A stretch of 64,000 nucleotides of DNA from Pseudomonadota bacterium (GTDB taxonomy: Bacteria; Pseudomonadota; Alphaproteobacteria; Micavibrionales; CSBR16-224), in contig CP053449.1 in the NCBI GenBank assembly GCA_013285465.1, positions 2,442,735-2,506,734 of the forward strand, given 5' to 3'. Of the stretch, positions 1-64,000 are shown in pieces. The translations under genes and the position numbers were made by a program. Numbering within the stretch: position 1 is the stretch's first letter; the number at the start of each line of letters is the position of its first letter. A model generated the notes under the pieces. The model was given only the letters and a program-made list of their open reading frames with translations. It was not told the DNA's origin and searched no databases.

Positions 1-238
1 GCAGCAACGGGTCATCGCCGATATTAAACGTCACCCATGTTCCCATGCCGATGGCGTTGATCTCTTCACCCGTCGCGGGAATTTTGCGTTTAATGGGACC
101 GCTGGATAAATCGGGAAGCTGCAGATTCCACCCCTCCATTTGTCCATATGCAAGGGGCGGCAGTCCCGCCAGCGCCGCCAGCGATACCGCACCGCCCAAA
201 AAATACCGGCGGCTGATTTTTCCGAAAATATCACCCAT
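1..238 (-). CDS. Aldo/keto reductase-like protein with TAT signal (partial)
   Basis: The gene runs off the left edge, so only the first 79 residues are visible. The N-terminus has a twin-arginine motif (SRRYFLGG at residues 9-16) followed by a hydrophobic stretch rich in Ala and Leu, typical of a TAT export signal. After the signal the segment IPATGEEINAIGMGTW resembles the first strand of aldo/keto reductases (the G-x-G-T/S-W element). Export as a folded periplasmic oxidoreductase is inferred. The ATG overlaps the last codons of the ArsC-like gene upstream on the same strand, so the two are probably cotranscribed. Fold assignment rests on a short stretch only. Confidence 0.6.
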   Translation of the reverse strand, partial: MGDIFGKISRRYFLGGAVSLAALAGLPPLAYGQMEGWNLQLPDLSSGPIKRKIPATGEEINAIGMGTWVTFNIGDDPLL

Positions 239-593
239 GTTTCCGGCCTAGAATGCGGTGATACTCTTCCGCGTCAAAGCCCAAAAGAATCTCGCCGCCC
301 GCCGTCAGAACAGGGCGTTTAATCACGGAGGGGTTATCACGCGCAATATGCACGGCCTGTTCCGCATCCATTGTGCTACGGACGGATTCAGGAAGTTTTT
401 TCCATGTCGTGCCGCGGCGGTTGATGACATTTTCCCAGCCATGCGCGTCAATCGCTTTTGCCAGCACCTCTTCATCAATCCCCAGTTTTTTATAATCATG
501 GAAATCATACATCACACCGGCCTCATCCAGAAAAGTAATGGCTTTTTTCATGGTGTCGCAATTCTTGATACCGTAGATTTTCACATCTTTCAT
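231..593 (-). CDS. ArsC/Spx-family (YffB-like) reductase
   Basis: A 120-residue thioredoxin-fold protein of the ArsC/Spx superfamily. It opens with KIYGIKNCDTMKKA, where Cys12 is the single redox cysteine of the YffB subgroup. The RxG-type segment NRRGTTWKKL and the NPSVIKRPVL segment are also family hallmarks. True arsenate reductases and Spx regulators share this fold, so the substrate is not known; YffB proteins are usually annotated only as putative glutathione-dependent reductases. I chose the ATG at 593 because GGAAGGAG lies about 8 nt upstream; an in-frame GTG at 602 is less likely. The 3' end overlaps the start of the aldo/keto reductase by 8 bp. Confidence 0.85.
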   Translation of the reverse strand: MKDVKIYGIKNCDTMKKAITFLDEAGVMYDFHDYKKLGIDEEVLAKAIDAHGWENVINRRGTTWKKLPESVRSTMDAEQAVHIARDNPSVIKRPVLTAGGEILLGFDAEEYHRILGRKHG

Positions 594-747
594 TCTACGC
601 ACTCCTTCCTACTCGTCATTTTCATGATGCCATTATAAACAGCCCTGCCCTTTTAAAAAACGGCTTTTTTTATATTTGGTGTTTGCAATTTTTGCCAAAC
701 CATGCGGTAATTTTACAGATGTTACGCAGCGCAAGGAGTGCACAATC

Positions 748-1569
748 ATGGCCCGCATATCCAAAATATTTCCGGTTTTTCTGATAACGGCGGCACTGTT
801 TCTCGGTGCGCCGCAAACGGCGCAGGCATTTGAAGCCGATCTGGTCGCCATTGAAAGCATGGGGGTCGAGGCTTTTCTGCCCGCTGCCGAAACAGGCGAT
901 GTGGAGGCGCAGACCATGACAGGGCTTGCCTATCTGACAGGTGTCGGTGCAGAGCAGGATGTCCCGACAGGTCTGGACTGGCTGAAAAAAGCCGCAGATG
1001 ACAATAATGATGCCTATGCGCAATTTGTTCTGGGGAAAATTCTCGCATCAGATACAATCCCCGGCATTCCCTCCGATCCCGCACAGGCAAAAATCTGGCT
1101 GCAAAAAGCCGTCAATCAAGGTGTTCAGGATGCCGGACGGGTTTTGACGGATATGAAAGACGCCGATACCGCAACGGAAACGCCGGACGCACTGCGCAGC
1201 AAGGCGGAAAAAGGCGATGCGGCGGCACAGTACCGCTTATCCATGGCGCATTATTTCGGCACGGACGGTTTTGAAAAAGATTTGAAAGCCTCGCTGAAAT
1301 GGCTGGGCGAGGCCGCCCATGGCAATGATGCCGCAGCGCAATTACTGCTGGGGCTGCGGCTGATGGATAAAGGCTATGACACGGATGGCATGATCTGGTT
1401 CAAACGGGCCGTTGCGCAAAAAAACGCCGAAGCGGAATACAGGCTGGGGCTTTACTATCTCCGCTATGATATGTCGGGGCAGAATTACGGTGCGGGCTGG
1501 CGTTTGCTGCAGCGGGCCGCCGAAAAAGGCGACACCCGTGCCCAAAAAATCCTGTATAGCGGCGATTAA
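748..1569 (+). CDS. Exported Sel1-repeat (TPR-like) protein
   Basis: A 273-residue protein with an N-terminal signal peptide (FPVFLITAALFLGAPQTAQA, cleavage likely after AQA). The mature part is built from Sel1-like repeats, seen as AAETGDVEAQTMTGLAYLTG, AAEKGDTRAQKIL and similar blocks of about 36 residues with the A-x-x-G-x-x-x-A pattern. Sel1 proteins are scaffolds for protein-protein contacts, often in the envelope; no catalytic motif is seen. The start follows AAGGAG at 11-12 nt spacing; an upstream in-frame ATG at 676 would add 24 residues in front of the signal peptide and is less likely. Confidence 0.8.
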   Translation: MARISKIFPVFLITAALFLGAPQTAQAFEADLVAIESMGVEAFLPAAETGDVEAQTMTGLAYLTGVGAEQDVPTGLDWLKKAADDNNDAYAQFVLGKILASDTIPGIPSDPAQAKIWLQKAVNQGVQDAGRVLTDMKDADTATETPDALRSKAEKGDAAAQYRLSMAHYFGTDGFEKDLKASLKWLGEAAHGNDAAAQLLLGLRLMDKGYDTDGMIWFKRAVAQKNAEAEYRLGLYYLRYDMSGQNYGAGWRLLQRAAEKGDTRAQKILYSGD

Positions 1570-1612
1570 GAACAAAGCCGCACAAAAACAGGCATCGTAA
1601 AACCGCAAAAAA

Positions 1613-2077
1613 ATGGACTGGTATTTCACCTTAAAAACCCTGCATATTCTCAGCGCCGCGATCTTGTTCGGCACAGGGCTGGGGATTGCTTTTTTCATGT
1701 ATGCCGCGCGCTTTGCCGAAAATCTGCACCAGAAATATTACGCCGCGCGCTTTACCGTTCTGGCTGATTTCATCTTCACGCTTCCCGCCGTTATCCTGCA
1801 GCCGCTGACGGGTTTTCTTCTTATAATCGAAGGCGGCTACTCCTTCCATGACACATGGATTATCCGGAGTAGCGCATTATATCTGCTGGTCGGCCTGTGC
1901 TGGATTCCCGTTGTTTTTATCCAGATCAGATTGCGCAATATGCTGCGTCATGCCATCGACAACGACACATCTCTGCCCGCAAATTATACAAAATTGTTCC
2001 GCATCTGGTTTCTGCTCGGCTGGCCGGCCTTTGCGGGCGTGGTCGGCATTTTTTACCTGATGGTCGCAAAACCGTAA
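1613..2077 (+). CDS. DUF2269-like integral membrane protein
   Basis: A 154-residue protein with four predicted membrane segments. It begins MDWYFTLKTLHILSAAILFG, the His-containing first helix typical of DUF2269 proteins, and has the conserved LQPLTG and W-I-x-x-S pattern further on. Function is unknown for the family; heme or cofactor binding by the conserved His in the first helix has been suggested for related folds but is not shown. It sits between the Sel1 gene and a saccharopine-dehydrogenase-like gene 19 bp downstream, and is probably cotranscribed with the latter. Confidence 0.75.
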   Translation: MDWYFTLKTLHILSAAILFGTGLGIAFFMYAARFAENLHQKYYAARFTVLADFIFTLPAVILQPLTGFLLIIEGGYSFHDTWIIRSSALYLLVGLCWIPVVFIQIRLRNMLRHAIDNDTSLPANYTKLFRIWFLLGWPAFAGVVGIFYLMVAKP

Positions 2078-2096
2078 GATTGAAAGAAAACACTCC

Positions 2097-3215
2097 ATGG
2101 CATCCCTGACGCGCATTCTTGTTATCGGCGGATACGGTAATTTCGGCAGCTATATCTGCCGCCGCCTTGCGCCGCATCCGCAAATCCGGCTGATTATCGG
2201 CGGCCGTGACGCAAAAAAAGCCGCAGATTTTGCCGCGACGCTGACGGATGCCGCGCATAAACCCGCAACCGCCGTGCTGGATATTACAAAAGACATGAGC
2301 GCGGTTTTAAAAAGCGCCGCGCCGGATATGGTCATCCATACCTCCGGCCCGTTTCAGGGGCAAGGCTATGATGTTGCCAAAGCCTGCATCGCCGCCGGCT
2401 GCCACTATGCCGATCTTGCCGATGCGCGGGATTTCGTCTGCGGCATCACCGCGCTGGATCAGGATGCAAAACAACGCGGCGTCACCGTTATCAGCGGCGC
2501 AAGCTCCGTCCCCTGCCTGTCCGCCGCCGTTATCGACCGTTACCAAGACCGTTTCCAAAGCATCGACAATATTGATTACGGCATCGCCACCGCACAGCAG
2601 ACCAATCGCGGCTTGGCGACGAGTTCCGCCATTCTTAGCTATGTCGGGCGTCCCTTCGAAACCCGCATGAACGGCAAAATGCAAAAAACCTATGGCTGGC
2701 AAAATCTGCGCAGTCATATCTATCCCGAAATCGGCAAGCGTCTGCTGGCGGATTGCGATATCCCTGACCTTGCCTTGTTTCCGCAACGCTATCCCGCTGT
2801 GAAAACAATCCGCTTTGGCGCGGGAACGGAAAGCCGCCTGCAACATCTCGGATTATGGCTGTTGTCATTCCTGCCGCGCAGCGGGCTGATAAAAAGCCTC
2901 GTGCCGCTCGCCCCGCTGCTGTATAAAATCTCGCGCCTGTTTGACCCGTTTGGCAGCGGCAAAAGCGCCTTCCATCTGCGTCTGACGGGAACGGATCATA
3001 GCGGCGAAACAAAAACGCTGACTTTTTACATCATTGCCAAAAGCAATCACGGGCCCTATATTCCGTCAATACCCGCAATTATTCTGGCGCAAAAACTGGC
3101 CGCAGGGGATAGATTGCCGCAAGGTGCCTTTCCTTGTCTTGATGTCATTACGCTTGGGGAATATCAGGCGGCACTGGACGGGCTGGATATCACATTTTTA
3201 ACGGAAGAAACATGA
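2097..3215 (+). CDS. Saccharopine dehydrogenase-like NAD(P)-binding oxidoreductase
   Basis: A 372-residue protein with an N-terminal Rossmann fold (ILVIGGYGNFGSYICRRL, residues 6-23) and the layout of the saccharopine dehydrogenase family. After the nucleotide site come an S-G-P-F segment (HTSGPFQGQG) and the Y-A-D-L-A-D-A-R-D segment that is characteristic of these enzymes. The substrate is not predictable; family members outside lysine metabolism are often of unknown role. The stop overlaps the next start (ATGA), so it is translationally coupled to the downstream GNAT acetyltransferase. Confidence 0.75.
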   Translation: MASLTRILVIGGYGNFGSYICRRLAPHPQIRLIIGGRDAKKAADFAATLTDAAHKPATAVLDITKDMSAVLKSAAPDMVIHTSGPFQGQGYDVAKACIAAGCHYADLADARDFVCGITALDQDAKQRGVTVISGASSVPCLSAAVIDRYQDRFQSIDNIDYGIATAQQTNRGLATSSAILSYVGRPFETRMNGKMQKTYGWQNLRSHIYPEIGKRLLADCDIPDLALFPQRYPAVKTIRFGAGTESRLQHLGLWLLSFLPRSGLIKSLVPLAPLLYKISRLFDPFGSGKSAFHLRLTGTDHSGETKTLTFYIIAKSNHGPYIPSIPAIILAQKLAAGDRLPQGAFPCLDVITLGEYQAALDGLDITFLTEET

Positions 3216-3685
3216 AGACGGATATAAAAACCATTCCCGCAAGCGACCTGGATGCTGTTGTCGCCGTGCAGCAGCAATCCTATCCGAAAGAATTATGGGA
3301 GGATGCCGCGATCTTCCGCGAAAAACAGCGTGTCTTTCCGGAAGGCGCATTAGGATGGTATCAGGACGGTGTTTTGCAGGCCTATCTTTTCGTGCATCCC
3401 TGGCGCAAAAATGAAACGGCGCCGCTCTTTACGGAAAATATGTCTCTACCCGAAAATCCCGACTGCCTTTATATCCATGACCTTGCCATCGCCCCCGCCG
3501 CGCGCGGCAAAGGTGCGGCGCGCGCTTTGGTCACAGCCGCTTTCGCGCTGGCGGAAGAAAACGGGCTGGAGCATTTTTCACTGGTCGCCGTGCAGAATTC
3601 CGAAAGCTTCTGGAGCAAATTCGGCTTCACCCCTTATAAGTCTTTGACCTATAGCGGCGTACCCGCCACCCATATGGTGAAATAA
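3212..3685 (+). CDS. GNAT-family N-acetyltransferase
   Basis: A 157-residue GNAT protein. The acetyl-CoA loop is visible as DLAIAPAARGKGAARALV (the R-x-x-G-x-G/A motif A), followed by the usual C-terminal N/S-E-S-F-W-x-x-x-G-F segment that forms the last strand. The acceptor substrate cannot be told from sequence. It overlaps the saccharopine-dehydrogenase-like gene by 4 bp and converges on a nitrilase-family gene that ends 3 bp away. Confidence 0.8.
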   Translation: MKTDIKTIPASDLDAVVAVQQQSYPKELWEDAAIFREKQRVFPEGALGWYQDGVLQAYLFVHPWRKNETAPLFTENMSLPENPDCLYIHDLAIAPAARGKGAARALVTAAFALAEENGLEHFSLVAVQNSESFWSKFGFTPYKSLTYSGVPATHMVK

Positions 3686-3687
3686 TG

Positions 3688-4563
3688 TTATTTCCACGAC
3701 ATGTCATAAAGATCTGTGCGGCGGTCTTTTAAATTTTGCACCGTGCCGCTTGTGCGCGCCTTATGCAGCGCAGGAATATCCAGATCGGCAGCAATCAGGG
3801 CTTCCTCCTCCGCAGCGGCGATTGCCGCGATACCGTCTTTTGCAAAACCGTAATCACAAGGCGTTAAAATACAGCTTTCAGCATAGTGATGATCGGCATT
3901 TTCGACATTCTCCAAATATCCTGTGCCGCCCGCCGCCACAACGTAATACTGGTTTTCCACCGTCCGCGCATGGCAGCAATAACGCACACGGTAATAGCCC
4001 TGGCGCTCATCCGTGCAGAACGGCACGAATAAAATCTCCGCGCCGTCATCGGCCAGTTTTCGCGCCGCTTCGGGGAATTCGGAATCATAACAGATCAGCA
4101 CGCCGATCGGGCCGCAATCCGTCTTAATCACGCGGAGCGTATCGCCGCCCTGCAAATGCCAGCATCCGGCTTCATTCGGGGTCGGGTGCAACTTGTCCTG
4201 CGTGACAAAGCCGCCATCCCGCAAAGCGATATAACAGCTGTTACGCACCGCACCTTCCGCATCTTTATGCAGATGCGAGCCGCCGATAATATTGATGTTA
4301 TGTTTTGCCGCCAGATTTTTTAAAAATTCCTGCCAGCGCGGCGTATAATCGCTCAGCGCCGCAACACCTTCGGCAAGGCTCAGTTTTTTCTCCGCCGCCG
4401 ATAACAGACACAAGGTCAGCAATTCCGGGTAAAGAATAAAATCCGTACCGTCTCCCGCCGCCGCCGCGGTAAAATCATCCAGCCGCTTTTCAAATTCCTC
4501 TGCCGAGGCCACGCGCCGCATCCCGCATTGCAATGCCGCCACGCGAATCTTTTCTTTCGCCAT
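3688..4563 (-). CDS. Carbon-nitrogen hydrolase (nitrilase superfamily)
   Basis: A 291-residue nitrilase-superfamily amidase. The catalytic Glu-Lys-Cys triad is visible: Glu in FILYPELLTL, Lys in TQDKLHPTPNE and Cys in GVLICYDSEFPE. The His-rich PTPNEAGCWHLQGGD segment is typical of the branch containing putative amidohydrolases of unknown substrate. The ATG at 4563 gives the expected N-terminus MAKEKIRVAALQ; an in-frame ATG at 4590 would add nine residues. The gene is transcribed away from fadE and shares its long AT-rich upstream region. Confidence 0.85.
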   Translation of the reverse strand: MAKEKIRVAALQCGMRRVASAEEFEKRLDDFTAAAAGDGTDFILYPELLTLCLLSAAEKKLSLAEGVAALSDYTPRWQEFLKNLAAKHNINIIGGSHLHKDAEGAVRNSCYIALRDGGFVTQDKLHPTPNEAGCWHLQGGDTLRVIKTDCGPIGVLICYDSEFPEAARKLADDGAEILFVPFCTDERQGYYRVRYCCHARTVENQYYVVAAGGTGYLENVENADHHYAESCILTPCDYGFAKDGIAAIAAAEEEALIAADLDIPALHKARTSGTVQNLKDRRTDLYDMSWK

Positions 4564-5027
4564 ATCCGTCCATCCGTTTTTTTGTCTCATAGATCATCCG
4601 GCACATATCATACGTCATATATATGAAAGAACAAGCGCCGACAATCTGTCACTTATCAGTCGTAAATCCCTTGCCCTTTCCCGCAAAGCCGCACAACCGC
4701 AAGTTATATTTTGTATAATTATTATGTTATTGTTTTATTAATAATTACGGTTTGAAAGACGGTCATCGCCGCATCCGTAACGCGCCTGTGAGTCGGAAGA
4801 ATCATCCCGTAAAATTTAAGATTATGGTAAGAATAACACCTTATTTTTCAATAAGTTTTAAAAATATGTGAAATAATATCCCCTCATATGACATAACCCT
4901 GAACTATCTGCCCAATACGCCCCCGCAGTTGCGATATTATCTTGACATGATACGACCCGTTTTGGTGTAATACCGCCGTATTTCATACATGACATAAATG
5001 CACGTTCAACAACAGGAGAGAAAACCC
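4564..5027. other. AT-rich intergenic region between divergent genes
   Basis: About 460 bp with no open frame I can support. It is clearly AT-richer than its surroundings (runs of ATTATTATG and TTATTAATAATTA around 4715-4750) and separates the divergent nitrilase and acyl-CoA dehydrogenase genes. Apart from the sigma-70-like promoter near 4942 I see no hairpin or repeat I can name. Confidence 0.6.
4942..4971 (+). promoter_or_regulatory. Sigma-70-like promoter for fadE
   Basis: A perfect -35 hexamer TTGACA (4942-4947) is followed after 18 bp by TGTAAT (4966-4971). It lies 56 bp upstream of the acyl-CoA dehydrogenase start, which has its own AGGAG ribosome site. Confidence 0.55.
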
Positions 5028-7344
5028 ATGATCCGCAAAAAGATTCTGGAGACGTATAAAAAGGTTATGCCGCCGATTTCGCAGACCGAAAAAGAGGCGC
5101 TGGAATCCGGCACCGTCGGCTTTGAAGGCGAGCTGTTTAAAGGCAAGCCCGATTTCGACAAAATGCGCAGCCTGCCGACCCCCGAACTCTCCGCGAAAGA
5201 ACAAGCCTTTATTGACGGTCCCGTGCAAGAACTTTGCGACATGATCGATAACTGGAAAATCAACAATAACGGCAATGATTTCGGCGATCTTCCCGATGAA
5301 ATCTGGGATTTCATGAAAGAAAACAAATTTTTCGGCATGGTTGTGCCGGAAAAATATGACGGTCTCGAATTTTCCGCTTATGCGCATTCGCAAGTCGTAA
5401 TGAAATTGTCCTCCCGCAGTATTACTGCCGGCGTCACCGTTATGGTTCCCAACTCCCTCGGCCCGGCCGAGCTGATCCATGAATACGGCACACAGGATCA
5501 AAAAGATTATTATCTGCCGCGCCTTGCCAAAGGTGAGGAAATCCCCTGTTTCGCACTGACAGGCCCGAATGCGGGTTCTGATGCGGGCGGCATGCCGGAT
5601 ACGGGCGTTGTCTGCAAAAACGAAAAAGGCGAACTGGGCATCAAAATCAACTGGGACAAACGCTATATTACGCTGGGCCCCGTTGCGACACTGATCGGTC
5701 TGGCTTTCAAAATGGAAGATCCCGACGGTCTGCTTGGCGACAAAAAAGATATCGGCATCACCTGCGCCCTGATCCCGTCTGTCTGATCTGCCGGGTGTTT
5801 CAATCGGTGACCGCCACCGTCCGATGAATGTGCCGTTCCAGAACGGCCCCAATCAGGGTAAAGACGTCTTTATCCCGCTGGATAACATTATCGGCGGTAA
5901 AGAGCGCGCCGGACAGGGCTGGAAAATGCTGATGGAATCACTGGCTATCGGCCGTTCCATTTCGCTTCCGGCACAATCGACTTCTGGTGCGAAAATGGCA
6001 ACACGCCTGACCAGCGCCTATGGCCGCGTCCGCCGCCAGTTCAATATGCCGGTCGGTAAATTTGAAGGCGTCGAAGAAGTTATGGCACGCATGGCCGGTA
6101 CGACCTATATGATGGATGCTGCCCGTACGGCAACCGTCCAGATGGTTGACCGTAAAGAGCGTCCCGCCATCCCGTCTGCCATCGTCAAATACCATCTGAC
6201 GGAAAAAATGCGTAAAACCGTTAATGACGCCATGGATATTCACGGCGGTAAAGCTGTCAGTGAAGGCCCGAGCAACCTGCTGGCCGAAGCCTATAAAGGT
6301 ATTCCGATCGCCATCACGGTTGAAGGCGCGAATATCATGACACGTAACCTGATCATCTTCGGTCAGGGCATGGTACGCTCGCATCCTTACATGCTGAAAG
6401 AAATTCAGGCCGCTGAAGACAATGACGAGAAAGCTCTGACCAAACATCTGGTCGGCCATATCCTCAACAGTGTCATCAATGCCGGACGCAGCATGTGGCT
6501 GGGCGTGACAAACGGACGCCTGACACGCACACCGACAAAAGATAAAAACACCAAGCGTTATTATCAGAAAATCAATAAATTGTCGGCACAGTTCAACCTG
6601 CTTTCCAACGTCTCCGCAGGCGTATTGGGCGGCAGCCTGAAACGGAAAGAGCGCGTGACGGCACGTCTTGGCGATGTCCTCAGCAACATGTATATCGCTT
6701 CCGCAACCCTGCGCCATTTCGAAGCGCAAGGCAGCAATAAGGAAGATATCCCGTTGATGAAATGGGCTGCCGAGCAGTCGCTGCATGATGCGGAAAAAGC
6801 CATGAATGACCTTCTGGATAACTACCCGAACAAATTTGTCGGCGGTATCCTGAAGCTGATGACGGCACCGCTCAGCGTTCTGCCCTTCTTCGGACGCCAA
6901 AGCAACAAAGCACCGTCCGACAAGCTGGACCATCAGGTTGCCACGCTGGTTTCCACACCGGGCCCGGCACGTGACCGTCTGACGGGTGGTATTTATCTGC
7001 CGACAAATGAAAAAGAGCCGCTCTTCATTCTTGAAGACGCGTTCAAAAAAGTCGTTGCGGCAGAACCGCTGGAAAAGAAAATCAACGAAGCCGTCAAAGA
7101 AGGCAAGCTGGACAGCAAAGATCTGGACAAGGCCGTTAAAGCCAAAATCCTGTCGAAAGCAGAAGCCCAGCTGATCAAAGACGCCAATGCCGCGCGCGAA
7201 GCCGTGGTTGCCGTTGATGCTTTCGAAGACAAAGGCAATCAGGCGCTGCGTGCCAAACGCGCCGCCGAAAAACAGGCCGCTTCCGCTCCTGCTGCATCCA
7301 AAGCCGCAGCAAAGAAAAAGAAAGCGCCTGCCAAAAAGAAATAA
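5028..7344 (+). pseudogene. fadE: FadE-type acyl-CoA dehydrogenase, frameshifted
   Basis: Encodes the FadE-type acyl-CoA dehydrogenase of fatty-acid beta-oxidation in two frames. The first part (to the TGA at 5784-5786) holds the N-terminal domain: RKVMPP-like start, FSAYAHSQV, GPAELIHEYG, CFALTGPNAGSDAGG and KRYITLGP. The second part continues from 5787 with RPMNVPFQNG, GQGWKMLMESLAIGRSISLP, ITVEGANIMTRNLIIFGQG and the long C-terminal domain of this family. At the break the bases TCTG occur twice in tandem (5778-5785); deleting one copy restores L-I-P-S-D-L-P-G-V, the family sequence. Unlike E. coli FadE it lacks the N-terminal membrane segment, and it ends in an Ala/Lys-rich tail. Start chosen at the ATG behind AACAGGAGAG. 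Either a recent mutation or an assembly error. Confidence 0.88.
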
Positions 7345-7382
7345 ACAGGTGATCCGCGCTCTGCGCGGAGAAACAAAGGAAA

Positions 7383-7413
7383 CGGCGGAGAATTTTTTCT
7401 CCGCCGTTTTTTT
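7383..7413 (+). terminator. Rho-independent terminator after fadE
   Basis: A 10-bp inverted repeat, CGGCGGAGAA (7383-7392) and TTCTCCGCCG (7397-7406), is followed by seven T residues. It ends transcription from fadE just before the ribosome site of the next gene. Confidence 0.85.
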
Positions 7414-7433
7414 GAAAAGGAGACTCCCAAACC

Positions 7434-8207
7434 ATGATGTCGCTGACCATTATTATGACGGCGTTTTTTGCCTCTCTCCTGACCCTGTTTTCCGGATTCG
7501 GTCTCGGCACAATCCTGATGCCTGTTGTCGCGATTTTTTTCCCCGTCACCGTTGCCGTCGCCATGACGGCTGTCGTCCATCTGTTAAACAGCCTGTTCAA
7601 ACTGGCAACGCTTTGGAAATATATTGACTGGCGCGTCACCGCACGCTTTGGCATCCCTGCAATGATTGCGACCGTACCCGGCGCATGGCTGCTGGCAAAA
7701 CTCGCCGTTTTGCCGGAAATTCATTCCTATACGGTATTTGGAGCAACGGCGGAAGTCACCCCCGTCAAACTGGCTGTGGGATTATTGCTGATTTTCTTCG
7801 CGACGCTGGAATGGCTTCCCGTTCTGAAAAAGATCAACCTCTCCGCCCGCACCCTGCCGCTCGGCGGTATTTTAAGCGGTTTTTTCGGCGGATTATCGGG
7901 GCATCAGGGCGCGTTCCGCAGCGCTTTTCTGATCCGTGCAGGTCTGGATAAAGACCGGTTCGTGGCCAGCAATGCGGCCATTGCCGCGCTTGTCGACATC
8001 ACCCGCCTTGCCGTTTACGGTCTTAATATCACGCTAATTATGGCGCAGGCGAATATGCCGCTTCTGGCCGCCGCGACCCTTGCCGCCTTTGCCGGCGTAT
8101 TGGCAGGCAAGGCCGGGCTGAAAAAAGTCACGATCGGCTTTGTCCAGAAACTTGTCGCCGCAACATTATATCTTCTGGGTCTCCTGCTAACAGCCGGACT
8201 GATTTAA
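7434..8207 (+). CDS. TauE/SafE-family membrane permease
   Basis: A 257-residue membrane protein of the TSUP (TauE/SafE, DUF81) family with about eight hydrophobic helices in two halves. The signature is visible in each half: SGFGLGTILMPV at residues 18-29 and GILSGFFGGLSGHQGAFRSA at about 144-163. Members export sulfite or organosulfonates or move other small anions; the substrate is not evident here. The start follows AAAAGGAG, which lies immediately after the fadE terminator, so a separate promoter or read-through is needed. A second in-frame ATG follows directly. Confidence 0.82.
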   Translation: MMSLTIIMTAFFASLLTLFSGFGLGTILMPVVAIFFPVTVAVAMTAVVHLLNSLFKLATLWKYIDWRVTARFGIPAMIATVPGAWLLAKLAVLPEIHSYTVFGATAEVTPVKLAVGLLLIFFATLEWLPVLKKINLSARTLPLGGILSGFFGGLSGHQGAFRSAFLIRAGLDKDRFVASNAAIAALVDITRLAVYGLNITLIMAQANMPLLAAATLAAFAGVLAGKAGLKKVTIGFVQKLVAATLYLLGLLLTAGLI

Positions 8208-8396
8208 AACAACAGCATGATCAGTTGCCGGATTTGCCACACTAACAATATACGGTATTCATAAAGCCTGAAAATGCATATATCTTGTCTTTTTTTGAAA
8301 AAGCCTCTTGTTATTTCACCGTAAAACTGTGACAACAGGACGAAGGGCGTTTTACTTTAAAACGGGATTCGGATAAACGCAGGGTTTGGGTGCATA
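8208..8396. other. Leader region of the purine operon
   Basis: A 189-bp region preceding purF that must contain the operon promoter. It is AT-rich and contains a small inverted repeat, GTTTTA/TAAAAC separated by a few bases, near 8349-8364. I do not see a recognisable purine (guanine or PRPP/ppGpp) riboswitch core, and no PUR-box-like pair that I would defend. Confidence 0.45.
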
Positions 8397-9938
8397 ATGT
8401 GCGGTGTTATCGGAATAGCCGGTTCGGCATCCTCTTTTCAGGGTGATCCCGAATATCAGGCAGCCTATGAGGCCTATCGCGGTTTGCTCACGTTGCAGCA
8501 CCGCGGACAAGATGCGGCAGGTCTGCTTTCTTATGATGATCTTTCAAAAATGTTTTACCAAAAGCGCGACCTCGGACTGGTCGCGCAAGTCTTTGACCGT
8601 GAAAGCATCGAGAACCTGACAGGTGCAATGGCCATCGGCCATACCCGCTATGCCACGACAGGCGGCAACGGCAAGCGCGATATCCAGCCGCTGCTGACCG
8701 GTGCGCCTTTCGGTCTTGGCATGGTGCATAATGGCAATATCGTCAACCAGCGCGACCTTGCCGATACATTGACCAGCGAATTAAAACGCCATCTGCTGAC
8801 CAAAAACGATCTTGAAATCCTTTTATATTACTGGAGCCATTATCTGCTGGATGGCCATGAAGTCCGCGCCGAAAGCTTCAGCTTTGCCAATATGTGCCGC
8901 GCCACAAAACATATTTTCGACACATTCCGCGGCGGCTATGCCGTTATCGGTCTGGTCGGGCAATCCGGCATGATCGCCTTCCGCGACCCTGACGGCATCC
9001 GCCCGATGGTACTGGGGCAGAAGAAAACGGAGAACGGCGAAACACGCTGGTGCATTTCTTCGGAAACGGTCGCGCTGAATTATCTCGGTTATGAATTCCT
9101 GCGTGATGTCGCACCGGGTGAATTTATTTATATTGATCTTGAAGGCAATCTGCTCAGCGCCGTCTTAAAAACAAGCAAATCCCTCCCCGCGCCTTGCGTC
9201 TTTGAATGGATTTATTTCTCGGCCGCCGAAAGCACGATTGAAAATGAATCCGTTTACAAAGTCCGGCTGCGGCTGGGCGAGCAACTCGGCCTCAAAGCAC
9301 AGGCGGCAATTGACGCGGGTGAAATCAGCCCCGATGTCGTGATGCCTGTTCCCGATACCAGCCGTTCCGCCGCCATTGCCGCCGCCGATACGCTCGGCCT
9401 GCCCTACCGCGAGGGGCTGATTAAAAACCGCTATGTCCATCGCAGCTTTATCCTGAACACGCAGGAAAAACGCGAAGAAGCCGTGCATCTGAAACTCAGC
9501 CCGATCCGCAGCGAAATCGAAGGCAAAAATATTCTGCTGATCGATGACAGTGTTGTCCGCGGCACGACCTCGAAACGCATTATCGAATTACTGAAAAGAA
9601 ACGGCGCCAAGGAAATCGTGCTGGGCATTACCTGCCCGCCGATCCGGCACGGCTGTTTTTACGGCATTGATTTTCCCGACCCGACGGAGCTGGTCGCCAA
9701 TGAAAAAAGCGTCATGGAAATCGCCGCATGGGCAGGGGCGCGGAAATTCATTTATCTGGACGAAGATGATTTGAAAAAAGCGGCCTCCAAAGACAGCCTG
9801 TGCATGGCCTGTCTTGACGGGAAATACCCGACCGCCGCCGCCGATATCACAAATTTCACGGAAGCGCGGCGCGCCGAAAGACTGGAGAATGCCGCAACAG
9901 TTAAAAAAGATGTTATGAAGAAAGAGAGACGCGCATGA
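8397..9938 (+). CDS. purF: Amidophosphoribosyltransferase
   Basis: Catalyses the first step of purine synthesis, PRPP plus glutamine to phosphoribosylamine. The N-terminus MCGVIGIAG supplies Cys2, the glutaminase nucleophile, with no propeptide. The glutaminase domain shows GHTRYATTGG and the Asn-containing VHNGNI segment; the PRPP-binding loop LLIDDSVVRGTTSKR is near residues 379-393. At 513 residues it is of usual length. It opens a nine-gene cluster and overlaps the next gene by 4 bp (ATGA). Cysteines at C-P-P-I-R-H-G-C and C-M-A-C near the C-terminus match the Fe-S type seen in Bacillus PurF, so an iron-sulfur cluster is possible. Confidence 0.96.
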   Translation: MCGVIGIAGSASSFQGDPEYQAAYEAYRGLLTLQHRGQDAAGLLSYDDLSKMFYQKRDLGLVAQVFDRESIENLTGAMAIGHTRYATTGGNGKRDIQPLLTGAPFGLGMVHNGNIVNQRDLADTLTSELKRHLLTKNDLEILLYYWSHYLLDGHEVRAESFSFANMCRATKHIFDTFRGGYAVIGLVGQSGMIAFRDPDGIRPMVLGQKKTENGETRWCISSETVALNYLGYEFLRDVAPGEFIYIDLEGNLLSAVLKTSKSLPAPCVFEWIYFSAAESTIENESVYKVRLRLGEQLGLKAQAAIDAGEISPDVVMPVPDTSRSAAIAAADTLGLPYREGLIKNRYVHRSFILNTQEKREEAVHLKLSPIRSEIEGKNILLIDDSVVRGTTSKRIIELLKRNGAKEIVLGITCPPIRHGCFYGIDFPDPTELVANEKSVMEIAAWAGARKFIYLDEDDLKKAASKDSLCMACLDGKYPTAAADITNFTEARRAERLENAATVKKDVMKKERRA

Positions 9939-10732
9939 AAATTTTTGTCGTTTTCGGAAGCAATTCGGATGAAGGCACTTACGCCCCGCTGATTGAGGAA
10001 CTGAAAAAAGCGGGCGAGGTTGAATTCGCCGTTATCTCCGCCCACCGCAATCTTGAAGAATTGCAGGAAAAACTGAAAAGCTGGAACGGTGATGTCATCG
10101 TTGCAGGGGCAGGGCTTGCCGCCGCACTCCCCGGCGTTTGCGCCTCGATTTCCGACAAGCCGGTTTTCGGCGTCTCCGTGATGGCGCATTTCGGCGGGTT
10201 GGACGCACTGGCCTCCATCGCGCAAATGCCTTTCGGCATGCCGGTCTTAACCAGCGGCGCAGGGCAGGAAAAAAACATCGCCGCCTTTCTGCTGCGCTAT
10301 CAGGAATTTTTGCAAAATGAACAACCGCGCCTGCATTTTGTACTGCCGCCTTTCGCGGCAGAGGAAGATTACGCCAAAGCGGAATTCGCCCGCGCCGAAA
10401 CACTGGCCGAAGAGAAGGGTTGGCATGTTACCGAAGGCAGTAAATATGCCGGTGATGCCTTCAATATTATATATGTGACGGAAGATGCCGATATTCTTCC
10501 AGATGTGCTGGGCGCGCATGTGCCGCTTTTCAGCAAGGAAGAAATCCAAAAACCGGAAAACTATCTGAAGATTTACAACTGGGCGCAAAAAGGCGGGCTG
10601 TGGGTCGGCGCAAATAATTCGCGTAATGCGGTATTGGCGGCGGAACGCCTGTTTAAAAATGCGACGGAAGAAAATAGAGAGAGGGAAAGCCATGACACAA
10701 TTACCGGAGATTCTGTATCGCGGATCGGTTAA
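9935..10732 (+). CDS. purE: PurE-family AIR carboxylase / CAIR mutase with C-terminal extension
   Basis: The first 130 residues match PurE: VFGSNSDEGT (phosphate loop), ISAHRNLEEL, AGAGLAAALPGV and GLDALASIAQMPFGMPV. PurE converts AIR (or N5-CAIR) to CAIR. Usual PurE proteins are about 160-170 residues; this one has 265, with an extra 110-residue C-terminal part I do not recognise. That part ends in VGANNSRNAVLAAERLF, which looks like a second copy of the PurE C-terminal helix. No purK lies in the cluster, so the enzyme may carboxylate AIR directly with CO2 (class II) or purK may be elsewhere. The 3' end overlaps purC by 41 bp, longer than the other junctions. Confidence 0.82.
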   Translation: MKIFVVFGSNSDEGTYAPLIEELKKAGEVEFAVISAHRNLEELQEKLKSWNGDVIVAGAGLAAALPGVCASISDKPVFGVSVMAHFGGLDALASIAQMPFGMPVLTSGAGQEKNIAAFLLRYQEFLQNEQPRLHFVLPPFAAEEDYAKAEFARAETLAEEKGWHVTEGSKYAGDAFNIIYVTEDADILPDVLGAHVPLFSKEEIQKPENYLKIYNWAQKGGLWVGANNSRNAVLAAERLFKNATEENRERESHDTITGDSVSRIG

Positions 10733-11807
10733 GGACATCCGTGCAGGTTTCGAGAAAGACGATTTGATTTTTCAATTTTCCGACCGTTACTCGGTTTTCG
10801 ACTGGGGCGAAATGCCTGACATATTGCCGGAAAAAGGTGCGGCACTCGCCATGCTGGCATGGCTGTTTTTCGATTTGTTAAAACAGCGCGGCATCAACAG
10901 TCATATGAATGCGCTGCTGGATCAGAATGGCGCAATACTCTCTGGTGATGACATCTTTACGCATAAAACCCCGCTGCTTTCCGTTGAGAAAATGGATGTG
11001 CTCCGCCCCGCCGAAAAATCGGAAAACGGAAAGCTCTCCTTTGATTACAGTGCCTATGATACAAAGCCCGCAGGCTGCCTTGTCCCGCTGGAGGTCATTT
11101 TCCGCTATGCCGTTCCCGAAGGCAGTTCGCTGTTGAAACGCGCAGGCGATGCGGATTATTGCAAAAGCCTCGGTCTGGATACGCCGCCGAAAGCCGGAGA
11201 TGTTTTCACCGCACCGGTGATTGAATTTTCGACCAAGCTGGAAAATTACGACCGCTATCTGACCTATGATGAGGCGCAAAAAATTTCCGGCATGAATGAT
11301 GCGGAGTTTTCAAAACTGCAACAGCAGATGAAAACCGCCGCCGCAACCCTGCACGGTATTTTCGCAGAAATCGGTATCGACCTTCTGGACGGCAAGCTGG
11401 AATTCGGTTTTGCCAAAGAAACAGATGCGGAGGGCAACCGCGATTTTGTGCTGATTGATTCCATCGGTCCGGATGAGCTGCGCCTGAGTTATAACGGCAC
11501 CCAGCTTTCCAAGGAAGTCCTGCGCAAATTCTATCGCGGCAACAACTGGGAACAAGCCGTCGAAAAAGCAAAAAAACTGGCGGATCAGCGCGGCATTGCC
11601 GATTGGAAAACCATCTGTGTTGATGAGCTTCAGCAGACACCGCCCGTTCTCGACCCTGCGCTCAAAACCGCCACAGCCATGATTTACAAAAGCATTGCCC
11701 GTGCCTTGGCGGAAAAATTCTATCAAAAATCCTGCTTTGATAATGCCTGGCCCTTAAAAGATGTGGCAGCAACGCTTGATAATTGGGGCAAGAAACATGC
11801 CGCATAA
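10692..11807 (+). CDS. purC: SAICAR synthetase, long form
   Basis: Joins CAIR and aspartate to SAICAR. PurC features include the N-terminal strand YRGSVKDIR, the FSDRYSVFDWG segment that corresponds to the family's S-D-R-x-S-x-F-D, the PLEVIFRYAVPEGSSLLKR motif and DSIGPDELRL near the C-terminal active site. At 371 residues it is clearly longer than the usual 235-300, with extra sequence mainly in the second half. The ATG at 10692 sits behind GAGAGAGG inside the end of purE; the stop overlaps purD by 11 bp, so all three are translationally coupled. Confidence 0.88.
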   Translation: MTQLPEILYRGSVKDIRAGFEKDDLIFQFSDRYSVFDWGEMPDILPEKGAALAMLAWLFFDLLKQRGINSHMNALLDQNGAILSGDDIFTHKTPLLSVEKMDVLRPAEKSENGKLSFDYSAYDTKPAGCLVPLEVIFRYAVPEGSSLLKRAGDADYCKSLGLDTPPKAGDVFTAPVIEFSTKLENYDRYLTYDEAQKISGMNDAEFSKLQQQMKTAAATLHGIFAEIGIDLLDGKLEFGFAKETDAEGNRDFVLIDSIGPDELRLSYNGTQLSKEVLRKFYRGNNWEQAVEKAKKLADQRGIADWKTICVDELQQTPPVLDPALKTATAMIYKSIARALAEKFYQKSCFDNAWPLKDVAATLDNWGKKHAA

Positions 11808-13098
11808 GAAAACAGTCATGCTGATCGGCAGCGGCGGGCGCGAACATGCGATTGCCTGGAAATTGTCACAATCACCTTTGCTGAAAAAAACAATTGTTCT
11901 TCCCGGCAGCGACGGTATTGCCGCCTTGCCGAAAACCGCCTGCAAGACGGAAACGGATTTCCTGAAAGCCGCGCAGGAAATCAAACCCGATCTGGTCATC
12001 ATCGGTCCGGAACAGCCGCTGGCCGAGGGGCTCACTGATCTGCTGGAGGAAAACGGTTTTACTGTTTTCGGCCCTACGCAAGCTGCGGCACAGCTGGAGA
12101 GTTCAAAAATCTTTTCCAAGGATTTCATGCGGGATGAAGAAATCCCCACAGCACGTTTTGCCGCCTGCAATGATTTTGACACCGCGCAAGACATCATCCA
12201 AAACTGGGATGCCTCCAAAGGTTTCGTCGTCAAGGCCGATACGCTGGCCGCAGGTAAAGGCGTTGTTGTCACCGACAGCCGTGACGAAGCGCTGAAAACG
12301 GCAAAAGATTTCATGGTCAACCCTGCCTGCACCGTCAAGACGGAACGCCTGCTGCTGGAAGAAAAACTAACAGGGAAAGAAGTCTCCGCCTTTGCCGTTT
12401 GCGACGGCACGGATTTCCTGACACTCGGCTATGCCTGCGATTACAAACGCGCTTTCGCCGGTGACAAAGGTCCGAATACCGGCGGTATGGGCGGCTTCAG
12501 TCCGCAGGGCTGGCCGTCTGACAAAGTCAGAAAATTTGTCGCGGAACATATTTTCAAAAAAACGCTGGACGGTATGGCCGCACGCGGCACACCTTTTAAA
12601 GGCATTCTGTTTGCCGGATTAATGGTGGATGGCGATAACGTCAATGTCATTGAATATAATGTGCGGCTGGGCGATCCCGAAACACAGATTCTGCTGCCGC
12701 TGATGGAAGATGACATCCTTGAAATTTTCCTTGCCGCCGCAAAAGGTGATCTGGCCTCTCTTGGTAAAAAATCGTTCAGCCTTTCCGGCGCGACGGCGGT
12801 GCATATCGTCATGGCCTCGGAAGGCTATCCGTCCACCGACGGCAGCGCGATGACCCTGCAGCAAACCATCAACGGCATTGATCAGGCAGAAAATGACAAT
12901 AACGCGCTTATCTTTCTGGCAGGCGCAAAAAAACACGGCACGGATTGGGTCAATACCGGCGGGCGCGTTCTGGGTGTCACCGCGATTGGCAAAGATGCGG
13001 AAGAGGCGCGCAAAAAAGCCTATGCGGCATTGGCGCAAATCAGTTTTTGCGGCGCACATTTCCGTGACGATATTGCAGGGGGCGGCTTTGGCACATAA
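11797..13098 (+). CDS. purD: Phosphoribosylamine-glycine ligase
   Basis: GAR synthetase, step 2 of purine synthesis. The 433-residue ATP-grasp protein begins MLIGSGGREHAIAWKL (the PurD signature), and shows KADTLAAGKGVVV (ATP-binding), PNTGGMGGFSP and NVRLGDPETQ (metal and substrate binding) in the expected order. The start lies inside the end of purC, with GGGG about 8 nt upstream. The stop overlaps the TTG start of purN by 11 bp. Confidence 0.96.
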   Translation: MPHKKTVMLIGSGGREHAIAWKLSQSPLLKKTIVLPGSDGIAALPKTACKTETDFLKAAQEIKPDLVIIGPEQPLAEGLTDLLEENGFTVFGPTQAAAQLESSKIFSKDFMRDEEIPTARFAACNDFDTAQDIIQNWDASKGFVVKADTLAAGKGVVVTDSRDEALKTAKDFMVNPACTVKTERLLLEEKLTGKEVSAFAVCDGTDFLTLGYACDYKRAFAGDKGPNTGGMGGFSPQGWPSDKVRKFVAEHIFKKTLDGMAARGTPFKGILFAGLMVDGDNVNVIEYNVRLGDPETQILLPLMEDDILEIFLAAAKGDLASLGKKSFSLSGATAVHIVMASEGYPSTDGSAMTLQQTINGIDQAENDNNALIFLAGAKKHGTDWVNTGGRVLGVTAIGKDAEEARKKAYAALAQISFCGAHFRDDIAGGGFGT

Positions 13099-13711
13099 GG
13101 CAAAAATCCGCAGCATCATCTTCGCATCAGGCAGCGGTACAAATGCCGCAAACCTGATCCGTCACGCTGCGGAAAATCCTGATTTTTCCGTCGCCGCCGT
13201 TATTTGCGACAATCCCGCTGCGGGGGTGATCGAAAAATGCGCGGCGCTTGATCTTCCTTGTCATGTCATCCCGTTTGAAAGTTCCAAACACAATCATGAG
13301 GAAAAAATCCGCACAGCGCTCGCGCATTATGATGCCGACTGGATTTTTCTGGCGGGTTATATGCGCATCCTCAGCGCAGAATTTATCGCGGAATTTTACG
13401 ACTCCGCCTTAGGCTGCGCCCGCATCGTCAACATCCACCCCTCCCTGCTACCCGCCTTTCGCGGCAAGGATGCCTATCAACGCGCTTTCACCGAAAATGT
13501 TCCCGAGTCCGGCGTGACAGTTCATTTTGTTGATTCCGGCATTGATACCGGGCCGATCATTCTGCAACGCCGCTTCCCGCGCAAGAGCGATGACACGCTG
13601 GAAAGCTTCACCGCACGCGGCATGGCGCTGGAATATCAAACCTATATCGATGCCGTCGCCTTACTGCTGCAGCAGCTGCAAAATAAGAATTTTCAGGAGA
13701 AACGCGCATGA
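13088..13711 (+). CDS. purN: Phosphoribosylglycinamide formyltransferase
   Basis: Folate-dependent GAR transformylase, step 3. Family motifs: IIFASGSGTNAANL (substrate loop), AGYMRIL, NIHPSLLPAFRGKDAYQ (catalytic Asn and His) and TVHFVDSGIDTGPII (catalytic Asp). There is no ATG in a suitable place; a TTG at 13088, 6 nt behind the strong site CAGGGGG, gives a 207-residue protein with the normal N-terminus MAHKAKIRSIIFASG. This unusual start overlaps the purD stop, consistent with coupling. The 3' end overlaps purL by 4 bp. Confidence 0.93.
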   Translation: MAHKAKIRSIIFASGSGTNAANLIRHAAENPDFSVAAVICDNPAAGVIEKCAALDLPCHVIPFESSKHNHEEKIRTALAHYDADWIFLAGYMRILSAEFIAEFYDSALGCARIVNIHPSLLPAFRGKDAYQRAFTENVPESGVTVHFVDSGIDTGPIILQRRFPRKSDDTLESFTARGMALEYQTYIDAVALLLQQLQNKNFQEKRA

Positions 13712-16700
13712 CCGCATCCGCTAAAATCCGTTTTGAAATCGAAGACCTCGCCGCGCCGGATGCGCAAAAACTTTCCGGCTGCGAGATCCGCAAAACAAAT
13801 TTCTATCTTGTGGAATCGGAAACGGCGGAGAAAGAAAAACTACAACAACAAGGCAGCGATATTTTCGCCGATCCGTTGATCCAGAAAATCCATATGGACG
13901 GCAAGGGCGCAGATATTTTGACCGGCGCCGCCTATATTATCGAAGTCACATTCCGCCCCGGCGTTACAGATAATCCTGCCCACAGCGCCGCCGAAGCTTT
14001 CGGTCTTGGCGGTATAACCGCAAGCGTTGCCAGCGGACGGATTTATGCCGTCAGCGGCGACATTTCCCGTACAGAGGCTGAAACACTTGCCGCAGAGGAA
14101 TTCGCCAATCCGCTGATTGAAAAAATCGGTGTTTACACACCGGAAGAATTTGCCGCGCTGAACCGTTTTAACGACATCAACCTGCCGCATGTGCATCTGC
14201 AGGGCGCGCCGGAAATTCTGACCATCAACCTTGACCGCAGTGATGCGGAACTTGCGCAGTTGAGCACTGACCGCTGTCTTGCGCTGACAGTTGATGAAAT
14301 CAAACATATCGAGCGCCATTATCATGATAAAAATGTTGCCGCACATCGCGCAGAAAAGAACCTGCCCGCGCAGCCGACGGATGTGGAGATCGAAATCATC
14401 GCACAAAGCTGGAGCGAGCATTGCAAACATAAAATTTTCAGTGCCGCTATCACCTATACGGATGAGACAGGCGCAACAACTGACATCAACAGCCTGTATA
14501 AAACCTATATCAAAGGCGCCACCAAAGAAATCGAAAAACAGCGCGGTATTGACTGGCTAATCTCCGTCTTTGAAGATAATGCCGGTATTGTGCGTTTTGA
14601 CGGCAAGATTGACCTTTGCATCAAGGCGGAAACCCATAACAGCCCCTCGGCTCTTGACCCCTACGGCGGTGCTTTAACAGGTATTCTTGGTGTCAACCGC
14701 GATATTCTCGGCTGCGGGCTCGGTGCTTTGCCGATTGCCAATACGGATGTCTTTTGTTTCGCGCCGCCCGATCTTCCTGTCACATTAGGGGCTGAAAATA
14801 TGCCCGCAAAACTGAAAGAACCGAAACGGATTTTTGAAGGCGTGCATCTGGGCGTGGAAGACGGCGGCAATAAAAGCGGCATTCCCACCGTCAATGGCGC
14901 AATCTTTTTCGATCAGGACTACGCCGGCAAACCTCTCGTTTTTTGCGGCACAATCGGCACAATGCCCCGCCGGCTGGATGACGGGCGTGCCGCCGCAGAA
15001 AAACAGGCGCAAAACGGTGACCGCATTTTTATGGCCGGCGGCGCGATCGGCGCAGACGGTATTCATGGCGCCACTTTCAGTTCGCTGGCACTGGATGAAA
15101 ACGCGCCCGCCACCGCCGTACAGATCGGCGACCCGCTGACGCAAAAACGCCTGACCTCCTTCCTGCTGGAAGCCCGCGATAAAGGGCTTTATTCCAGCGT
15201 CACCGATAACGGCGCGGGCGGGCTTAGCTCCAGTATCGGTGAAATGGCCCTACAATCAGGCGGGGCGGAAATTGAGCTGGCACAATGTCCGGTGAAATAT
15301 CCCGGTCTGCAGCCCTATGAATTGATGATTAGTGAAAGTCAGGAGCGGATGAGCTTTGCCGTACCGCCGCAACATGCCGCTGACTTTCTGGCGCTGGCAA
15401 AAATCCATGGCGTAGAGGCAACGGATATCGGCTTTTTCAAGGATGACGGTTTCCTGACAATTCATTACCGCGGCAAAATTGCTGCGGAACTCGATCTTGA
15501 TTTTCTGCACAATTCCCTGCCACAAATGACACTGCAAGCCGTCTGGAACGGCGGGCAAGCGCGTAAAGCATGGCATAAGGAAAATACCGCAATACAGGAG
15601 CTGCCGCAGCCGGAGGCGAATGGCGCTTTCATCAAAACCGCGCTTCTCACCTTGCTCGGCGCGCCGAATATCGCCTCGAAAGAAAAATGGGTGCGCCGCT
15701 ATGACCATGAGGTACAGGCCGCAACCCATATCAAACCTTTCAGCGGCACAGGTGACGGCCCGTCCGATTGCGGTGCCATCTGGCTGTATCCGCATGGCGG
15801 CGAACAGGAAAGCGCCGTTACCATCGGCTGCGGACTCGCGCCGCGCCTGTCTTTGAGTGACCCTTATCTAATGGCGCAATATGCGGTGGATGAAGCCATC
15901 CGTAATGTTGTCGTATCAGGCGGCGATCCGGATATGTGCTGCCTGCTGGATAATTTCTGCTGGCCCGATCCGGTCAAAAGCGCGCATACGCCCGATGGTG
16001 ATCTCAAGCTGGGGCAGCTGGTCAAAACCTGTCAGGGGCTTTATGATATCTGCACCGCCTATGGCGCGCCGCTGGTCAGCGGTAAGGACAGCATGAAGAA
16101 TGATTACCGCGGCAAAGATCATCAGAGTCGCGACATCACGATCAGCATTCTGCCGACCCTGCTGGTCACGGCAATGGCCAAGGCCGATATCCGCCATACG
16201 ACCCGCAGCGATTTTCAAAACAGCGGCGATTTTATTTATCTGCTGGGGGAAAATCATGCCGGATTAGGCACATCGGAATTCGCACAGCATTTCGCAGCGG
16301 ATAGCACCCCGCCCGGTATCAACATGGAAAAAAATATCGCGCTCTACCGTGCCTATCACGAAGCCTGTCGGAATAACGTGCTGTCATCGGGCCATGATCT
16401 CTCGGATGGCGGGCTGCTGGTGGCGCTGGCGGAAAGTATGATCGGCGGCGGCAAAGGCGCAGCTGTCGACATAATGAATACCGCGCTGCCGCTAACGGAT
16501 CTGCTGTTCGGTGAAGCGGCAGGACGTTTCCTTGTATCGGTTGCGCCTGCGCACCGCGCCGTTTTTGATGATCACTTTGCAGGTCATTCCCCGCTGCTGC
16601 TGGGGCAGGTGACGGATGATGAGGACTTGTCACTAAAACTGCCCGCGCCCTATTCACGCATCACAATCTCCTTAAGCGAGATGGAGGATAAATGGAAAAA

Positions 16701-16716
16701 CAGTCTCTCCCTTTAA
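13708..16716 (+). CDS. purL: FGAM synthase, large ~1000-residue type
   Basis: Converts FGAR to FGAM together with the glutaminase PurQ. The catalytic part shows SWSEHCKHKIF, ETHNSPSALDPYGGA, GVHLGVEDGGNKSGIPTV and VTDNGAGGLSSSIGEMA. The protein has 1002 residues, between the small PurL (about 740, partnered by PurS and PurQ) and the 1300-residue PurL of Enterobacteria. The first 200 or so residues carry two similar blocks (both containing ADPLIQKI / ANPLIEKI) that look like a duplicated PurS-like domain fused to the N-terminus. A separate purQ follows, so the glutaminase is not fused. The start overlaps the purN stop (ATGA). Confidence 0.94.
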   Translation: MTASAKIRFEIEDLAAPDAQKLSGCEIRKTNFYLVESETAEKEKLQQQGSDIFADPLIQKIHMDGKGADILTGAAYIIEVTFRPGVTDNPAHSAAEAFGLGGITASVASGRIYAVSGDISRTEAETLAAEEFANPLIEKIGVYTPEEFAALNRFNDINLPHVHLQGAPEILTINLDRSDAELAQLSTDRCLALTVDEIKHIERHYHDKNVAAHRAEKNLPAQPTDVEIEIIAQSWSEHCKHKIFSAAITYTDETGATTDINSLYKTYIKGATKEIEKQRGIDWLISVFEDNAGIVRFDGKIDLCIKAETHNSPSALDPYGGALTGILGVNRDILGCGLGALPIANTDVFCFAPPDLPVTLGAENMPAKLKEPKRIFEGVHLGVEDGGNKSGIPTVNGAIFFDQDYAGKPLVFCGTIGTMPRRLDDGRAAAEKQAQNGDRIFMAGGAIGADGIHGATFSSLALDENAPATAVQIGDPLTQKRLTSFLLEARDKGLYSSVTDNGAGGLSSSIGEMALQSGGAEIELAQCPVKYPGLQPYELMISESQERMSFAVPPQHAADFLALAKIHGVEATDIGFFKDDGFLTIHYRGKIAAELDLDFLHNSLPQMTLQAVWNGGQARKAWHKENTAIQELPQPEANGAFIKTALLTLLGAPNIASKEKWVRRYDHEVQAATHIKPFSGTGDGPSDCGAIWLYPHGGEQESAVTIGCGLAPRLSLSDPYLMAQYAVDEAIRNVVVSGGDPDMCCLLDNFCWPDPVKSAHTPDGDLKLGQLVKTCQGLYDICTAYGAPLVSGKDSMKNDYRGKDHQSRDITISILPTLLVTAMAKADIRHTTRSDFQNSGDFIYLLGENHAGLGTSEFAQHFAADSTPPGINMEKNIALYRAYHEACRNNVLSSGHDLSDGGLLVALAESMIGGGKGAAVDIMNTALPLTDLLFGEAAGRFLVSVAPAHRAVFDDHFAGHSPLLLGQVTDDEDLSLKLPAPYSRITISLSEMEDKWKNSLSL

Positions 16717-17519
16717 CAAACACGCTTTATAAAAACAGCCTGCCGAAATTTCTGGTGCTGGCAGGTGACGGCGTCAATTGCGAAAGTGAAACCGCTGCCG
16801 CCTTTCTTCATGCCGGCGGCGCAGCTGAAATTGTGCATATCAACCGCCTTCTTGAAAACCCGCAGCAGCTGTCCGGTTATGACGGGCTGGCATTGCCGGG
16901 CGGTTTTTCCTTCGGGGATGAGTTGGGTAGCGGCCAGCTTCTGGCTTTAAAGATCCGTGCACAGCTCGGCGATATTTTCCGCGATTTCACCGCACGGAAA
17001 AAACCGGTCATCGGTATCTGCAACGGTTTTCAGGTGCTGGTGCGTCTGGGTCTGCTGCCTTTCCCTGATGCGCCGCGCGCCGCCGCGCTTGCCGTAAACA
17101 ATCACGGGGAATTTATGAATAAATGGGCGGATTTAAAAACTGATTCTTCCTCCGTCTGTCTCTGGACAAAAAATATGGAAGATATTTCCCTGCCCGTCCG
17201 CCATAAGGAAGGCCGTATCGTTCTGACCCCCGGTGCGGAAAAAGATGTCTATAAGATGCTTGTAAAAAACGGACAGATTCCACTGCGTTATACATCCGAT
17301 ATCAACGGTTCCTACGAGCGCATTGCCGCGCTGTGCGACCCGTCCGGTCTGATCCTCGGTATGATGCCGCATCCCGAGGCTTTCGTTTTTCAGGCCACAA
17401 ATAAACAGCGTCATCATAATCCTCTGGAAAAGGGTGCAGGACTGCAATTATTTGAAAATATTCTGCGTTACCTTAAAGGCGCAGAAAGTGATAGGGAAGG
17501 ATTACAGCGTCATGGCTAA
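16692..17519 (+). CDS. purQ: FGAM synthase glutaminase subunit
   Basis: Class I glutamine amidotransferase subunit supplying ammonia to PurL. Motifs are VLAGDGVNCESE at the start, LPGGFSFGDELGSGQL, the nucleophile elbow PVIGICNGFQVLV (Cys) and the C-terminal GMMPHPEAF that supplies the His-x-Glu dyad. At 275 residues it is longer than the common 220-230 form and matches the PurQ type that accompanies ~1000-residue PurL. The ATG lies 25 bp inside purL behind GGAGG; the stop overlaps purH. Confidence 0.95.
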   Translation: MEKQSLPLTNTLYKNSLPKFLVLAGDGVNCESETAAAFLHAGGAAEIVHINRLLENPQQLSGYDGLALPGGFSFGDELGSGQLLALKIRAQLGDIFRDFTARKKPVIGICNGFQVLVRLGLLPFPDAPRAAALAVNNHGEFMNKWADLKTDSSSVCLWTKNMEDISLPVRHKEGRIVLTPGAEKDVYKMLVKNGQIPLRYTSDINGSYERIAALCDPSGLILGMMPHPEAFVFQATNKQRHHNPLEKGAGLQLFENILRYLKGAESDREGLQRHG

Positions 17520-19083
17520 TACACGAACAATCCGCCGCGCCTTAATCAGCGTCAGCGATAAAACGGGTCTGGATATTCTGGGACAGGCTCTGCATAAATG
17601 CGGCGTTGAAATTATTTCTACCGGCGGCACGCGCAGCTATCTGGAAGAACGCCAAATTCCCGTTACCCCGATTGAAGAGGTTACCGGCAATCCTGAAGCC
17701 TTTGGCGGACGCATGAAAACCATCAGTTTTGAGATTGCCAGCGCCCTGCTATTCCGGCGTGGCGCTGATGATGCCGAGGCGGAAACTCTGGGCATCAAAC
17801 CTATTGATCTGGTCGTCTGTAATCTGTACCCGTTCGAGCGCACCGCACGCGCCGGAGCAGATGAGGCCGCATTGGTGGAGAAAATTGATATCGGCGGCGT
17901 CACGATGATCCGCGCTGCCGCGAAAAATTATGAGGATGTCACAATTTTGACTGACCCCGCGCAATATACCGCGCTGGCGGAAAAATGGACGGCGCAAGCC
18001 GTCACGGATTTTGACGCGCGTAAAAAATTCGCCCTCGCCGCCTTCCGCCATACCGCACGTTACGATGCCGCCATTGCCAACCGTTTCGAAGTGCTGGCCA
18101 ATGATGCGCTTTACACGCCTGTCGTCACATCTGAAACAGCGGAAATTCTGCGTTACGGCGAAAACCCGCATCAAAAAGCCTGGCTGTATAAAGACCCGCT
18201 GGCAACCGACGGGCTGGCACAGGCCGAACCTTTGCAGGGCAAAGCACTGTCCTATAATAATCTTCTGGATGCCGATGCCGCATGGCGCGCCGCACAGGAT
18301 GTTGCCGGTGTCAGCGCGAAAGGCAGCCATTGCGCCGTCATCGTCAAACATTTAAACCCCTGCGGTATTGCCGTCAGCAAAACCTCCGCCAAGGATGCTT
18401 TGGAACAGGCATGGGCGGGCGATCCCGTCAGCAGCTTCGGCGGTATCATCTGCCTGACGACACCCTGCACGGAGGAGATCGCCGCATGGCTGGATGACAA
18501 ATTTGTCGAAATCGTTATTGCCCCCGTTTTTGCAGAAGAGGCGCTCGGCATTTTTGCACGTAAGAAAAACCTGCGCATTTTAACCTCCCCCGGTGCTGAA
18601 GAAACAGCTCCTTTCATGCTGCGCAGCGTCTCGGGCGGATGGCTGGTACAGCAGGAGGATTTCGGTATTGAGGATGATTTCAAAACCGTCACCAAAACCG
18701 CCTTTGGAAAAGCGCAGAACAATGTTCTGCGTTTCGGCATTGCCGCCTCCAAACATTTGCGCAGCAACGCCATCGCCCTAGTGCAGCAAAATGATAACGG
18801 CATTGCGCTGATCGGCGCAGGAATGGGCAACCCTAACCGTCTTGTCAGCACGCAGCAGGCCGTCGAAAAGGCGCGGGAAAACGGCTATAATGATTTGTCG
18901 CATTGCGTTTTGATTTCCGACGCATTTTTCCCCTTTGCCGATAACATCGAGATTGCCGGCGAATACGGCATCCGCCATATTCTGCAACCGGGCGGCAGCA
19001 TAAAAGATGACGAGGTTATTGCCGCCTGTGACGCGCAGGGGATTGCCATGGCATTTACCGGCAGCCGTCATTTCCGTCACTAA
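17512..19083 (+). CDS. purH: Bifunctional AICAR transformylase / IMP cyclohydrolase
   Basis: Performs the last two steps to IMP. The N-terminal cyclohydrolase (MGS-like) domain starts RRALISVSDKTGL and has STGGT and the KTLHP-equivalent GGRMKTISFEI. The transformylase domain has RYGENPHQKAWLY, LSYNNLLDADAA, KHLNPCGIA and, at the end, SDAFFPFADNIE and PGGSIKDDEVIAACD. 523 residues, normal length. The start at 17512 overlaps purQ by 8 bp behind a GGGAAGG site. The protein carries out the steps after PurB, whose gene is not in this window. Confidence 0.96.
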   Translation: MANTRTIRRALISVSDKTGLDILGQALHKCGVEIISTGGTRSYLEERQIPVTPIEEVTGNPEAFGGRMKTISFEIASALLFRRGADDAEAETLGIKPIDLVVCNLYPFERTARAGADEAALVEKIDIGGVTMIRAAAKNYEDVTILTDPAQYTALAEKWTAQAVTDFDARKKFALAAFRHTARYDAAIANRFEVLANDALYTPVVTSETAEILRYGENPHQKAWLYKDPLATDGLAQAEPLQGKALSYNNLLDADAAWRAAQDVAGVSAKGSHCAVIVKHLNPCGIAVSKTSAKDALEQAWAGDPVSSFGGIICLTTPCTEEIAAWLDDKFVEIVIAPVFAEEALGIFARKKNLRILTSPGAEETAPFMLRSVSGGWLVQQEDFGIEDDFKTVTKTAFGKAQNNVLRFGIAASKHLRSNAIALVQQNDNGIALIGAGMGNPNRLVSTQQAVEKARENGYNDLSHCVLISDAFFPFADNIEIAGEYGIRHILQPGGSIKDDEVIAACDAQGIAMAFTGSRHFRH

Positions 19084-19103
19084 AGTTTTGAAAGGAATAA
19101 TCC

Positions 19104-20096
19104 ATGAGCGTTTTGTCCTATAAAGATGCCGGTGTCGATATTGAAAAAGGCGATGCGCTGGTCGAAAAAATCAAAGCCCGCGTCAGCGGTACCTATGGCG
19201 AAAACGTCATCAGCGGTGTCGGCGGCTTTGCCTGTCTTTACCGCATTGCCGAAAATAAATTGCTGGCGGCGGGCACGGATGGTGTCGGCACCAAACTGAA
19301 AATTGCGCAAATTCTGAACAAACATGACACAATCGGTATTGATCTGGTCGCTATGTGCGTGAATGACATTCTGTGCACCGGTGCCTTACCGCTGTTTTTT
19401 ATGGATTATCTTGCCACCGGACAGCTTGATACCGGTGTGGCCGATGACATTATCGCAGGCATTATCGAAGGCTGTACCCAAAGCGGTGCAGCCTTGATCG
19501 GCGGCGAAACGGCGGAAATGCCCGGCATGTATCAGAACGGTGAATATGACCTTGCCGGATTCGCCGTCGGTGAAGTTGCCGCAGACCGCGTGATTGACGG
19601 CAGCAAAATCACTGCAGGCGATACGCTGATCGGCTTGCCCTCTTCGGGTTTTCATTCCAACGGTTATTCCCTGATACGCAAATTGGTGGATATGAATGAC
19701 AAATCCCTGCTGGAACTTTGCCTGACTCCGACACGGATTTATAAAAATGCCGCCGCTGCCATTCTGGCGGAAGACGGTCTCACCAATGGCATGGCGCATA
19801 TTACAGGCGGCGGGCTATTAAATATTGCCCGCATGAATACCGGTTTTGATTATCACATCACCGCTATGCCGCAGGAGGGTGAACGCCCCGCGGTTTTTGA
19901 TGCCGTGCTGAAAACATCCGGTATTGAAACGGGCGAGCTGTATCGCAGCTTCAATATGGGGATCGGTTTTGTGATCGCAACATCCCTGCCGGAGAAAGCG
20001 CTTGCTGTTTTAACCGCAGCAGGTGAAGCGCCGCGTATCATCGGCACAATCGGCAACGGTACAGGTAAAGTCCTGCTGAACGGCAAAGTTATTTAA
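19104..20096 (+). CDS. purM: AIR synthetase
   Basis: Phosphoribosylformylglycinamidine cyclo-ligase, step 5, closing FGAM to AIR. The 330-residue protein starts SVLSYKDAGVDIEKGD and shows GTDGVGTKLKIA, GIDLVAMCVNDILCTGA, GGETAEMPGMY and THITGGG-like AHITGGGLLNIAR, all standard for the AIRS family. It is the last gene of the purine cluster; AAAGGAA precedes the start 20 bp after purH. I see no clear terminator after it. Confidence 0.96.
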   Translation: MSVLSYKDAGVDIEKGDALVEKIKARVSGTYGENVISGVGGFACLYRIAENKLLAAGTDGVGTKLKIAQILNKHDTIGIDLVAMCVNDILCTGALPLFFMDYLATGQLDTGVADDIIAGIIEGCTQSGAALIGGETAEMPGMYQNGEYDLAGFAVGEVAADRVIDGSKITAGDTLIGLPSSGFHSNGYSLIRKLVDMNDKSLLELCLTPTRIYKNAAAAILAEDGLTNGMAHITGGGLLNIARMNTGFDYHITAMPQEGERPAVFDAVLKTSGIETGELYRSFNMGIGFVIATSLPEKALAVLTAAGEAPRIIGTIGNGTGKVLLNGKVI

Positions 20097-20187
20097 AAAC
20101 ATCCTGCGCAATCTTGACTTTCCATACCGCTTCTGCAATATTTTATGATAATTAAAATATCAGACCATTTCCGGAAAGGTCGCGCCC

Positions 20188-20724
20188 ATGTTCGACAAAC
20201 TGAAAGAATCGTTCAGAAAACGTGCGGAAAGAAACCGTGCGCATCGTGATCTGTTGCGCGCCATTTCCGACCATGATATCGCGGGCGTAAAAGAACTTAG
20301 CGCGGCACGCGATTTGATTAACCTCAACAGCTATCCCTATCTGGCACATGCTGTGAATGAAGGTACGCCGAAAATCATCGCAACAATGCTGAAAAACGGT
20401 GCCGACCAGAATCTCTGGACACGCGGCACTGTCACGCGTCTGATTGTCCCGCCGATTGCCGAAGCGATTTTACAGCGCAAACCGGAAATGGTCGCCGTCT
20501 TTCTGGATGACCCGCGCGTTATCGCGCCCGACGAGGTTCATGTCTGGCGCGATGCCGATGATCTGCTGACCCCCTCTTCCGAGACATTGCTCGGCCTTGC
20601 CAGAAACCGCGGCAGCAGAGAATGTCTTGAGCTGCTGGAAAAGCACATGATGGAAAAATATAAAAGGAAATATGAAAGTGATGACCGCCCGGCCCCGAAG
20701 AAACCGTCAGAACCCGGTCGTTAA
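20188..20724 (+). CDS. Ankyrin-repeat-like protein of unknown function
   Basis: A 178-residue protein. The centre has ankyrin-like pieces (SYPYLAHAVNEGTPKIIATM followed by LKNGADQNLW, then IAEAILQRKPEMVAVFLD and ETLLGLARNRGSRECLELL). The N-terminus is rich in Arg and Lys and the C-terminus is a charged, Pro-rich tail, with no signal peptide. A scaffolding role is inferred from the repeat only. Its stop overlaps the convergent gamma-glutamylcyclotransferase-like gene by 18 bp. Confidence 0.6.
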   Translation: MFDKLKESFRKRAERNRAHRDLLRAISDHDIAGVKELSAARDLINLNSYPYLAHAVNEGTPKIIATMLKNGADQNLWTRGTVTRLIVPPIAEAILQRKPEMVAVFLDDPRVIAPDEVHVWRDADDLLTPSSETLLGLARNRGSRECLELLEKHMMEKYKRKYESDDRPAPKKPSEPGR

Positions 20725-21348
20725 TTCCTCATGCGGCGCGTCAAAACGGATATCCGCCCCTTTATTTAAAAGATAATCGACCAGCAGCGTTTTCCTGTCC
20801 GCCAGATAGCTGCTGTCGAGAAAATTCTCATAAGCCGCGCGTCCGGCCGCACGGTAAGCGCGGTAGCATTTCTCAAGATAACTGCGCGCAGGATAAACAT
20901 CCGTGCGGTAAATATCGCCCGTATAGCCCTGCCGCTGCTCTTCTATATAGGTTTTATCTTCACCGGATTTATTGGCCATGAATTCCGCATCATTGCGGAA
21001 ACCAAAAAATGTCAGCGCCGTGCCGCTTTCTTTTCCGTCCAGCGTTTCATAAGGCACTTCGCGGCAGCGGTAATCGATCTCGCGCAGGCGCATGGCGGGC
21101 CATTCCTCTTTCGGAACATCAAAGGTGACACCGATAATATCCTGACCTTCCCGCGGCTCCATAAAGCAGGAGGCGACCTCAAGCGTATCCCAATGCACAT
21201 CACCGCGAAACGCCGCACGCAAATTCACCTTGCCGAAAACGCGGCAAACATTCTGTGTTTTCGATGTTTTGAAATTCTGCAAATTCGGACAGGTATTCAA
21301 GGCGGATTCTTCATGGACAAGCGTCCCGAAACCAAAAATTTTAATCAT
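20707..21348 (-). CDS. Gamma-glutamylcyclotransferase-like protein
   Basis: A 213-residue protein of the GGCT/BtrG-like fold. The hallmark N-terminal strand is IFGFGTLVHEES (family: F-x-Y/F-G-S/T-L), and the segment REIDYRCREVPYE matches the conserved E-x-x-Y-x-R-x-x-V that carries the catalytic acid. The last 60-70 residues (from SYLEKCYRAY) form an extension found in some members. Cleavage of gamma-glutamyl amides to 5-oxoproline is the family reaction; the actual substrate is unknown. I chose the ATG at 21348 because the conserved strand begins there, although its ribosome site is weak. Confidence 0.7.
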   Translation of the reverse strand: MIKIFGFGTLVHEESALNTCPNLQNFKTSKTQNVCRVFGKVNLRAAFRGDVHWDTLEVASCFMEPREGQDIIGVTFDVPKEEWPAMRLREIDYRCREVPYETLDGKESGTALTFFGFRNDAEFMANKSGEDKTYIEEQRQGYTGDIYRTDVYPARSYLEKCYRAYRAAGRAAYENFLDSSYLADRKTLLVDYLLNKGADIRFDAPHEELTTGF

Positions 21349-21416
21349 CAGCAACCCGGCTCTGTTTTTTATTGCGGCAAGAATGCCCGGAAACGGCAAA
21401 GATCTTTGCCGGAAGA

Positions 21417-22151
21417 TCAGTCAATCATCAGCGGCTGTATGCGGTAAATAATATCGCATACCCTGTCAGTATAGGACTGCCCTTCATGCAGGACAAGCCC
21501 TTGCAGCAGGCGCAGCGGCGCATATTTTCTTTTGCGGCAGGAAATGATGACGCGTTTGGCCGTGTTTTCTCCGGTGCGGGGATAAAGCGGCAACACGGAA
21601 AAGCTGCCGAATTCGGCACGACGCAGCGATTCCAGCAGATCATGCAGACGGTCGGCACGGTGAATGATATAAAAATATCCGCCCTGTTTTAAATGCCGTG
21701 CCGCGGCCTTTGCCCAGTCAAAAAACGGAATGCTTTCCAGATGCGCCATGCGCCTGTTATCAACACGGTTCGGGGAACCGCGTCCGATTTCCACATAGGG
21801 CGGATTGGTCACAACCGCATCAAAAACCTCTTCAAGCTGTAAATCCCGCACATTGCTTTCAATGAATGTGATGTCATCCTGCCGCGACAGCTTGGCGGCG
21901 TTTTTTTGCGCCAGCTGCAGCAGTTCCGGCTGCAGATCAACACCCGTTACTTTGCAGGGAAAGCGCGCCATCAGGCAAAATCCGACCGTCCCGATACCGC
22001 AGCCGAGATCAAGGATATGCGCACCCGCAAGCCTGTCAGCATTCACCGCCGCAGCCAGCAAAACCGGATCCAGCGCCGTGCGATACCCTTCCGCAGGCTG
22101 CAGTAATGGTAAATGACCATCAAAAAGCGTAAATTCCATTGCTTTTATCAT
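21417..22151 (-). CDS. tRNA1(Val) A37 N6-methyltransferase-like (TrmN6/YfiC)
   Basis: A SAM-dependent N6-adenine methyltransferase of the TrmN6 type. Motif I is ILDLGCGIGTVGFCL, motif IV is the aminomethylase signature VTNPPYV, and the opening TLFDGHLPLLQPAEGYRTALDPVLLAA is typical for alphaproteobacterial TrmN6-like proteins (the R-x-x-x-D-P-x-L-L-A-A block). Modification of A37 in a tRNA is the likely role, by family. It is divergent from ispB, as often seen in alphaproteobacteria. An in-frame TTG at 22163 is an alternative start. Confidence 0.78.
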   Translation of the reverse strand: MIKAMEFTLFDGHLPLLQPAEGYRTALDPVLLAAAVNADRLAGAHILDLGCGIGTVGFCLMARFPCKVTGVDLQPELLQLAQKNAAKLSRQDDITFIESNVRDLQLEEVFDAVVTNPPYVEIGRGSPNRVDNRRMAHLESIPFFDWAKAAARHLKQGGYFYIIHRADRLHDLLESLRRAEFGSFSVLPLYPRTGENTAKRVIISCRKRKYAPLRLLQGLVLHEGQSYTDRVCDIIYRIQPLMID

Positions 22152-22227
22152 CGTTTTCCGCAAGAATCCTCAAGAATCACCGTCAGAAAAGATTATATCT
22201 TTTTGTCTTATTGCGTAAGGAGAAAAG

Positions 22228-23271
22228 ATGGTGCAAAACGCCGCGACAAATAAAACGGACACGGAAAAGGCGGAAACGGGCAAGCCCGAAAACCCGCTGG
22301 AACGGCTTTCCACCCTGCTGGAAAGCGATATGAAACAGGTCAATCAATTGATCCTGAAACATATGAAATCCGATATTCCGATGATTCCGCAACTGGCAGG
22401 GCATCTGATTGCCGCGGGCGGGAAACGTGTGCGTCCGCTGCTGGCGGTTGCCGCCGCGCAGATGTTTGCGTATGACGGTGACGACCATTGCAAACTCGCC
22501 GCCTGTGTCGAATTTATCCATACCGCAACTCTTCTGCATGATGATGTTATTGACGAAAGCGAGCAGCGCCGCGGCAAAGCCTCCGCCCATGTTATTTTCG
22601 GCAATGAGGCCGCCGTTCTGGTCGGGGATTTTCTGTTCAGCCGCGCCTTTCAGCTAATGGTTGAAATCGGCTCATTGCCGATCCTGCGTATTCTCTCCAA
22701 CGCCTCCGCCACAATTTCCGAAGGCGAAGTGCTGCAGCTGACGACCACGGGCAATATCCGCATTACGCGTGAAGATTACATGAATGTCATCCGCGCCAAA
22801 ACCGCAGAACTCTTTGCCGCATCCTGCGAAGCCGGTGCGCTGGCCGCAGGCGGTACGGAAGCGGAATGCGATGCATTGCGCCGCTATGGTGAAAATCTCG
22901 GCATCGCCTTCCAGATGGTTGATGATATTCTTGATTACCGCCCCGCTGATGCCGCACTGGGCAAAAACACCGGCGATGATTTCCGCGAAGGCAAAATGAC
23001 CCTGCCGGTCGTGCTGTTGCTGCAATCCGCAACGGAGGAAGAAAAAGCCTTTTTTGAAAGCGCCTTCATCCGCACCGAAAAGCAACAGGACGGCGATTTT
23101 GAAAAAGCCTGCGCCCTGATGGAAAAATACGGTATTTTTGAAAAAGCCTTGCGCGAAGCCGAAACTTACGGCCAACTGGCGAAAGACGCTTTAACGGGTT
23201 TTGACAAAAATCCTGAAATCACATCCCTGCTGTCAGGCCTGATCGATTTCGTCATCAACCGCCGCCATTAA
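22228..23271 (+). CDS. ispB: Long-chain polyprenyl diphosphate synthase
   Basis: A trans-prenyltransferase that makes the side chain of ubiquinone. The first Asp-rich motif is in LLHDDVIDES and the second in MVDDILDYR, each flanked by the usual basic residues (GGKRVRP near the start, K-x-x-D-D-F-R-E-G-K-M-T-L-P at the end). With 347 residues and a 40-residue polar N-terminus it fits octaprenyl/decaprenyl synthases. Chain length cannot be fixed from sequence. The ATG follows AAGGAG. Confidence 0.9.
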   Translation: MVQNAATNKTDTEKAETGKPENPLERLSTLLESDMKQVNQLILKHMKSDIPMIPQLAGHLIAAGGKRVRPLLAVAAAQMFAYDGDDHCKLAACVEFIHTATLLHDDVIDESEQRRGKASAHVIFGNEAAVLVGDFLFSRAFQLMVEIGSLPILRILSNASATISEGEVLQLTTTGNIRITREDYMNVIRAKTAELFAASCEAGALAAGGTEAECDALRRYGENLGIAFQMVDDILDYRPADAALGKNTGDDFREGKMTLPVVLLLQSATEEEKAFFESAFIRTEKQQDGDFEKACALMEKYGIFEKALREAETYGQLAKDALTGFDKNPEITSLLSGLIDFVINRRH

Positions 23272-23285
23272 TCCGTCACATATTT

Positions 23286-23909
23286 TTACGGCCGGAATTT
23301 CACGCCGCCCGCGGCGGGCTTACCCGTTTCCGGTGCATCCCGTGTTGCGGTTTTGTTTTTTTGCGGCATAAAATCGGACAAGGTTTTCTGGAGCTGTTCC
23401 ACCGTTTTCCAGCCGCCGCGCAAATCAGGACTGCCTTTTTCGGAAACACCGCGATATACCTCCGGCGACAGCTTGTCATGCAATACCAGCTTGCCCAGCG
23501 TGTCCTGCAATGTCACCACCTGCCGTGCAAAATCATGCCCGCCTTTCCGGCGGTTTTTCACGTCAAAGAAATTCACATCATGCGAGGCGATTTTGGCCTG
23601 CGCATATTGCGGATCATTGCCGATGACCTCAATAATCGATTTTTCCCCCGCATCACGACCGGGCGGCGTATTGGTGGAAATTTTCTCGATCGCATTATCA
23701 TTCAGCCATTTTTCCAACAGCGCATCTTTCGGATAAGCCGTATCGGAAACTGATTCCTCATAAACGCGGTCGGTGATTTTTACATTATATTCTTCCTGCA
23801 GCGCATCCAGAATTTCCACAAAACGCGCTTCATTACCCGGATCTTTCCGGCGCCCGAAGGCATCGGCAACCCAGCTTGTATCCAGAAAAAGAATCTGTTT
23901 TTTCGCCAT
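23286..23909 (-). CDS. PIN-like domain protein downstream of rpoN
   Basis: A 207-residue protein beginning QILFLDTSWVADAFGRR, like the first strand and Asp of PIN-domain nucleases. Further acidic positions fit the fold: RVYEES, the D-x-G-E of GRDAGEKSI, and SHDVNFFD. About 90 residues of polar C-terminal sequence follow, with a Pro/Lys-rich end. PIN domains are RNA nucleases, often toxins, but no antitoxin-like DNA-binding protein lies beside it; the upstream partner is the unknown gene with which it overlaps (TGATG). It forms the end of an rpoN-led operon. Function not assignable. Confidence 0.5.
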   Translation of the reverse strand: MAKKQILFLDTSWVADAFGRRKDPGNEARFVEILDALQEEYNVKITDRVYEESVSDTAYPKDALLEKWLNDNAIEKISTNTPPGRDAGEKSIIEVIGNDPQYAQAKIASHDVNFFDVKNRRKGGHDFARQVVTLQDTLGKLVLHDKLSPEVYRGVSEKGSPDLRGGWKTVEQLQKTLSDFMPQKNKTATRDAPETGKPAAGGVKFRP

Positions 23910-24622
23910 CAGATATAGCCCCGCCGCTTCATCTCTTCCGAGAATCCGCATAAACGATCCAGCCGCGCATGAAGATTGCGTATGATAACGCCCAGAAACG
24001 CCCCGTTATTTTTCTGGTTTTCAGGACGCATATTCCACAAGGCGCGTTCCAGCCCCTCTCTGATCTCCGACGGAAAGAGGAACAGCCGCGTTGCTTCGGC
24101 ACAATCAAAAAACAAGGCAGGCTGCGCGGAATAAAGCTGTTCAAGGATATTATCTGCCGTCTCTTGCGTGACTGATTCCGCAGGAAGCTTCGTCTGTTCC
24201 ACAGCAACCGCAGGCAAAGCGGGATAATCTCCGTCGCGTTTTTCCGCAAGCGGCTTACCGATAGGGTCCACAGCCGCCAGATGCAAAGCCGCGCGAATAC
24301 GGCGCGTGATTTCAAACAGCAAATCCAGTCGCCCCAAAACCGTCTCAGGATAAACATCCTGCCCGCCGCCGCGAGGCTGTGCCTCCAGAAAATCAAGAAT
24401 AAGGTCACAGATTTTAATATGATTGCCGCGCCGCACCGCAACAATATCACTTGCCGATTCAAAACCGGCCAATTCGCGCAAAAGCTCCGGACGTTCGCGC
24501 AACAGGCGCTGTACGGCCGCATCAATCATTTTGCGGCTGCAATAGTCTTCACGCAGCGGCGCAAGCTCCGGTAATTCCGGAAGCTCCGGCAGCTCCTCCA
24601 TATATAATCCCTGTGCCATCAT
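23909..24622 (-). CDS. Unknown protein with Glu-Leu-Pro repeats, rpoN operon
   Basis: A 237-residue protein I do not recognise. The N-terminus carries a short tandem repeat E-L-P (four copies, in 9-bp DNA repeats around 24560-24600) followed by a mostly helical, Arg- and Leu-rich sequence with no membrane segment or catalytic motif. It starts 6 bp after rpoN and overlaps the PIN-like gene by a TGATG junction, so all three are probably one transcript. A later ATG at 24601 behind AGGGA is an equally good start and would remove seven residues. This is not the hpf/ptsN context usual behind rpoN. Confidence 0.6.
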   Translation of the reverse strand: MMAQGLYMEELPELPELPELAPLREDYCSRKMIDAAVQRLLRERPELLRELAGFESASDIVAVRRGNHIKICDLILDFLEAQPRGGGQDVYPETVLGRLDLLFEITRRIRAALHLAAVDPIGKPLAEKRDGDYPALPAVAVEQTKLPAESVTQETADNILEQLYSAQPALFFDCAEATRLFLFPSEIREGLERALWNMRPENQKNNGAFLGVIIRNLHARLDRLCGFSEEMKRRGYI

Positions 24623-24628
24623 CTTTAT

Positions 24629-26077
24629 CTATGCTCCCATATTTTTCATTCTGCGCCGCTGGACGGAGGAGGGTATCCCCATCGCCTCGCGGTATTTCGC
24701 AACGGTGCGCCGTGCGATTTCGACCCCCGCTTCTTTCAGTAATTTAACCAGCTTGTCATCGGAGAGAATTTTTTTCGGGTCTTCCGCATCGACCAATGCG
24801 CGGATGCGTGCCTTCACCGATTCCGCCGCATGATCCGCCGCGCCGTCATCCGTGGCCGATAAGCCGCGTGAGAAAAAGTAACGCAGTTCAAACACGCCGC
24901 GCGGCGTGCCGATAAATTTTCCTGCGGTGACGCGGCTGACCGTGCTTTCATGCAAATCCAGCGCCTCGGCCACATCGCGCAGCACCATCGGTTTCAGATA
25001 TTCCACGCCATAGGCAAAAAAGCCTTCCTGCCGGCGCACGATTTCCGCCGCGACGCGCAGAATGCTTTGCGCGCGCTGATCCAGTGTTTTCAGCAGCCAT
25101 TTCGCCTCTGCCATACGGGCATTCAGATATTCGCGGTCCTGCTGTTTGCGCACGCCGCCTTTGACCTCGGTATAATAACGGTGATTGATCAGCAGTTTCG
25201 GCAATGTGTCGGGGTTCAGTTCTACCCCCCAGCCGCCGCCGCTTTCCTTCGGCAGTTTTTTCATCACCGCATCGGCCACCACGGTTTCAATGACAAAATC
25301 ATCAAATTCCGCCGCCGGTTTCGGATTCAATTCACGGATTTCCGCGATCATCTCCTGCAAATCCTCCAGCGTTACGCGGCAGATACGGCAGAGCTTTTTC
25401 ACATCATGCGCCGCCAGCACATCCAGATTATTCAGCAGCAAGCGCATGGCGGGATCAAGCCGGTCTTTTTCCTTCAACTGCAAGGCCAGACATTCGGACA
25501 AATCGCGTGCAAACACCCCTGCGGGCTGCAATGTTTTCAACTGTGCCAGCACGTTTTTCACGCGTGTTTCGTCGCAGCCGATCATCTCCGCAAGCTCCGC
25601 CGTGCTTTCACGCAGATAACCGATATTGTCCAGACTGTCGATCAGATAGCCCGCGACCATACGGTCTTTATTGTCATGGATTTCCAGCACCATCTGATCC
25701 AGCAGATGGTCACGCAAGGTTTTGGTTTCGGCAATGCGGTTTTCCAGAGAATAATCGGGGGTGTCAAAAGCCATCGTGCCGCCCTTACCGATCCCCGCCA
25801 TGGTCGAGCCGGGATCGTAATCCGGAAGGTCTTCAACGACTTTCCCCGCGTCCTGCGCCTCTTCACGGCTTGTTTCCGGCGCGTTATCTTCCTCATCCTC
25901 GCGGCTTTCATTGCTGTCCGTGTCACGGTCCAGCAGCGGATTTTCGATGATTTCCGTGGCAACAAATTCCTGCAATTCCAGCGCCGACATCTGCAAAACA
26001 CGGATCGCCTGCTGCATTTGCGGCGTCATACTAAGGCTTTGCGACTGACGGAGCTCTAATTTTTGCTGGATAGCCAT
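24629..26077 (-). CDS. rpoN: RNA polymerase sigma-54 factor
   Basis: Sigma-54, which directs core polymerase to -24/-12 promoters and needs AAA+ activators. Region I is visible as MAIQQKLELRQSQSLSMTPQ with the Gln/Leu-rich continuation, region II is acidic (SNESREDEEDN), and region III holds the core-binding and helix-turn-helix parts (LHESTVSRVTAGKF). The RpoN box ARRTVAKYRE is at residues 455-464. 482 residues, normal length. No dedicated -24/-12 promoter or activator gene is evident in the window. Confidence 0.97.
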   Translation of the reverse strand: MAIQQKLELRQSQSLSMTPQMQQAIRVLQMSALELQEFVATEIIENPLLDRDTDSNESREDEEDNAPETSREEAQDAGKVVEDLPDYDPGSTMAGIGKGGTMAFDTPDYSLENRIAETKTLRDHLLDQMVLEIHDNKDRMVAGYLIDSLDNIGYLRESTAELAEMIGCDETRVKNVLAQLKTLQPAGVFARDLSECLALQLKEKDRLDPAMRLLLNNLDVLAAHDVKKLCRICRVTLEDLQEMIAEIRELNPKPAAEFDDFVIETVVADAVMKKLPKESGGGWGVELNPDTLPKLLINHRYYTEVKGGVRKQQDREYLNARMAEAKWLLKTLDQRAQSILRVAAEIVRRQEGFFAYGVEYLKPMVLRDVAEALDLHESTVSRVTAGKFIGTPRGVFELRYFFSRGLSATDDGAADHAAESVKARIRALVDAEDPKKILSDDKLVKLLKEAGVEIARRTVAKYREAMGIPSSVQRRRMKNMGA

Positions 26078-26178
26078 GTGTGATTTTTTCTCCCTATAAT
26101 TCCAGCTTACAGGGAAATTGCAAAAAAATCGTTAAGATTTCACAAATTTTCGCAAAAACGGCACGCTTCTTGCTTCAA

Positions 26179-26946
26179 TTATTTAACAGGCACTTTTTTC
26201 TGATCTCTTTTTTCTTTCCTATTTTCTTCAATCTTTTTCTGCAATATTTCTTCAGAAACTTCCCGCCAATTCTCTCCGTAATGGATTTTCCAAGACTCTT
26301 CCCATCCCTTCTTCCACGCCTCATCTTCCCGCAGCCATTCTTCCCGCGCATTTTTAGAAAAATATAGACAGGTCGGTGTCATTCCGGCCGCAAGCAACGC
26401 ATCAATTTCTGCAACATAGCGTTCAAAACTGGGGACTCTTTGGTGTTTTGCACCTGTCACGGCGTAATCAGCGCAAAATGCGCCATCCCTCAGTTCAAGA
26501 CATTCCTCCAGTTTTTCCCAATAATCTGCTCCCAACGCCATAATAGGTTCTTTTAACGCGGACAAAATTCTTTTGTCCAGCTTATCGTTCAACCCCAGAC
26601 TATGTATGCCCAGAATTACACCATCCCGCCGTTGCGATAGAAGGTCGCGGGAACGACCTGGCATTAGAATACGCGGCTTTCCAGGCCATAACTGGTCAAC
26701 AAGAGCAGACAGAATTGCTCTTGCCTTCAAGTCCCCTTTCTTGGCTTCCGGCCATAAGCTATTCCAAACCTTCTCACATTCACCTGCAAAAATAAGTTCT
26801 ATAAGCTGTGGATCAAAAATAATTTCCGCTTCATCACCCTTTGATGGAATACTGGCAGGGTCACCTTCAGCCGATACAATATGTGTAAAGACCACAGAGC
26901 TTGCCAACAAAACCGAAAAGAATAAGACTAAAATACAGGCTCTCAT
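26179..26946 (-). CDS. Exported protein of unknown function
   Basis: A 255-residue protein with a clear signal peptide (CILVLFFSVLLASSVVFTHI, cleavage probably after VSA). The mature part is helical and charged, with Cys residues in pairs that could form disulfides (ECEKVW, EECLEL...FCADYA, TPTCLYF). The end is strongly basic and acidic (KKIEENRKEKRDQKK). Its middle has a faint Sel1-like flavour (AKKGDLKARAILSALVDQLW) but no full repeat. Base composition is more AT-rich than its neighbours. No function can be given. Confidence 0.65.
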   Translation of the reverse strand: MRACILVLFFSVLLASSVVFTHIVSAEGDPASIPSKGDEAEIIFDPQLIELIFAGECEKVWNSLWPEAKKGDLKARAILSALVDQLWPGKPRILMPGRSRDLLSQRRDGVILGIHSLGLNDKLDKRILSALKEPIMALGADYWEKLEECLELRDGAFCADYAVTGAKHQRVPSFERYVAEIDALLAAGMTPTCLYFSKNAREEWLREDEAWKKGWEESWKIHYGENWREVSEEILQKKIEENRKEKRDQKKVPVK

Positions 26947-26988
26947 TATCTGCTGTTATTTCTGTTCAGAAAATTTATATTTTAAAAA

Positions 26989-27441
26989 TCAGGCTTTCTT
27001 TTCCCAGCCGCCGCCATCATTCTGCTGAAAATAGACGGTGTCAAAACCGCGGGATTGAAAATCTTTCCATGCCGCCCGCGCATCAGCCACGGCCTCCGCA
27101 TCCTGCCCGTTAAAGACGGTGCAGCAGATATCATATTGTTCCGGTGCCGCTGTTTTCGTACCGTCAGCCAGCACCAGAATATTGGCATTATTGGGATTTT
27201 CATCTTCCGTCGTCAGAAAAACGGGTTGTTCCGCAGCGTTTTTATCCTTATCCGCACCATGCGGCAGAAAGCCGTTCGGATCAAATGTCCACAGCGCCGT
27301 ATCCAGCGCTTCGAGTTTTTCGGGGCTGCCCAGCTTCACCAGAATACGGTGACCGCCGGCATGGATTTTGGATAAAAGCGGCGGCAGCACCTGATCGGCA
27401 CTGCCGCGCATCACATGATAAAAACGGATTTCTGTTGCCAT
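26989..27441 (-). CDS. holC: DNA polymerase III chi subunit
   Basis: HolC links the clamp loader to SSB. The 150-residue protein starts ATEIRFYHVMRGSADQVLPP and has KIHAGGHRILVKLGSPEKLE and the conserved TFDPNGFLPHG segment (family: W-T-F-x-P-x-S-F-L-P-H). Two adjacent ATGs (27444 and 27441) sit behind AGGCGGC; I took the inner one. The gene begins 11 bp after the pepA stop, the pepA-holC order being common in Proteobacteria. Confidence 0.88.
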   Translation of the reverse strand: MATEIRFYHVMRGSADQVLPPLLSKIHAGGHRILVKLGSPEKLEALDTALWTFDPNGFLPHGADKDKNAAEQPVFLTTEDENPNNANILVLADGTKTAAPEQYDICCTVFNGQDAEAVADARAAWKDFQSRGFDTVYFQQNDGGGWEKKA

Positions 27442-27452
27442 CATGCCGCCTG

Positions 27453-28970
27453 TTATTTTGACTCGTAATGTTTCGCGACAAGACGGTCCAGCAAACGGAC
27501 ACCGAACGCCGTTGCGCCTTTCGGCACGGTCAGGCGCTCCTTTTTGCTCCAGGCCATACCCGCAATATCCAGATGCGCCCATGACGTGCCGTCTTTAATG
27601 AAACGCGCGAGGAAGGCCGCCGCCGTCGCGCTGCCTGCACCGCGGTCACCGCCGATATTCTTCATATCGGCAATATCGGAATCAATCGCCTTATCCCATG
27701 CTTTGCACATCGGCATATGCCATGTTTTTTCCTTCAGCTCCGCACCGGTTTCCACCAGACGTGCGGATAATTCCTCGTCATTCGAGAACACGCCCGCATA
27801 TTCATTCCCCAGCGCAATAATAATCGCGCCTGTTAATGTCGCCAGATCAATCACGGTTTTCGGTTTGAATTTTTCCTGCACATGCCACAGTGCATCCGCC
27901 AGCACCAGACGGCCTTCGGCATCCGTGTTCAGAATTTCCACCGTCTGCCCCGACAGCGAGGTCACAACATCCGACGGACGGCTTGCTCTGTCGGACGGCA
28001 TATTTTCCGCCAGCGCAATAATGCCGACCGCATTCAGCTTTGCCTTGCGTCCGGCCAGCGCCTTCATCAATCCGGTCACAACACCGGCACCCGCCATATC
28101 CCATTTCATATCTTCCATGCCCGGGCCGGGTTTCAGAGAGATACCGCCTGTGTCAAAAGTGATACCCTTGCCGACAAAAGCAACAGGTTTCTTTGCCGCA
28201 GCCGAGGCGTTTTTCGGTGCGCCGTCATATTGCATGATAACCATACGCGGCGGACGGGCGCTGCCTTTACCGACAGACATCAAGGCCCCCATACCCATTT
28301 TTTCCATCTGCTTGTCCGTCAGAATCTGCACTTTGATCCCCAGCGGCGTCAGTTCTTTTTTTGCACGCGCGGCAAAGCTTTCGGGATAAAGAACATTCGG
28401 CGGCTCAGAGACCAGATCACGGGTCAAAAACACGCCCGCCGCAATTTTTTCCAGCGGTGCAAACAGCTTTTTCGCCTCTGCCGCATTGGCCAGAACGATA
28501 TCCAGCGCTTTCAGTTTTTTCGGCGCATCTTTCTTCTTTTTGTAAATACCGAATGTGTAATCCTGCAAGACCGCACCATAAGCCAGATGTGCTGCAAATT
28601 CCGCCACATCAATACCATCGGGCGCATCCGTCAGTACGGCGGCCTCCTCCAGTTTTGCGGCTTTCAGCGCCTTGACCAGCGTCGCACCGCTTTCCTCGAT
28701 TTTCATCGGGCAGAGTTTTTCTTTTTCCTTTGCCTCTGTTCCCAGCACGATAATCTGATCTGCGCCGCTGTTCTTAATGCCGGATAAAACCAGACTCTGG
28801 CAGCATTTACCGTCAAAACTTTTTGCAGCCTTAATGGCAGCCGCAATCGCGCCGCCGGTTTTTTTATCCAGCTCCGCCGCTTTATTACCCAATTTCGCCT
28901 TTTTTCCGGAAAAAATCGCAAGAACCGCCGCTTTTTTCGGCACAGCCGTATGAAAACCCGTTTTCAGCAT
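27453..28970 (-). CDS. pepA: Leucyl (cytosol) aminopeptidase
   Basis: M17 metallo-aminopeptidase. The two-metal site is in VGKGITFDTGGISLKPG, WDMAGAG, and the signature NTDAEGRLVLADAL; the catalytic Lys is in the first of these. Length of 505 residues is normal. In some bacteria PepA also binds DNA (XerC/D accessory role), which the sequence cannot settle. Start chosen at the ATG at 28970 behind ACAGGGG; the longer frame upstream would overlap the lptF promoter region. Divergent from lptF. Confidence 0.94.
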   Translation of the reverse strand: MLKTGFHTAVPKKAAVLAIFSGKKAKLGNKAAELDKKTGGAIAAAIKAAKSFDGKCCQSLVLSGIKNSGADQIIVLGTEAKEKEKLCPMKIEESGATLVKALKAAKLEEAAVLTDAPDGIDVAEFAAHLAYGAVLQDYTFGIYKKKKDAPKKLKALDIVLANAAEAKKLFAPLEKIAAGVFLTRDLVSEPPNVLYPESFAARAKKELTPLGIKVQILTDKQMEKMGMGALMSVGKGSARPPRMVIMQYDGAPKNASAAAKKPVAFVGKGITFDTGGISLKPGPGMEDMKWDMAGAGVVTGLMKALAGRKAKLNAVGIIALAENMPSDRASRPSDVVTSLSGQTVEILNTDAEGRLVLADALWHVQEKFKPKTVIDLATLTGAIIIALGNEYAGVFSNDEELSARLVETGAELKEKTWHMPMCKAWDKAIDSDIADMKNIGGDRGAGSATAAAFLARFIKDGTSWAHLDIAGMAWSKKERLTVPKGATAFGVRLLDRLVAKHYESK

Positions 28971-29065
28971 CGCAAAACCCCTGTATCCTTTGTTATCTTT
29001 GTTATATGTGCTACCACATGATGTAACAGAGCCTAGCAAAAAACCGGATGCAAAAACAGGTAATA

Positions 29066-30229
29066 ATGTATCTTACCACGCGCTATATCACCCGTAATAT
29101 CCTGACCACCGCGGTTTTTGTCTCGGTCGTGCTGCTGGCGATTATCTGGCTGACGCAATCACTGCGTTATCTGGAGCTGATCGTCAATTCCAACGCGCCG
29201 ATGTCGCTGTTCATGAAAATGATCGCGCTGTCGCTGCCGCGTTTTCCCGAGGTGATCGTACCGGTCGCCGTTGTGACCTCGGTGTTGTTTACCTATAATC
29301 GCATGATTCTGGACAGTGAACTGATCGTCATGCGCTCTGCCGGAATCAGCGCCCGCAGGCTCGCCCTCCCCGCGATGATCGTCTCTCTTGCCGCCGTCTT
29401 TGTTATGATGCTGTTCAGCACATGGCTGTCCCCCGCCGCACGCGCCGCCATGCAGGAGCTGAAACAGGTCATCAGCGCCGAATATTCCACCTTTCTTCTA
29501 AAGGAAGGCGTATTCAACCCCGTCGGTGATAATCTGATGATCTATCTGCGCAGCCGTCAGCGCGGCGGCGAATTACAAGGGTTGCTGATCCATGACACAC
29601 GTCCCGAAAATAAAACCCCTGTCACCATTACCGCACGACGCGGCGTCATGATTACCGCAGAAGACGAACCCGCCGTGATTATTTATGACGGCAGCCGCCA
29701 GCAATATGACCCCGAAACGGGCAGTCTGTCGCGGCTGGAATTTGAGGAATACACGCTGGAAATCAAAAATTTCCGCGCCCAGATCCGCCAGCGCTGGCGC
29801 GATGCGGAGGAGCGTAATATAAAAGAACTCCTCACCCTTGATTACGAAAGTGACGAAATGCTTGCCGCCCATAAGCGCGAATTTATGGTCGAGGCGCATA
29901 AGCGTCTGATTATGCCGTTCAGCGCCCTTGCCTATACGCTGGCAGCGCTATCCTGTCTGCTGACAGGGTCTTTCAACCGGCGCGGACAGATGCGGCGCAT
30001 TCTTGCCGCTGTCGGCACGGTTTTTGTTTTGCAGGCCGGATATTTAAGCCTGATCAATCTTGCCAAAGATGATTTCTGGGCCGTGCCCGCGCTTTATATT
30101 GCGGTGCTGCTGCCATCGGTTCTCGGCTGGTTCATTCTGGGTGATAAAGGCTACACCCTGCTGTCGCGCTTGCAGCGCAAATACCGCAAGCCCCTTTCCG
30201 GGCGGAAAAACAAGGGGGCGGCGGCATGA
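29066..30229 (+). CDS. lptF: LPS export permease LptF
   Basis: Inner-membrane subunit of the LptB2FG transporter that extracts lipopolysaccharide from the membrane. The 387-residue protein starts YLTTRYITRNILTTAVFVS and has the family pattern of three N-terminal helices, a periplasmic beta-jellyroll region (about residues 120-260) and three C-terminal helices (ALAYTLAALSCLLTG onward). The coupling segment MRSAGISARRLALPA is conserved in LptF/G. The stop overlaps lptG (ATGA). An upstream ATG at 29048 is a possible alternative start. Confidence 0.92.
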   Translation: MYLTTRYITRNILTTAVFVSVVLLAIIWLTQSLRYLELIVNSNAPMSLFMKMIALSLPRFPEVIVPVAVVTSVLFTYNRMILDSELIVMRSAGISARRLALPAMIVSLAAVFVMMLFSTWLSPAARAAMQELKQVISAEYSTFLLKEGVFNPVGDNLMIYLRSRQRGGELQGLLIHDTRPENKTPVTITARRGVMITAEDEPAVIIYDGSRQQYDPETGSLSRLEFEEYTLEIKNFRAQIRQRWRDAEERNIKELLTLDYESDEMLAAHKREFMVEAHKRLIMPFSALAYTLAALSCLLTGSFNRRGQMRRILAAVGTVFVLQAGYLSLINLAKDDFWAVPALYIAVLLPSVLGWFILGDKGYTLLSRLQRKYRKPLSGRKNKGAAA

Positions 30230-31320
30230 GATTTTACGCACCGATCCTCTGGCGCTATGTCACGCGTTATTTCCTGCTGAGTTTTCTCACCATCCTCGGC
30301 GTCTTGCTGTCGATTATTTATGCGCTGGATATGACAGAGCTGCTGCGCCGTGCCGCCGGATATGAGGCGGGTGTGAAAGAAGTCGCACATATGGCACTGT
30401 TAAAACTTCCCGAAGTCGGACAGATGGTACTGCCTTTCGCCGTCTTATTCGGGGCGATTTACAGTTTCTGGAGTCTGAACCGTAAAAGCGAGCTGGTCAT
30501 TATGCGCTCCGCCGGTATGTCGGCCTGGCATTTTCTGACCCCCGCAATTATAATTGCCTGTCTGATCGGTGTTTTTTCCATCACGGTTCTCAACCCCGTC
30601 TCTTCGGTTTTACTGGCAAAATATATCAAGCTTGAGGAAGTGCATCTGCAGAAAAAAAGCCGTTTCGTTTCACTGCTGCAAAACGGTTTATGGCTGCGCC
30701 AGAACGATCCGGAAGGCTATGCGCTGATTTACAGCCGCCATTTCGAACCCAAAGACTGGAGCATGAAAAAACTTATCATCTTTACCTTCAGCGAAGATGA
30801 TACCCTGACCTCGCGCATTGACGGCGATACCGCCAAGCTGGAAGACGGGTACTGGCTGATTGAAAATGCCGCCATACACGGCGATACGCCTGTGCCGGAA
30901 ATACTGCCGACCTACCGCTATCCGACAACATTGACCGCGCCGGATATTGAAAGCTCCTTTTCCTCGCTGGAGACCATTTCCTTTTGGGATATTCCCGAAC
31001 TTGCCCGCAAGATGGAGGAAACCGGCGTCTCCTCCAGCCGTCTAAAGGTTCATTACCAGTCATTATTATCAAGGCCACTGTTTTTCCTGTCTATGGTTTT
31101 GCTGGCCGCGACTGTTTCCCTGCGCCCTGCGCGACAGGGCGGAACGGCGCTATTGATCGGCGGCGGTGTCGCCATCGCCTTTCTGGTGTTTTTTCTGGAA
31201 ACGGTTTTGCAGGCTTTCGGGATTTCACAAAAACTCCCCGAAGGACTGGCGGCATGGACGCCCGCCATTTTAACGACGCTTTTAGGCAGCGCTATTTTAC
31301 TGTCTCTTGAAGACGGTTAG
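30226..31320 (+). CDS. lptG: LPS export permease LptG
   Basis: Partner of LptF in the LptB2FG complex. 364 residues with the same topology: N-terminal helices from RYVTRYFLLSFLTIL, the MRSAGMSAWHFLTPA cytoplasmic segment, a periplasmic domain, and C-terminal helices with the SRPLFFLSMVLLAATVSLRP segment. Translationally coupled to lptF. The 3' end overlaps the convergent miaA by 29 bp. Confidence 0.92.
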   Translation: MRFYAPILWRYVTRYFLLSFLTILGVLLSIIYALDMTELLRRAAGYEAGVKEVAHMALLKLPEVGQMVLPFAVLFGAIYSFWSLNRKSELVIMRSAGMSAWHFLTPAIIIACLIGVFSITVLNPVSSVLLAKYIKLEEVHLQKKSRFVSLLQNGLWLRQNDPEGYALIYSRHFEPKDWSMKKLIIFTFSEDDTLTSRIDGDTAKLEDGYWLIENAAIHGDTPVPEILPTYRYPTTLTAPDIESSFSSLETISFWDIPELARKMEETGVSSSRLKVHYQSLLSRPLFFLSMVLLAATVSLRPARQGGTALLIGGGVAIAFLVFFLETVLQAFGISQKLPEGLAAWTPAILTTLLGSAILLSLEDG

Positions 31321-32245
31321 CGATTTTCTCCACAGCCGCCGCATCCGGCGCATCGACAAAAAGCGCATCACCCAACTGATTTCTCATCCATGTCATCTGT
31401 CGCTTGGCGTATTGACGCGTTTTCCGGCAAGACAGTTCCTCCGCATCCTCCCGCGTCAGTTTCCCCGCCAGATAATCACGCAGTTCCGCAAAACCCAGCG
31501 CCTGCAACAGCGGTGCATCTTCCGGCACTTTTCCTGCCGCAATCCGTGCGGAAAAATCCTTTACCTCGTCCAAAGCGCCATGTTCCAGCATCCATGAGAA
31601 ACGCTTGTCGCAACGCGCATAAAGATGCGCACGCTCCGGCAACAGCACCACCGTCACAACCCGTATATCATCACCCAACCCGCCCTGTTTTTCCTTATCC
31701 TGCCAATAACCAAGGCTTTTGCCGGTGGCCTTCAGCACCTCCATCGCCCGTATCATGCGCTGCGGGTTCCGCATATCAATCCGCGATGCAATCGCCGGAT
31801 CCGCTTTCGCCAGTTTTTCTGCAAACGCCTCTGTGCCCATGACTGAAAAATCATTCCGCACCTGCGCCCTGACATCTTCCGGCACATCCGGAACCGGACT
31901 GAGTCCTTCCGTCAGCGCCTTCATGTAAAACCCCGTACCGCCCGTAACAATCGGCAAACGCCCGTGCTGATGCGCTGCTGCAATCTCTGTCAGAGCCATG
32001 TCGCACCAGCGCGCAGCGGTGCATTGTTCCGCCGCATCCAGAACGCCGTAGAGTTTATGGGGGATTTCCTGTTTTTCTTCCACGGACGGATGCGCCGTCA
32101 AAACCGGCAGCCCGTCATAGACTTGCATGGAATCCGCATTAATCACCGTGCCGTTCCATTTCCGCGCACAGGCCAGTGCCAAAGCGGATTTGCCGCCGGC
32201 TGTCGGGCCAGCGACAATTAGAACCGTTTTTGGAAAAACAGGCAC
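31292..32245 (-). CDS. miaA: tRNA dimethylallyltransferase
   Basis: Adds the isopentenyl group to A37 of tRNAs reading UNN codons. P-loop VAGPTAGGKSALALA near residues 11-25, DSMQVYDGLPVLTAHPS, the GGTGFYMKAL substrate segment and the R-x-Y-A-K-R-Q-M-T-W motif (RQYAKRQMTWMRNQ) near residue 290. 317 residues. It lies 12 bp from degP on the same strand and may be read from the same transcript. Confidence 0.95.
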   Translation of the reverse strand: MPVFPKTVLIVAGPTAGGKSALALACARKWNGTVINADSMQVYDGLPVLTAHPSVEEKQEIPHKLYGVLDAAEQCTAARWCDMALTEIAAAHQHGRLPIVTGGTGFYMKALTEGLSPVPDVPEDVRAQVRNDFSVMGTEAFAEKLAKADPAIASRIDMRNPQRMIRAMEVLKATGKSLGYWQDKEKQGGLGDDIRVVTVVLLPERAHLYARCDKRFSWMLEHGALDEVKDFSARIAAGKVPEDAPLLQALGFAELRDYLAGKLTREDAEELSCRKTRQYAKRQMTWMRNQLGDALFVDAPDAAAVEKIANRLQETVK

Positions 32246-32257
32246 CGTGTTTTGCCT

Positions 32258-33784
32258 CTAATCTTTGAAGCGCAGCGCAACGAAGCGGATTTCGCCGCCG
32301 CGTGAAATCAGCAGCAGAACGGAACGTTTTTTCGCTTTCTCCGCCGCTTTGACAGCCTTCTGCATGTCTTTCACGCTTGTTGCCGGTTTCTGGTCAATCT
32401 CGATAATCAAATCACCGGGCGCGATGCCTTTGCCTGCCGCAATACCTGCGGGATCAACCTCCGTCACCACGATACCGGCAGCCTCACGGTCAATATTATA
32501 GCGCTGCTGCAAGACGCGGTTCAGGGGGGAGACCGTCAGACCAAGAGAGGCGATCTTATCGGCATCAGCCGTGCCCGTCTCATCATCCGGCGTTTCCGCA
32601 CTGCCTGTGACCAGACCATTTTCCTCGGCTTTTTCAAGCTGCCCAAGCTTCACCTGCGCCGTCACGGTTTTACCTTTGCGCCACAAATGCAGATCGACTT
32701 TTTTGCCGATTTCGCTTTCCGCAACCATGCGCGGCAATTCACGCATTTGTTTGATCTGTTTGCCGTCAAAGCTGAGGATAATATCGCCCTGCTGCAATCC
32801 CGCAGCGGCGGCGGGGCCGTCATCTGTCACACTGGAAACCAGCGCACCATAGGCTTCTTTCATGCCCAAACTTTCCGCGATTTCATCTGTCACCTGCTGG
32901 ATACGGACACCCAGCCAGCCGCGCCGCGTCTGACCGTATTTAATCAGCTGATCTACCACCGGACGCACCAGCGATGACGGTACGGCAAAGCCGATTCCGA
33001 CACTGCCGCCCGAGGGCGAAAAGATCGCCGTATTCACACCGATGATCTCGCCTTTTAAATTGAACATCGGGCCGCCGGAATTACCGCGGTTGATGGAGGC
33101 ATCCGTCTGGATAAAATCATCATAAGGGCCGGCATTGATATCGCGGCGGCTGGCCGAGATAATCCCCGCCGTCACCGTACCGCCAAGGCCGAAAGGATTG
33201 CCGATTGCCAGCACCCAGTCACCGACGCGCGAGACTTCGCTGTCGCCCCAGTTTGCAGCAACCAGCGCTTTACTGCTTTTGACCTGCAAGACGGCGATAT
33301 CGGTTTTTTCATCCGTGCCGATAACCGTTGCATCCAGCGTTGTATCATCCTGCAAAATTACTTTAATTTCATCGGAATCGCGAATGACGTGATTATTGGT
33401 GACGACATAGCCTTTTTCGGCATCAATAATAAAGCCGGAGCCCAGTGACGCCGTCTGACGCGGTTGTGCCTGCGGCGCATTTTCATACTGTTCGAAAAAG
33501 TCGCGGAACATATCTTCGAAAGGTGATCCCGGCGGCAAATTCGGCATATTCGGCATGCCTTGCGGCGCCTCTATGGTTTGTGTCGTGGAAATATTCACCA
33601 CGGTCGGCAGCAATTTATCGGCCAGATCGGCGAAACCTTCCGCCGGTGCCGTAGAGGATGCCGCCGCAGCCGGTGTTACTTGCAGGTTTCCCGGCCCCGC
33701 AAGCAAAAACAGGGCGCATAACAGGCACGCCCCGTGCATAACAGTCCGAAGGAAAAATCTATTCCGTGTCTTTTCTTGTGTCAT
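32258..33784 (-). CDS. degP: DegP/DegQ-type periplasmic serine protease
   Basis: HtrA-family protease-chaperone. A signal peptide (residues 1-42, hydrophobic core CLLCALFLLAG) precedes a trypsin-like domain with catalytic His132 (NNHVI), Asp162 (KTDIAVL) and Ser236 (GNSGGPM). Two PDZ domains follow at about 285-370 and 410-500. At 508 residues it has the full DegP/DegQ layout. The DNA order hflC-DUF2065-degP is usual in alphaproteobacteria and suggests a shared quality-control operon. Start behind AAGGAGAAAG. Confidence 0.94.
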   Translation of the reverse strand: MTQEKTRNRFFLRTVMHGACLLCALFLLAGPGNLQVTPAAAASSTAPAEGFADLADKLLPTVVNISTTQTIEAPQGMPNMPNLPPGSPFEDMFRDFFEQYENAPQAQPRQTASLGSGFIIDAEKGYVVTNNHVIRDSDEIKVILQDDTTLDATVIGTDEKTDIAVLQVKSSKALVAANWGDSEVSRVGDWVLAIGNPFGLGGTVTAGIISASRRDINAGPYDDFIQTDASINRGNSGGPMFNLKGEIIGVNTAIFSPSGGSVGIGFAVPSSLVRPVVDQLIKYGQTRRGWLGVRIQQVTDEIAESLGMKEAYGALVSSVTDDGPAAAAGLQQGDIILSFDGKQIKQMRELPRMVAESEIGKKVDLHLWRKGKTVTAQVKLGQLEKAEENGLVTGSAETPDDETGTADADKIASLGLTVSPLNRVLQQRYNIDREAAGIVVTEVDPAGIAAGKGIAPGDLIIEIDQKPATSVKDMQKAVKAAEKAKKRSVLLLISRGGEIRFVALRFKD

Positions 33785-33817
33785 TGACTTTCTCCTTATT
33801 ATGACCGTTGAACACTC

Positions 33818-34027
33818 TTAGGATCCGAGCGCATAGCGCATCAGAACAATTCCCGTTGCGGCAATCAGCAATGCCGCAAAACGGAATCGCGCCGGAGGAA
33901 GATCCAGCACATAAAGAAACATACGCCGAAGAATATCGCGGGGCAAGATAGCATAAAGCATGCCCTCCATAAACATCATCACCCCGAATGCCAGTAATAC
34001 CACATCCTGCACCGCGACTTGCATCAC
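33818..34027 (-). CDS. DUF2065-family small membrane protein
   Basis: A 69-residue protein with two predicted helices (VVLLAFGVMMFMEGMLYAIL and the C-terminal FAALLIAATGIVLMRYAL). It has the E-G-x-x-Y-x-x-x-P pattern typical of the YjeT/DUF2065 family, whose genes sit between hflC and degP or purA. Function unknown. Confidence 0.8.
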   Translation of the reverse strand: MMQVAVQDVVLLAFGVMMFMEGMLYAILPRDILRRMFLYVLDLPPARFRFAALLIAATGIVLMRYALGS

Positions 34028-34061
34028 ATGCCTATCCTTTATTTATGAAAGTAAAGAGCCG

Positions 34062-34931
34062 TTACTTCTGTTTGCCGGATGTCCCGAAATAGCGGAAAAA
34101 CTCACTATCCGGCGACAAGACCAGCGTTGTGTCTTTTCCTGCCAGACTTTCGCGGTAAGCCTGCAATGTACGGTAAAAGGCGTAGAATTCCGGATCAACC
34201 TTATAGGCATCGGCGTAGATTTTAATGGCTTTCTCATCGCCTTCACCGCGCATAATCTGTGATTTTTTGCGGGCTTCCGCCAACAGCAATGTGCGTTCCT
34301 TATCGGCGCGTGACGTAATCTGCTGGGCAATCTCCGCCCCTTGCGCGCGAAACTCTTTTGCCTCGCGGTCACGTTCCGAACGCATCCGCGCATAGATCGA
34401 CTGGCTGATCTGTTGCGGGAAATCGGCGCGGCCGATACGGACATCAATAATCGACATGCCGAAACGCTGGACGGAGTTATTAACCTCCTCCTTAATCGCC
34501 GACATCACATTCGTCCGGTTTTCACCCAGAATATCGGGCAGCATTTTATTACCCAGCGTACCGCGAACCGTCGAGTTAATGATGTTGTGCAGCTGCTTGC
34601 GCGCTTGCTCCTCCGTTCCCATGGTCTGGTGGAACAGCAGCATATCGGTGATTTTGTAACGGGCGAAAGTGTCAACAACCAGACGTTTCTGGTCCAGCAG
34701 GATCAGCTCTTCCGGCGGCGGATCGGCATTCAGCACGCGCTTGTCAAAAGTTTTCATCTGCTCCAGAAACGGAATTTTCGCTTTCAGCCCCGGTTCGGAA
34801 TGCTGGCGCACAGGGTCACCAAAGCGCAGCACCAGCACCTGATGCGTTTCCGGTACGATAAAGAAAGACTGCGTCACCCCGATAAAGGCAAAAAAGCCGA
34901 CCACGATCAAGGCACTGAAAGATTTTGTCAT
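34062..34931 (-). CDS. hflC: HflC, membrane protease modulator
   Basis: A SPFH/prohibitin-domain protein with one N-terminal membrane helix (ALIVVGFFAFIGVTQSFFIV) and a long coiled-coil region (REAKEFRAQGAEIAQQITS onward). HflC normally forms a large ring with HflK around FtsH. The expected hflK gene does not precede it here; the upstream 200 bp hold a promoter and terminators, then tRNA-Leu. The protein itself looks complete at 289 residues. Confidence 0.93.
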   Translation of the reverse strand: MTKSFSALIVVGFFAFIGVTQSFFIVPETHQVLVLRFGDPVRQHSEPGLKAKIPFLEQMKTFDKRVLNADPPPEELILLDQKRLVVDTFARYKITDMLLFHQTMGTEEQARKQLHNIINSTVRGTLGNKMLPDILGENRTNVMSAIKEEVNNSVQRFGMSIIDVRIGRADFPQQISQSIYARMRSERDREAKEFRAQGAEIAQQITSRADKERTLLLAEARKKSQIMRGEGDEKAIKIYADAYKVDPEFYAFYRTLQAYRESLAGKDTTLVLSPDSEFFRYFGTSGKQK

Positions 34932-34976
34932 TTTGTTTAGACCCTCTGATTCATCAGATTTTATATTACAGCGGAC

Positions 34977-35005
34977 AGTATAGAAAGGAGTGGGGCTTTC
35001 GGCAA
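34977..35005 (-). promoter_or_regulatory. Sigma-70-like promoter for hflC
   Basis: Reading on the minus strand, TTGCCG (35005-35000) is followed after exactly 17 bp by TATACT (34982-34977), about 45 bp upstream of the hflC start. This gives hflC its own promoter. Confidence 0.5.
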
Positions 35006-35023
35006 GAGTTAGTGATGAACAAT

Positions 35024-35050
35024 AAAAAAAGACCCGTCGGGGTCTTTTTA
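35024..35050. terminator. Bidirectional terminator between tRNA-Leu and hflC
   Basis: GACCC (35031-35035) and GGGTC (35040-35044) form a stem with a GTCG loop, flanked by A-runs on the left and T-runs on the right, so it can act on either strand. Confidence 0.7.
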
Positions 35051-35120
35051 TTTCCCACTTACGTCTAAATTCAGCCTGCGCCGATTATAAATCGGCTTGG
35101 CTTCATTAAGACATCCAGTG

Positions 35121-35167
35121 ATGAATAAAGAAAAAGGGTTCGTTTAGAACCCTTTTTCTTTATTCAT
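35121..35167. terminator. Perfect 21-bp palindrome, terminator of tRNA-Leu
   Basis: Arms 35121-35141 and 35147-35167 are exact reverse complements around the 5-nt loop GTTTA. The stem core is AAGGGTTC/GAACCCTT with A- and T-rich flanks, the form of a bidirectional terminator. The right arm reaches the last base of the tRNA CCA end. Confidence 0.75.
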
Positions 35168-35254
35168 GGTGCGGCCGAGAAGACTCGAACTTCCACGGGA
35201 TTATCTCCCACAGCGACCTCAACGCTGCGCGTCTACCAATTCCGCCACGGCCGC
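35167..35254 (-). tRNA. tRNA-Leu (anticodon GAG)
   Basis: On the minus strand the gene begins GCGGCCGTGGCGGAATTGG and ends with the matching acceptor CGGCCGC, discriminator A and an encoded CCA (35169-35167). The long variable arm typical of class II tRNAs is present (about TGTGGGAGATAATCCCG), as is the T arm GTTCGAGTC. The anticodon stem-loop CAGCG-TTGAGGT-CGCTG gives anticodon GAG, reading CUC and CUU leucine codons. Confidence 0.95.
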
Positions 35255-35325
35255 AGGTCTAAATAAGCTTCACCGTTGATACATGGTTTTGTATAAAAAC
35301 TCAAGTCCAATCAATAGCGGCCTAA

Positions 35326-35875
35326 TCAATGTTTTGAATCTGGGTGCTTACCGGGAAGCAAACGCTTTGCCGATGCCGGAATCGATGTATATTTCATCGG
35401 CAGGATATCGGGTTTGGGTTCGCTGTCTTTATATTCTTTCCAGCGCATACCGATATTTTCCTGCATACCTTCGGGCATTTTGTCAAAAACGGTGACGTAA
35501 TGGTCAAGCATTTGCTTTTTGTTTTGTTCCAGCGTGTTTTTGCCGTTGGCGTAACGCATATGCGCCTCTTCCAGATCGGCCAGAACCAGCATCACGGTTT
35601 CAACATAAAGATTACCGTCCGAGCGGGATTTATGCGCGGTTTGCGCATCACGGAAAGCCTGCAGGGATTTGCCTTTGCCTTCGGTGTTAAAGTCGCAATT
35701 GGTTTCGTAATCCATTCTCCATGTGCCGTTTTCCTTGGTCGCGAAAAAGCGCATATAATAACCGCCGCCGACATCCGGTACGGGGTACGGGGAGTTTGCG
35801 GGTTGTCATTTTCTTTACGCGGCTCAGCGCCGTATCTTCCGATTTACGGTTAAATAGATTACGTAAAAAATCCAT
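35326..35875 (-). pseudogene. Hypothetical protein, frameshifted by 7-bp duplication
   Basis: Two overlapping minus-strand frames form one protein of about 180 residues. The first, from ATG 35875, gives MDFLRNLFNRKSEDTALSRV and runs into the wrong frame; the second continues GGYYMRFFATKENGTWRM to the stop at 35326. At the junction the heptamer TACGGGG (plus strand) is repeated in tandem (35779-35792). Removing one copy joins the frames as K-L-P-V-P-D-V-G-G-G-Y-Y. No known domain, no signal peptide; the C-terminus is Pro/Lys-rich. The start is supported by GGAGAG upstream. Confidence 0.65.
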
Positions 35876-36078
35876 AACATCTCTCCTGCTTAACTTAGTG
35901 ACATTGTATCCGGGCCATATGTATGCGGTGCGCCCATTATGTCGTCATTTTGATAAATGTAAACACATAACTTCTATTATTTTTCAATTATTGCGTCAAG
36001 GGGCTTTATTTTTTTGAAAAAATACAGTAGGTTTGTGGAACAGGAAACAAAAACATCTCATCACGGGAGAAACTGCGC

Positions 36079-36765
36079 ATGCTTATGGATAACGTGCAAA
36101 GCTTCGTCGCACCCGATGCGGCAAGTTCCGGACTTCAATGGCAAATCGAGACAGCGCCCGTCGCATATGACCGGGCGCTTGCGTTTATGGAGGCGCGCGC
36201 ACGTACGATACGCGAACGCGGCCATGACGAAATGGTCTGGCTTTTGGAACATCCGCCGGTTTACACGGCAGGAACCAGCGCCGAGTTAAAGGACATGATT
36301 AATCCGAAATTCCCCGTCTATCACACGGGGCGCGGCGGAAAATTCACCTATCACGGCCCCGGCCAGCGCATTGCCTATGTGATGCTGGATCTGCAAAAAC
36401 GCAATCCCGATTTGAAAAAATACGTCTTTGATCTTGAAGACTGGGTCATCCGCGCCTTATTCAAATTCAACGTATTGGGACAGCGCCGCGAAGGCCGCGT
36501 CGGTATCTGGGTTGATATGCAGCCTTACGGCCAGCCGAAGGGAACAGAGGCAAAAATCGCCGCCATCGGTGTTCGCGTCAAAAAATGGGTCACCTTCCAC
36601 GGCGTCTCCGTCAATATCAATCCCGAACTGGGACATTATGACGGGATCGTGCCCTGCGGCATCAGCGAACACGGCGTAACATCGCTGGAACAGCTGGGTC
36701 TGAACATCACGCGTGATGAATTCGACAATGCCCTGCAGGAGAGCTGGTACGAGGTTTTCGGTTAA
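36079..36765 (+). CDS. lipB: Lipoyl (octanoyl) transferase
   Basis: Transfers octanoate from ACP to lipoyl domains. Family signatures are HPPVYTAGTSAE, GRGGKFTYHGPGQRIAY, the catalytic Lys region AAIGVRVKKWVTFHG and the catalytic Cys in YDGIVPCGISEHGVTSL. 228 residues, normal length. The start follows CGGGAG about 10 nt upstream. It is flanked by non-related genes on opposite strands and probably stands alone. Confidence 0.95.
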   Translation: MLMDNVQSFVAPDAASSGLQWQIETAPVAYDRALAFMEARARTIRERGHDEMVWLLEHPPVYTAGTSAELKDMINPKFPVYHTGRGGKFTYHGPGQRIAYVMLDLQKRNPDLKKYVFDLEDWVIRALFKFNVLGQRREGRVGIWVDMQPYGQPKGTEAKIAAIGVRVKKWVTFHGVSVNINPELGHYDGIVPCGISEHGVTSLEQLGLNITRDEFDNALQESWYEVFG

Positions 36766-36791
36766 GATTTAAGTGCCGTCATCCGTTCCGT

Positions 36792-38981
36792 TTAAATCAG
36801 AACGACATTAATTTCGTTACTGCCCGTTTCGATGACATTCACCGAAACCGCTGCATTTGACTGCGACTGGTAAGTCCCGCCGCCGACATCATCGAAACCT
36901 TCAAGGGTGAGTGTATAAGGTGTCACGGGGGCTGTACTTCCATCCGCACCCCAAATATTCAGCGTTGTCGCGCTTTGGTTTGTGGCGTACAGCACACCTG
37001 CCGTGTCCAGCGTGATGGAATGGTTAAGACTGCTTGTAAAAACAAAGCTTTCAATTCCTTTGAATTTGCCGTATTCACTGCCGCCGGAGGACAGGTCGAG
37101 ATTGACAATACCGGAGCCGCCAAGCAACACCGCATCACCGGCAAGCCCTGACAGATTTCCGGGATTAACCGTGCCCTCGGTATTATAGCCGCCGTCAATC
37201 ATGGTAAAGCTCAGCCCGGCACCGTTGAGAGAAAAGACATCACTGCCCAGACCGCCAAGATAAACATCCCCCGCCTCAACACCGGTCAGGTTAAAGATAT
37301 CATCACCGCTATCCGCCCAAATCAAATCCGCCGCCGCCGTCACGGTCGGCGTATCAACACCGGTACTGCCTTGTATATAATTCCGTCCCGTCGACAGATC
37401 ATCAATATTGATATTTAACGTCACGGGCAATGTGTTCAAATCCGCATCCGTGACATCAATCGTCAGCGTATAATTGGTCTGTTGATAGGTCGCCAGATCG
37501 CTGATAATCGAAAGCTCTCCTGACGCATTAATGGCAAAAGTCGCCAGACCCGTATAACCGTCATTGCCGCCGGTAATGGCATAACTGACGCCGCCCGCCG
37601 GAGCGCTGACATTCAAATCACCGATTTGAAAGCCGATATTACCGAATTCACGCACCGTGCCCGCGCCTGTCATGCTGCTGCCGTCCCACCATAGTGACGA
37701 TGTCAGGACAATCGGCGGCGGTGCGCCCTGCGGTGCGGTCGGCGTTGTCGAGCCGCCGGCATCCGTCAGTACATCTGTCGTATCCGTCGTTGTACCTGCC
37801 GCATAACCTGTACCGCTCAGGAATGTCTCGCCGCCATCGGCAGGCAGAACCGCGCCGCCGGTCTGGTCGATAAATTCATCGCCGATCTGCTGTTGCAGCT
37901 GCTGATAGGTCTGGAATTGCAGCATCTCCTGCACCAGCAAGTCACCCGAGAGCGTTCCCGCATCGGCTGTCTGCGTACCTTGTGCCGCACCTTCTTGATT
38001 ACCATCCAAGGGGGCCTGATCGCCATCTGTAGGGGCGGCATCTTGCGGCACATCCTGCGGCGCAGGATTGTCGTTACCGTCCTCCTGCGGGGTTGTGCTG
38101 TAATCATAGAAACTGAAACCGTCGACCGTGTTGTCAAAACTGTAATTCTGCGTCATGTAATCCGCATCCACCGTGCCGATATTATTTGCCGGTGCGTCAA
38201 AACCCGTTAATTGCAGGGTTTCAAAATCTTCGTCCAGCACATAGCTGTCCGCGCCGTTTGAAATCACGACCGCACCGTCAATGACGGTGATTTCGCTCAA
38301 CTGTCCGGCTTCGTTAATCACGCCCGCCACAACCGTTCCGCGGATCCCGATTGACCCGACCGGCGTATCGATATTGACATTTTCGGGGTCGCTTTTTCCG
38401 ATCATGCCGCTGGTATAAATAAATGCGCCTTTCAGCATGGAAAAGAACGAGCTGCCGCTTTTCTGTTCGGAATCGTAAATATACTGATCCACCGACAGCC
38501 GTGCGCCTTCGCTGACGGCAAAGCTGCTGTTATCGGCAAAAACGATATTGACGGCGGAATCGATATCCGCCTCGACCACATCGCCTTGAAAGATCATCAT
38601 GCCTTTTGCCGCGGCCAGTTTTGTGCCGTCGGCGCGGGTGATAAAGACATCACCGACCGTATCCGTCACCTGCCCTGCAGCGCTGACATCGCTGGCCGTT
38701 TGCGCGGATTGCGCATATTCTCCGGCATGGGAGGGGGAGAGGAAAGAGTCGACAAGCGCAGGCGACAATACGCCGCCCTGCGGCGACAATAAATCAGGCC
38801 GCGCCGCCATGTCGAAATAGCCTTCAACAATCACCGTCTCGCCGCTTTTCAGCGTCAATACAAGATCGTGCCCGTCGCGCTCCATCGACGAGTCTTGCAA
38901 AAACGCTTCACCGGGCAGCATCACATTGCTCTGCCCATCGGCGGAAAGAACCTCTCCTGTCATGATTGTGTCTTTCGGCAT
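36792..38981 (-). CDS. Large FecR-domain / cadherin-like secreted protein
   Basis: A 729-residue acidic protein with no N-terminal signal. Residues about 108-215 form a FecR-type domain (GDVFITRADG, GMMIFQGDVVEADIDSAVNI, DTPVGSIGIRGT). A low-complexity linker rich in Gln, Asp and Pro (about 290-360) leads to cadherin-like sequence (ITGGNDGYTGLATFAINAS, LTIDVTDAD) and a Gly/Asp-rich C-terminal part with short hemolysin-like pieces (DSGDDIFNL, YLGGLGSDVFSL). The last residues EINVVLI are hydrophobic after an acidic turn, as in type I secreted proteins. A surface or matrix adhesin exported by a type I system is inferred; no such exporter lies in the window. Start behind GGGGAGAG. Confidence 0.72.
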   Translation of the reverse strand: MPKDTIMTGEVLSADGQSNVMLPGEAFLQDSSMERDGHDLVLTLKSGETVIVEGYFDMAARPDLLSPQGGVLSPALVDSFLSPSHAGEYAQSAQTASDVSAAGQVTDTVGDVFITRADGTKLAAAKGMMIFQGDVVEADIDSAVNIVFADNSSFAVSEGARLSVDQYIYDSEQKSGSSFFSMLKGAFIYTSGMIGKSDPENVNIDTPVGSIGIRGTVVAGVINEAGQLSEITVIDGAVVISNGADSYVLDEDFETLQLTGFDAPANNIGTVDADYMTQNYSFDNTVDGFSFYDYSTTPQEDGNDNPAPQDVPQDAAPTDGDQAPLDGNQEGAAQGTQTADAGTLSGDLLVQEMLQFQTYQQLQQQIGDEFIDQTGGAVLPADGGETFLSGTGYAAGTTTDTTDVLTDAGGSTTPTAPQGAPPPIVLTSSLWWDGSSMTGAGTVREFGNIGFQIGDLNVSAPAGGVSYAITGGNDGYTGLATFAINASGELSIISDLATYQQTNYTLTIDVTDADLNTLPVTLNINIDDLSTGRNYIQGSTGVDTPTVTAAADLIWADSGDDIFNLTGVEAGDVYLGGLGSDVFSLNGAGLSFTMIDGGYNTEGTVNPGNLSGLAGDAVLLGGSGIVNLDLSSGGSEYGKFKGIESFVFTSSLNHSITLDTAGVLYATNQSATTLNIWGADGSTAPVTPYTLTLEGFDDVGGGTYQSQSNAAVSVNVIETGSNEINVVLI

Positions 38982-39173
38982 TGCTTCTCTCCCCTACTCA
39001 ATTCCGCACGACATCGTTCGCTTATTATACACATGTTTCGCGCGGGATATATTACCCTATCTTCCATTATACGCCCGCCGCCGTTAAAATAACGTGAAAT
39101 ATTTGCGGGGTTTAAGGAACATATCAATAAAATTTTATTGACCTGCCCTGCCGTTGCCCGTATCACTTCAAGC

Positions 39174-40724
39174 ATGGATGACGCGGTACTTATTCTCGAT
39201 TTCGGTTCCCAATACACGCAGCTGATTGCGCGGCGCTTGCGCGAGGCGGGCGTTTATTGCGAAATTTTCGGCTGGTCATCAGACAAAGCCGTTGATTTTG
39301 CAAAACAATCCGAAACAAAAGGTATTATCCTCTCCGGCGGGCCGGAATCCGTCACGGAAAGCGGCGCACCGCATATTCCCGCCGCAATTTTTGATCTGGG
39401 CAAGCCGATTTTGGGCATTTGTTACGGTATGCAGGCACTGACCAAGCATTTCGGCGGCACGGTTGCGGCAGGCGAGACCCGCGAATTCGGCCATGCCAAT
39501 ATCGTCATTGATCACGGCAATCAGCTGTTCTCACAATTGCCTGAGGAAAATTTCTCCGTCTGGATGTCGCATGGCGACCATGTCACCGCCCCTGCGGAAG
39601 GTTTTGTCCTTGCCGCAAAATCCCATAACGGGCTGGTGGCCGCGATTGCCGATGATGCGCGCAAAATCTACGGGCTGCAATTCCATCCCGAAGTCACGCA
39701 TACGGCTTTCGGGCAGGATATTCTCCGCCGTTTTGCCATTGATATCTGCGGCTGCGCCGCAACATGGACGCCCGCCCATATCATTGAAACCGCCATCGAA
39801 AATGTGCGCCTGCAGGTCGGCAATAAACGCGTTATTCTCGGATTGTCGGGCGGGGTTGATTCCTCCGTGCTGGCCGCGCTGCTGGATAAGGCCGTCGGCG
39901 GCAATCTGACCTGTATTTTTGTCGATACGGGGCTGCTGCGTCTGAATGAAGGTGATCTGGTCATGGAGATGTTCGCCGCGCATAAAGGCATCAATGTCAT
40001 CCGCGTCAATGCGGAAGAAAAATTCATGTCCGCGCTGAAAGGCGTGGAAGACCCCGAAGACAAGCGCAAAATTATCGGGCGCTGCTTTATCGAGATTTTC
40101 GAGGTCGAGGCCGGAAAAATCGAAAACGCCGCCTTCCTCGCGCAAGGCACAATCTATCCCGATGTCATTGAATCCGCAGGCGCAGGCACAGGCGGCGGCG
40201 CACATGTGATTAAATCACATCACAATGTCGGCGGCCTCCCCGCCGAGATGGGGCTTGATCTGGTCGAGCCGTTGCGGCTGCTGTTCAAGGACGAAGTGCG
40301 CAAAATCGGCACCGAACTCGGCCTGCCGCATGAGATGGTTTACCGCCATCCCTTCCCCGGGCCGGGGCTGGGCGTACGCATTCTGGGCGAGGTGAAAAAA
40401 GACTATGCCGATCTGCTGCGCCGCGCCGATGATATTTTCATCAGCGAATTACGCGCCCATGATCTGTATGACAAAACCTCGCAGGCTTTCGCCGTTTTCC
40501 TGCCCGTCAAATCCGTCGGCGTGATGGGTGACGGCCGCGCCTATGATTACGTGATCGCGCTGCGCGCCGTGGAAACCATCGATTTCATGACGGCGAAATG
40601 GGCGCATCTGCCTTATGACTTCCTCGACCATGTCTCCCGCCGCATCGTCGGCGAAATCCGCGGCATCTCCCGCGTCGTCTATGATATTTCAGGAAAACCG
40701 CCTGCCACGATCGAGTGGGAATAA
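39174..40724 (+). CDS. guaA: GMP synthase (glutamine-hydrolysing)
   Basis: Converts XMP to GMP. The N-terminal amidotransferase domain starts [17 protein letters not shown] with nucleophile Cys in [10 protein letters not shown] and the His/Glu dyad in GLQFHPEV. The ATP-pyrophosphatase domain has the P-loop [15 protein letters not shown], and the C-terminal dimerisation domain ends in the family terminus P-P-A-T-I-E-W-E. 516 residues. The ATG at 39174 gives the usual length; its ribosome site is weak. It completes the guanine branch for the purine operon far upstream, and its 3' end borders the mobile island. Confidence 0.96.
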
Positions 40725-40740
40725 ATTCTTACAACATCGC

Positions 40741-40823
40741 CGTCACTCCCGCGAAAGCGGGAGTCCATCCGTCAACAGCCACATCTACCATCTTATGGAT
40801 TCCCGCTTGCACGGGGATGAGTA
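40741..40823. repeat. Inverted pair of REP-like palindromes
   Basis: The left unit has the stem CTCCCGC-GAAA-GCGGGAG (40746-40763) followed by TCCAT. The right unit (about 40795-40822) is an imperfect inverted copy, with ATGGATTCCCGC and CGGGGATGAG. Together they resemble a REP doublet (BIME-like) placed 17 bp after guaA. Confidence 0.65.
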
Positions 40824-40865
40824 ACTTTTCTTATATTACTGTTTTTGTTCATTATTTTGCGTTAT

Positions 40866-40881
40866 ACTTGTATATACAAGT
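40866..40881. promoter_or_regulatory. Perfect 16-bp palindrome upstream of the integrase
   Basis: ACTTGTATATACAAGT is an exact palindrome 88 bp before the integrase start. It could be an operator or part of the recombination site; nothing further can be said. Confidence 0.45.
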
Positions 40882-40920
40882 CCTGCACAGGAACCACAGA
40901 TCAATGACTTAGCAAAAATA

Positions 40921-40940
40921 TCTGCACGGTTTCTGCACAG
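40921..40940 (+). other. Possible integrase arm site, left end
   Basis: TCTGCACGGTTTCTGCACAG lies 30 bp before the integrase start. It contains two TCTGCAC units and matches 15 of 20 positions with the element at 52976-52995 at the other end of the island, in the same orientation. Arm-site function is inferred. Confidence 0.3.
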
Positions 40941-40969
40941 TTTTACAGCTTACGGGAACAGTATATATC

Positions 40970-42262
40970 ATGAGCTTTATTATCGACAAGGAAGAACTCA
41001 AACCCGGACTGATCGTCTTTCGCCGTGGTGATGTGGTACATAAAAACTGGTACTGCCGTATTAAGCTGCCCAAAGCAGACCGTTATAAAACCGTATCCCT
41101 TAAAACCTCAGACATACATGAAGCCCGTGAACGCGCCTATGATCATTATGCCGATGTCCGTTTCCGTTTAAAGCACGATGTGCCGATCTTCGATAAATCC
41201 TTCTATGACGTTGCCGTGGAATATACCGAAGTGCAGCGCCACCGCGCCCAAATGGGAGAGATTACCCATGAACGCGTCAAAAAGATTGCCTCTGTTATCA
41301 ATGCCCAGCTAAATCCTTATGCAGGAAGCACACAAATCAGCCTGATCGGTCAGGAGCGCTGGTCGGGTTATCCGGCATGGCGGCGGGAACACGGCGAAGG
41401 GCGCTTGCGGGAACAGGTCAGCGATGCCACCATCAAATTTGAAATGTCGATATTCGGCGCGATCATGAATTACGCCGTCAGAAAACGCTATATCCCCGCC
41501 AGTCATAAATTCGAGGGCAGACCGAATTTCAAAACCATGCGGCGGGATGCCTTTTCTCTGGAAGAATACCGCGCCCTGCACAGCAGAGGGCGGTCATGGG
41601 TGAAATCCGCACCAAAGCCCCAGAGTCTTTGGTACCGCACCATTGCCTATAACTTCGTCCTGATCATGTGCAATACGGGTATGCGCCCGCCGGAAGCGCG
41701 GAATCTGCGCTGGCGCGATATCTCGCGCGGCAAAGACAAGGACGGCAGAGAGTTGCTGATCCTCTCCGTCACCGGTAAAGACAAGATGCGGCAGCTTGTT
41801 GCGCCGGTGAGTGTCGGCGACTATCTGGAGCGCATCCGAAATATCTCTAAAGCCACAGAACCCGATGACCCTGTTTTCACCACCATCGACGGCAAACCGG
41901 TCAGTACATTATACAAAGCCCTTATCAGAGACCTGCTCATCACAGCAAAACTGCGCGACGGCCCGTCGGGTATTCCGCGTTCGACCTACAGTTTTCGTCA
42001 TACCTATGCCACTTTCCGCCTGAGCGAAGGCGTGGATGTGTATTTTCTGGCACAGCAGATGGGAACCTCGGTCAAGATGATCGAAGAGCATTACGGCCAT
42101 GTCAACGCCGTCAAACATGCGGATCGCGTGTTGCACGGTATGGGAAGTTGGGAGGTCGTCCCCTCAGACCCGTCTAAACCTGAAAACAGCAGGAGCGGTA
42201 AATCTGGAACGGCGCGTTCCAGACCGTCCCGGCTGCGCGGGAAGCGTAAAAATAAAGAATAG
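40970..42262 (+). CDS. Tyrosine recombinase / phage-type integrase
   Basis: A 430-residue site-specific recombinase. The catalytic domain shows the first Arg in NTGMRPPEARNLRW, the H-x-x-R-type box STYSFRHTYATF, and the nucleophile Tyr in KMIEEHYGHV. The N-terminal half is the SAM-like core-binding region, with a small arm-binding part at the start. The last 40 residues are basic and Ser/Pro-rich. It is the first gene after guaA and probably catalysed insertion of the island. The ribosome site (GGGA about 12 nt upstream) is weak, so expression may be low. Confidence 0.92.
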   Translation: MSFIIDKEELKPGLIVFRRGDVVHKNWYCRIKLPKADRYKTVSLKTSDIHEARERAYDHYADVRFRLKHDVPIFDKSFYDVAVEYTEVQRHRAQMGEITHERVKKIASVINAQLNPYAGSTQISLIGQERWSGYPAWRREHGEGRLREQVSDATIKFEMSIFGAIMNYAVRKRYIPASHKFEGRPNFKTMRRDAFSLEEYRALHSRGRSWVKSAPKPQSLWYRTIAYNFVLIMCNTGMRPPEARNLRWRDISRGKDKDGRELLILSVTGKDKMRQLVAPVSVGDYLERIRNISKATEPDDPVFTTIDGKPVSTLYKALIRDLLITAKLRDGPSGIPRSTYSFRHTYATFRLSEGVDVYFLAQQMGTSVKMIEEHYGHVNAVKHADRVLHGMGSWEVVPSDPSKPENSRSGKSGTARSRPSRLRGKRKNKE

Positions 42263-42338
42263 CACCATCTATTTTAAGGGCTGGCTGAAAACAGAACAGT
42301 GAGCCTCGCTGTTCCAGCCCGCCTCTGCCTTTTCTCGT

Positions 42339-42422
42339 CTCTCCGCTGCACCGCCGGTGCGGCTTAAAGCGGAGAGAACGGGAGTCGGGGCAGAAAAGCA
42401 GTTGCTTGTCGTTCCTGCCCCG
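42339..42422. repeat. Two strong intergenic hairpins
   Basis: CTCTCCGCT (42339-42347) pairs with AGCGGAGAG (42368-42376), enclosing a GCACC/GGTGC inner stem. Directly after it CGGGGCAG (42386-42393) pairs with CTGCCCCG (42415-42422). Neither has a T-run, so they are not classical terminators. Confidence 0.5.
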
Positions 42423-42467
42423 CTATGGTAAAAATAAGATATATCCAAAAGCAAGAAAGGCATTCTG

Positions 42468-42779
42468 ATGACGATTGAAATCCGCAGCAGGGAATACAAA
42501 GTCGAAAGTCATGTGGCCAAACTGCTGGCCAAAACGCACCGGGCGGCGATCAAGCTGGCGGATGAGCATCTGGTGGCACCGATCAACAATCTGATGAGGA
42601 ACCGCATCGGCAATCCGCAGGTTTTGGCTTTTGCGCTGATTGATCTGGCTTATTTTATCCTGCGCAAGAAACTGCCGCAGGACAAAGCCGGAGCAACCTT
42701 TGACGTGTTCGCGCATTTTGCCAAGCAACGCACAGAGAACAAACTTGCCGCTGACGAGCGTAAGAAAAAGCTGCATTAA
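42468..42779 (+). CDS. Small unknown island protein
   Basis: A 103-residue, Lys-rich protein I do not recognise. It starts MTIEIRSREYKVESHVAK behind GAAAGG, has a helical middle (PQVLAFALIDLAYFILRKKL) and a charged end. No membrane segment or motif. It converges on the truncated relaxase, 94 bp away. Confidence 0.55.
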   Translation: MTIEIRSREYKVESHVAKLLAKTHRAAIKLADEHLVAPINNLMRNRIGNPQVLAFALIDLAYFILRKKLPQDKAGATFDVFAHFAKQRTENKLAADERKKKLH

Positions 42780-42873
42780 AAGCGACTTTTGTCCCACACC
42801 AATTAAGCATTGTGTTCTCGGATTCCCGTCAGGGAATTAATTGTATCGTGTCCCGCTTTTTCTACCGCTTTTT

Positions 42874-43587
42874 CTACACACCGAGCCAGCGCGAGAGCGA
42901 ATAAACTTCCCCTTCAAAATCCACAGCGACATAGCCGCGCCGATCACCTTTGGCCAGATAATAACCGCGCTCTTGCAGAGCGCCTGCAAAGCTCTGCTTG
43001 TTATCCGAGCCGTTCCAGCATTGCTGGAAGAATGCCTTTAGCTTGACCGGATCGTCTTTCAGCCGTTCCGCCTGCTGCCATTCATGGAGAGTGTAATTGG
43101 TGGGGCTACTGTCTTCTTTGCGGATAAAGCCTTTCGGCAGTTTCCAGCCGTGATGGATGAACAGCTCTTTTGCAACAGAAAACAGCTTGTTCTTAAAATG
43201 CGACATCTGCACGGCTTTGAGCTTATGCCCGGTATCATAGATGCGCGACCAGACACAATGGCAATGCCTGCGGCCTTTCTTTTCATGGAAGACGATGACG
43301 CGGGGCTGGCCTTCCAGCCCCAGAGACTTTTCAATGCGGTCTATCGCGTTTTCAAAGTCCTCGATTGTCGCAATTTCGCCTTCCGGCGGATTAAGGCTGA
43401 GAGAAAACAGATATTGCCGACACATCGTCGCAAGACTGGTCATTTCCGCTTCCTGCAACGCGCCCAGCACGTCTTGCGCTATAAATCCCCGTATTTCATG
43501 GACGGTGACATGCTCATTCTCGTCACCTTTGAGGAGATGCGCAGCCAGCGCGGCAGCGCCTTTGCGCTGGCTGGCTTTCAGGATCAT
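42874..43587 (-). CDS. Relaxase/mobilization nuclease, C-terminally truncated
   Basis: The 237 residues match the N-terminal part of a MOBP/VirD2-like relaxase: AALAAHLLKGDENEHVTVHE, FLFSLSLNPPEGE and the metal-binding His cluster FHEKKGRRHCHCVWSRI near residues 100-115. Such relaxases nick oriT and pilot the strand. The frame stops at SLSRWLGV, where relatives usually continue for more than a hundred residues with a linker or helicase/primase part, so it is probably truncated. It overlaps mobC by 4 bp, as in a mobilization operon. Confidence 0.75.
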   Translation of the reverse strand: MILKASQRKGAAALAAHLLKGDENEHVTVHEIRGFIAQDVLGALQEAEMTSLATMCRQYLFSLSLNPPEGEIATIEDFENAIDRIEKSLGLEGQPRVIVFHEKKGRRHCHCVWSRIYDTGHKLKAVQMSHFKNKLFSVAKELFIHHGWKLPKGFIRKEDSSPTNYTLHEWQQAERLKDDPVKLKAFFQQCWNGSDNKQSFAGALQERGYYLAKGDRRGYVAVDFEGEVYSLSRWLGV

Positions 43588-43994
43588 TGGCTTTCTCTGG
43601 ATTTTTGCGTCACTTTTGTCTTTATTGGGCGCCCCAGCGCCACAGAAAGCTCCTCGCGCATCTCAAGCACGGCATGACAGGCTTCATGGAGCAGGGCATG
43701 TGTTTCCGCGTCTAGCGGCAGAGCGCCGCTGTTGCAGGCTTTGGCAATCTGGTTGAGATTGCCGGAGATACGGCTGTTGCCCAGACGATGCAACAGATGT
43801 TCGATCAGTTCCTTGTTTTCAACATATGAAATCGCGCGGCGCGGTGAAGGCATATCAAACAGCATGAATCGGATATAGGCGCTGACCGGCATCCGCCCGG
43901 CGCTGTCTCTCAGCGCCTGCTTTTCCCCGTCCGTGGCGCGAAACGTCACCGGAGAGGAACGCTCTGCTCCTTTATTTTGACCCTTTGCTTCCAT
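43584..43994 (-). CDS. mobC: MobC-like relaxosome protein
   Basis: A 136-residue relaxosome accessory protein. The N-terminal VTFRATDGEKQALRDSAGRM looks like a ribbon-helix-helix DNA-binding region, and SGNLNQIAKACNSGALPL is the MobC signature (family: N-N-L-N-Q-I-A). It helps the relaxase at oriT. Translationally coupled to the relaxase gene downstream; oriT is expected in the noncoding stretch upstream of its start. Confidence 0.82.
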   Translation of the reverse strand: MEAKGQNKGAERSSPVTFRATDGEKQALRDSAGRMPVSAYIRFMLFDMPSPRRAISYVENKELIEHLLHRLGNSRISGNLNQIAKACNSGALPLDAETHALLHEACHAVLEMREELSVALGRPIKTKVTQKSRESQ

Positions 43995-44644
43995 ATCACT
44001 GCCTATCCTTTTATTTTACCATGAGGGAGGACATGCTTCATTTTGCGCCGCACAAAAAGCGGCGGATTACCGGCATGTTCAAAAAGCCGGAATTGCTTGC
44101 AAACCGCCTGTTTCTGTGTATAAAATGCCGCAGAGGCGCGGCTGCCCAAAAAACGCAGATAAGGCTTTGCGATGCCGTACGACCTTCCCCCGAAAATCAC
44201 AAAAACACTCCGAATCAACCACTCGTCCATTATCGGCAAGATGTGCGCGTGTACTACACGGTTAACCTTCCGTTAACCTATACCCGCGCAAATCTTGGCA
44301 AAGGAGGCGCTAAAAGCCGCCCTCCCGTTGCATCCCTCCCGGCTGAAAACAGGCCGCGTATTGCGATCCTGTTTTTCAAACATCCTTGGCGTTTGATCCC
44401 GCGTCAAAGGAGGAGACGTGCCTCTCTCCCCTTTAACAATACCCCATCGCTTCAAGGGCATGTTCATAGCCCCTGAAAACCCTCGACCAAAAGGAGAAGT
44501 CTCTCTCCCTTTGGAAACTCATCGCCAAAGACATTCCGCTCTCTTTTGAAACATCGGGCAAAGGGCTTATCCGCCCCTTGCAACCCCGTTCTTCAGCCTG
44601 CCTCAGAAAAAGAAGCCTTTTGTGCTAACGGAATGCGGGAATAT
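43995..44644. other. Noncoding region, probable oriT area
   Basis: About 650 bp upstream of mobC without a gene I can support. It contains a direct repeat GTTAACC/GTTAACC around 44260-44280, an inverted repeat AAAACAGG/CCTGTTTT (near 44346-44376) and two imperfect copies of a 75-80 bp unit (44405-44562). Position next to mobC and repeat content fit an origin of transfer, but I do not recognise a specific nic consensus. Confidence 0.4.
44405..44562 (+). repeat. Imperfect tandem repeat of about 75-80 bp
   Basis: Unit 1 (44405-44486) and unit 2 (44487-44562) share CAAAGGAG/CAAAAGGAG, CTCTCTCCC, the CATCGC-CAA core and a C-x-T-GAAA-C-x-CG block in the same order. They are degenerate, as old duplications would be. 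Confidence 0.4.
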
Positions 44645-44667
44645 TTGTTATAATGGGGATATAACAA
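44645..44667. promoter_or_regulatory. Operator-like inverted repeat over the mntA -10 box
   Basis: TTGTTATA (44645-44652) and TATAACAA (44660-44667) are exact inverted copies with a 7-bp spacer; a TATAAT hexamer (44649-44654) overlaps the left arm. This is the arrangement expected for autoregulation of a toxin-antitoxin operon. Confidence 0.45.
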
Positions 44668-44698
44668 AACGCAGCGACAAAAGGACGCTTTTTGTATT

Positions 44699-44989
44699 AT
44701 GAGACCCTCTGACGCACTGACAGCAAAACGCCATGCCGTACTGGATGCGGCCACCCGCTTTCGGGCGGCCAATCCGCGTGTTTTCGGCTCGGTTCTGCAC
44801 GGCACCGACCGCGACGGCAGCGATCTCGATTTGCTGGTGGACACGCTGCCGGGTGCGACATTGTTTGATCTCGGCGGATTGCAAATCGAACTGGAAGAAC
44901 TGCTCGGCGTACGCGTCGATGTGCTGACACCGGGCGATTTGCCGCCGAAATTCCGTGAGCATGTGCTGTCCGAGGCGCGTCCGGTATGA
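44699..44989 (+). CDS. mntA: MNT-domain nucleotidyltransferase (MntA-type antitoxin)
   Basis: A 96-residue minimal nucleotidyltransferase with the motif G30-S31-x10-D42-x-D44 (FGSVLHGTDRDGSDLDLLVD). In characterised MntA-HepT systems this enzyme AMPylates the HEPN toxin and so neutralises it. It overlaps the HEPN gene by 4 bp. An RNA hairpin (ACAAAA...TTTTTGT, 44677-44695) lies over the AAAGGA ribosome site and might modulate translation. Confidence 0.85.
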   Translation: MRPSDALTAKRHAVLDAATRFRAANPRVFGSVLHGTDRDGSDLDLLVDTLPGATLFDLGGLQIELEELLGVRVDVLTPGDLPPKFREHVLSEARPV

Positions 44990-45327
44990 AGGAAGACCGT
45001 TGCAATGATTATCTCGGCCATATCCGCGAGGCGGCCTCTGACTCATGCGATTTTATACGCGGCATGAGCCAAGAAGAATTTCTGGCAGATAAACGCACCC
45101 AGAAAGCCGTGATTATGAATCTGGTCATCATCGGCGAGGCCGCCACCAAGATCATGGATCAATATCCGGATTTTCCCGCGCAGCATCCACAAATTCCGTG
45201 GCGTAATATGCGCGGTATGCGCAACCGCATTGCGCACGGCTATTTTGATGTTGATTTGAACGTCGTTTGGGAGACCGTTCAGACGGCTCTTCCCGATTTG
45301 CTCGACAAATTAAACGCTATTGCATAG
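44986..45327 (+). CDS. hepT: HEPN-domain (DUF86) RNase toxin, HepT-type
   Basis: A 113-residue HEPN protein. The nuclease motif R-x4-H-x-Y is complete: R79, H84 and Y86 in RNRIAHGYF, Tyr being the residue modified by MntA in studied systems. The helical core IMNLVIIGEAATKIMD is typical for DUF86. Forms a toxin-antitoxin pair with the upstream gene; its role is presumably island maintenance or abortive phage defence. Confidence 0.87.
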   Translation: MKEDRCNDYLGHIREAASDSCDFIRGMSQEEFLADKRTQKAVIMNLVIIGEAATKIMDQYPDFPAQHPQIPWRNMRGMRNRIAHGYFDVDLNVVWETVQTALPDLLDKLNAIA

Positions 45328-45490
45328 ATAATCCGTTACTTTTGCGCTGTAATATGTGCCGGATGCGGCTTAGCAGTTCCCCGGTGATCCGCTTTGCCGG
45401 AGTGCCTTCCGGCAGCGCCTGATATTCGGCCAGCAGAATGCGGTAAAGCCTTTGCCGTGCAACACTTCGCGCAAGGCAAGCCCCGACACG
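45317..45490 (-). pseudogene. Unidentified coding remnant
   Basis: In the 244-bp gap after hepT the minus strand holds an open stretch without a start that reads RQRLYRILLAEYQALPEG and TPAKRITGELLSRIRHILQR before a stop at 45317. The composition looks coding but I cannot name the parent. It overlaps the end of hepT by a few bases. Probably debris of earlier insertion events. Confidence 0.3.
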
Positions 45491-45571
45491 CTTGCAACAA
45501 ATGCCACACGCTCCTTAAACTTCGCTGGGTAATTATTCCTCACTTACTGTCCGAATTTTTGGAACCACCTC

Positions 45572-46222
45572 TTAATAACTCTCCGCCAGAATCTCTTTAG
45601 CATCGGTATCTACCAAGTCCGCCGCTGTCAGCGCCGGAAAGCAGCGGAGATATTTCTCTACAATAAAGTAACCCAAAGAATAGCCGACCCAGCCGGGGAA
45701 TGTTTTGTTATCGCCAAAAAACCATGCGATATGGTCGTAGTCCTCATTTTCCAGTTCTTTAGACGATTTCTTAAGCCATGTTTTGATTTCACCCTCTACC
45801 AATGCGCAGCACCATTTCGGCACTTCACCCTTAAAGACCTGCAACGAGAAATGATCCGCAAGACCTTCTGTAACCAATGCCTCGCCAAGTGTCTTGCCGT
45901 ATCCGACTGTTTTCCAGCGGCAGGCATGGTGATATTCATGTGCCAATACTGCTGGCAGCTTTTCCTCTATAATCATATCCAAATCAGAACAGCCGGTATC
46001 AAAATAGATAAAGATCGTCGAGGCGCTTGTTGATCGGCCGCCGATGTATTCACCGGGCACAGTCGCCGCAGGCGCGTGCAAAAACACAATATCCAGATTA
46101 GTCTGCGGTAAAAAACGGTTAATCTCTGACAGCGCCTGAAGGCTAACCATCCGTATCTTTTCGGCCTGATCGTCTTGGAAATCGCCTACCGCATTCAAAA
46201 TATGTAGAGTTACACCATCCAT
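45572..46222 (-). CDS. DUF2268-like putative Zn-dependent protease
   Basis: A 216-residue protein with a zincin motif, LAHEYHHACRW, followed 20 residues later by EALVTEGLADHFS, giving H-E-x-x-H plus a downstream Glu. This matches the DUF2268 family of predicted zinc proteases. No signal peptide, so it should act in the cytoplasm. The ATG at 46222 lies next to the inverted repeat AAAACAG/CTGTTTT (46223-46238); a GTG at 46273 is an alternative. It is divergent from the kinase-led cargo operon and shares its upstream region. Confidence 0.65.
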   Translation of the reverse strand: MDGVTLHILNAVGDFQDDQAEKIRMVSLQALSEINRFLPQTNLDIVFLHAPAATVPGEYIGGRSTSASTIFIYFDTGCSDLDMIIEEKLPAVLAHEYHHACRWKTVGYGKTLGEALVTEGLADHFSLQVFKGEVPKWCCALVEGEIKTWLKKSSKELENEDYDHIAWFFGDNKTFPGWVGYSLGYFIVEKYLRCFPALTAADLVDTDAKEILAESY

Positions 46223-46312
46223 AAAACAGCTCTGTTTTATATGAAACTTCTCTGATGGTACGCTGACAACCACAGTTCACGCAATTACAATAATATTTTA
46301 GCCTAAAATAGA

Positions 46313-46341
46313 TTGGACTAATCATAATAATGAAGTATTAA
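46313..46341 (+). promoter_or_regulatory. Putative promoter of the cargo operon
   Basis: TTGGAC (46313-46318), 17 bp, TATTAA (46336-46341), 43 bp before the kinase start, in a very AT-rich stretch. Confidence 0.35.
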
Positions 46342-46384
46342 TAAATATTATGTATCATATGGACGGCTATTGATTGGAGAAGTT

Positions 46385-47005
46385 ATGCTGATTGCAATAG
46401 ACGGATTAGACGGGGTTGGAAAGACTTCGGTGATAGAGCTGCTTGCAAATGAGCAGGGCTGGATCAATATCGCCTCTGAAGTCAAAGATATGCGACAGAT
46501 TGTGCGTTCTGCACCGAAACATACTTCTGCTGTAAATCGCCTTCTTAATCTTGCTTTTCTGCGTCATATGTCCGACACGGCCAAGGAGTTTTTGAAAAAG
46601 GGGAAAACCGTTCTGCTGGACAGGTATACGCCCTCTCATAGTCACTATGCTAAAATTTTTAACAAAAAAGCGATTAAGGCTGGAGAGTTCCCGAACATTG
46701 ATCCGGCAGACCTCAACCTTGCCAAGCCGGACTTAGTTATCATTCTGAAGGTCAGGGAAAGTGTTCGCCAGACCCGGCTTGCGGCACGTGGAGAACAAAC
46801 GCCGCATGAATTGACACTTTCGAAAGAGCATAAAGTCAGAGAAGCCATACAAAAACGGCTGGAAAAAGATGCGGACATCGTGATTGATACCTCGGATTTA
46901 AGCGTGAAAGAGACCGCTGAACTCATCAAGAAGCATATTGAGGATTATAAAAATTCACCAAAGAAAAAGCCGAATACCGCAAAACCTCGTAACCCGGAAG
47001 TTTAA
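46385..47005 (+). CDS. Thymidylate-kinase-like P-loop nucleotide kinase
   Basis: A 206-residue P-loop kinase of the dTMP-kinase fold: P-loop IDGLDGVGKTS (residues 5-15), the D-R-Y motif in VLLDRYTPSHS and a lid-like segment RLAARGEQTPHE. A full housekeeping Tmk is encoded at 59706-60422, so this copy probably phosphorylates another nucleotide. It opens a six-gene operon; the next ATG follows its stop codon directly. Start chosen at the ATG behind TTGGAGAAG. Its C-terminus is Lys/Pro-rich. Substrate unknown. Confidence 0.75.
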   Translation: MLIAIDGLDGVGKTSVIELLANEQGWINIASEVKDMRQIVRSAPKHTSAVNRLLNLAFLRHMSDTAKEFLKKGKTVLLDRYTPSHSHYAKIFNKKAIKAGEFPNIDPADLNLAKPDLVIILKVRESVRQTRLAARGEQTPHELTLSKEHKVREAIQKRLEKDADIVIDTSDLSVKETAELIKKHIEDYKNSPKKKPNTAKPRNPEV

Positions 47006-48145
47006 ATGGCGACCCCATTATCCATACAGCCGCCGATTCTGCGTCACGCTTCCTGGATTGTCGTCAACAGTATCCAAGGATGCCCCAAAAGCTGCGCATA
47101 TTGCTTTCTGACGCCGATAGGGCAAACAGGGGTTGCGCCACAGGAGGTATGCTCTCCAAGTGAAGCTATACGTCTTCTTGTGCAAAATAAACACTATACG
47201 CCTGAAACCCCCATCTGCTTCTTTACCAGTACCGACCCGTTTGCAACACCGTTTGTTGAGCAGAAGCTTAAAGAGGCTTTGGACGAGTTTATCAGAGCAG
47301 AGTTAAAAAATCCGGTCTGCTTCGTCACTAAATGTTGTCCGTCAAAAGCCATTATCCCGACGCTCGAAAAAATGATGGCGCAGAGTATTCCGGTTATTCC
47401 CTACATCAGCTATTCGGGATTGAATAACAAGATTGAACGTGGTGTGATTGCAGAAAAGAACAGAGCAGCGTTTCCGTTTTTCAAAGATATCGGGCTACCA
47501 GTTATCCACTATTGGCGGCCTTTGTTGCCGCAGAATAGTACGCTGGATGTTTTAACAGCGGTTGGCGAATATGTATCTCAATACGCAAAGGCATCTGTTA
47601 TCACAGGATTGAAACTGTATAAAGAAATGCAGGAACAAATTCCTTTCTGGCCACAAGTGCAAGAACGTATGGACGAAGCTGTCAAAGCCGAATGCGTCTG
47701 GCCGAAAAACGCGCTGGAAAAAACCTATGAGATTGCAGCTCGGCTGGGATTACCTGTTTATCAGTCAAATAGCTGCGCTCTTAATTACGTTCTTGGACGT
47801 GAAGATAAAAATGCGTTCTGGGGTAGCAACGTCTGCACCGATCATAACAAATGCCCTCCTTTTCAGCGCGAAAAATGCAGGGCATTCTATGCGAAAAGAA
47901 ATATAAATAAGGCTGATGTTATCAACTTTCTTGCACGGTTAAAAATAGATGCAGATGAGAGAAATGTTGATGTATCACATGATCAGACACCGGTTGTGCG
48001 CTTAACGGGGCTAAAGGTGGATACTGCCGCAATTGCAACGTTGCGCGAGCAATTGAACGCTGTCATTGAAACAAAGTTCGACCGTGGTTATTATTGGGGT
48101 GCTTCCATAGCGGGAGAAAAACCTTTCGTGGTCGAGGATGATTGA
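47006..48145 (+). CDS. Radical SAM enzyme of unknown substrate
   Basis: A 379-residue radical SAM protein. The 4Fe-4S site is C26-x3-C30-x2-C33 (IQGCPKSCAYCFLTP). The middle part resembles the spore-photoproduct-lyase-like branch (CFFTSTDPFATP, CFVTKCCPSKAII, IPYISYSGLN). Near the C-terminus C277, C283 and C291, with Cys at about 255, could bind a second cluster or a metal. Placed between a nucleotide kinase and a MazG-like protein, it may act on a nucleotide, which is inference only. It overlaps the next gene by 8 bp. Confidence 0.82.
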   Translation: MATPLSIQPPILRHASWIVVNSIQGCPKSCAYCFLTPIGQTGVAPQEVCSPSEAIRLLVQNKHYTPETPICFFTSTDPFATPFVEQKLKEALDEFIRAELKNPVCFVTKCCPSKAIIPTLEKMMAQSIPVIPYISYSGLNNKIERGVIAEKNRAAFPFFKDIGLPVIHYWRPLLPQNSTLDVLTAVGEYVSQYAKASVITGLKLYKEMQEQIPFWPQVQERMDEAVKAECVWPKNALEKTYEIAARLGLPVYQSNSCALNYVLGREDKNAFWGSNVCTDHNKCPPFQREKCRAFYAKRNINKADVINFLARLKIDADERNVDVSHDQTPVVRLTGLKVDTAAIATLREQLNAVIETKFDRGYYWGASIAGEKPFVVEDD

Positions 48146-48806
48146 AGAAAAAGCTATAGACGGATTTTTATATAGTGCAAAAGCGTTGCATAACGCTTTT
48201 CAGGATACATCCGTTTGCTCTTGGAATTTGCAGGATATTGTTTCCGAGTTGTGTATCCAGACAGGGCATCTGGTTCAGGCAACTGGCAAGAATTCCTTGA
48301 TGGATGAAAAAGGCCGCAACCTTTCTCACCTTGGAGATGAAGCCGCCGATGTTCTCTTGCAAGTGCTTGTGCTGTCGTATCTCTTCCCAATGGATTGGCG
48401 TAAAGTACGTCTGAGGGCAAGCGAGATGAATACCGCTTCGGAAGATCAACTCTTGAAATCCATTGTGCAGGGAGGACTCCAGCTTCTTGAATCGTCTCTG
48501 CGGATTAGCGGTAAACGCTTTCCACAAGCGCGGCACGCAAGTTATGGCGGAGAAGAAGGGTTCTTTTCAAAAACGCTTTCAGATATTGCAGCCTGTTTGT
48601 TAGCGCTTGTTGATAGATGTAATGCGGACATAGCCGCCGAGTTTGCCACTATGGAAAAATCAGCGAGAGAATTTCTTTCCATTTATACTGAGTACGAGAA
48701 AGAAGTCCATAACTTAGCCCTTGATATATCTAGAATTGACCATAAAATACAAGAAAAACTAAAACAACTTCATAAAGATAACGAGAGAGAAGATGGCACT
48801 GATTGA
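48138..48806 (+). CDS. MazG-like protein
   Basis: A 222-residue helical protein with a MazG/NTP-pyrophosphohydrolase-like core: SELCIQTGHLVQ (E37) and LGDEAADVLLQVLVLSYL (E68-x-x-D71). The second acid of the first ExxE pair is Ile, so the site is degenerate and catalysis is uncertain. The C-terminal 60 residues form a charged, coiled-coil-like helix. It overlaps both neighbours. Possible role: hydrolysis or binding of a (modified) nucleoside triphosphate; alternatively a structural partner. Confidence 0.6.
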   Translation: MIEEKAIDGFLYSAKALHNAFQDTSVCSWNLQDIVSELCIQTGHLVQATGKNSLMDEKGRNLSHLGDEAADVLLQVLVLSYLFPMDWRKVRLRASEMNTASEDQLLKSIVQGGLQLLESSLRISGKRFPQARHASYGGEEGFFSKTLSDIAACLLALVDRCNADIAAEFATMEKSAREFLSIYTEYEKEVHNLALDISRIDHKIQEKLKQLHKDNEREDGTD

Positions 48807-49458
48807 CGTTTACACAGACAGAAACGAACCTGCGGGCTATACGGTTGAGAAGAAAGAAGCTCATGCCAAAGGCTTATGGCATAGAGTCTTTACCTGTCTC
48901 GTCATCAATACCGACAATAAAACAGCATTTCTTCAAAAGAAAACACCCGGGCGCTACTCGTTCGACAGGCCGGATCACATGGATGTTACTGTCGGCGGTC
49001 ACTATGAAGCGGGAGAAAGCATAGAAGCAGGCGTGAGAGAAATGGAGGAAGAAATAGGCCTCAAAGTGCCTTTTGAGCAGCTTGTTTCACTAGGGCAGCG
49101 TCAAACATCTGTTATCCTTGCCGAAGACTACGATAACAACGAATTTCAGCACATTTTTCTGCTGCCCACGAAAACCAAGATTACCGAGTTTAAATACACA
49201 GATACCGAAGTGCGTGGCATCGTGGAGGTTCCGTTGATCGAAGGCATCAAGCTCATGCGCGGGGAAATCGCTGAATTGAAAGTGGAAGGTTGCTTCGTTA
49301 ACCCTGAAAAGCCTGAAGGTAAAGAAGTCGTCGACATGACGATAACCATGGAAGACTTTGTTCCGGCTTATCTCAAGACAGATGAATTCATGATCCGCTT
49401 GTTTGTTGCGGCACATCGCTATTTTCAGGGTGAAGATCCCAGTTTCATCTATTGGTGA
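48793..49458 (+). CDS. Nudix hydrolase (IPP isomerase-like subgroup)
   Basis: A 221-residue Nudix protein with a complete Nudix box at residues 69-91: GHYEAGE followed by REMEEEIGL, matching G-x5-E-x7-R-E-U-x-E-E-x-G-U. The flanking VTVGGHYEAGES resembles the isopentenyl-diphosphate-isomerase-like Nudix group that hydrolyses nucleoside or sugar diphosphates. It overlaps the MazG-like gene by 14 bp, and the next start lies 8 bp beyond its stop. Substrate unknown; presumably a diphosphate-linked intermediate of the cluster. Confidence 0.85.
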   Translation: MALIDVYTDRNEPAGYTVEKKEAHAKGLWHRVFTCLVINTDNKTAFLQKKTPGRYSFDRPDHMDVTVGGHYEAGESIEAGVREMEEEIGLKVPFEQLVSLGQRQTSVILAEDYDNNEFQHIFLLPTKTKITEFKYTDTEVRGIVEVPLIEGIKLMRGEIAELKVEGCFVNPEKPEGKEVVDMTITMEDFVPAYLKTDEFMIRLFVAAHRYFQGEDPSFIYW

Positions 49459-49466
49459 TTTTTGAA

Positions 49467-50333
49467 ATGACCAGTGTTGTTGTTGTCATTCAGGCTGGAG
49501 GTGATGGAACAAGGCTTTGGCCTTTATCCACGACAAAACGTCCCAAGCAATTCTTAAAAACTGGCAAATATAGCTTTTTTCAGCAAACTGTTCAACGTGC
49601 ACAGAAATTACGTGAAAGGTTCGATGTACGTTTTGTCGTACTTGGTAATGATCACACAAAAGGCTTGCTTTTGAAGCAATGTCGAGAAGTTGACTTTGTG
49701 CCGGATGATATCCTGATACAACCCTGCAACCGTAACACGGCCCCCGCCCTTATTGGTGTGGCGGCGTATATTGAAATGGTCTATGGGAGCAAGATCCCGA
49801 CCTGTTTCATGCCATGCGACCATGTTTTTGGGGATAGCAGTACTGTCTGTCGTCATCTAGCGGAAGCTGTCAGGCTTACCGAAGAAAAGGCATTCGTTTC
49901 CCTTGTGGTTAACCCTGAAAAGTATAACAGCCAATATGGATACTACTTTGGAAGTGCGGATACATCGGAAGCGTTTTTTGTCGCCCGCCCTTCTTTGGGT
50001 GTATTTGGTCAGATGAAAGAAAAAGGCCTTCACCCTTTCTGGGATTGCGGTGTATTTGTCACGACAGCGAGTTTCTTGCTGGGGAAAGCAGTTGAGGGAG
50101 ATAGAGATTTTGCGCGGCGTTGTAAGGAAACTGTTCGTCAGGCAGTTAAATCTGATTTGTTTCTGATATTCAACCCCGTGCTTTACAAGGTACTTCCTTC
50201 TGTTCCCATTACAACCCTTGTTATGCAGAAGCTGGAAAAAATCGGAATAGTTCCCTTATCAACGACTTGGACAGATATAGGGAATTGGGCATCTTTCCTA
50301 GGCTGGTACTTTAAGGCCGGGTGGCGAAAATGA
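49467..50333 (+). CDS. Mannose-1-phosphate guanylyltransferase-like nucleotidyltransferase
   Basis: A 288-residue nucleotidyltransferase. The signature is IQAGGDGTRLWPLSTTKRPK followed by QFL at residues 8-30, with NRNTAPALIGVAAY and MPCDHVF further on, as in ManC-type enzymes. It is shorter than ManC (about 350 residues without the isomerase domain) and has Asp for the usual Ser in GGSGTRLW. It therefore activates a sugar 1-phosphate, perhaps with GTP; the sugar is not known. The ATG at 49467 gives the canonical start; the frame extends five codons upstream. Overlaps the epimerase by 4 bp. Confidence 0.78.
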   Translation: MTSVVVVIQAGGDGTRLWPLSTTKRPKQFLKTGKYSFFQQTVQRAQKLRERFDVRFVVLGNDHTKGLLLKQCREVDFVPDDILIQPCNRNTAPALIGVAAYIEMVYGSKIPTCFMPCDHVFGDSSTVCRHLAEAVRLTEEKAFVSLVVNPEKYNSQYGYYFGSADTSEAFFVARPSLGVFGQMKEKGLHPFWDCGVFVTTASFLLGKAVEGDRDFARRCKETVRQAVKSDLFLIFNPVLYKVLPSVPITTLVMQKLEKIGIVPLSTTWTDIGNWASFLGWYFKAGWRK

Positions 50334-51481
50334 AAGTAGCCGTCCTTATCGGAACACGCCCGGATGCCATCAAAATGGCTCCGCTTGTCCTGCGCATGCA
50401 ACAGAAAGAAAGCGGTTTTGAGGCCATTGTCATTTCAACGGGGCAGCATAGAGATTTGTTGGGACACGGATTGGAGTGCTTTGGCATTGCCCCCGATGTT
50501 GATTTGGCCGTCATGCGTGATAATGACGATTTGCACAGCCTGACTGGACGTATGATACCCGCGATAGCGTCTGTACTTGAAAAAGAGAGGCCGGATATTG
50601 TCCTTGTGCATGGGGATACGACTACAGCACTTTCTGCGGCTTTGGCAGCATTTTATGTCCAAACTCCCGTCGGACACGTAGAAGCAGGCCTCACAACGGG
50701 AAACAAAAATACTCCGTATCCCGAAGAAGTAAACCGCCGCCTTATATCAAGAATAGCAGATATCCATTTTGCACCGACTTTTCTTGCTAAAAGTAACCTT
50801 ATGCGTTCTGGTATTGAAGAAGGCCGAATAGCCGTGACGGGTAACACTCTTATTGATGCCGTTCAGTATATAGAGAAAACGTTTCCCGGGGATAATGGTC
50901 CCAAACAGGGAAAGATGGTTCTGGTTACATGCCATCGCAGAGAGAAGTCGGATAGTGATTTATTAGGCATTTATGATGCTATGTGCCGCATAGCAGATGA
51001 TCAGTCACAGCCCGATATAGTTTTTATTCTGCACAAAAGGAAAGAGCAAAGGTCGTTTTTTTTGCTGAGAGACAAGACGCATCCGCGTATAAGGATGATC
51101 GAACCCCTAGAATATTCGCAATTTATAAATCTCCTAAAAGACGCAGATGTTATCTTAACGGATTCAGGTGGAATACAGGAAGAAGCTTCTTATTTCAGTA
51201 AGCCGCTTGTTATTTTAAGAAACGAAACTGAACGTACAGAAATTTTAGAAAGTCAGCTTGTCAAGGTTGTTGGTTACAGATCAACGGACATCGTGGACCA
51301 CACCTGTCGATTTCTTGCAGAAATCGATATTCAAGTTTCTGCGAAAATATCAAGCGCATGTATCTTTGGTGATGGGGTTGCTTGTGATCGAATTGTCAAA
51401 GCGTTGCGTAACTGGAAACGTGGCCATCATTTATTTCTGTCCACGAGCGAGGAATTTCACCCTGTGTCAACCCCCGTTTAG
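50330..51481 (+). CDS. Non-hydrolysing UDP-GlcNAc 2-epimerase-like
   Basis: A 383-residue GT-B-fold epimerase of the WecB type. Motifs: LIGTRPDAIKMAPLV, ISTGQHRDLL, VHGDTTTALSAALAAF, GHVEAGLTTG and YPEEVNRRLI, and ILTDSGGIQEEASYF. WecB interconverts UDP-GlcNAc and UDP-ManNAc. In this operon, without glycosyltransferases or polymer export genes, it may act on a non-standard nucleotide sugar. It is the last gene of the six; IS debris follows within 30 bp. An in-frame GTG at 50321 is an alternative start. Confidence 0.85.
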   Translation: MKVAVLIGTRPDAIKMAPLVLRMQQKESGFEAIVISTGQHRDLLGHGLECFGIAPDVDLAVMRDNDDLHSLTGRMIPAIASVLEKERPDIVLVHGDTTTALSAALAAFYVQTPVGHVEAGLTTGNKNTPYPEEVNRRLISRIADIHFAPTFLAKSNLMRSGIEEGRIAVTGNTLIDAVQYIEKTFPGDNGPKQGKMVLVTCHRREKSDSDLLGIYDAMCRIADDQSQPDIVFILHKRKEQRSFFLLRDKTHPRIRMIEPLEYSQFINLLKDADVILTDSGGIQEEASYFSKPLVILRNETERTEILESQLVKVVGYRSTDIVDHTCRFLAEIDIQVSAKISSACIFGDGVACDRIVKALRNWKRGHHLFLSTSEEFHPVSTPV

Positions 51482-51507
51482 GTGTCCAGTTTTAGAGTTA
51501 TAATTTA

Positions 51508-51615
51508 TCAGCTTGTGCGGTTTAAAGGAAGGCGGCGGATGTGTTTGTATAGATACCGCCATTGCTCGGTCAGGATCTGCGCTTCTTTTATTGTGTCCCC
51601 GTAATGCCTGAGCTA
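51508..51615 (-). pseudogene. IS3-family transposase C-terminal remnant
   Basis: The minus strand reads LRHYGDTIKEAQILTEQWRY before a stop at 51508. It resembles the C-terminal region of IS3-type OrfB, where K/R-E-A-Q-x-L-I-E-Q-W-R precedes the R-P-H-S-x-L box; that box has decayed here. No start codon, no inverted repeats seen. It marks the 3' border of the cargo operon. Confidence 0.4.
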
Positions 51616-51959
51616 GAGACAGCTGTTTGAGGTCATTTTCCGTCACCCTGTATATCTTCTAAATGCCAGTCATTTGTCTCTTCTCCCTTTCTAAAGCTTG
51701 CCTATCGCCGCTGACCGGCGCGGTCGTCTCTTATGTGCGAACCTGACGGCATGCGCCCTGCGGCGCAACGCTCAGCTAGCGGTTTCTTCCCCGGCTGTGC
51801 CTTCCTCGCGGAAAACAAGAAACAGCCCGCTTTTACGCGTCCTTCACTTTGTTGCGGCTCCTTTGGAGTGCGCCTTTGGCTTGGCCTGCCGTCTATCGGT
51901 TGCCATGAGACGGCCGCGGCGGTCGCGGCCAACAAACGCCAAGCAAAGGTAAGAAGACA
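51616..51959. other. GC-rich leader upstream of ardC
   Basis: About 340 bp without a gene I can support. The second half is strikingly GC-rich (GGCCGCGGCGGTCGCGGCC near 51912-51930 is nearly palindromic) compared with the AT-rich operon before it. Small frames exist on both strands but none has a ribosome site and coding look. It probably holds the ardC promoter and regulatory structure. Confidence 0.4.
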
Positions 51960-52850
51960 ATGACAAAACAACATTCAGATATTTACAGCCGGGTAACGCA
52001 GAACATCATCACCGCCATCGAGAAAGGCGCAGGCGACTGGCAAATGCCCTGGCATCAAGCCGGATCAGGCCTCAACCGCCCGAACAACATCAACACCGGC
52101 AATCACTATCGCGGCATCAATATCCTGAACCTCTGGGTATCAGCCCAAGCACAAGGCTTCAGCACCGGAACATGGGGAACCTATAAGCAATGGAAAGAGA
52201 AAGACTGCCAAGTCCGCAAAGGCGAAAAATCCTCTCTCGTCATCTTCTACAAAACAGACGAGATCGAAAACACCGATGGTGAGCTTGAAACAAGATATAT
52301 CGCCAGAGCCTCTTACGTCTTTAACGCCGATCAGGTCGATGGCTATCAAGCGCCGCCAGCACCCACACCGGAACCGGTCGAAACTATCGATAATGTCGAG
52401 CAGTTCGTCAAACACACCAATGCAACAATCAAGCATACCGGCAACAGCGCCTTTTACCGTCCGGCAGATGACAGCATCACGATGCCCGAGCAAAGCCGCT
52501 TTCTCGGATCAAAGACCAGCACAGCAACAGAAGCCTATTACTCCACGCTGCTGCATGAACTGTCACACTGGACAGGTGCAAAGCACCGTCTGGACAGAAC
52601 ATTCGGCAAACGCTTCGGCGATAATGCCTATGCGGTGGAAGAACTGGTCGCGGAACTGAGTGCAGCATTCCTCTGTGCCGATCTCGGTATCACAGTAGAA
52701 CCGAGAAAAGACCACGCAGCATATCTTGAGAACTGGCTGACAGTCCTCAAAGCCGACAAGAAAGCGATCTTCACCGCCGCAAGTCAGGCAGCGAAAGCAG
52801 CAGACTTTCTGAAAGCCCTGCAACCTCAAACGCAACAGGAGGCGGCTTAG
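51960..52850 (+). CDS. ardC: ArdC-like antirestriction protein
   Basis: A 296-residue protein of the ArdC type. The N-terminal part (residues 5-125) is the ssDNA-binding DUF1738 domain (YSRVTQNIITAIEKGAGDWQ, NHYRGINILNLW, KGEKSSLVIFYK). The C-terminal part is a zincin with H-E-x-x-H in LLHELSHWTGAKHRLDR. ArdC proteins protect incoming plasmid DNA from restriction and are typical of mobile elements. It is the last gene of the island before the right border. Confidence 0.87.
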   Translation: MTKQHSDIYSRVTQNIITAIEKGAGDWQMPWHQAGSGLNRPNNINTGNHYRGINILNLWVSAQAQGFSTGTWGTYKQWKEKDCQVRKGEKSSLVIFYKTDEIENTDGELETRYIARASYVFNADQVDGYQAPPAPTPEPVETIDNVEQFVKHTNATIKHTGNSAFYRPADDSITMPEQSRFLGSKTSTATEAYYSTLLHELSHWTGAKHRLDRTFGKRFGDNAYAVEELVAELSAAFLCADLGITVEPRKDHAAYLENWLTVLKADKKAIFTAASQAAKAADFLKALQPQTQQEAA

Positions 52851-53048
52851 GCCGTCTCCAACTGCTTCAATTTTTCTTCATGAACAGAACAGCCCCTATC
52901 GACAAAATCACATGGACAAATGTCAAAAATTAGGCCATATTTAAAGAAGAAATTTCCTCAAAAATAAAAGAAAAATCTGCACAACATCTACACAGATGAA
53001 AATGTGCTATTTTATTCTTTTATTTTCAACGCGCTATAATGCATTACG
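52851..53048. other. Right end of the island, AT-rich
   Basis: Noncoding, AT-rich. Contains the element TCTGCACAACATCTACACAG (52976-52995) that resembles the left-end element at 40921-40940. No exact repeat of the guaA end is visible. Confidence 0.35.
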
Positions 53049-53071
53049 CATTGCGCGGGAATGACGGAGAG
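53049..53071. repeat. Partial REP-like sequence
   Basis: CATTGCGCGGGAATGACGG resembles one half of the REP-like units at 40741-40823 (reverse complement CCGTCATTCCCGCG). Lies just before the chromosomal esterase gene. Confidence 0.4.
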
Positions 53072-53075
53072 GGTG

Positions 53076-54107
53076 TCACCGCCCCAAAAGCTGCGCCACC
53101 ACAGGATCAATCCCCGCCATAAATAATTCGACATTGGCGGTATAATCGCCTTTTTGCCCCAGCGTTTTATTAATTGCGCCATGCCCCATATTGACGGAAA
53201 GCACCGCCGCCTTTACGCCGTATTTCTGCGCTTTTTCCGCATATTCCACCGCCTGCGGGCAGGGTTCGTCACGGTTTGCGGCACAGACCCCCAGCCACGG
53301 GATGGTTTTACGGCTCATTTGATGATAGGGCGAGGTTTCGCGCCAATAGGACGGGCTGGTGCCGAAGGCTTCGTCAAACAGCAACAGCTTGTTTTTGCGC
53401 ATCGTATCAATCGTGTTCAATGTGCCGGAATCCAGCGAGATCGTCATCAACCACGGTGCAACCTCCGTTTTTTTCCAGTTTTCGGGTGATGCCCCGATCA
53501 GAGAAACCAGATGCGCCCCTGCCGAATGCCCCATCACGATCACGCGGTCTTTGTCCCCGCCCCAGTCGCGGGCGTTTTCCTGTATATGGGCGATTGCTTT
53601 TGCCACATCTTCGGCTTGCCGTGTGACAGGCGCATTATCGGGCAACATGCGGTAATTGACGGAAACCAGCACAAAACCCTTTGCCGACCAGCGCGCAACC
53701 TTGTTCTGCATACCCGCGCCCATTGCCTTGTCACCGATACACCAGCCGCCGCCATGCACCATGACGATGACGGGCGCTTTTTTCAGCACTTTCTTTTGCG
53801 GCAGAAACACATCATAACGCTGCCGCCAGTGATGACCGTATGACACATCTTTTATAGAGGGTTCCGGCCCGTCCTTGCCGCCGCGCTTTTTCCGCGCGGT
53901 CAGCCATGTCAGCGCCTCGCTTTTTTCGCGGCAGCTTTTTTTCGCGTAATCGCTGTCCAGCACCTTTTCGGCGATTTTGTCTTTCAGCTTTGCCTTGAAA
54001 TTATATTTCAGATTATCTTCGATATCCGCCCGTGCTGTAGAAACAGCAAACAGGCAGACCAAAGATGCCGCCAGAAAAGCTTGAAAAACAGTCCGTTTCT
54101 TTGTCAT
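53076..54107 (-). CDS. Exported alpha/beta hydrolase (esterase)
   Basis: A 343-residue alpha/beta-hydrolase with a signal peptide (FLAASLVCLFAVSTARA). The oxyanion loop is VMVHGGGWCIGD and the nucleophile elbow VIVMGHSAGAHLVSL, as in the hormone-sensitive-lipase/carboxylesterase family; Asp and His follow in the C-terminal part (GHGAINKT holds the likely His). Substrate unknown; periplasmic location inferred. Confidence 0.85.
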   Translation of the reverse strand: MTKKRTVFQAFLAASLVCLFAVSTARADIEDNLKYNFKAKLKDKIAEKVLDSDYAKKSCREKSEALTWLTARKKRGGKDGPEPSIKDVSYGHHWRQRYDVFLPQKKVLKKAPVIVMVHGGGWCIGDKAMGAGMQNKVARWSAKGFVLVSVNYRMLPDNAPVTRQAEDVAKAIAHIQENARDWGGDKDRVIVMGHSAGAHLVSLIGASPENWKKTEVAPWLMTISLDSGTLNTIDTMRKNKLLLFDEAFGTSPSYWRETSPYHQMSRKTIPWLGVCAANRDEPCPQAVEYAEKAQKYGVKAAVLSVNMGHGAINKTLGQKGDYTANVELFMAGIDPVVAQLLGR

Positions 54108-54136
54108 TTTCTTCCCGCCGTTAAAATCGCGTCCCC

Positions 54137-54208
54137 CTAGAAACGCGTCATTGTCAAAAGAATATAGAATCCGAACATTAATCCGGTCACAACAGGTTTC
54201 AGTCGCAT
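54137..54208 (-). CDS. Possible 23-residue membrane peptide
   Basis: The minus strand has a short frame that reads MRLKPVVTGLMFGFYILL and ends TMTRF. GGAG lies 8 nt before the ATG. The peptide has positive residues at both ends and a central hydrophobic span, like known single-pass small proteins. It lies between the HAD hydrolase and the esterase genes, in the same orientation as both. Unproven; too short for statistics. Confidence 0.35.
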   Translation of the reverse strand: MRLKPVVTGLMFGFYILLTMTRF

Positions 54209-54322
54209 TGTCTTCGCTCCGTCATATTACATTTTAAGTCTTCGCTTGCTCTGAAAGTAATACGCACGGCGCAGCAAAAATCCTGCACAGAATTTTAAAA
54301 AAATAACAGATCAGAAATTATT

Positions 54323-55066
54323 TTACCATTTCGGACGATAAGGTTTCGGCGGCGGATCGCGCTTTTCTTCCGTTTTTAGATCAGGTTTTGCCGCACCGGA
54401 TGTCAGGGATTTCACCAGTTCCATTAATTCCGCGGGCGTTTCCACCGTATAATCGGCATATTTGCTGGTCTTGCCCGCATGTTGCGGCCAGAAAATCGTC
54501 GTCATCCCCGCCAGTTTTGCAGCCATCACCCCTGCGGGGCTGTCTTCCACCGCGACAAAATCCGCCGGATCGGTTGCGTCATTATCCCAATCCAGCCCGT
54601 AACACATCACCGCCTTGCCCGACATATAAGGCAGCGGATGCGGTTTTGTTTCGCCGACATCATCGGCGCTGAGCGAAAACAGCATTTGATCATCGACGCC
54701 CGATTGCGACAGGCTGTGATCCACCGCAATGCGAATACCGCTTGATACCGCGGCTTGCGGAATCTCTTTTGAGGCAAAATGATTGAAAGCTTCCTTCGCG
54801 CCCTCGCGCGGCACGATCTCTTCCGGATGCGCCATATAATAATCGTAACATTCGTCGTAAAAATCATCGAGGGAGATTTTCAGCCCCTTCGACGCTTTCA
54901 AATATTTCCAGACGCTTTTATCGGCCACACCACGCATGGCCTCCAGCTCGTCCTCCGACAGCGTGATACCGTTATTTTTTGCCACACCCGCAAATTTCGC
55001 CAGATGCAGCGGCTCGGTATCCACCAGCGTGCCATCCACATCCCAAAGAACCGCCTTGATCGCCAT
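54323..55066 (-). CDS. HAD-superfamily phosphatase
   Basis: A 247-residue HAD hydrolase of the beta-phosphoglucomutase/Gph type. Motif I is LWDVDGTLVDTEP, motif II AVSSG, motif III the Lys in ETKPHPLPY, motif IV FVAVEDSPAGVMAAK. The cap domain lies between I and II. The last 30 residues are a Pro/Lys-rich tail. Substrate is a small phosphate ester, not identifiable. Confidence 0.85.
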   Translation of the reverse strand: MAIKAVLWDVDGTLVDTEPLHLAKFAGVAKNNGITLSEDELEAMRGVADKSVWKYLKASKGLKISLDDFYDECYDYYMAHPEEIVPREGAKEAFNHFASKEIPQAAVSSGIRIAVDHSLSQSGVDDQMLFSLSADDVGETKPHPLPYMSGKAVMCYGLDWDNDATDPADFVAVEDSPAGVMAAKLAGMTTIFWPQHAGKTSKYADYTVETPAELMELVKSLTSGAAKPDLKTEEKRDPPPKPYRPKW

Positions 55067-55166
55067 CGGATTTTCCTTTGTTTTTTCAAGTCTTCCTGTT
55101 AAGAAATATCAAGCATCCTTTGTAACATTTTTCATAATATTTGTCAAGCTTGGTCGGAGAAGACAT

Positions 55167-55646
55167 ATGTCCTATCAGATTGCTCCCGCATCCACCGCAG
55201 ATGCCGCACAGATCACGGAATTGATGACCCAAACAGACACAATCGACACCCACACGGTTTACACGCTTTGGCAAAGTCACTATTTTGACCCCGATTTTTT
55301 TCTGGTGGCAAAAAGCGATGAACACGTTCTCGGCTATGTTTTCGGACGTATGGCGGAAAACAATACGGCGTTTCTGTGGCAAATTGCCGTTGAAGATACC
55401 CACCGCAAAAAAGGCATCGGCTGCGCATTGGTCACAGCCTTTCTGCAACAGGCGGATACAAAAGGCGCAAAGGATGTGGTCACGACGATTGTCCCCGGCA
55501 ATGACGCATCACAACGCCTTATGAAACGCAGCGCCGTTAAGAACGGCATCCCTTTTGTTAAAACAGGCGACACAGGTGATTTCGGGAACACCATGAAAAC
55601 AGAGAATATCTACTGTTTTCAGATCGGAAAAAAGGCGCAATCATGA
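55167..55646 (+). CDS. GNAT-family acetyltransferase
   Basis: A 159-residue GNAT protein with the acetyl-CoA motif IAVEDTHRKKGIGCALVTAF and an N-terminal layout (DTHTVYTLWQSHYFDPDFFL) like that of diaminobutyrate acetyltransferase EctA. No ectoine genes are nearby, so EctA function is unlikely or at best unsupported. The start follows GGAGA; the stop overlaps the next gene (ATGA). Confidence 0.75.
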   Translation: MSYQIAPASTADAAQITELMTQTDTIDTHTVYTLWQSHYFDPDFFLVAKSDEHVLGYVFGRMAENNTAFLWQIAVEDTHRKKGIGCALVTAFLQQADTKGAKDVVTTIVPGNDASQRLMKRSAVKNGIPFVKTGDTGDFGNTMKTENIYCFQIGKKAQS

Positions 55647-56188
55647 CATTTCCACCTCTTACACAGATGGGGCGGCGCATCTGCATTATCGGCCCGTCCA
55701 ATAGCGGCAAATCGACGCTCGCCCATATTCTGGGAGCGAAGATCGGCGTGCCTGCCGTGCATCTTGACCAGATTCGTCACATTCCCGGCACGGATTGGCA
55801 AACCCGCCCGCTGGAGGATTTTCTGGAAGATCACGCCCGCATTATCGCCGAAGACGGCTGGGTGATTGACGGCAATTATTCCGCCGCCATGGCCGACAGA
55901 CTTGACCGCGCCACAGGCATTATCTGGATTGATCCGCCGCTGGCGGGCTGCATCTGGCGCTATTTGAAACGCTGTTTCGCAGGACCGGAGAAACGCTATG
56001 GGCGGCTGGATAACGCCACGCGTGAATTCAGTTTTGACCTGATCCATTACACCTTAACGCGCTATCCGAAAAACTGCGAAAAATACCGCGAACATATTGC
56101 CGCTCATCCCGACCTGCCCTTCATCTCCGTCAAATCAATGAAGGAGCTGAACAGGCTTTATGACAGCTGGGGGCTGAAACGCCCCTAA
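55643..56188 (+). CDS. P-loop kinase-like protein (FlaR/adenylate-kinase-like)
   Basis: A 181-residue P-loop protein with Walker A in IIGPSNSGKSTLAHIL, then VHLDQIRHIPGTDW and GWVIDGNYS. This is the set of motifs in the group annotated as topology modulation protein or adenylate-kinase-like. True function is unknown. Coupled to the GNAT gene by a 4-bp overlap. Confidence 0.75.
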   Translation: MTFPPLTQMGRRICIIGPSNSGKSTLAHILGAKIGVPAVHLDQIRHIPGTDWQTRPLEDFLEDHARIIAEDGWVIDGNYSAAMADRLDRATGIIWIDPPLAGCIWRYLKRCFAGPEKRYGRLDNATREFSFDLIHYTLTRYPKNCEKYREHIAAHPDLPFISVKSMKELNRLYDSWGLKRP

Positions 56189-56201
56189 AACGCGCTTTTT
56201 A

Positions 56202-56648
56202 TTATAAGCCGCGTTTGGGACGTTGAAAGGTAAATTCCTGCGGCGCACCGTCATCAGCATAATTTTTCATCGGGTTCACCGGATTCACCGGCCTTGTGGG
56301 CAAAGGCTCATAAAAATTCACAGTCAGCGATTTAATCACCTCAAGCTCAGGCTTGATATCCAGCTCCGCCGCCAGCGCTTCATTAATCTCGCCCTTGCGG
56401 TTAACCAGCACGCGGAAATCCTCTTTTTCAAGACCGATTGCCACAATATAGGCATGACGGTCATGCCCCTGCACTGCCGGAGAGACACGGTCACCTGCAT
56501 CCATATACTGGATCAGATTGCCGTCCCTGTCCGCCGCAATGGCATAGCCGATATCCGTCCATGCCTGCCCGCCGTTCCAGTGTTTTTCTTCCGTTTTACC
56601 GGCATGCATATCCGCCGATTTTTCCGAATACCAAAGATGATACGCCAT
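56202..56648 (-). CDS. Unknown protein
   Basis: A 148-residue soluble protein that I do not recognise. It begins MAYHLWYSEKSADMHAG, contains YAIAADRDGNLIQYMDAGD and ends in a Pro-rich then basic tail (RPVNPVNPM, FQRPKRGL). No signal or membrane segment. Convergent with the P-loop gene, 13 bp apart; it lies upstream and divergent to ileS. Confidence 0.55.
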   Translation of the reverse strand: MAYHLWYSEKSADMHAGKTEEKHWNGGQAWTDIGYAIAADRDGNLIQYMDAGDRVSPAVQGHDRHAYIVAIGLEKEDFRVLVNRKGEINEALAAELDIKPELEVIKSLTVNFYEPLPTRPVNPVNPMKNYADDGAPQEFTFQRPKRGL

Positions 56649-56832
56649 AATTTTTTACACCCTTTTAAAAATCAAAATTCCGCCCAAAACGGGCGACTCA
56701 CCCGCCTTCCGAATATATTTACATAAAATTAAAATTCTTGCAACTCCGCACCCGTATTTATACTTGCGCGGGCGCGGTATTCCGCCTATTTTTGTAGAGT
56801 CGCAATTTACCAAAAAAGGATTGATTCACATC

Positions 56833-59709
56833 ATGTCGGAACAAGAGCCGGATTACGGAACGACCATCCATCTTCCGCAGACTGAATTTTCACGCCGCGG
56901 CGGGCTGTCAAAAAAAGAGCCTGTGATCGTAAAACGCTGGGAGGAAATCGACCTCTATAAAAAACAGCGCGAAGCATCAAAAACCCGTGCGAAAAAAATC
57001 CTGCATATGGGCCCGCCCTTTGCAAACGGCCATATCCATATGGGTCACGCGCTTTCGACCGTGTTGAAGGATGTTGTCGTGCGTAGCTGGCAAATGCTGG
57101 GCTATGACGCACCGCTGGTGCCGGGTTTTGACTGCCACGGCCTGCCGATCGAATGGAAAATCGAGGAAAAATACCGCGCCGCAGGCAAACGCAAAGAAGA
57201 TGTGCCGCCGGAGGTTTTCCGTCAGGAATGCCGCGATTTCGCGCAACACTGGATGGATGTGCAAACAAGCGAATTCAAGCGCCTCGGTATTTGGGGTGAT
57301 TGGGACAAACCTTATAAAACCATGGAAAAGCGCTCCGAAGCGCTGATTACCAAGGAAATCCACAAATTCCTGCTGAACAATAAGCTCTATCAGGGCAGCA
57401 AGCCCGTAATGTGGTCGGTGCCGGAACAAACCGCACTGGCCGAGGCCGAGATCGAATACCGCGATCACACTTCCGATACGGTCTGGGTAAAATTCCCGTT
57501 TAAATCCGGTGCACCCGCAGGGCTGGAAGACGCAAATATCGTGATCTGGACCACCACGCCCTGGACATTGCCGGGCAACCGCGCCGTCGCTTACGGGGCG
57601 GAAATGGATTATGTCGGCGTCACCGTTGATGATGTTGCCGAAGACAGCACCGCGCAAAAAACTGATAAATTGCTGGTAGCCAAAGAATTGCTGGATGCCA
57701 CGCTGGAGGCCGCAGGCATTACCGCCCATAACGTCTTCTGGAGCGGTAAGGGCGCGGATTTTGCAGGCGCAATCTGTCATCACACGCTGCACGAAAAAGG
57801 CTATGATTTCGATGTGCCGGTACTGGAAGCGGATTTTGTTACCACCGATGCGGGAACGGGCTTTGTCCATATCGCCCCCGGTCATGGTGAGGATGACTAT
57901 AAGCTCGGCATGAAAAACAATATCGCCGTGCCGCAGACCGTCAATGGTGATGGTACTTATGCCGAGAGCGTACCGCTGTTTGCTGGCATGCCGGTCTATC
58001 TGGAAGACGGCCGCAAAGGCCCTGCCAACAAGCTGGTCACCGAAGCCATCAACGAGGCGGGCAATCTGGTTGCCAAGGCGCAAATCCGCCACAGCTATCC
58101 GCATTCATGGCGCTCGAAAGCGCCGGTGATCTTCCGCAACACGCCGCAATGGTTTATTTCCATTGATGACAAAGATGCGGAAGGTAAAAGCCTGCGTGAG
58201 CGCGCCCTGCATGAAATCGCCAAAACCCGCTGGGTTCCCGAACGCGGAGAAAACCGTATTGCCGCCATGGTCGAAGGCCGCGGCGACTGGTGCATCAGCC
58301 GCCAGCGCGCATGGGGCGTGCCGATTGCGATTTTCGTCAATAAGAAAGACGGTGCGCTGTTAAAAGACGAAGCCGTGCTTGACCGCATCATCAATATCTT
58401 TGAACAGGAAGGTTCGGATGCATGGTTCACCCATGACCCGCAGGACTTTCTGGGCAACGGCTATAACAAAGACGAGTGGGAGCCTGTCTATGACATTATT
58501 GATGTCTGGTTTGAATCCGGATCGACGCAAAGCTTTGTCTTAAAAGAACGTGACGACCAGCACTGGCCTGCCGATCTGTATCTGGAAGGATCGGATCAGC
58601 ATCGCGGCTGGTTCCAGTCATCGCTGCTGGTTTCCTGCGGCACCAACGGTGTCGCCCCTTACAAAGCCGTGCTGACGCATGGTTTCATTCTGGATGAAAA
58701 AGGCTATAAAATGTCGAAATCCGGCAGTAACGGCATGTCGCCGCTGGATTTGTCTTCAGAATACGGTGCCGATATCGTACGGCTCTGGGTCGCGGGGTCG
58801 GATTATACCGATGATATCCGCATCGGCCAGAATATCCTGCAAGGCCACACCGATATTTACCGCCGTATCCGCGGCACATTCTGTTATCTGCTCGGCAATC
58901 TGTTCGACTTTAAAGCGGAAAACACGGTTGATTACGGCGAATTGCCGGAGCTGGAACGCTGGGTGCTGCATCGCCTTTATGAAATCGATGCGGAAATCCG
59001 CACTCATATCGACAATTTCGATTTCCAGCGCATGGTCTCCACGCTGCATAATTTCTGCGCCAAGGATTTATCGGCCTTTTATTTCGATATCAGCAAAGAC
59101 AATCTTTACTGTAACGCGAAAAACAGCCTGAAACGCCGCGCCGCACAAACCGTGCTGGATAAGGTCTTCATGCATCTGGTGCATTGGATTGCCCCCATCC
59201 TCAGCTTTACAGCAGAGGAAGCATGGCTGTCCCGCATCGGTGAGCCGCTTGACGGTTTTGAAAACAGCCTGCATCTGCGTGAATTCCCCGATGTTGACGA
59301 AGAATGGCAAAAACCTGCATTGGCGGAAAAATGGCAGCAAATCCAGAGCGCCCGCCGTGTTGTCACCGGCGCCATGGAAGTGAAACGTGCGGAGAAGGAA
59401 ATCCGTTCCTCGCTTGAAGCCGCGCCGAAACTTTATGTCGAAGATGAAAAACTCGCCGATATGCTGCGCCATGTGCATTTTGCCGATATCTGCATTACCT
59501 CGGATATCGAAATCGTTATTTCCAAAGTACCGCCTTACGTTTTCACATTGGAAGATGTGCGCGGTATCGGCGTGGAAATTCGCCGCGCCGATGGTGAAAA
59601 ATGCGCCCGTTGCTGGAAATATACGCAGGATGTCGGCAGCGATAACGAACATCCCGCCATTTGCAGCCGCTGCGCCGAAGCCGTGAAAAAAGAGAAGCTG
59701 GCAGCATGA
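56833..59709 (+). CDS. ileS: Isoleucyl-tRNA synthetase
   Basis: Class I synthetase with 958 residues. The HIGH motif is in NGHIHMGHAL (about residues 66-75), KMSKS begins at K626 and the editing domain has TTPWTLPGNRA. The C-terminal zinc site CARCWKYT...CSRCAEAV is complete. The ATG at 56833 gives MSEQEPDYGTTIHLPQTEF; the longer frame upstream lacks conserved sequence. The stop overlaps tmk (ATGA). Confidence 0.97.
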   Translation: MSEQEPDYGTTIHLPQTEFSRRGGLSKKEPVIVKRWEEIDLYKKQREASKTRAKKILHMGPPFANGHIHMGHALSTVLKDVVVRSWQMLGYDAPLVPGFDCHGLPIEWKIEEKYRAAGKRKEDVPPEVFRQECRDFAQHWMDVQTSEFKRLGIWGDWDKPYKTMEKRSEALITKEIHKFLLNNKLYQGSKPVMWSVPEQTALAEAEIEYRDHTSDTVWVKFPFKSGAPAGLEDANIVIWTTTPWTLPGNRAVAYGAEMDYVGVTVDDVAEDSTAQKTDKLLVAKELLDATLEAAGITAHNVFWSGKGADFAGAICHHTLHEKGYDFDVPVLEADFVTTDAGTGFVHIAPGHGEDDYKLGMKNNIAVPQTVNGDGTYAESVPLFAGMPVYLEDGRKGPANKLVTEAINEAGNLVAKAQIRHSYPHSWRSKAPVIFRNTPQWFISIDDKDAEGKSLRERALHEIAKTRWVPERGENRIAAMVEGRGDWCISRQRAWGVPIAIFVNKKDGALLKDEAVLDRIINIFEQEGSDAWFTHDPQDFLGNGYNKDEWEPVYDIIDVWFESGSTQSFVLKERDDQHWPADLYLEGSDQHRGWFQSSLLVSCGTNGVAPYKAVLTHGFILDEKGYKMSKSGSNGMSPLDLSSEYGADIVRLWVAGSDYTDDIRIGQNILQGHTDIYRRIRGTFCYLLGNLFDFKAENTVDYGELPELERWVLHRLYEIDAEIRTHIDNFDFQRMVSTLHNFCAKDLSAFYFDISKDNLYCNAKNSLKRRAAQTVLDKVFMHLVHWIAPILSFTAEEAWLSRIGEPLDGFENSLHLREFPDVDEEWQKPALAEKWQQIQSARRVVTGAMEVKRAEKEIRSSLEAAPKLYVEDEKLADMLRHVHFADICITSDIEIVISKVPPYVFTLEDVRGIGVEIRRADGEKCARCWKYTQDVGSDNEHPAICSRCAEAVKKEKLAA

Positions 59710-60422
59710 CGACAAAGGCAAACGGCCGGTTCATAACTTTCGAAGGCGGCGACGGCACCGGTAAAACAACCCAGATCAAGCTTTTCACCGCTTTTCTTGC
59801 TGAAGAATACGGTGTTGACGTGTTTTGCACGCGGGAGCCGGGCGGCACGGAAGAGGCCGAAAAAATCCGCGCCCTGCTTGTCCAGCGCGGCGGCGGTAAC
59901 TGGGACCCGTTGACCGAAGTGCTGCTGCTCTCTGCCGCACGGCGCGAACATCTGGTCAAAAAAATTCTGCCCGCTCTTGAAAAAGGACAATGGGTCATCT
60001 CCGACCGTTTTGTCGATTCCACCTATGCTTTTCAGGGTTACGGTATGGGGCTTGAGCAAGCACAGCTGCAGCGCATCTACCGCGAAATCGCCGGTGATTT
60101 CATGCCTGCCCTGACCTTTATTCTGGATATAGATCCCGAAGAAGGTTTGAAGCGCAGCGGTAAACAGCTGCAGGATACGGATGATACGGCGGAAAAAACC
60201 GAAGACCGTTATGAACGCATGGGGCTGGCATTCCATACCCGTCTGCGCAACGGCTTTCTGGACATCGCCAAAGCCGATCCGGCGCGGTGCTGTTTGATTG
60301 ATGCGGCGCAGCCTGTTGATAATGTGCAGGCGGAAATCCGCAAATACTTCATGGAAAAATTCCCGCTATCCGCCCTTCCGCAAAACACGGCACAGAATGG
60401 TGAAAAACGGCATAATGGATAA
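59706..60422 (+). CDS. tmk: Thymidylate kinase
   Basis: The housekeeping dTMP kinase, 238 residues. P-loop FEGGDGTGKTTQIK, the TREPGGTEEAEKIR segment, SDRFVDSTYAFQGYG and the lid (KTEDRYERMG) are all canonical. It carries a longer C-terminus than most. Overlaps ileS upstream and holB downstream by 8 bp. Compare with the divergent kinase on the island at 46385. Confidence 0.95.
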   Translation: MTTKANGRFITFEGGDGTGKTTQIKLFTAFLAEEYGVDVFCTREPGGTEEAEKIRALLVQRGGGNWDPLTEVLLLSAARREHLVKKILPALEKGQWVISDRFVDSTYAFQGYGMGLEQAQLQRIYREIAGDFMPALTFILDIDPEEGLKRSGKQLQDTDDTAEKTEDRYERMGLAFHTRLRNGFLDIAKADPARCCLIDAAQPVDNVQAEIRKYFMEKFPLSALPQNTAQNGEKRHNG

Positions 60423-61479
60423 TCTCGCTTTTGATCTGCCCGAAGAAGATAACAGCCTGCCCCCGCCGCAGGCGAATATGCTGTTGCTTGGGCATGATAA
60501 GGCCGAAAAATTGCTGGCAAAGGAGATTGCCGCGGGCCGCCTTCCCCATGCGCTGATGATCGCGGGGCCGAAAGGTATCGGTAAAGCAACGCTGGCTTTC
60601 CGGCTGGCGCGTTACCTGCTGGCAGGCAAGGCGGAGGAAGATGCCAGCGGCTTATTCGGTGATGCCGCTCCCGCTGAATCGCTGGCGGTTGATGCGGAAG
60701 ACCGCGCCGCGAAACTGGTCGCGGCAGGCAGCCACCCCAATCTTTTCTACATCCGGCCGACGGATATCGACAGTATTAAAAACACAAAACGCGCCAACCC
60801 CTTTATCGGCGTTAGCGAGGCACGCATTACCCGTGACTTCCTGTCCCATACCCCGTCGGAAAAAGGATGGCGTGTCGTGCTGATCGACGGCGCGGAAGAT
60901 ATGCGCCTTGATGCGCAAAACGCGCTGCTGAAAACGCTGGAAGAACCGCCTGCCAAGACCGTTATTATCCTTGTTACCACCGCCCCCGGCCGCTTTCTGC
61001 CGACCGTGCATTCGCGCTGCCGTATGCTGCCGCTGACCGGCCTGTCTGATGCGGATATGGAATGCCTGCTTGACCGCGCCCTGCCCGATCTGTCCAAGGA
61101 AGAAAAATCCGGCCTGCTGGCGCTGGCTGATGGCAGTATCGGCGAGGCCTTATCATTACATGAAACAGGCGGCGCGGAAATCTATCAGGATATTCTGTCC
61201 CTGCTTTCCGGTTTCTCCGAGGCCGATGCGCATAAGCTGGCGGCGGAACTGGCGGCAAAAAAAGACCGCTTTCCGCTGTTTATGGAGATTTTGCTGAAAA
61301 TTCTGTCCCGCGCCGCCAAGCAAACACTGGTCGATGCGGAAACGGGTTTCACACAGAAAGCGCCGCAAAAATGGTTCAAAATATGGGAAGATGTGAAAGC
61401 CTGTTATGAATCCTGCGACTATGCTAATCTTGACCGGCAGACAGCCTGTCTGAGAATTTTCGATCTTATCCGCAGCTAG
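60415..61479 (+). CDS. holB: DNA polymerase III delta' subunit
   Basis: Clamp-loader subunit of 354 residues. AAA+ features: LPHALMIAGPKGIGKATLAF (Walker A) and the VVLIDGAEDMRLDAQNALLKTLEEPP region with the sensor Ser/Thr-rich strand following. The four-Cys zinc module common in E. coli delta' is not visible, as in many alphaproteobacteria. The order tmk-holB-metG is typical. A start at ATG 60397 is possible; I used 60415. Confidence 0.92.
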   Translation: MDNLAFDLPEEDNSLPPPQANMLLLGHDKAEKLLAKEIAAGRLPHALMIAGPKGIGKATLAFRLARYLLAGKAEEDASGLFGDAAPAESLAVDAEDRAAKLVAAGSHPNLFYIRPTDIDSIKNTKRANPFIGVSEARITRDFLSHTPSEKGWRVVLIDGAEDMRLDAQNALLKTLEEPPAKTVIILVTTAPGRFLPTVHSRCRMLPLTGLSDADMECLLDRALPDLSKEEKSGLLALADGSIGEALSLHETGGAEIYQDILSLLSGFSEADAHKLAAELAAKKDRFPLFMEILLKILSRAAKQTLVDAETGFTQKAPQKWFKIWEDVKACYESCDYANLDRQTACLRIFDLIRS

Positions 61480-61490
61480 GGGTGTAAAGA

Positions 61491-63053
61491 ATGACCGATA
61501 ATAAAAAAAGCTATTACATCACCACGCCGATCTATTACGTCAATGACAAGCCGCATCTGGGGCACGCCTATACGACTGTGGCCTGTGACGTGCTGGCGCG
61601 TTTCAAACGGCTGGACGGATATGATGTCAAATTTCTGACCGGCACGGATGAACACGGGTTAAAAATTTACCAGACCGCAGAAAAACAGGGGATCACCCCG
61701 CAGGAGCTGACCGACCGCGTTTCCGTCAATTTCCGCGAAATGGGCGCGTTGATGAATATTTCCAATGACCGGTTCATCCGCACCACCGACCCCGCACATA
61801 AAAAAGCCGCGCAGGCGATCTGGCAAAAAATGCAGGATAACGGCGATATCTATCTGGATAAATATGCCGGCTGGTATTCGGTGCGTGACGAGGCCTTTTA
61901 CAGTGAAGATGAAATCACCGAGGACGAAAACGGTGAAAAACTCAGCCCCTTCGGCAGCCCTTGCGAATGGACGGAAGAGGAAAGCTATTTCTTTAAGCTC
62001 TCGGCATGGGAGGAGAAACTGCTGGCTTTCTATGACGCCAATCCCGATTTTATTCTGCCGCCCTCCCGCCGGAATGAAGTCGTCAGTTTTGTCAAAGGCG
62101 GGCTGCGCGATTTGTCGATCAGCCGCACAACCTTTGACTGGGGTGTGAAAGTCCCCGGTGATGAGAAACATGTCATGTATGTCTGGGTTGACGCGCTGAC
62201 CAATTATATCAGCGCCCTCGGCTATCCCGATACAGCGGCAGAGGATTTTCAAAAATTCTGGCCTGCCGATCTGCATATGGTCGGCAAGGATATTCTGCGT
62301 TTTCACGCGGTTTACTGGCCGGCCTTTTTAATGTCTGCAGGTATTGAATTGCCCAAGCGTATTTTTGCCCATGGCTGGTGGACGGCGGAAGGCAAGAAAA
62401 TGTCGAAATCCGTCGGCAATGTCATCGTCCCCGCCGAAGCGGTGGAAAAATACGGGCTGGATCAGCTGCGTTATTTCATCCTGCGTGAAGTGCCGTTCGG
62501 CAATGACGGTGATTTTTCCCATGATGCGATGGTCGGACGCATGAACAGCGATCTTGCCAATAATCTCGGCAATCTCGCCCAGCGCAGCCTGTCGATGATC
62601 GCCAAAAACTGCGACGGTAAAATCCCCGCAGCAGGCGCTTTCACAGACGAAGACACCGCTCTGCTGAAAGCCTGCGGCACGGAATTACTGGATGCACTGC
62701 GCAAGGAGCTTGACGGACAAATGTTCCACAAAGCGCTGGAAACGGTCTGGCGTGTATTGAATGATGCCAATGCCTATATTGACGCGCAGGCGCCATGGAC
62801 ATTAAAAAAGACCGACCCCGCGCGGATGGCAACCGTGCTTTATGTTGTTGCTGAAACCGTGCGCAATATCGGTATTCTGCTGCAGCCGGTGATGCCGGAA
62901 AGCACGGCGAAACTTCTCGACCTGCTCGCGCTGTCTGAAAATGAACGCAGCTTCGCCTTTATCGGCGCAGATCACGCGCTGAAAACAGGCACGGAACTCC
63001 CGACCCCGCAGGGCGTGTTCCCGCGCTATGTCGAAGAGACCGAAGCCGCGTAA
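61491..63053 (+). CDS. metG: Methionyl-tRNA synthetase
   Basis: 520-residue class I enzyme. HLGH is at residues 22-25 and KMSKS begins at K303 ([11 protein letters not shown]). It lacks the zinc knuckle Cys and the C-terminal dimerisation domain, which is the short form usual in alphaproteobacteria. Lies 11 bp after holB and is probably part of the same transcript. Confidence 0.96.
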
Positions 63054-63070
63054 CAGCATCATAAAGTAAA

Positions 63071-63388
63071 TCAGGCGCTTGATATTTTCATCAGAACAAG
63101 CCCCGACACAATAAGAACAGCCGCAAGGATTCTCACAATATTCACAGGCTCGGCCAGTAAAGCGATCCCGACAAGGAAAGCGCCGACAGCTCCAATTCCC
63201 GTCCAGATCGTATAAGCCGTGCCCAGCGGAATACTGCGCATTGCCATCGCCAGCAGCGTGAAACTGCCCAGCATTGTCACCAATGTAATAAATGTCGGCA
63301 TAGGCCGGCTGAAACCGTAGGACTGCTTCATCGCATAAGCCCAGACAACCTCAAGAATACCGGCAATAATAAGATAGAACCAGGACAT
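63071..63388 (-). CDS. gdx: SMR-family guanidinium exporter (Gdx/SugE)
   Basis: A 105-residue four-helix protein of the small multidrug resistance family. It starts MSWFYLIIAGILEVVWAYAM with the essential membrane Glu (E13), and has GTAYTIWTGIGAVGAFLVGI, the Gdx/SugE signature (G-T-A-Y-x-x-W-T-G-I-G). Gdx proteins export guanidinium in exchange for protons. The upstream ACGA double hairpin fits this role. Start behind GATGGAGGGG. Confidence 0.92.
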   Translation of the reverse strand: MSWFYLIIAGILEVVWAYAMKQSYGFSRPMPTFITLVTMLGSFTLLAMAMRSIPLGTAYTIWTGIGAVGAFLVGIALLAEPVNIVRILAAVLIVSGLVLMKISSA

Positions 63389-63411
63389 AACCCCTCCATC
63401 ATTCAACAAGA

Positions 63412-63460
63412 TCAGGTCGTCCTGAAAATGGCTGCCCAAAACGGGGGAGGTCGTCCCCCT
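63412..63460 (-). promoter_or_regulatory. Guanidine-II (mini-ykkC) riboswitch
   Basis: In the 5' leader of gdx two short hairpins both carry the loop ACGA. The first is GGGGG-ACGA-CCTCC (63459-63446, one G-U pair), the second TCAGG-ACGA-CCTGA (63425-63412), with a 20-nt linker. This is the guanidine-II consensus (paired ACGR loops). The second hairpin ends about 11 nt before the Shine-Dalgarno GGAGGGG, so ligand binding would open or close the ribosome site; in this class guanidine turns expression on. Confidence 0.85.
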
Positions 63461-63512
63461 TTTAAAGAAAATACGCTAGCGCAAATGATGCGTTTGAACA
63501 ATTAATTATCGC

Positions 63513-63983
63513 TCAGGATTTCACAGGCACAAACATCACAATATCCGCGGTCTGCACCGGATCGCCGTTCTGGTTTTTGGTGGTGTTCAGCATTTTGACA
63601 ACACCCAGATGCGGTTTCGATTTTGACGGTGTCACATCTTTGACCAGACATTCCACCGTCAATTTGTCATCGGGATAAACGGGGCGCGGCCAGCTGAGAT
63701 TTTCAATCGTCCGCCCGATCATGCCGCCGTAGATGTTCGGGCAGGCCATGGTAAAAAGACGCATCGACAGGCTGGCGGTATGCCAGCCGCTGGCAACCAA
63801 TGTGCCAAAAACGGAGTCCTTTGCCGCCTCCTCATCCAGATGGAAAAATTGCGGGTCATATTGCGCGGCATATTCCTTGATCGCCGCGCGTGACACATCG
63901 ACGGGACCTGCCGTAAAAATCTGCCCCGCTTTAAAATCATCCAGATAATAATAATCCGTGTTTTTATTTTCAACCTGTTCCAT
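63513..63983 (-). CDS. MaoC-family dehydratase
   Basis: A 156-residue hot-dog-fold protein with the R-specific hydratase pattern: YDPQFFHLDEEAAKDSVFG (the Asp and His of hydratase motif 2), then LVASGWHTASLSMRL. Such enzymes hydrate enoyl-CoA or related thioesters. The specific substrate is unknown. Start at 63983 behind AAGGAAAG; gene lies upstream of, and in the same direction as, the riboswitch-gdx unit. Confidence 0.85.
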   Translation of the reverse strand: MEQVENKNTDYYYLDDFKAGQIFTAGPVDVSRAAIKEYAAQYDPQFFHLDEEAAKDSVFGTLVASGWHTASLSMRLFTMACPNIYGGMIGRTIENLSWPRPVYPDDKLTVECLVKDVTPSKSKPHLGVVKMLNTTKNQNGDPVQTADIVMFVPVKS

Positions 63984-64000
63984 ATCCGCGTTCTTTCCTT

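Follow-up and report, generated by a model that had tools for sequence, protein, structure and literature searches.

Frameshifts produced by short tandem duplications through slipped-strand mispairing belong to a general class of mutation. The duplication described here shares with that class an exact head-to-tail copy, a 2-nt microhomology at the ends, restriction to one lineage and a length that is not a multiple of three; it differs in the particular gene alone, and an origin inside the cell is something that we infer for this case. A more specific parallel is the 6-bp tandem repeat of mutL in Salmonella and E. coli, which, in the part of the published account used here, switches its copy number (PMC2955026). 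Both loci hold a short tandem unit within a coding gene, with a copy number that slippage can change. As far as that part of the account goes, three copies of the mutL repeat are functional and the 6-bp change keeps the frame, whereas here the state of the relatives is one copy and the change is out of frame. A third comparison is provided by the residual indel errors of long-read bacterial assemblies. In the portion of PMC8442456 on which we draw, indels are the main error class of the assemblies tested, most residual errors are located in homopolymers, and the largest difference between users is a 4-bp indel in a tandem repeat. The present locus is similar to these errors in that small insertions break the frame of conserved genes in a one-contig genome, but the errors in that portion of the source mostly concern homopolymer length, whereas those seen here are 4- and 7-bp tandem copies.

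The window, i.e., the whole stretch of 64,000 nt that was analysed, represents positions 2442735-2506734 of a one-contig genome (G000) of 2,673,443 bases. The initial annotation had reported TACGGGG twice in tandem at 35779-35792, splitting a hypothetical gene, and both points are confirmed: the duplication is present in the window, and the gene is open, with one copy of the heptamer, in the same-genus relatives G001 and G002. The exact 14-mer TACGGGGTACGGGG at 35779-35792 has no other match in the window (mean of 0.00 in 100 dinucleotide-preserving shuffles). The whole period-7 run on the minus strand covers 35777-35792, that is 16 nt, or two heptamer copies and 2 nt of microhomology (GG on the plus strand), and the additional unit of 7 nt shifts the frame by +1. 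This unit is identical to the neighbouring one throughout. As a result, the minus-strand gene at 35875-35326 is divided into a 62-aa ORF (35687-35875) and a 142-aa frame (35326-35754). The former begins with the native ATG at 35875, behind a good Shine-Dalgarno sequence (AGGAGAG at 35881-35887, minus strand, duplex of -7.4 kcal/mol), and reads through about 28 native codons into the repeat, after which it continues as an out-of-frame tail; the latter has a 96% identity with the open 180-aa protein of G001. Tandem heptamers as such are at chance level in the window (6, where 20 third-order Markov copies averaged 5.4). What chance does not account for is that the frame breaks at the repeat and that the gene is open, with one copy, in both same-genus relatives and likewise open in each of the 14 further carriers of the family detected in the order. 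Exact 9-bp tandem repeats, a length that keeps the frame, were also observed at 166-183, 14946-14963, 28988-29005 (outside the part aligned to G001) and 33539-33556, four versus a mean of 0.4 in 20 Markov copies, a null that ignores coding structure. Enrichment of tandem repeats was considered as an explanation and set aside, since these 9-bp repeats keep the frame, the heptamers are at their expected number and the null takes no account of coding structure.

A search with the 142-aa frame detected the gene in 7 of 55 genomes, the genome under study being one of the 55. The genes of G001 and G002 are open over 180 aa from the aligned start and carry a single heptamer copy across the aligned site, and that of G006 is open over 185 aa. 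When an alignment of six open relatives was used as the query, the family was found in 15 of the 142 genomes of the order, each genome set searched holding one genome per species. Fourteen of these 15 carriers have a single open frame of 178-229 aa with no stops, and only G000 has the gene in two pieces. A pattern-based, non-exhaustive search beyond the order returned three loci, labelled Alphaproteobacteria bacterium (M3014, CSBr16_224) and Micavibrio sp. Among the genomes searched, the family was found only in this one alphaproteobacterial order. The family to which the broken gene (35326-35875) and its relatives L002-L007 belong is uncharacterised, and its proteins share a conserved TTxxLPxP segment close to the N-terminus. 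In several genomes the family member is adjacent to lipB, a gene identified as such by sequence reading, which lies divergently beside it in the window and in L002, L003, L004 and L007. Neither Pfam nor NCBIfam gave a family at E 0.1 for any of the six relatives, and Pfam gave none at E 1 for the window frame. The structure model of the open G001 protein (mean pLDDT of 71.3, pTM of 0.68) had no PDB match at E 0.001 or better in a fold search, the best being 0.012. Elsewhere in the window, a region of about 12.3 kb (40721-53050) is absent from G001, where its flanks adjoin (L067). Judged by its sequence, the gene at 40970-42262 in this region, next to the 3′ end of guaA, is integrase-like, and no exact direct repeat of at least 10 nt was found between 40601-41000 and 52801-53300.

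A second gene of the window is broken in the same manner. The acyl-CoA dehydrogenase gene fadE (5028-7344, plus strand, named by reading the sequence) is split at 5777-5785 by a 4-bp tandem duplication, GTCTGTCTG, a period-4 run with a +1 frameshift. Its counterpart in G001 is an open ORF of 771 aa, and one unbroken match spans the site in G002. The earlier claim that two short tandem duplications, both shifting by +1, break two genes is supported: both genes are open in G001, and the unit lengths of 4 and 7 bp each exceed a multiple of three by one. We regard the fadE lesion as an independent event, of the same common type as the 7-bp duplication. Both lesions are very young or are absent from the cell (a consensus artefact), because coding is conserved past the 7-bp lesion and on either side of the fadE lesion. 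Specifically, 36 of the 143 codons past the 7-bp lesion (stop included) differ between the window and G001, 31 synonymously and 5 nonsynonymously. With G002 as outgroup, the window branch has 15 synonymous and 1 nonsynonymous unambiguous changes and the G001 branch 9 and 0, while 11 changes, 4 of them nonsynonymous, are ambiguous as to branch. On the assumption that nonsynonymous changes outnumber synonymous ones by about 2.5 to 1 in a broken gene, the time since the break is at most about 13% of the window branch; allowing 3 nonsynonymous and 18 synonymous changes on that branch raises the bound to 17%. For fadE, the window and G001 differ by 72 synonymous and 6 nonsynonymous codons before the lesion and by 100 and 18 after it.

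From the two lesions it had initially been argued that either slippage is frequent in this strain, through a mismatch-repair defect or phase variation, or the assembly carries a systematic error. A count of tandem-duplication frameshifts, run here on a sample of the genome, upholds the two lesions as real in the sequence and speaks against the wider frequency. We compared 1,264,000 bases of G000 (the window and 60 stretches) with 63 pieces of G001 totalling 582,534 bases; 65 alignment blocks passed the cut-offs (at least 500 columns and at least 78% identity), giving 274,150 columns with 585 indels. The insertion count was made without G002, without L059 and L069 (whose contigs are shared with L142 and L065), and without insertions below 4 or above 40 bp or broken by a further gap. 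It yielded 79 readable insertions of 4-40 bp in G000 and 41 in G001. Among them, G000 has three exact tandem copies (both window lesions plus a 6-bp copy that keeps the frame) and G001 none, but one near-exact copy; no size other than 4, 6 and 7 bp occurs among the exact ones. Exact tandem insertions of 4-40 bp in G000 that break the frame thus amount to 2 in the 32,495 window columns and 0 in the 241,655 columns elsewhere. Frequent slippage in the strain is not supported by two such insertions in 274,150 columns, both in the window, nor is a systematic assembly error of the tandem-duplication type by the lack of any further case outside it. Both lesions lie within the 12% of compared columns that is window, but their clustering there is an unfair test, as the window was chosen for these events, and an even rate is not proved either. 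An insertion of 13 bp relative to G001 was also observed at L128:5370, in an ORF that is open in G001; it resembles an older, imperfect tandem duplication and falls below the 80% cut for tandem copies.

In 1.264 Mb, a frame-switch screen of 4502 out-of-frame tandem repeats returned 13 hits, and its wrong-direction control 22 raw hits; it is therefore noisy and picks up mostly things other than broken genes. When the 13 hits were read, 11 proved to be gene junctions; in L017 (pcm) the break is at a base run close to, but distinct from, the repeat; and fadE is the sole gene among them that is broken at a tandem repeat. The screen needs 180 open bases on each side, which makes it blind to the 7-bp lesion and to any like it. 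Because probable non-genic ORFs overwhelmed a first comparison of split proteins, a second one was restricted to ORFs with a codon score above 0.1. Queried against G000, 597 coding-like ORFs of G001 had 247 full-length matches and 2 split ones (one of them fadE), in a comparison that missed the 7-bp gene itself; in the opposite direction, 1269 ORFs of G000 had 241 full-length matches and 3 split ones. The second split in G000 (L095), located at the 5′ extremity of its ORF, probably reflects a difference in start site. No excess of indel frameshifts over the relatives was found in this ORF sample (2 split of 597 versus 3 of 1269). Inspection of the mismatch-repair genes of G000 showed mutS to be full-length (model positions 1-838 of 840, open frame of 919 aa), as is mutL (positions 1-553 of 555, 621 aa), contrary to the suspected defect.

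Taken together, we consider a single recent slippage frameshift, ordinary in kind, the probable explanation of the 7-bp duplication (a probability of roughly 0.65, judged from the sequence comparisons). In the single-copy state the heptamer would have been flanked by GG on either side. Since the run consists of 2 × 7 + 2 nt, a microhomology of 2 nt is available for slippage; the probable course of events is that the new strand annealed again at the incorrect GG and a second heptamer copy was synthesised, so that 7 bp would have been duplicated in one slipped-strand event inside an uncharacterised gene. Both this mechanism and an origin in the cell rather than in the assembly are things that we infer. 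The outcome would be either loss of function or an N-terminally truncated product initiated at the ATG at 35754.

The strongest competitor, possible though unlikely, is that the heptamer duplication, and the fadE tetramer with it, are absent from the cell and represent local consensus errors. G000, a single contig of 2.67 Mb, may be a long-read assembly with residual indel errors, the main error class in the assemblies covered by the portion of PMC8442456 cited above. The two broken genes are otherwise well conserved and show no decay, and the near-absence of nonsynonymous change is also what an artefact would give. In addition, there is a burst of small indels at the start of the same assembly: the first 1.5 kb of the contig (G000:C1:1-1500) has 15 gaps relative to G001, 12 of them of 1 nt, with several of the gaps falling in base runs; two genes that read as surE and pcm are split there (L017:1-1950, equal to G000:C1:1-1950). 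In the sampled interior, by comparison, indels of 1-2 nt number 1.36 per kb, and the burst probably reflects insufficient polishing of the consensus near the end of the contig. However, tandem duplications of 4 and 7 bp are not homopolymer errors, the sampled interior is clean in the ORF comparison, and neither gene contains another indel within 1 kb of its lesion. The other indels listed relative to G001 within 1 kb of the 7-bp lesion are at 35916 and 35924, before the gene start, and at 35024-35113, beyond its end. The clean interior and the intact remainder of both genes favour real mutations, although they do not settle the matter.

Within the slippage reading, it is also conceivable, albeit doubtful, that the lesion is tolerated and that the 142-aa C-terminal part is still made from a new start codon. 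The sole unambiguous nonsynonymous change on the window branch turns ATC (Ile in both G001 and G002) into ATG at 35752-35754 (minus strand), eight codons past the lesion. Seven nt before it is GGCGGCGG (35762-35769, minus strand), a putative Shine-Dalgarno-like stretch that is part of the conserved coding sequence. Its predicted pairing with the anti-Shine-Dalgarno sequence, -5.7 kcal/mol, is within the range of 16 gene starts of the window (0.6 to -8.6 kcal/mol), and is equalled or beaten by 7% of 1083 plus-strand ATGs of the window. The frame past the ATG retains the 96% identity with G001 given above. On the other hand, the truncated product would lack residues 1-38. Of the 20 invariant columns shared by six relatives, it would miss six (the start M, T24, T25, L28, P29, and P31), and with them the conserved TTxxLPxP segment and one of the two ten-residue blocks with the highest model confidence (21-30, pLDDT of 90). 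Moreover, one coincidence noticed after the fact is weak evidence, and the case for rescue by the internal ATG is suggestive only. That the duplication is real and the change from Ile to Met a compensating mutation, by which the lineage would have swapped the full-length protein for an N-terminally truncated one, seems improbable on these data.

Phase variation through changes in the copy number of the heptamer is highly improbable. A tandem duplication can revert by slippage, and copy-number switching is described for the three-copy 6-bp repeat of Salmonella mutL in the cited part of PMC2955026. Here, however, a multi-copy tract kept in relatives was not found, with merely two copies in the window and one in both same-genus species, and the other 14 family members of the order are single open frames, so that this part of the initial annotation is not sustained. 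Least credible of all is a mutator strain, in which a mismatch-repair defect would bring about many slippage frameshifts: two tandem-duplication frameshifts inside 64 kb would fit it, but mutS and mutL are full-length, the columns outside the window hold no further out-of-frame exact tandem insertion of 4-40 bp, and, as mismatch repair acts poorly on 7-nt loops, even a defect would rather predict homopolymer indels.

For users of this genome, neither fadE nor the gene beside lipB should receive a pseudogene label before the reads have been checked. With respect to the organism, two frame-breaking tandem duplications in one window need not imply a mutator or a systematic error.
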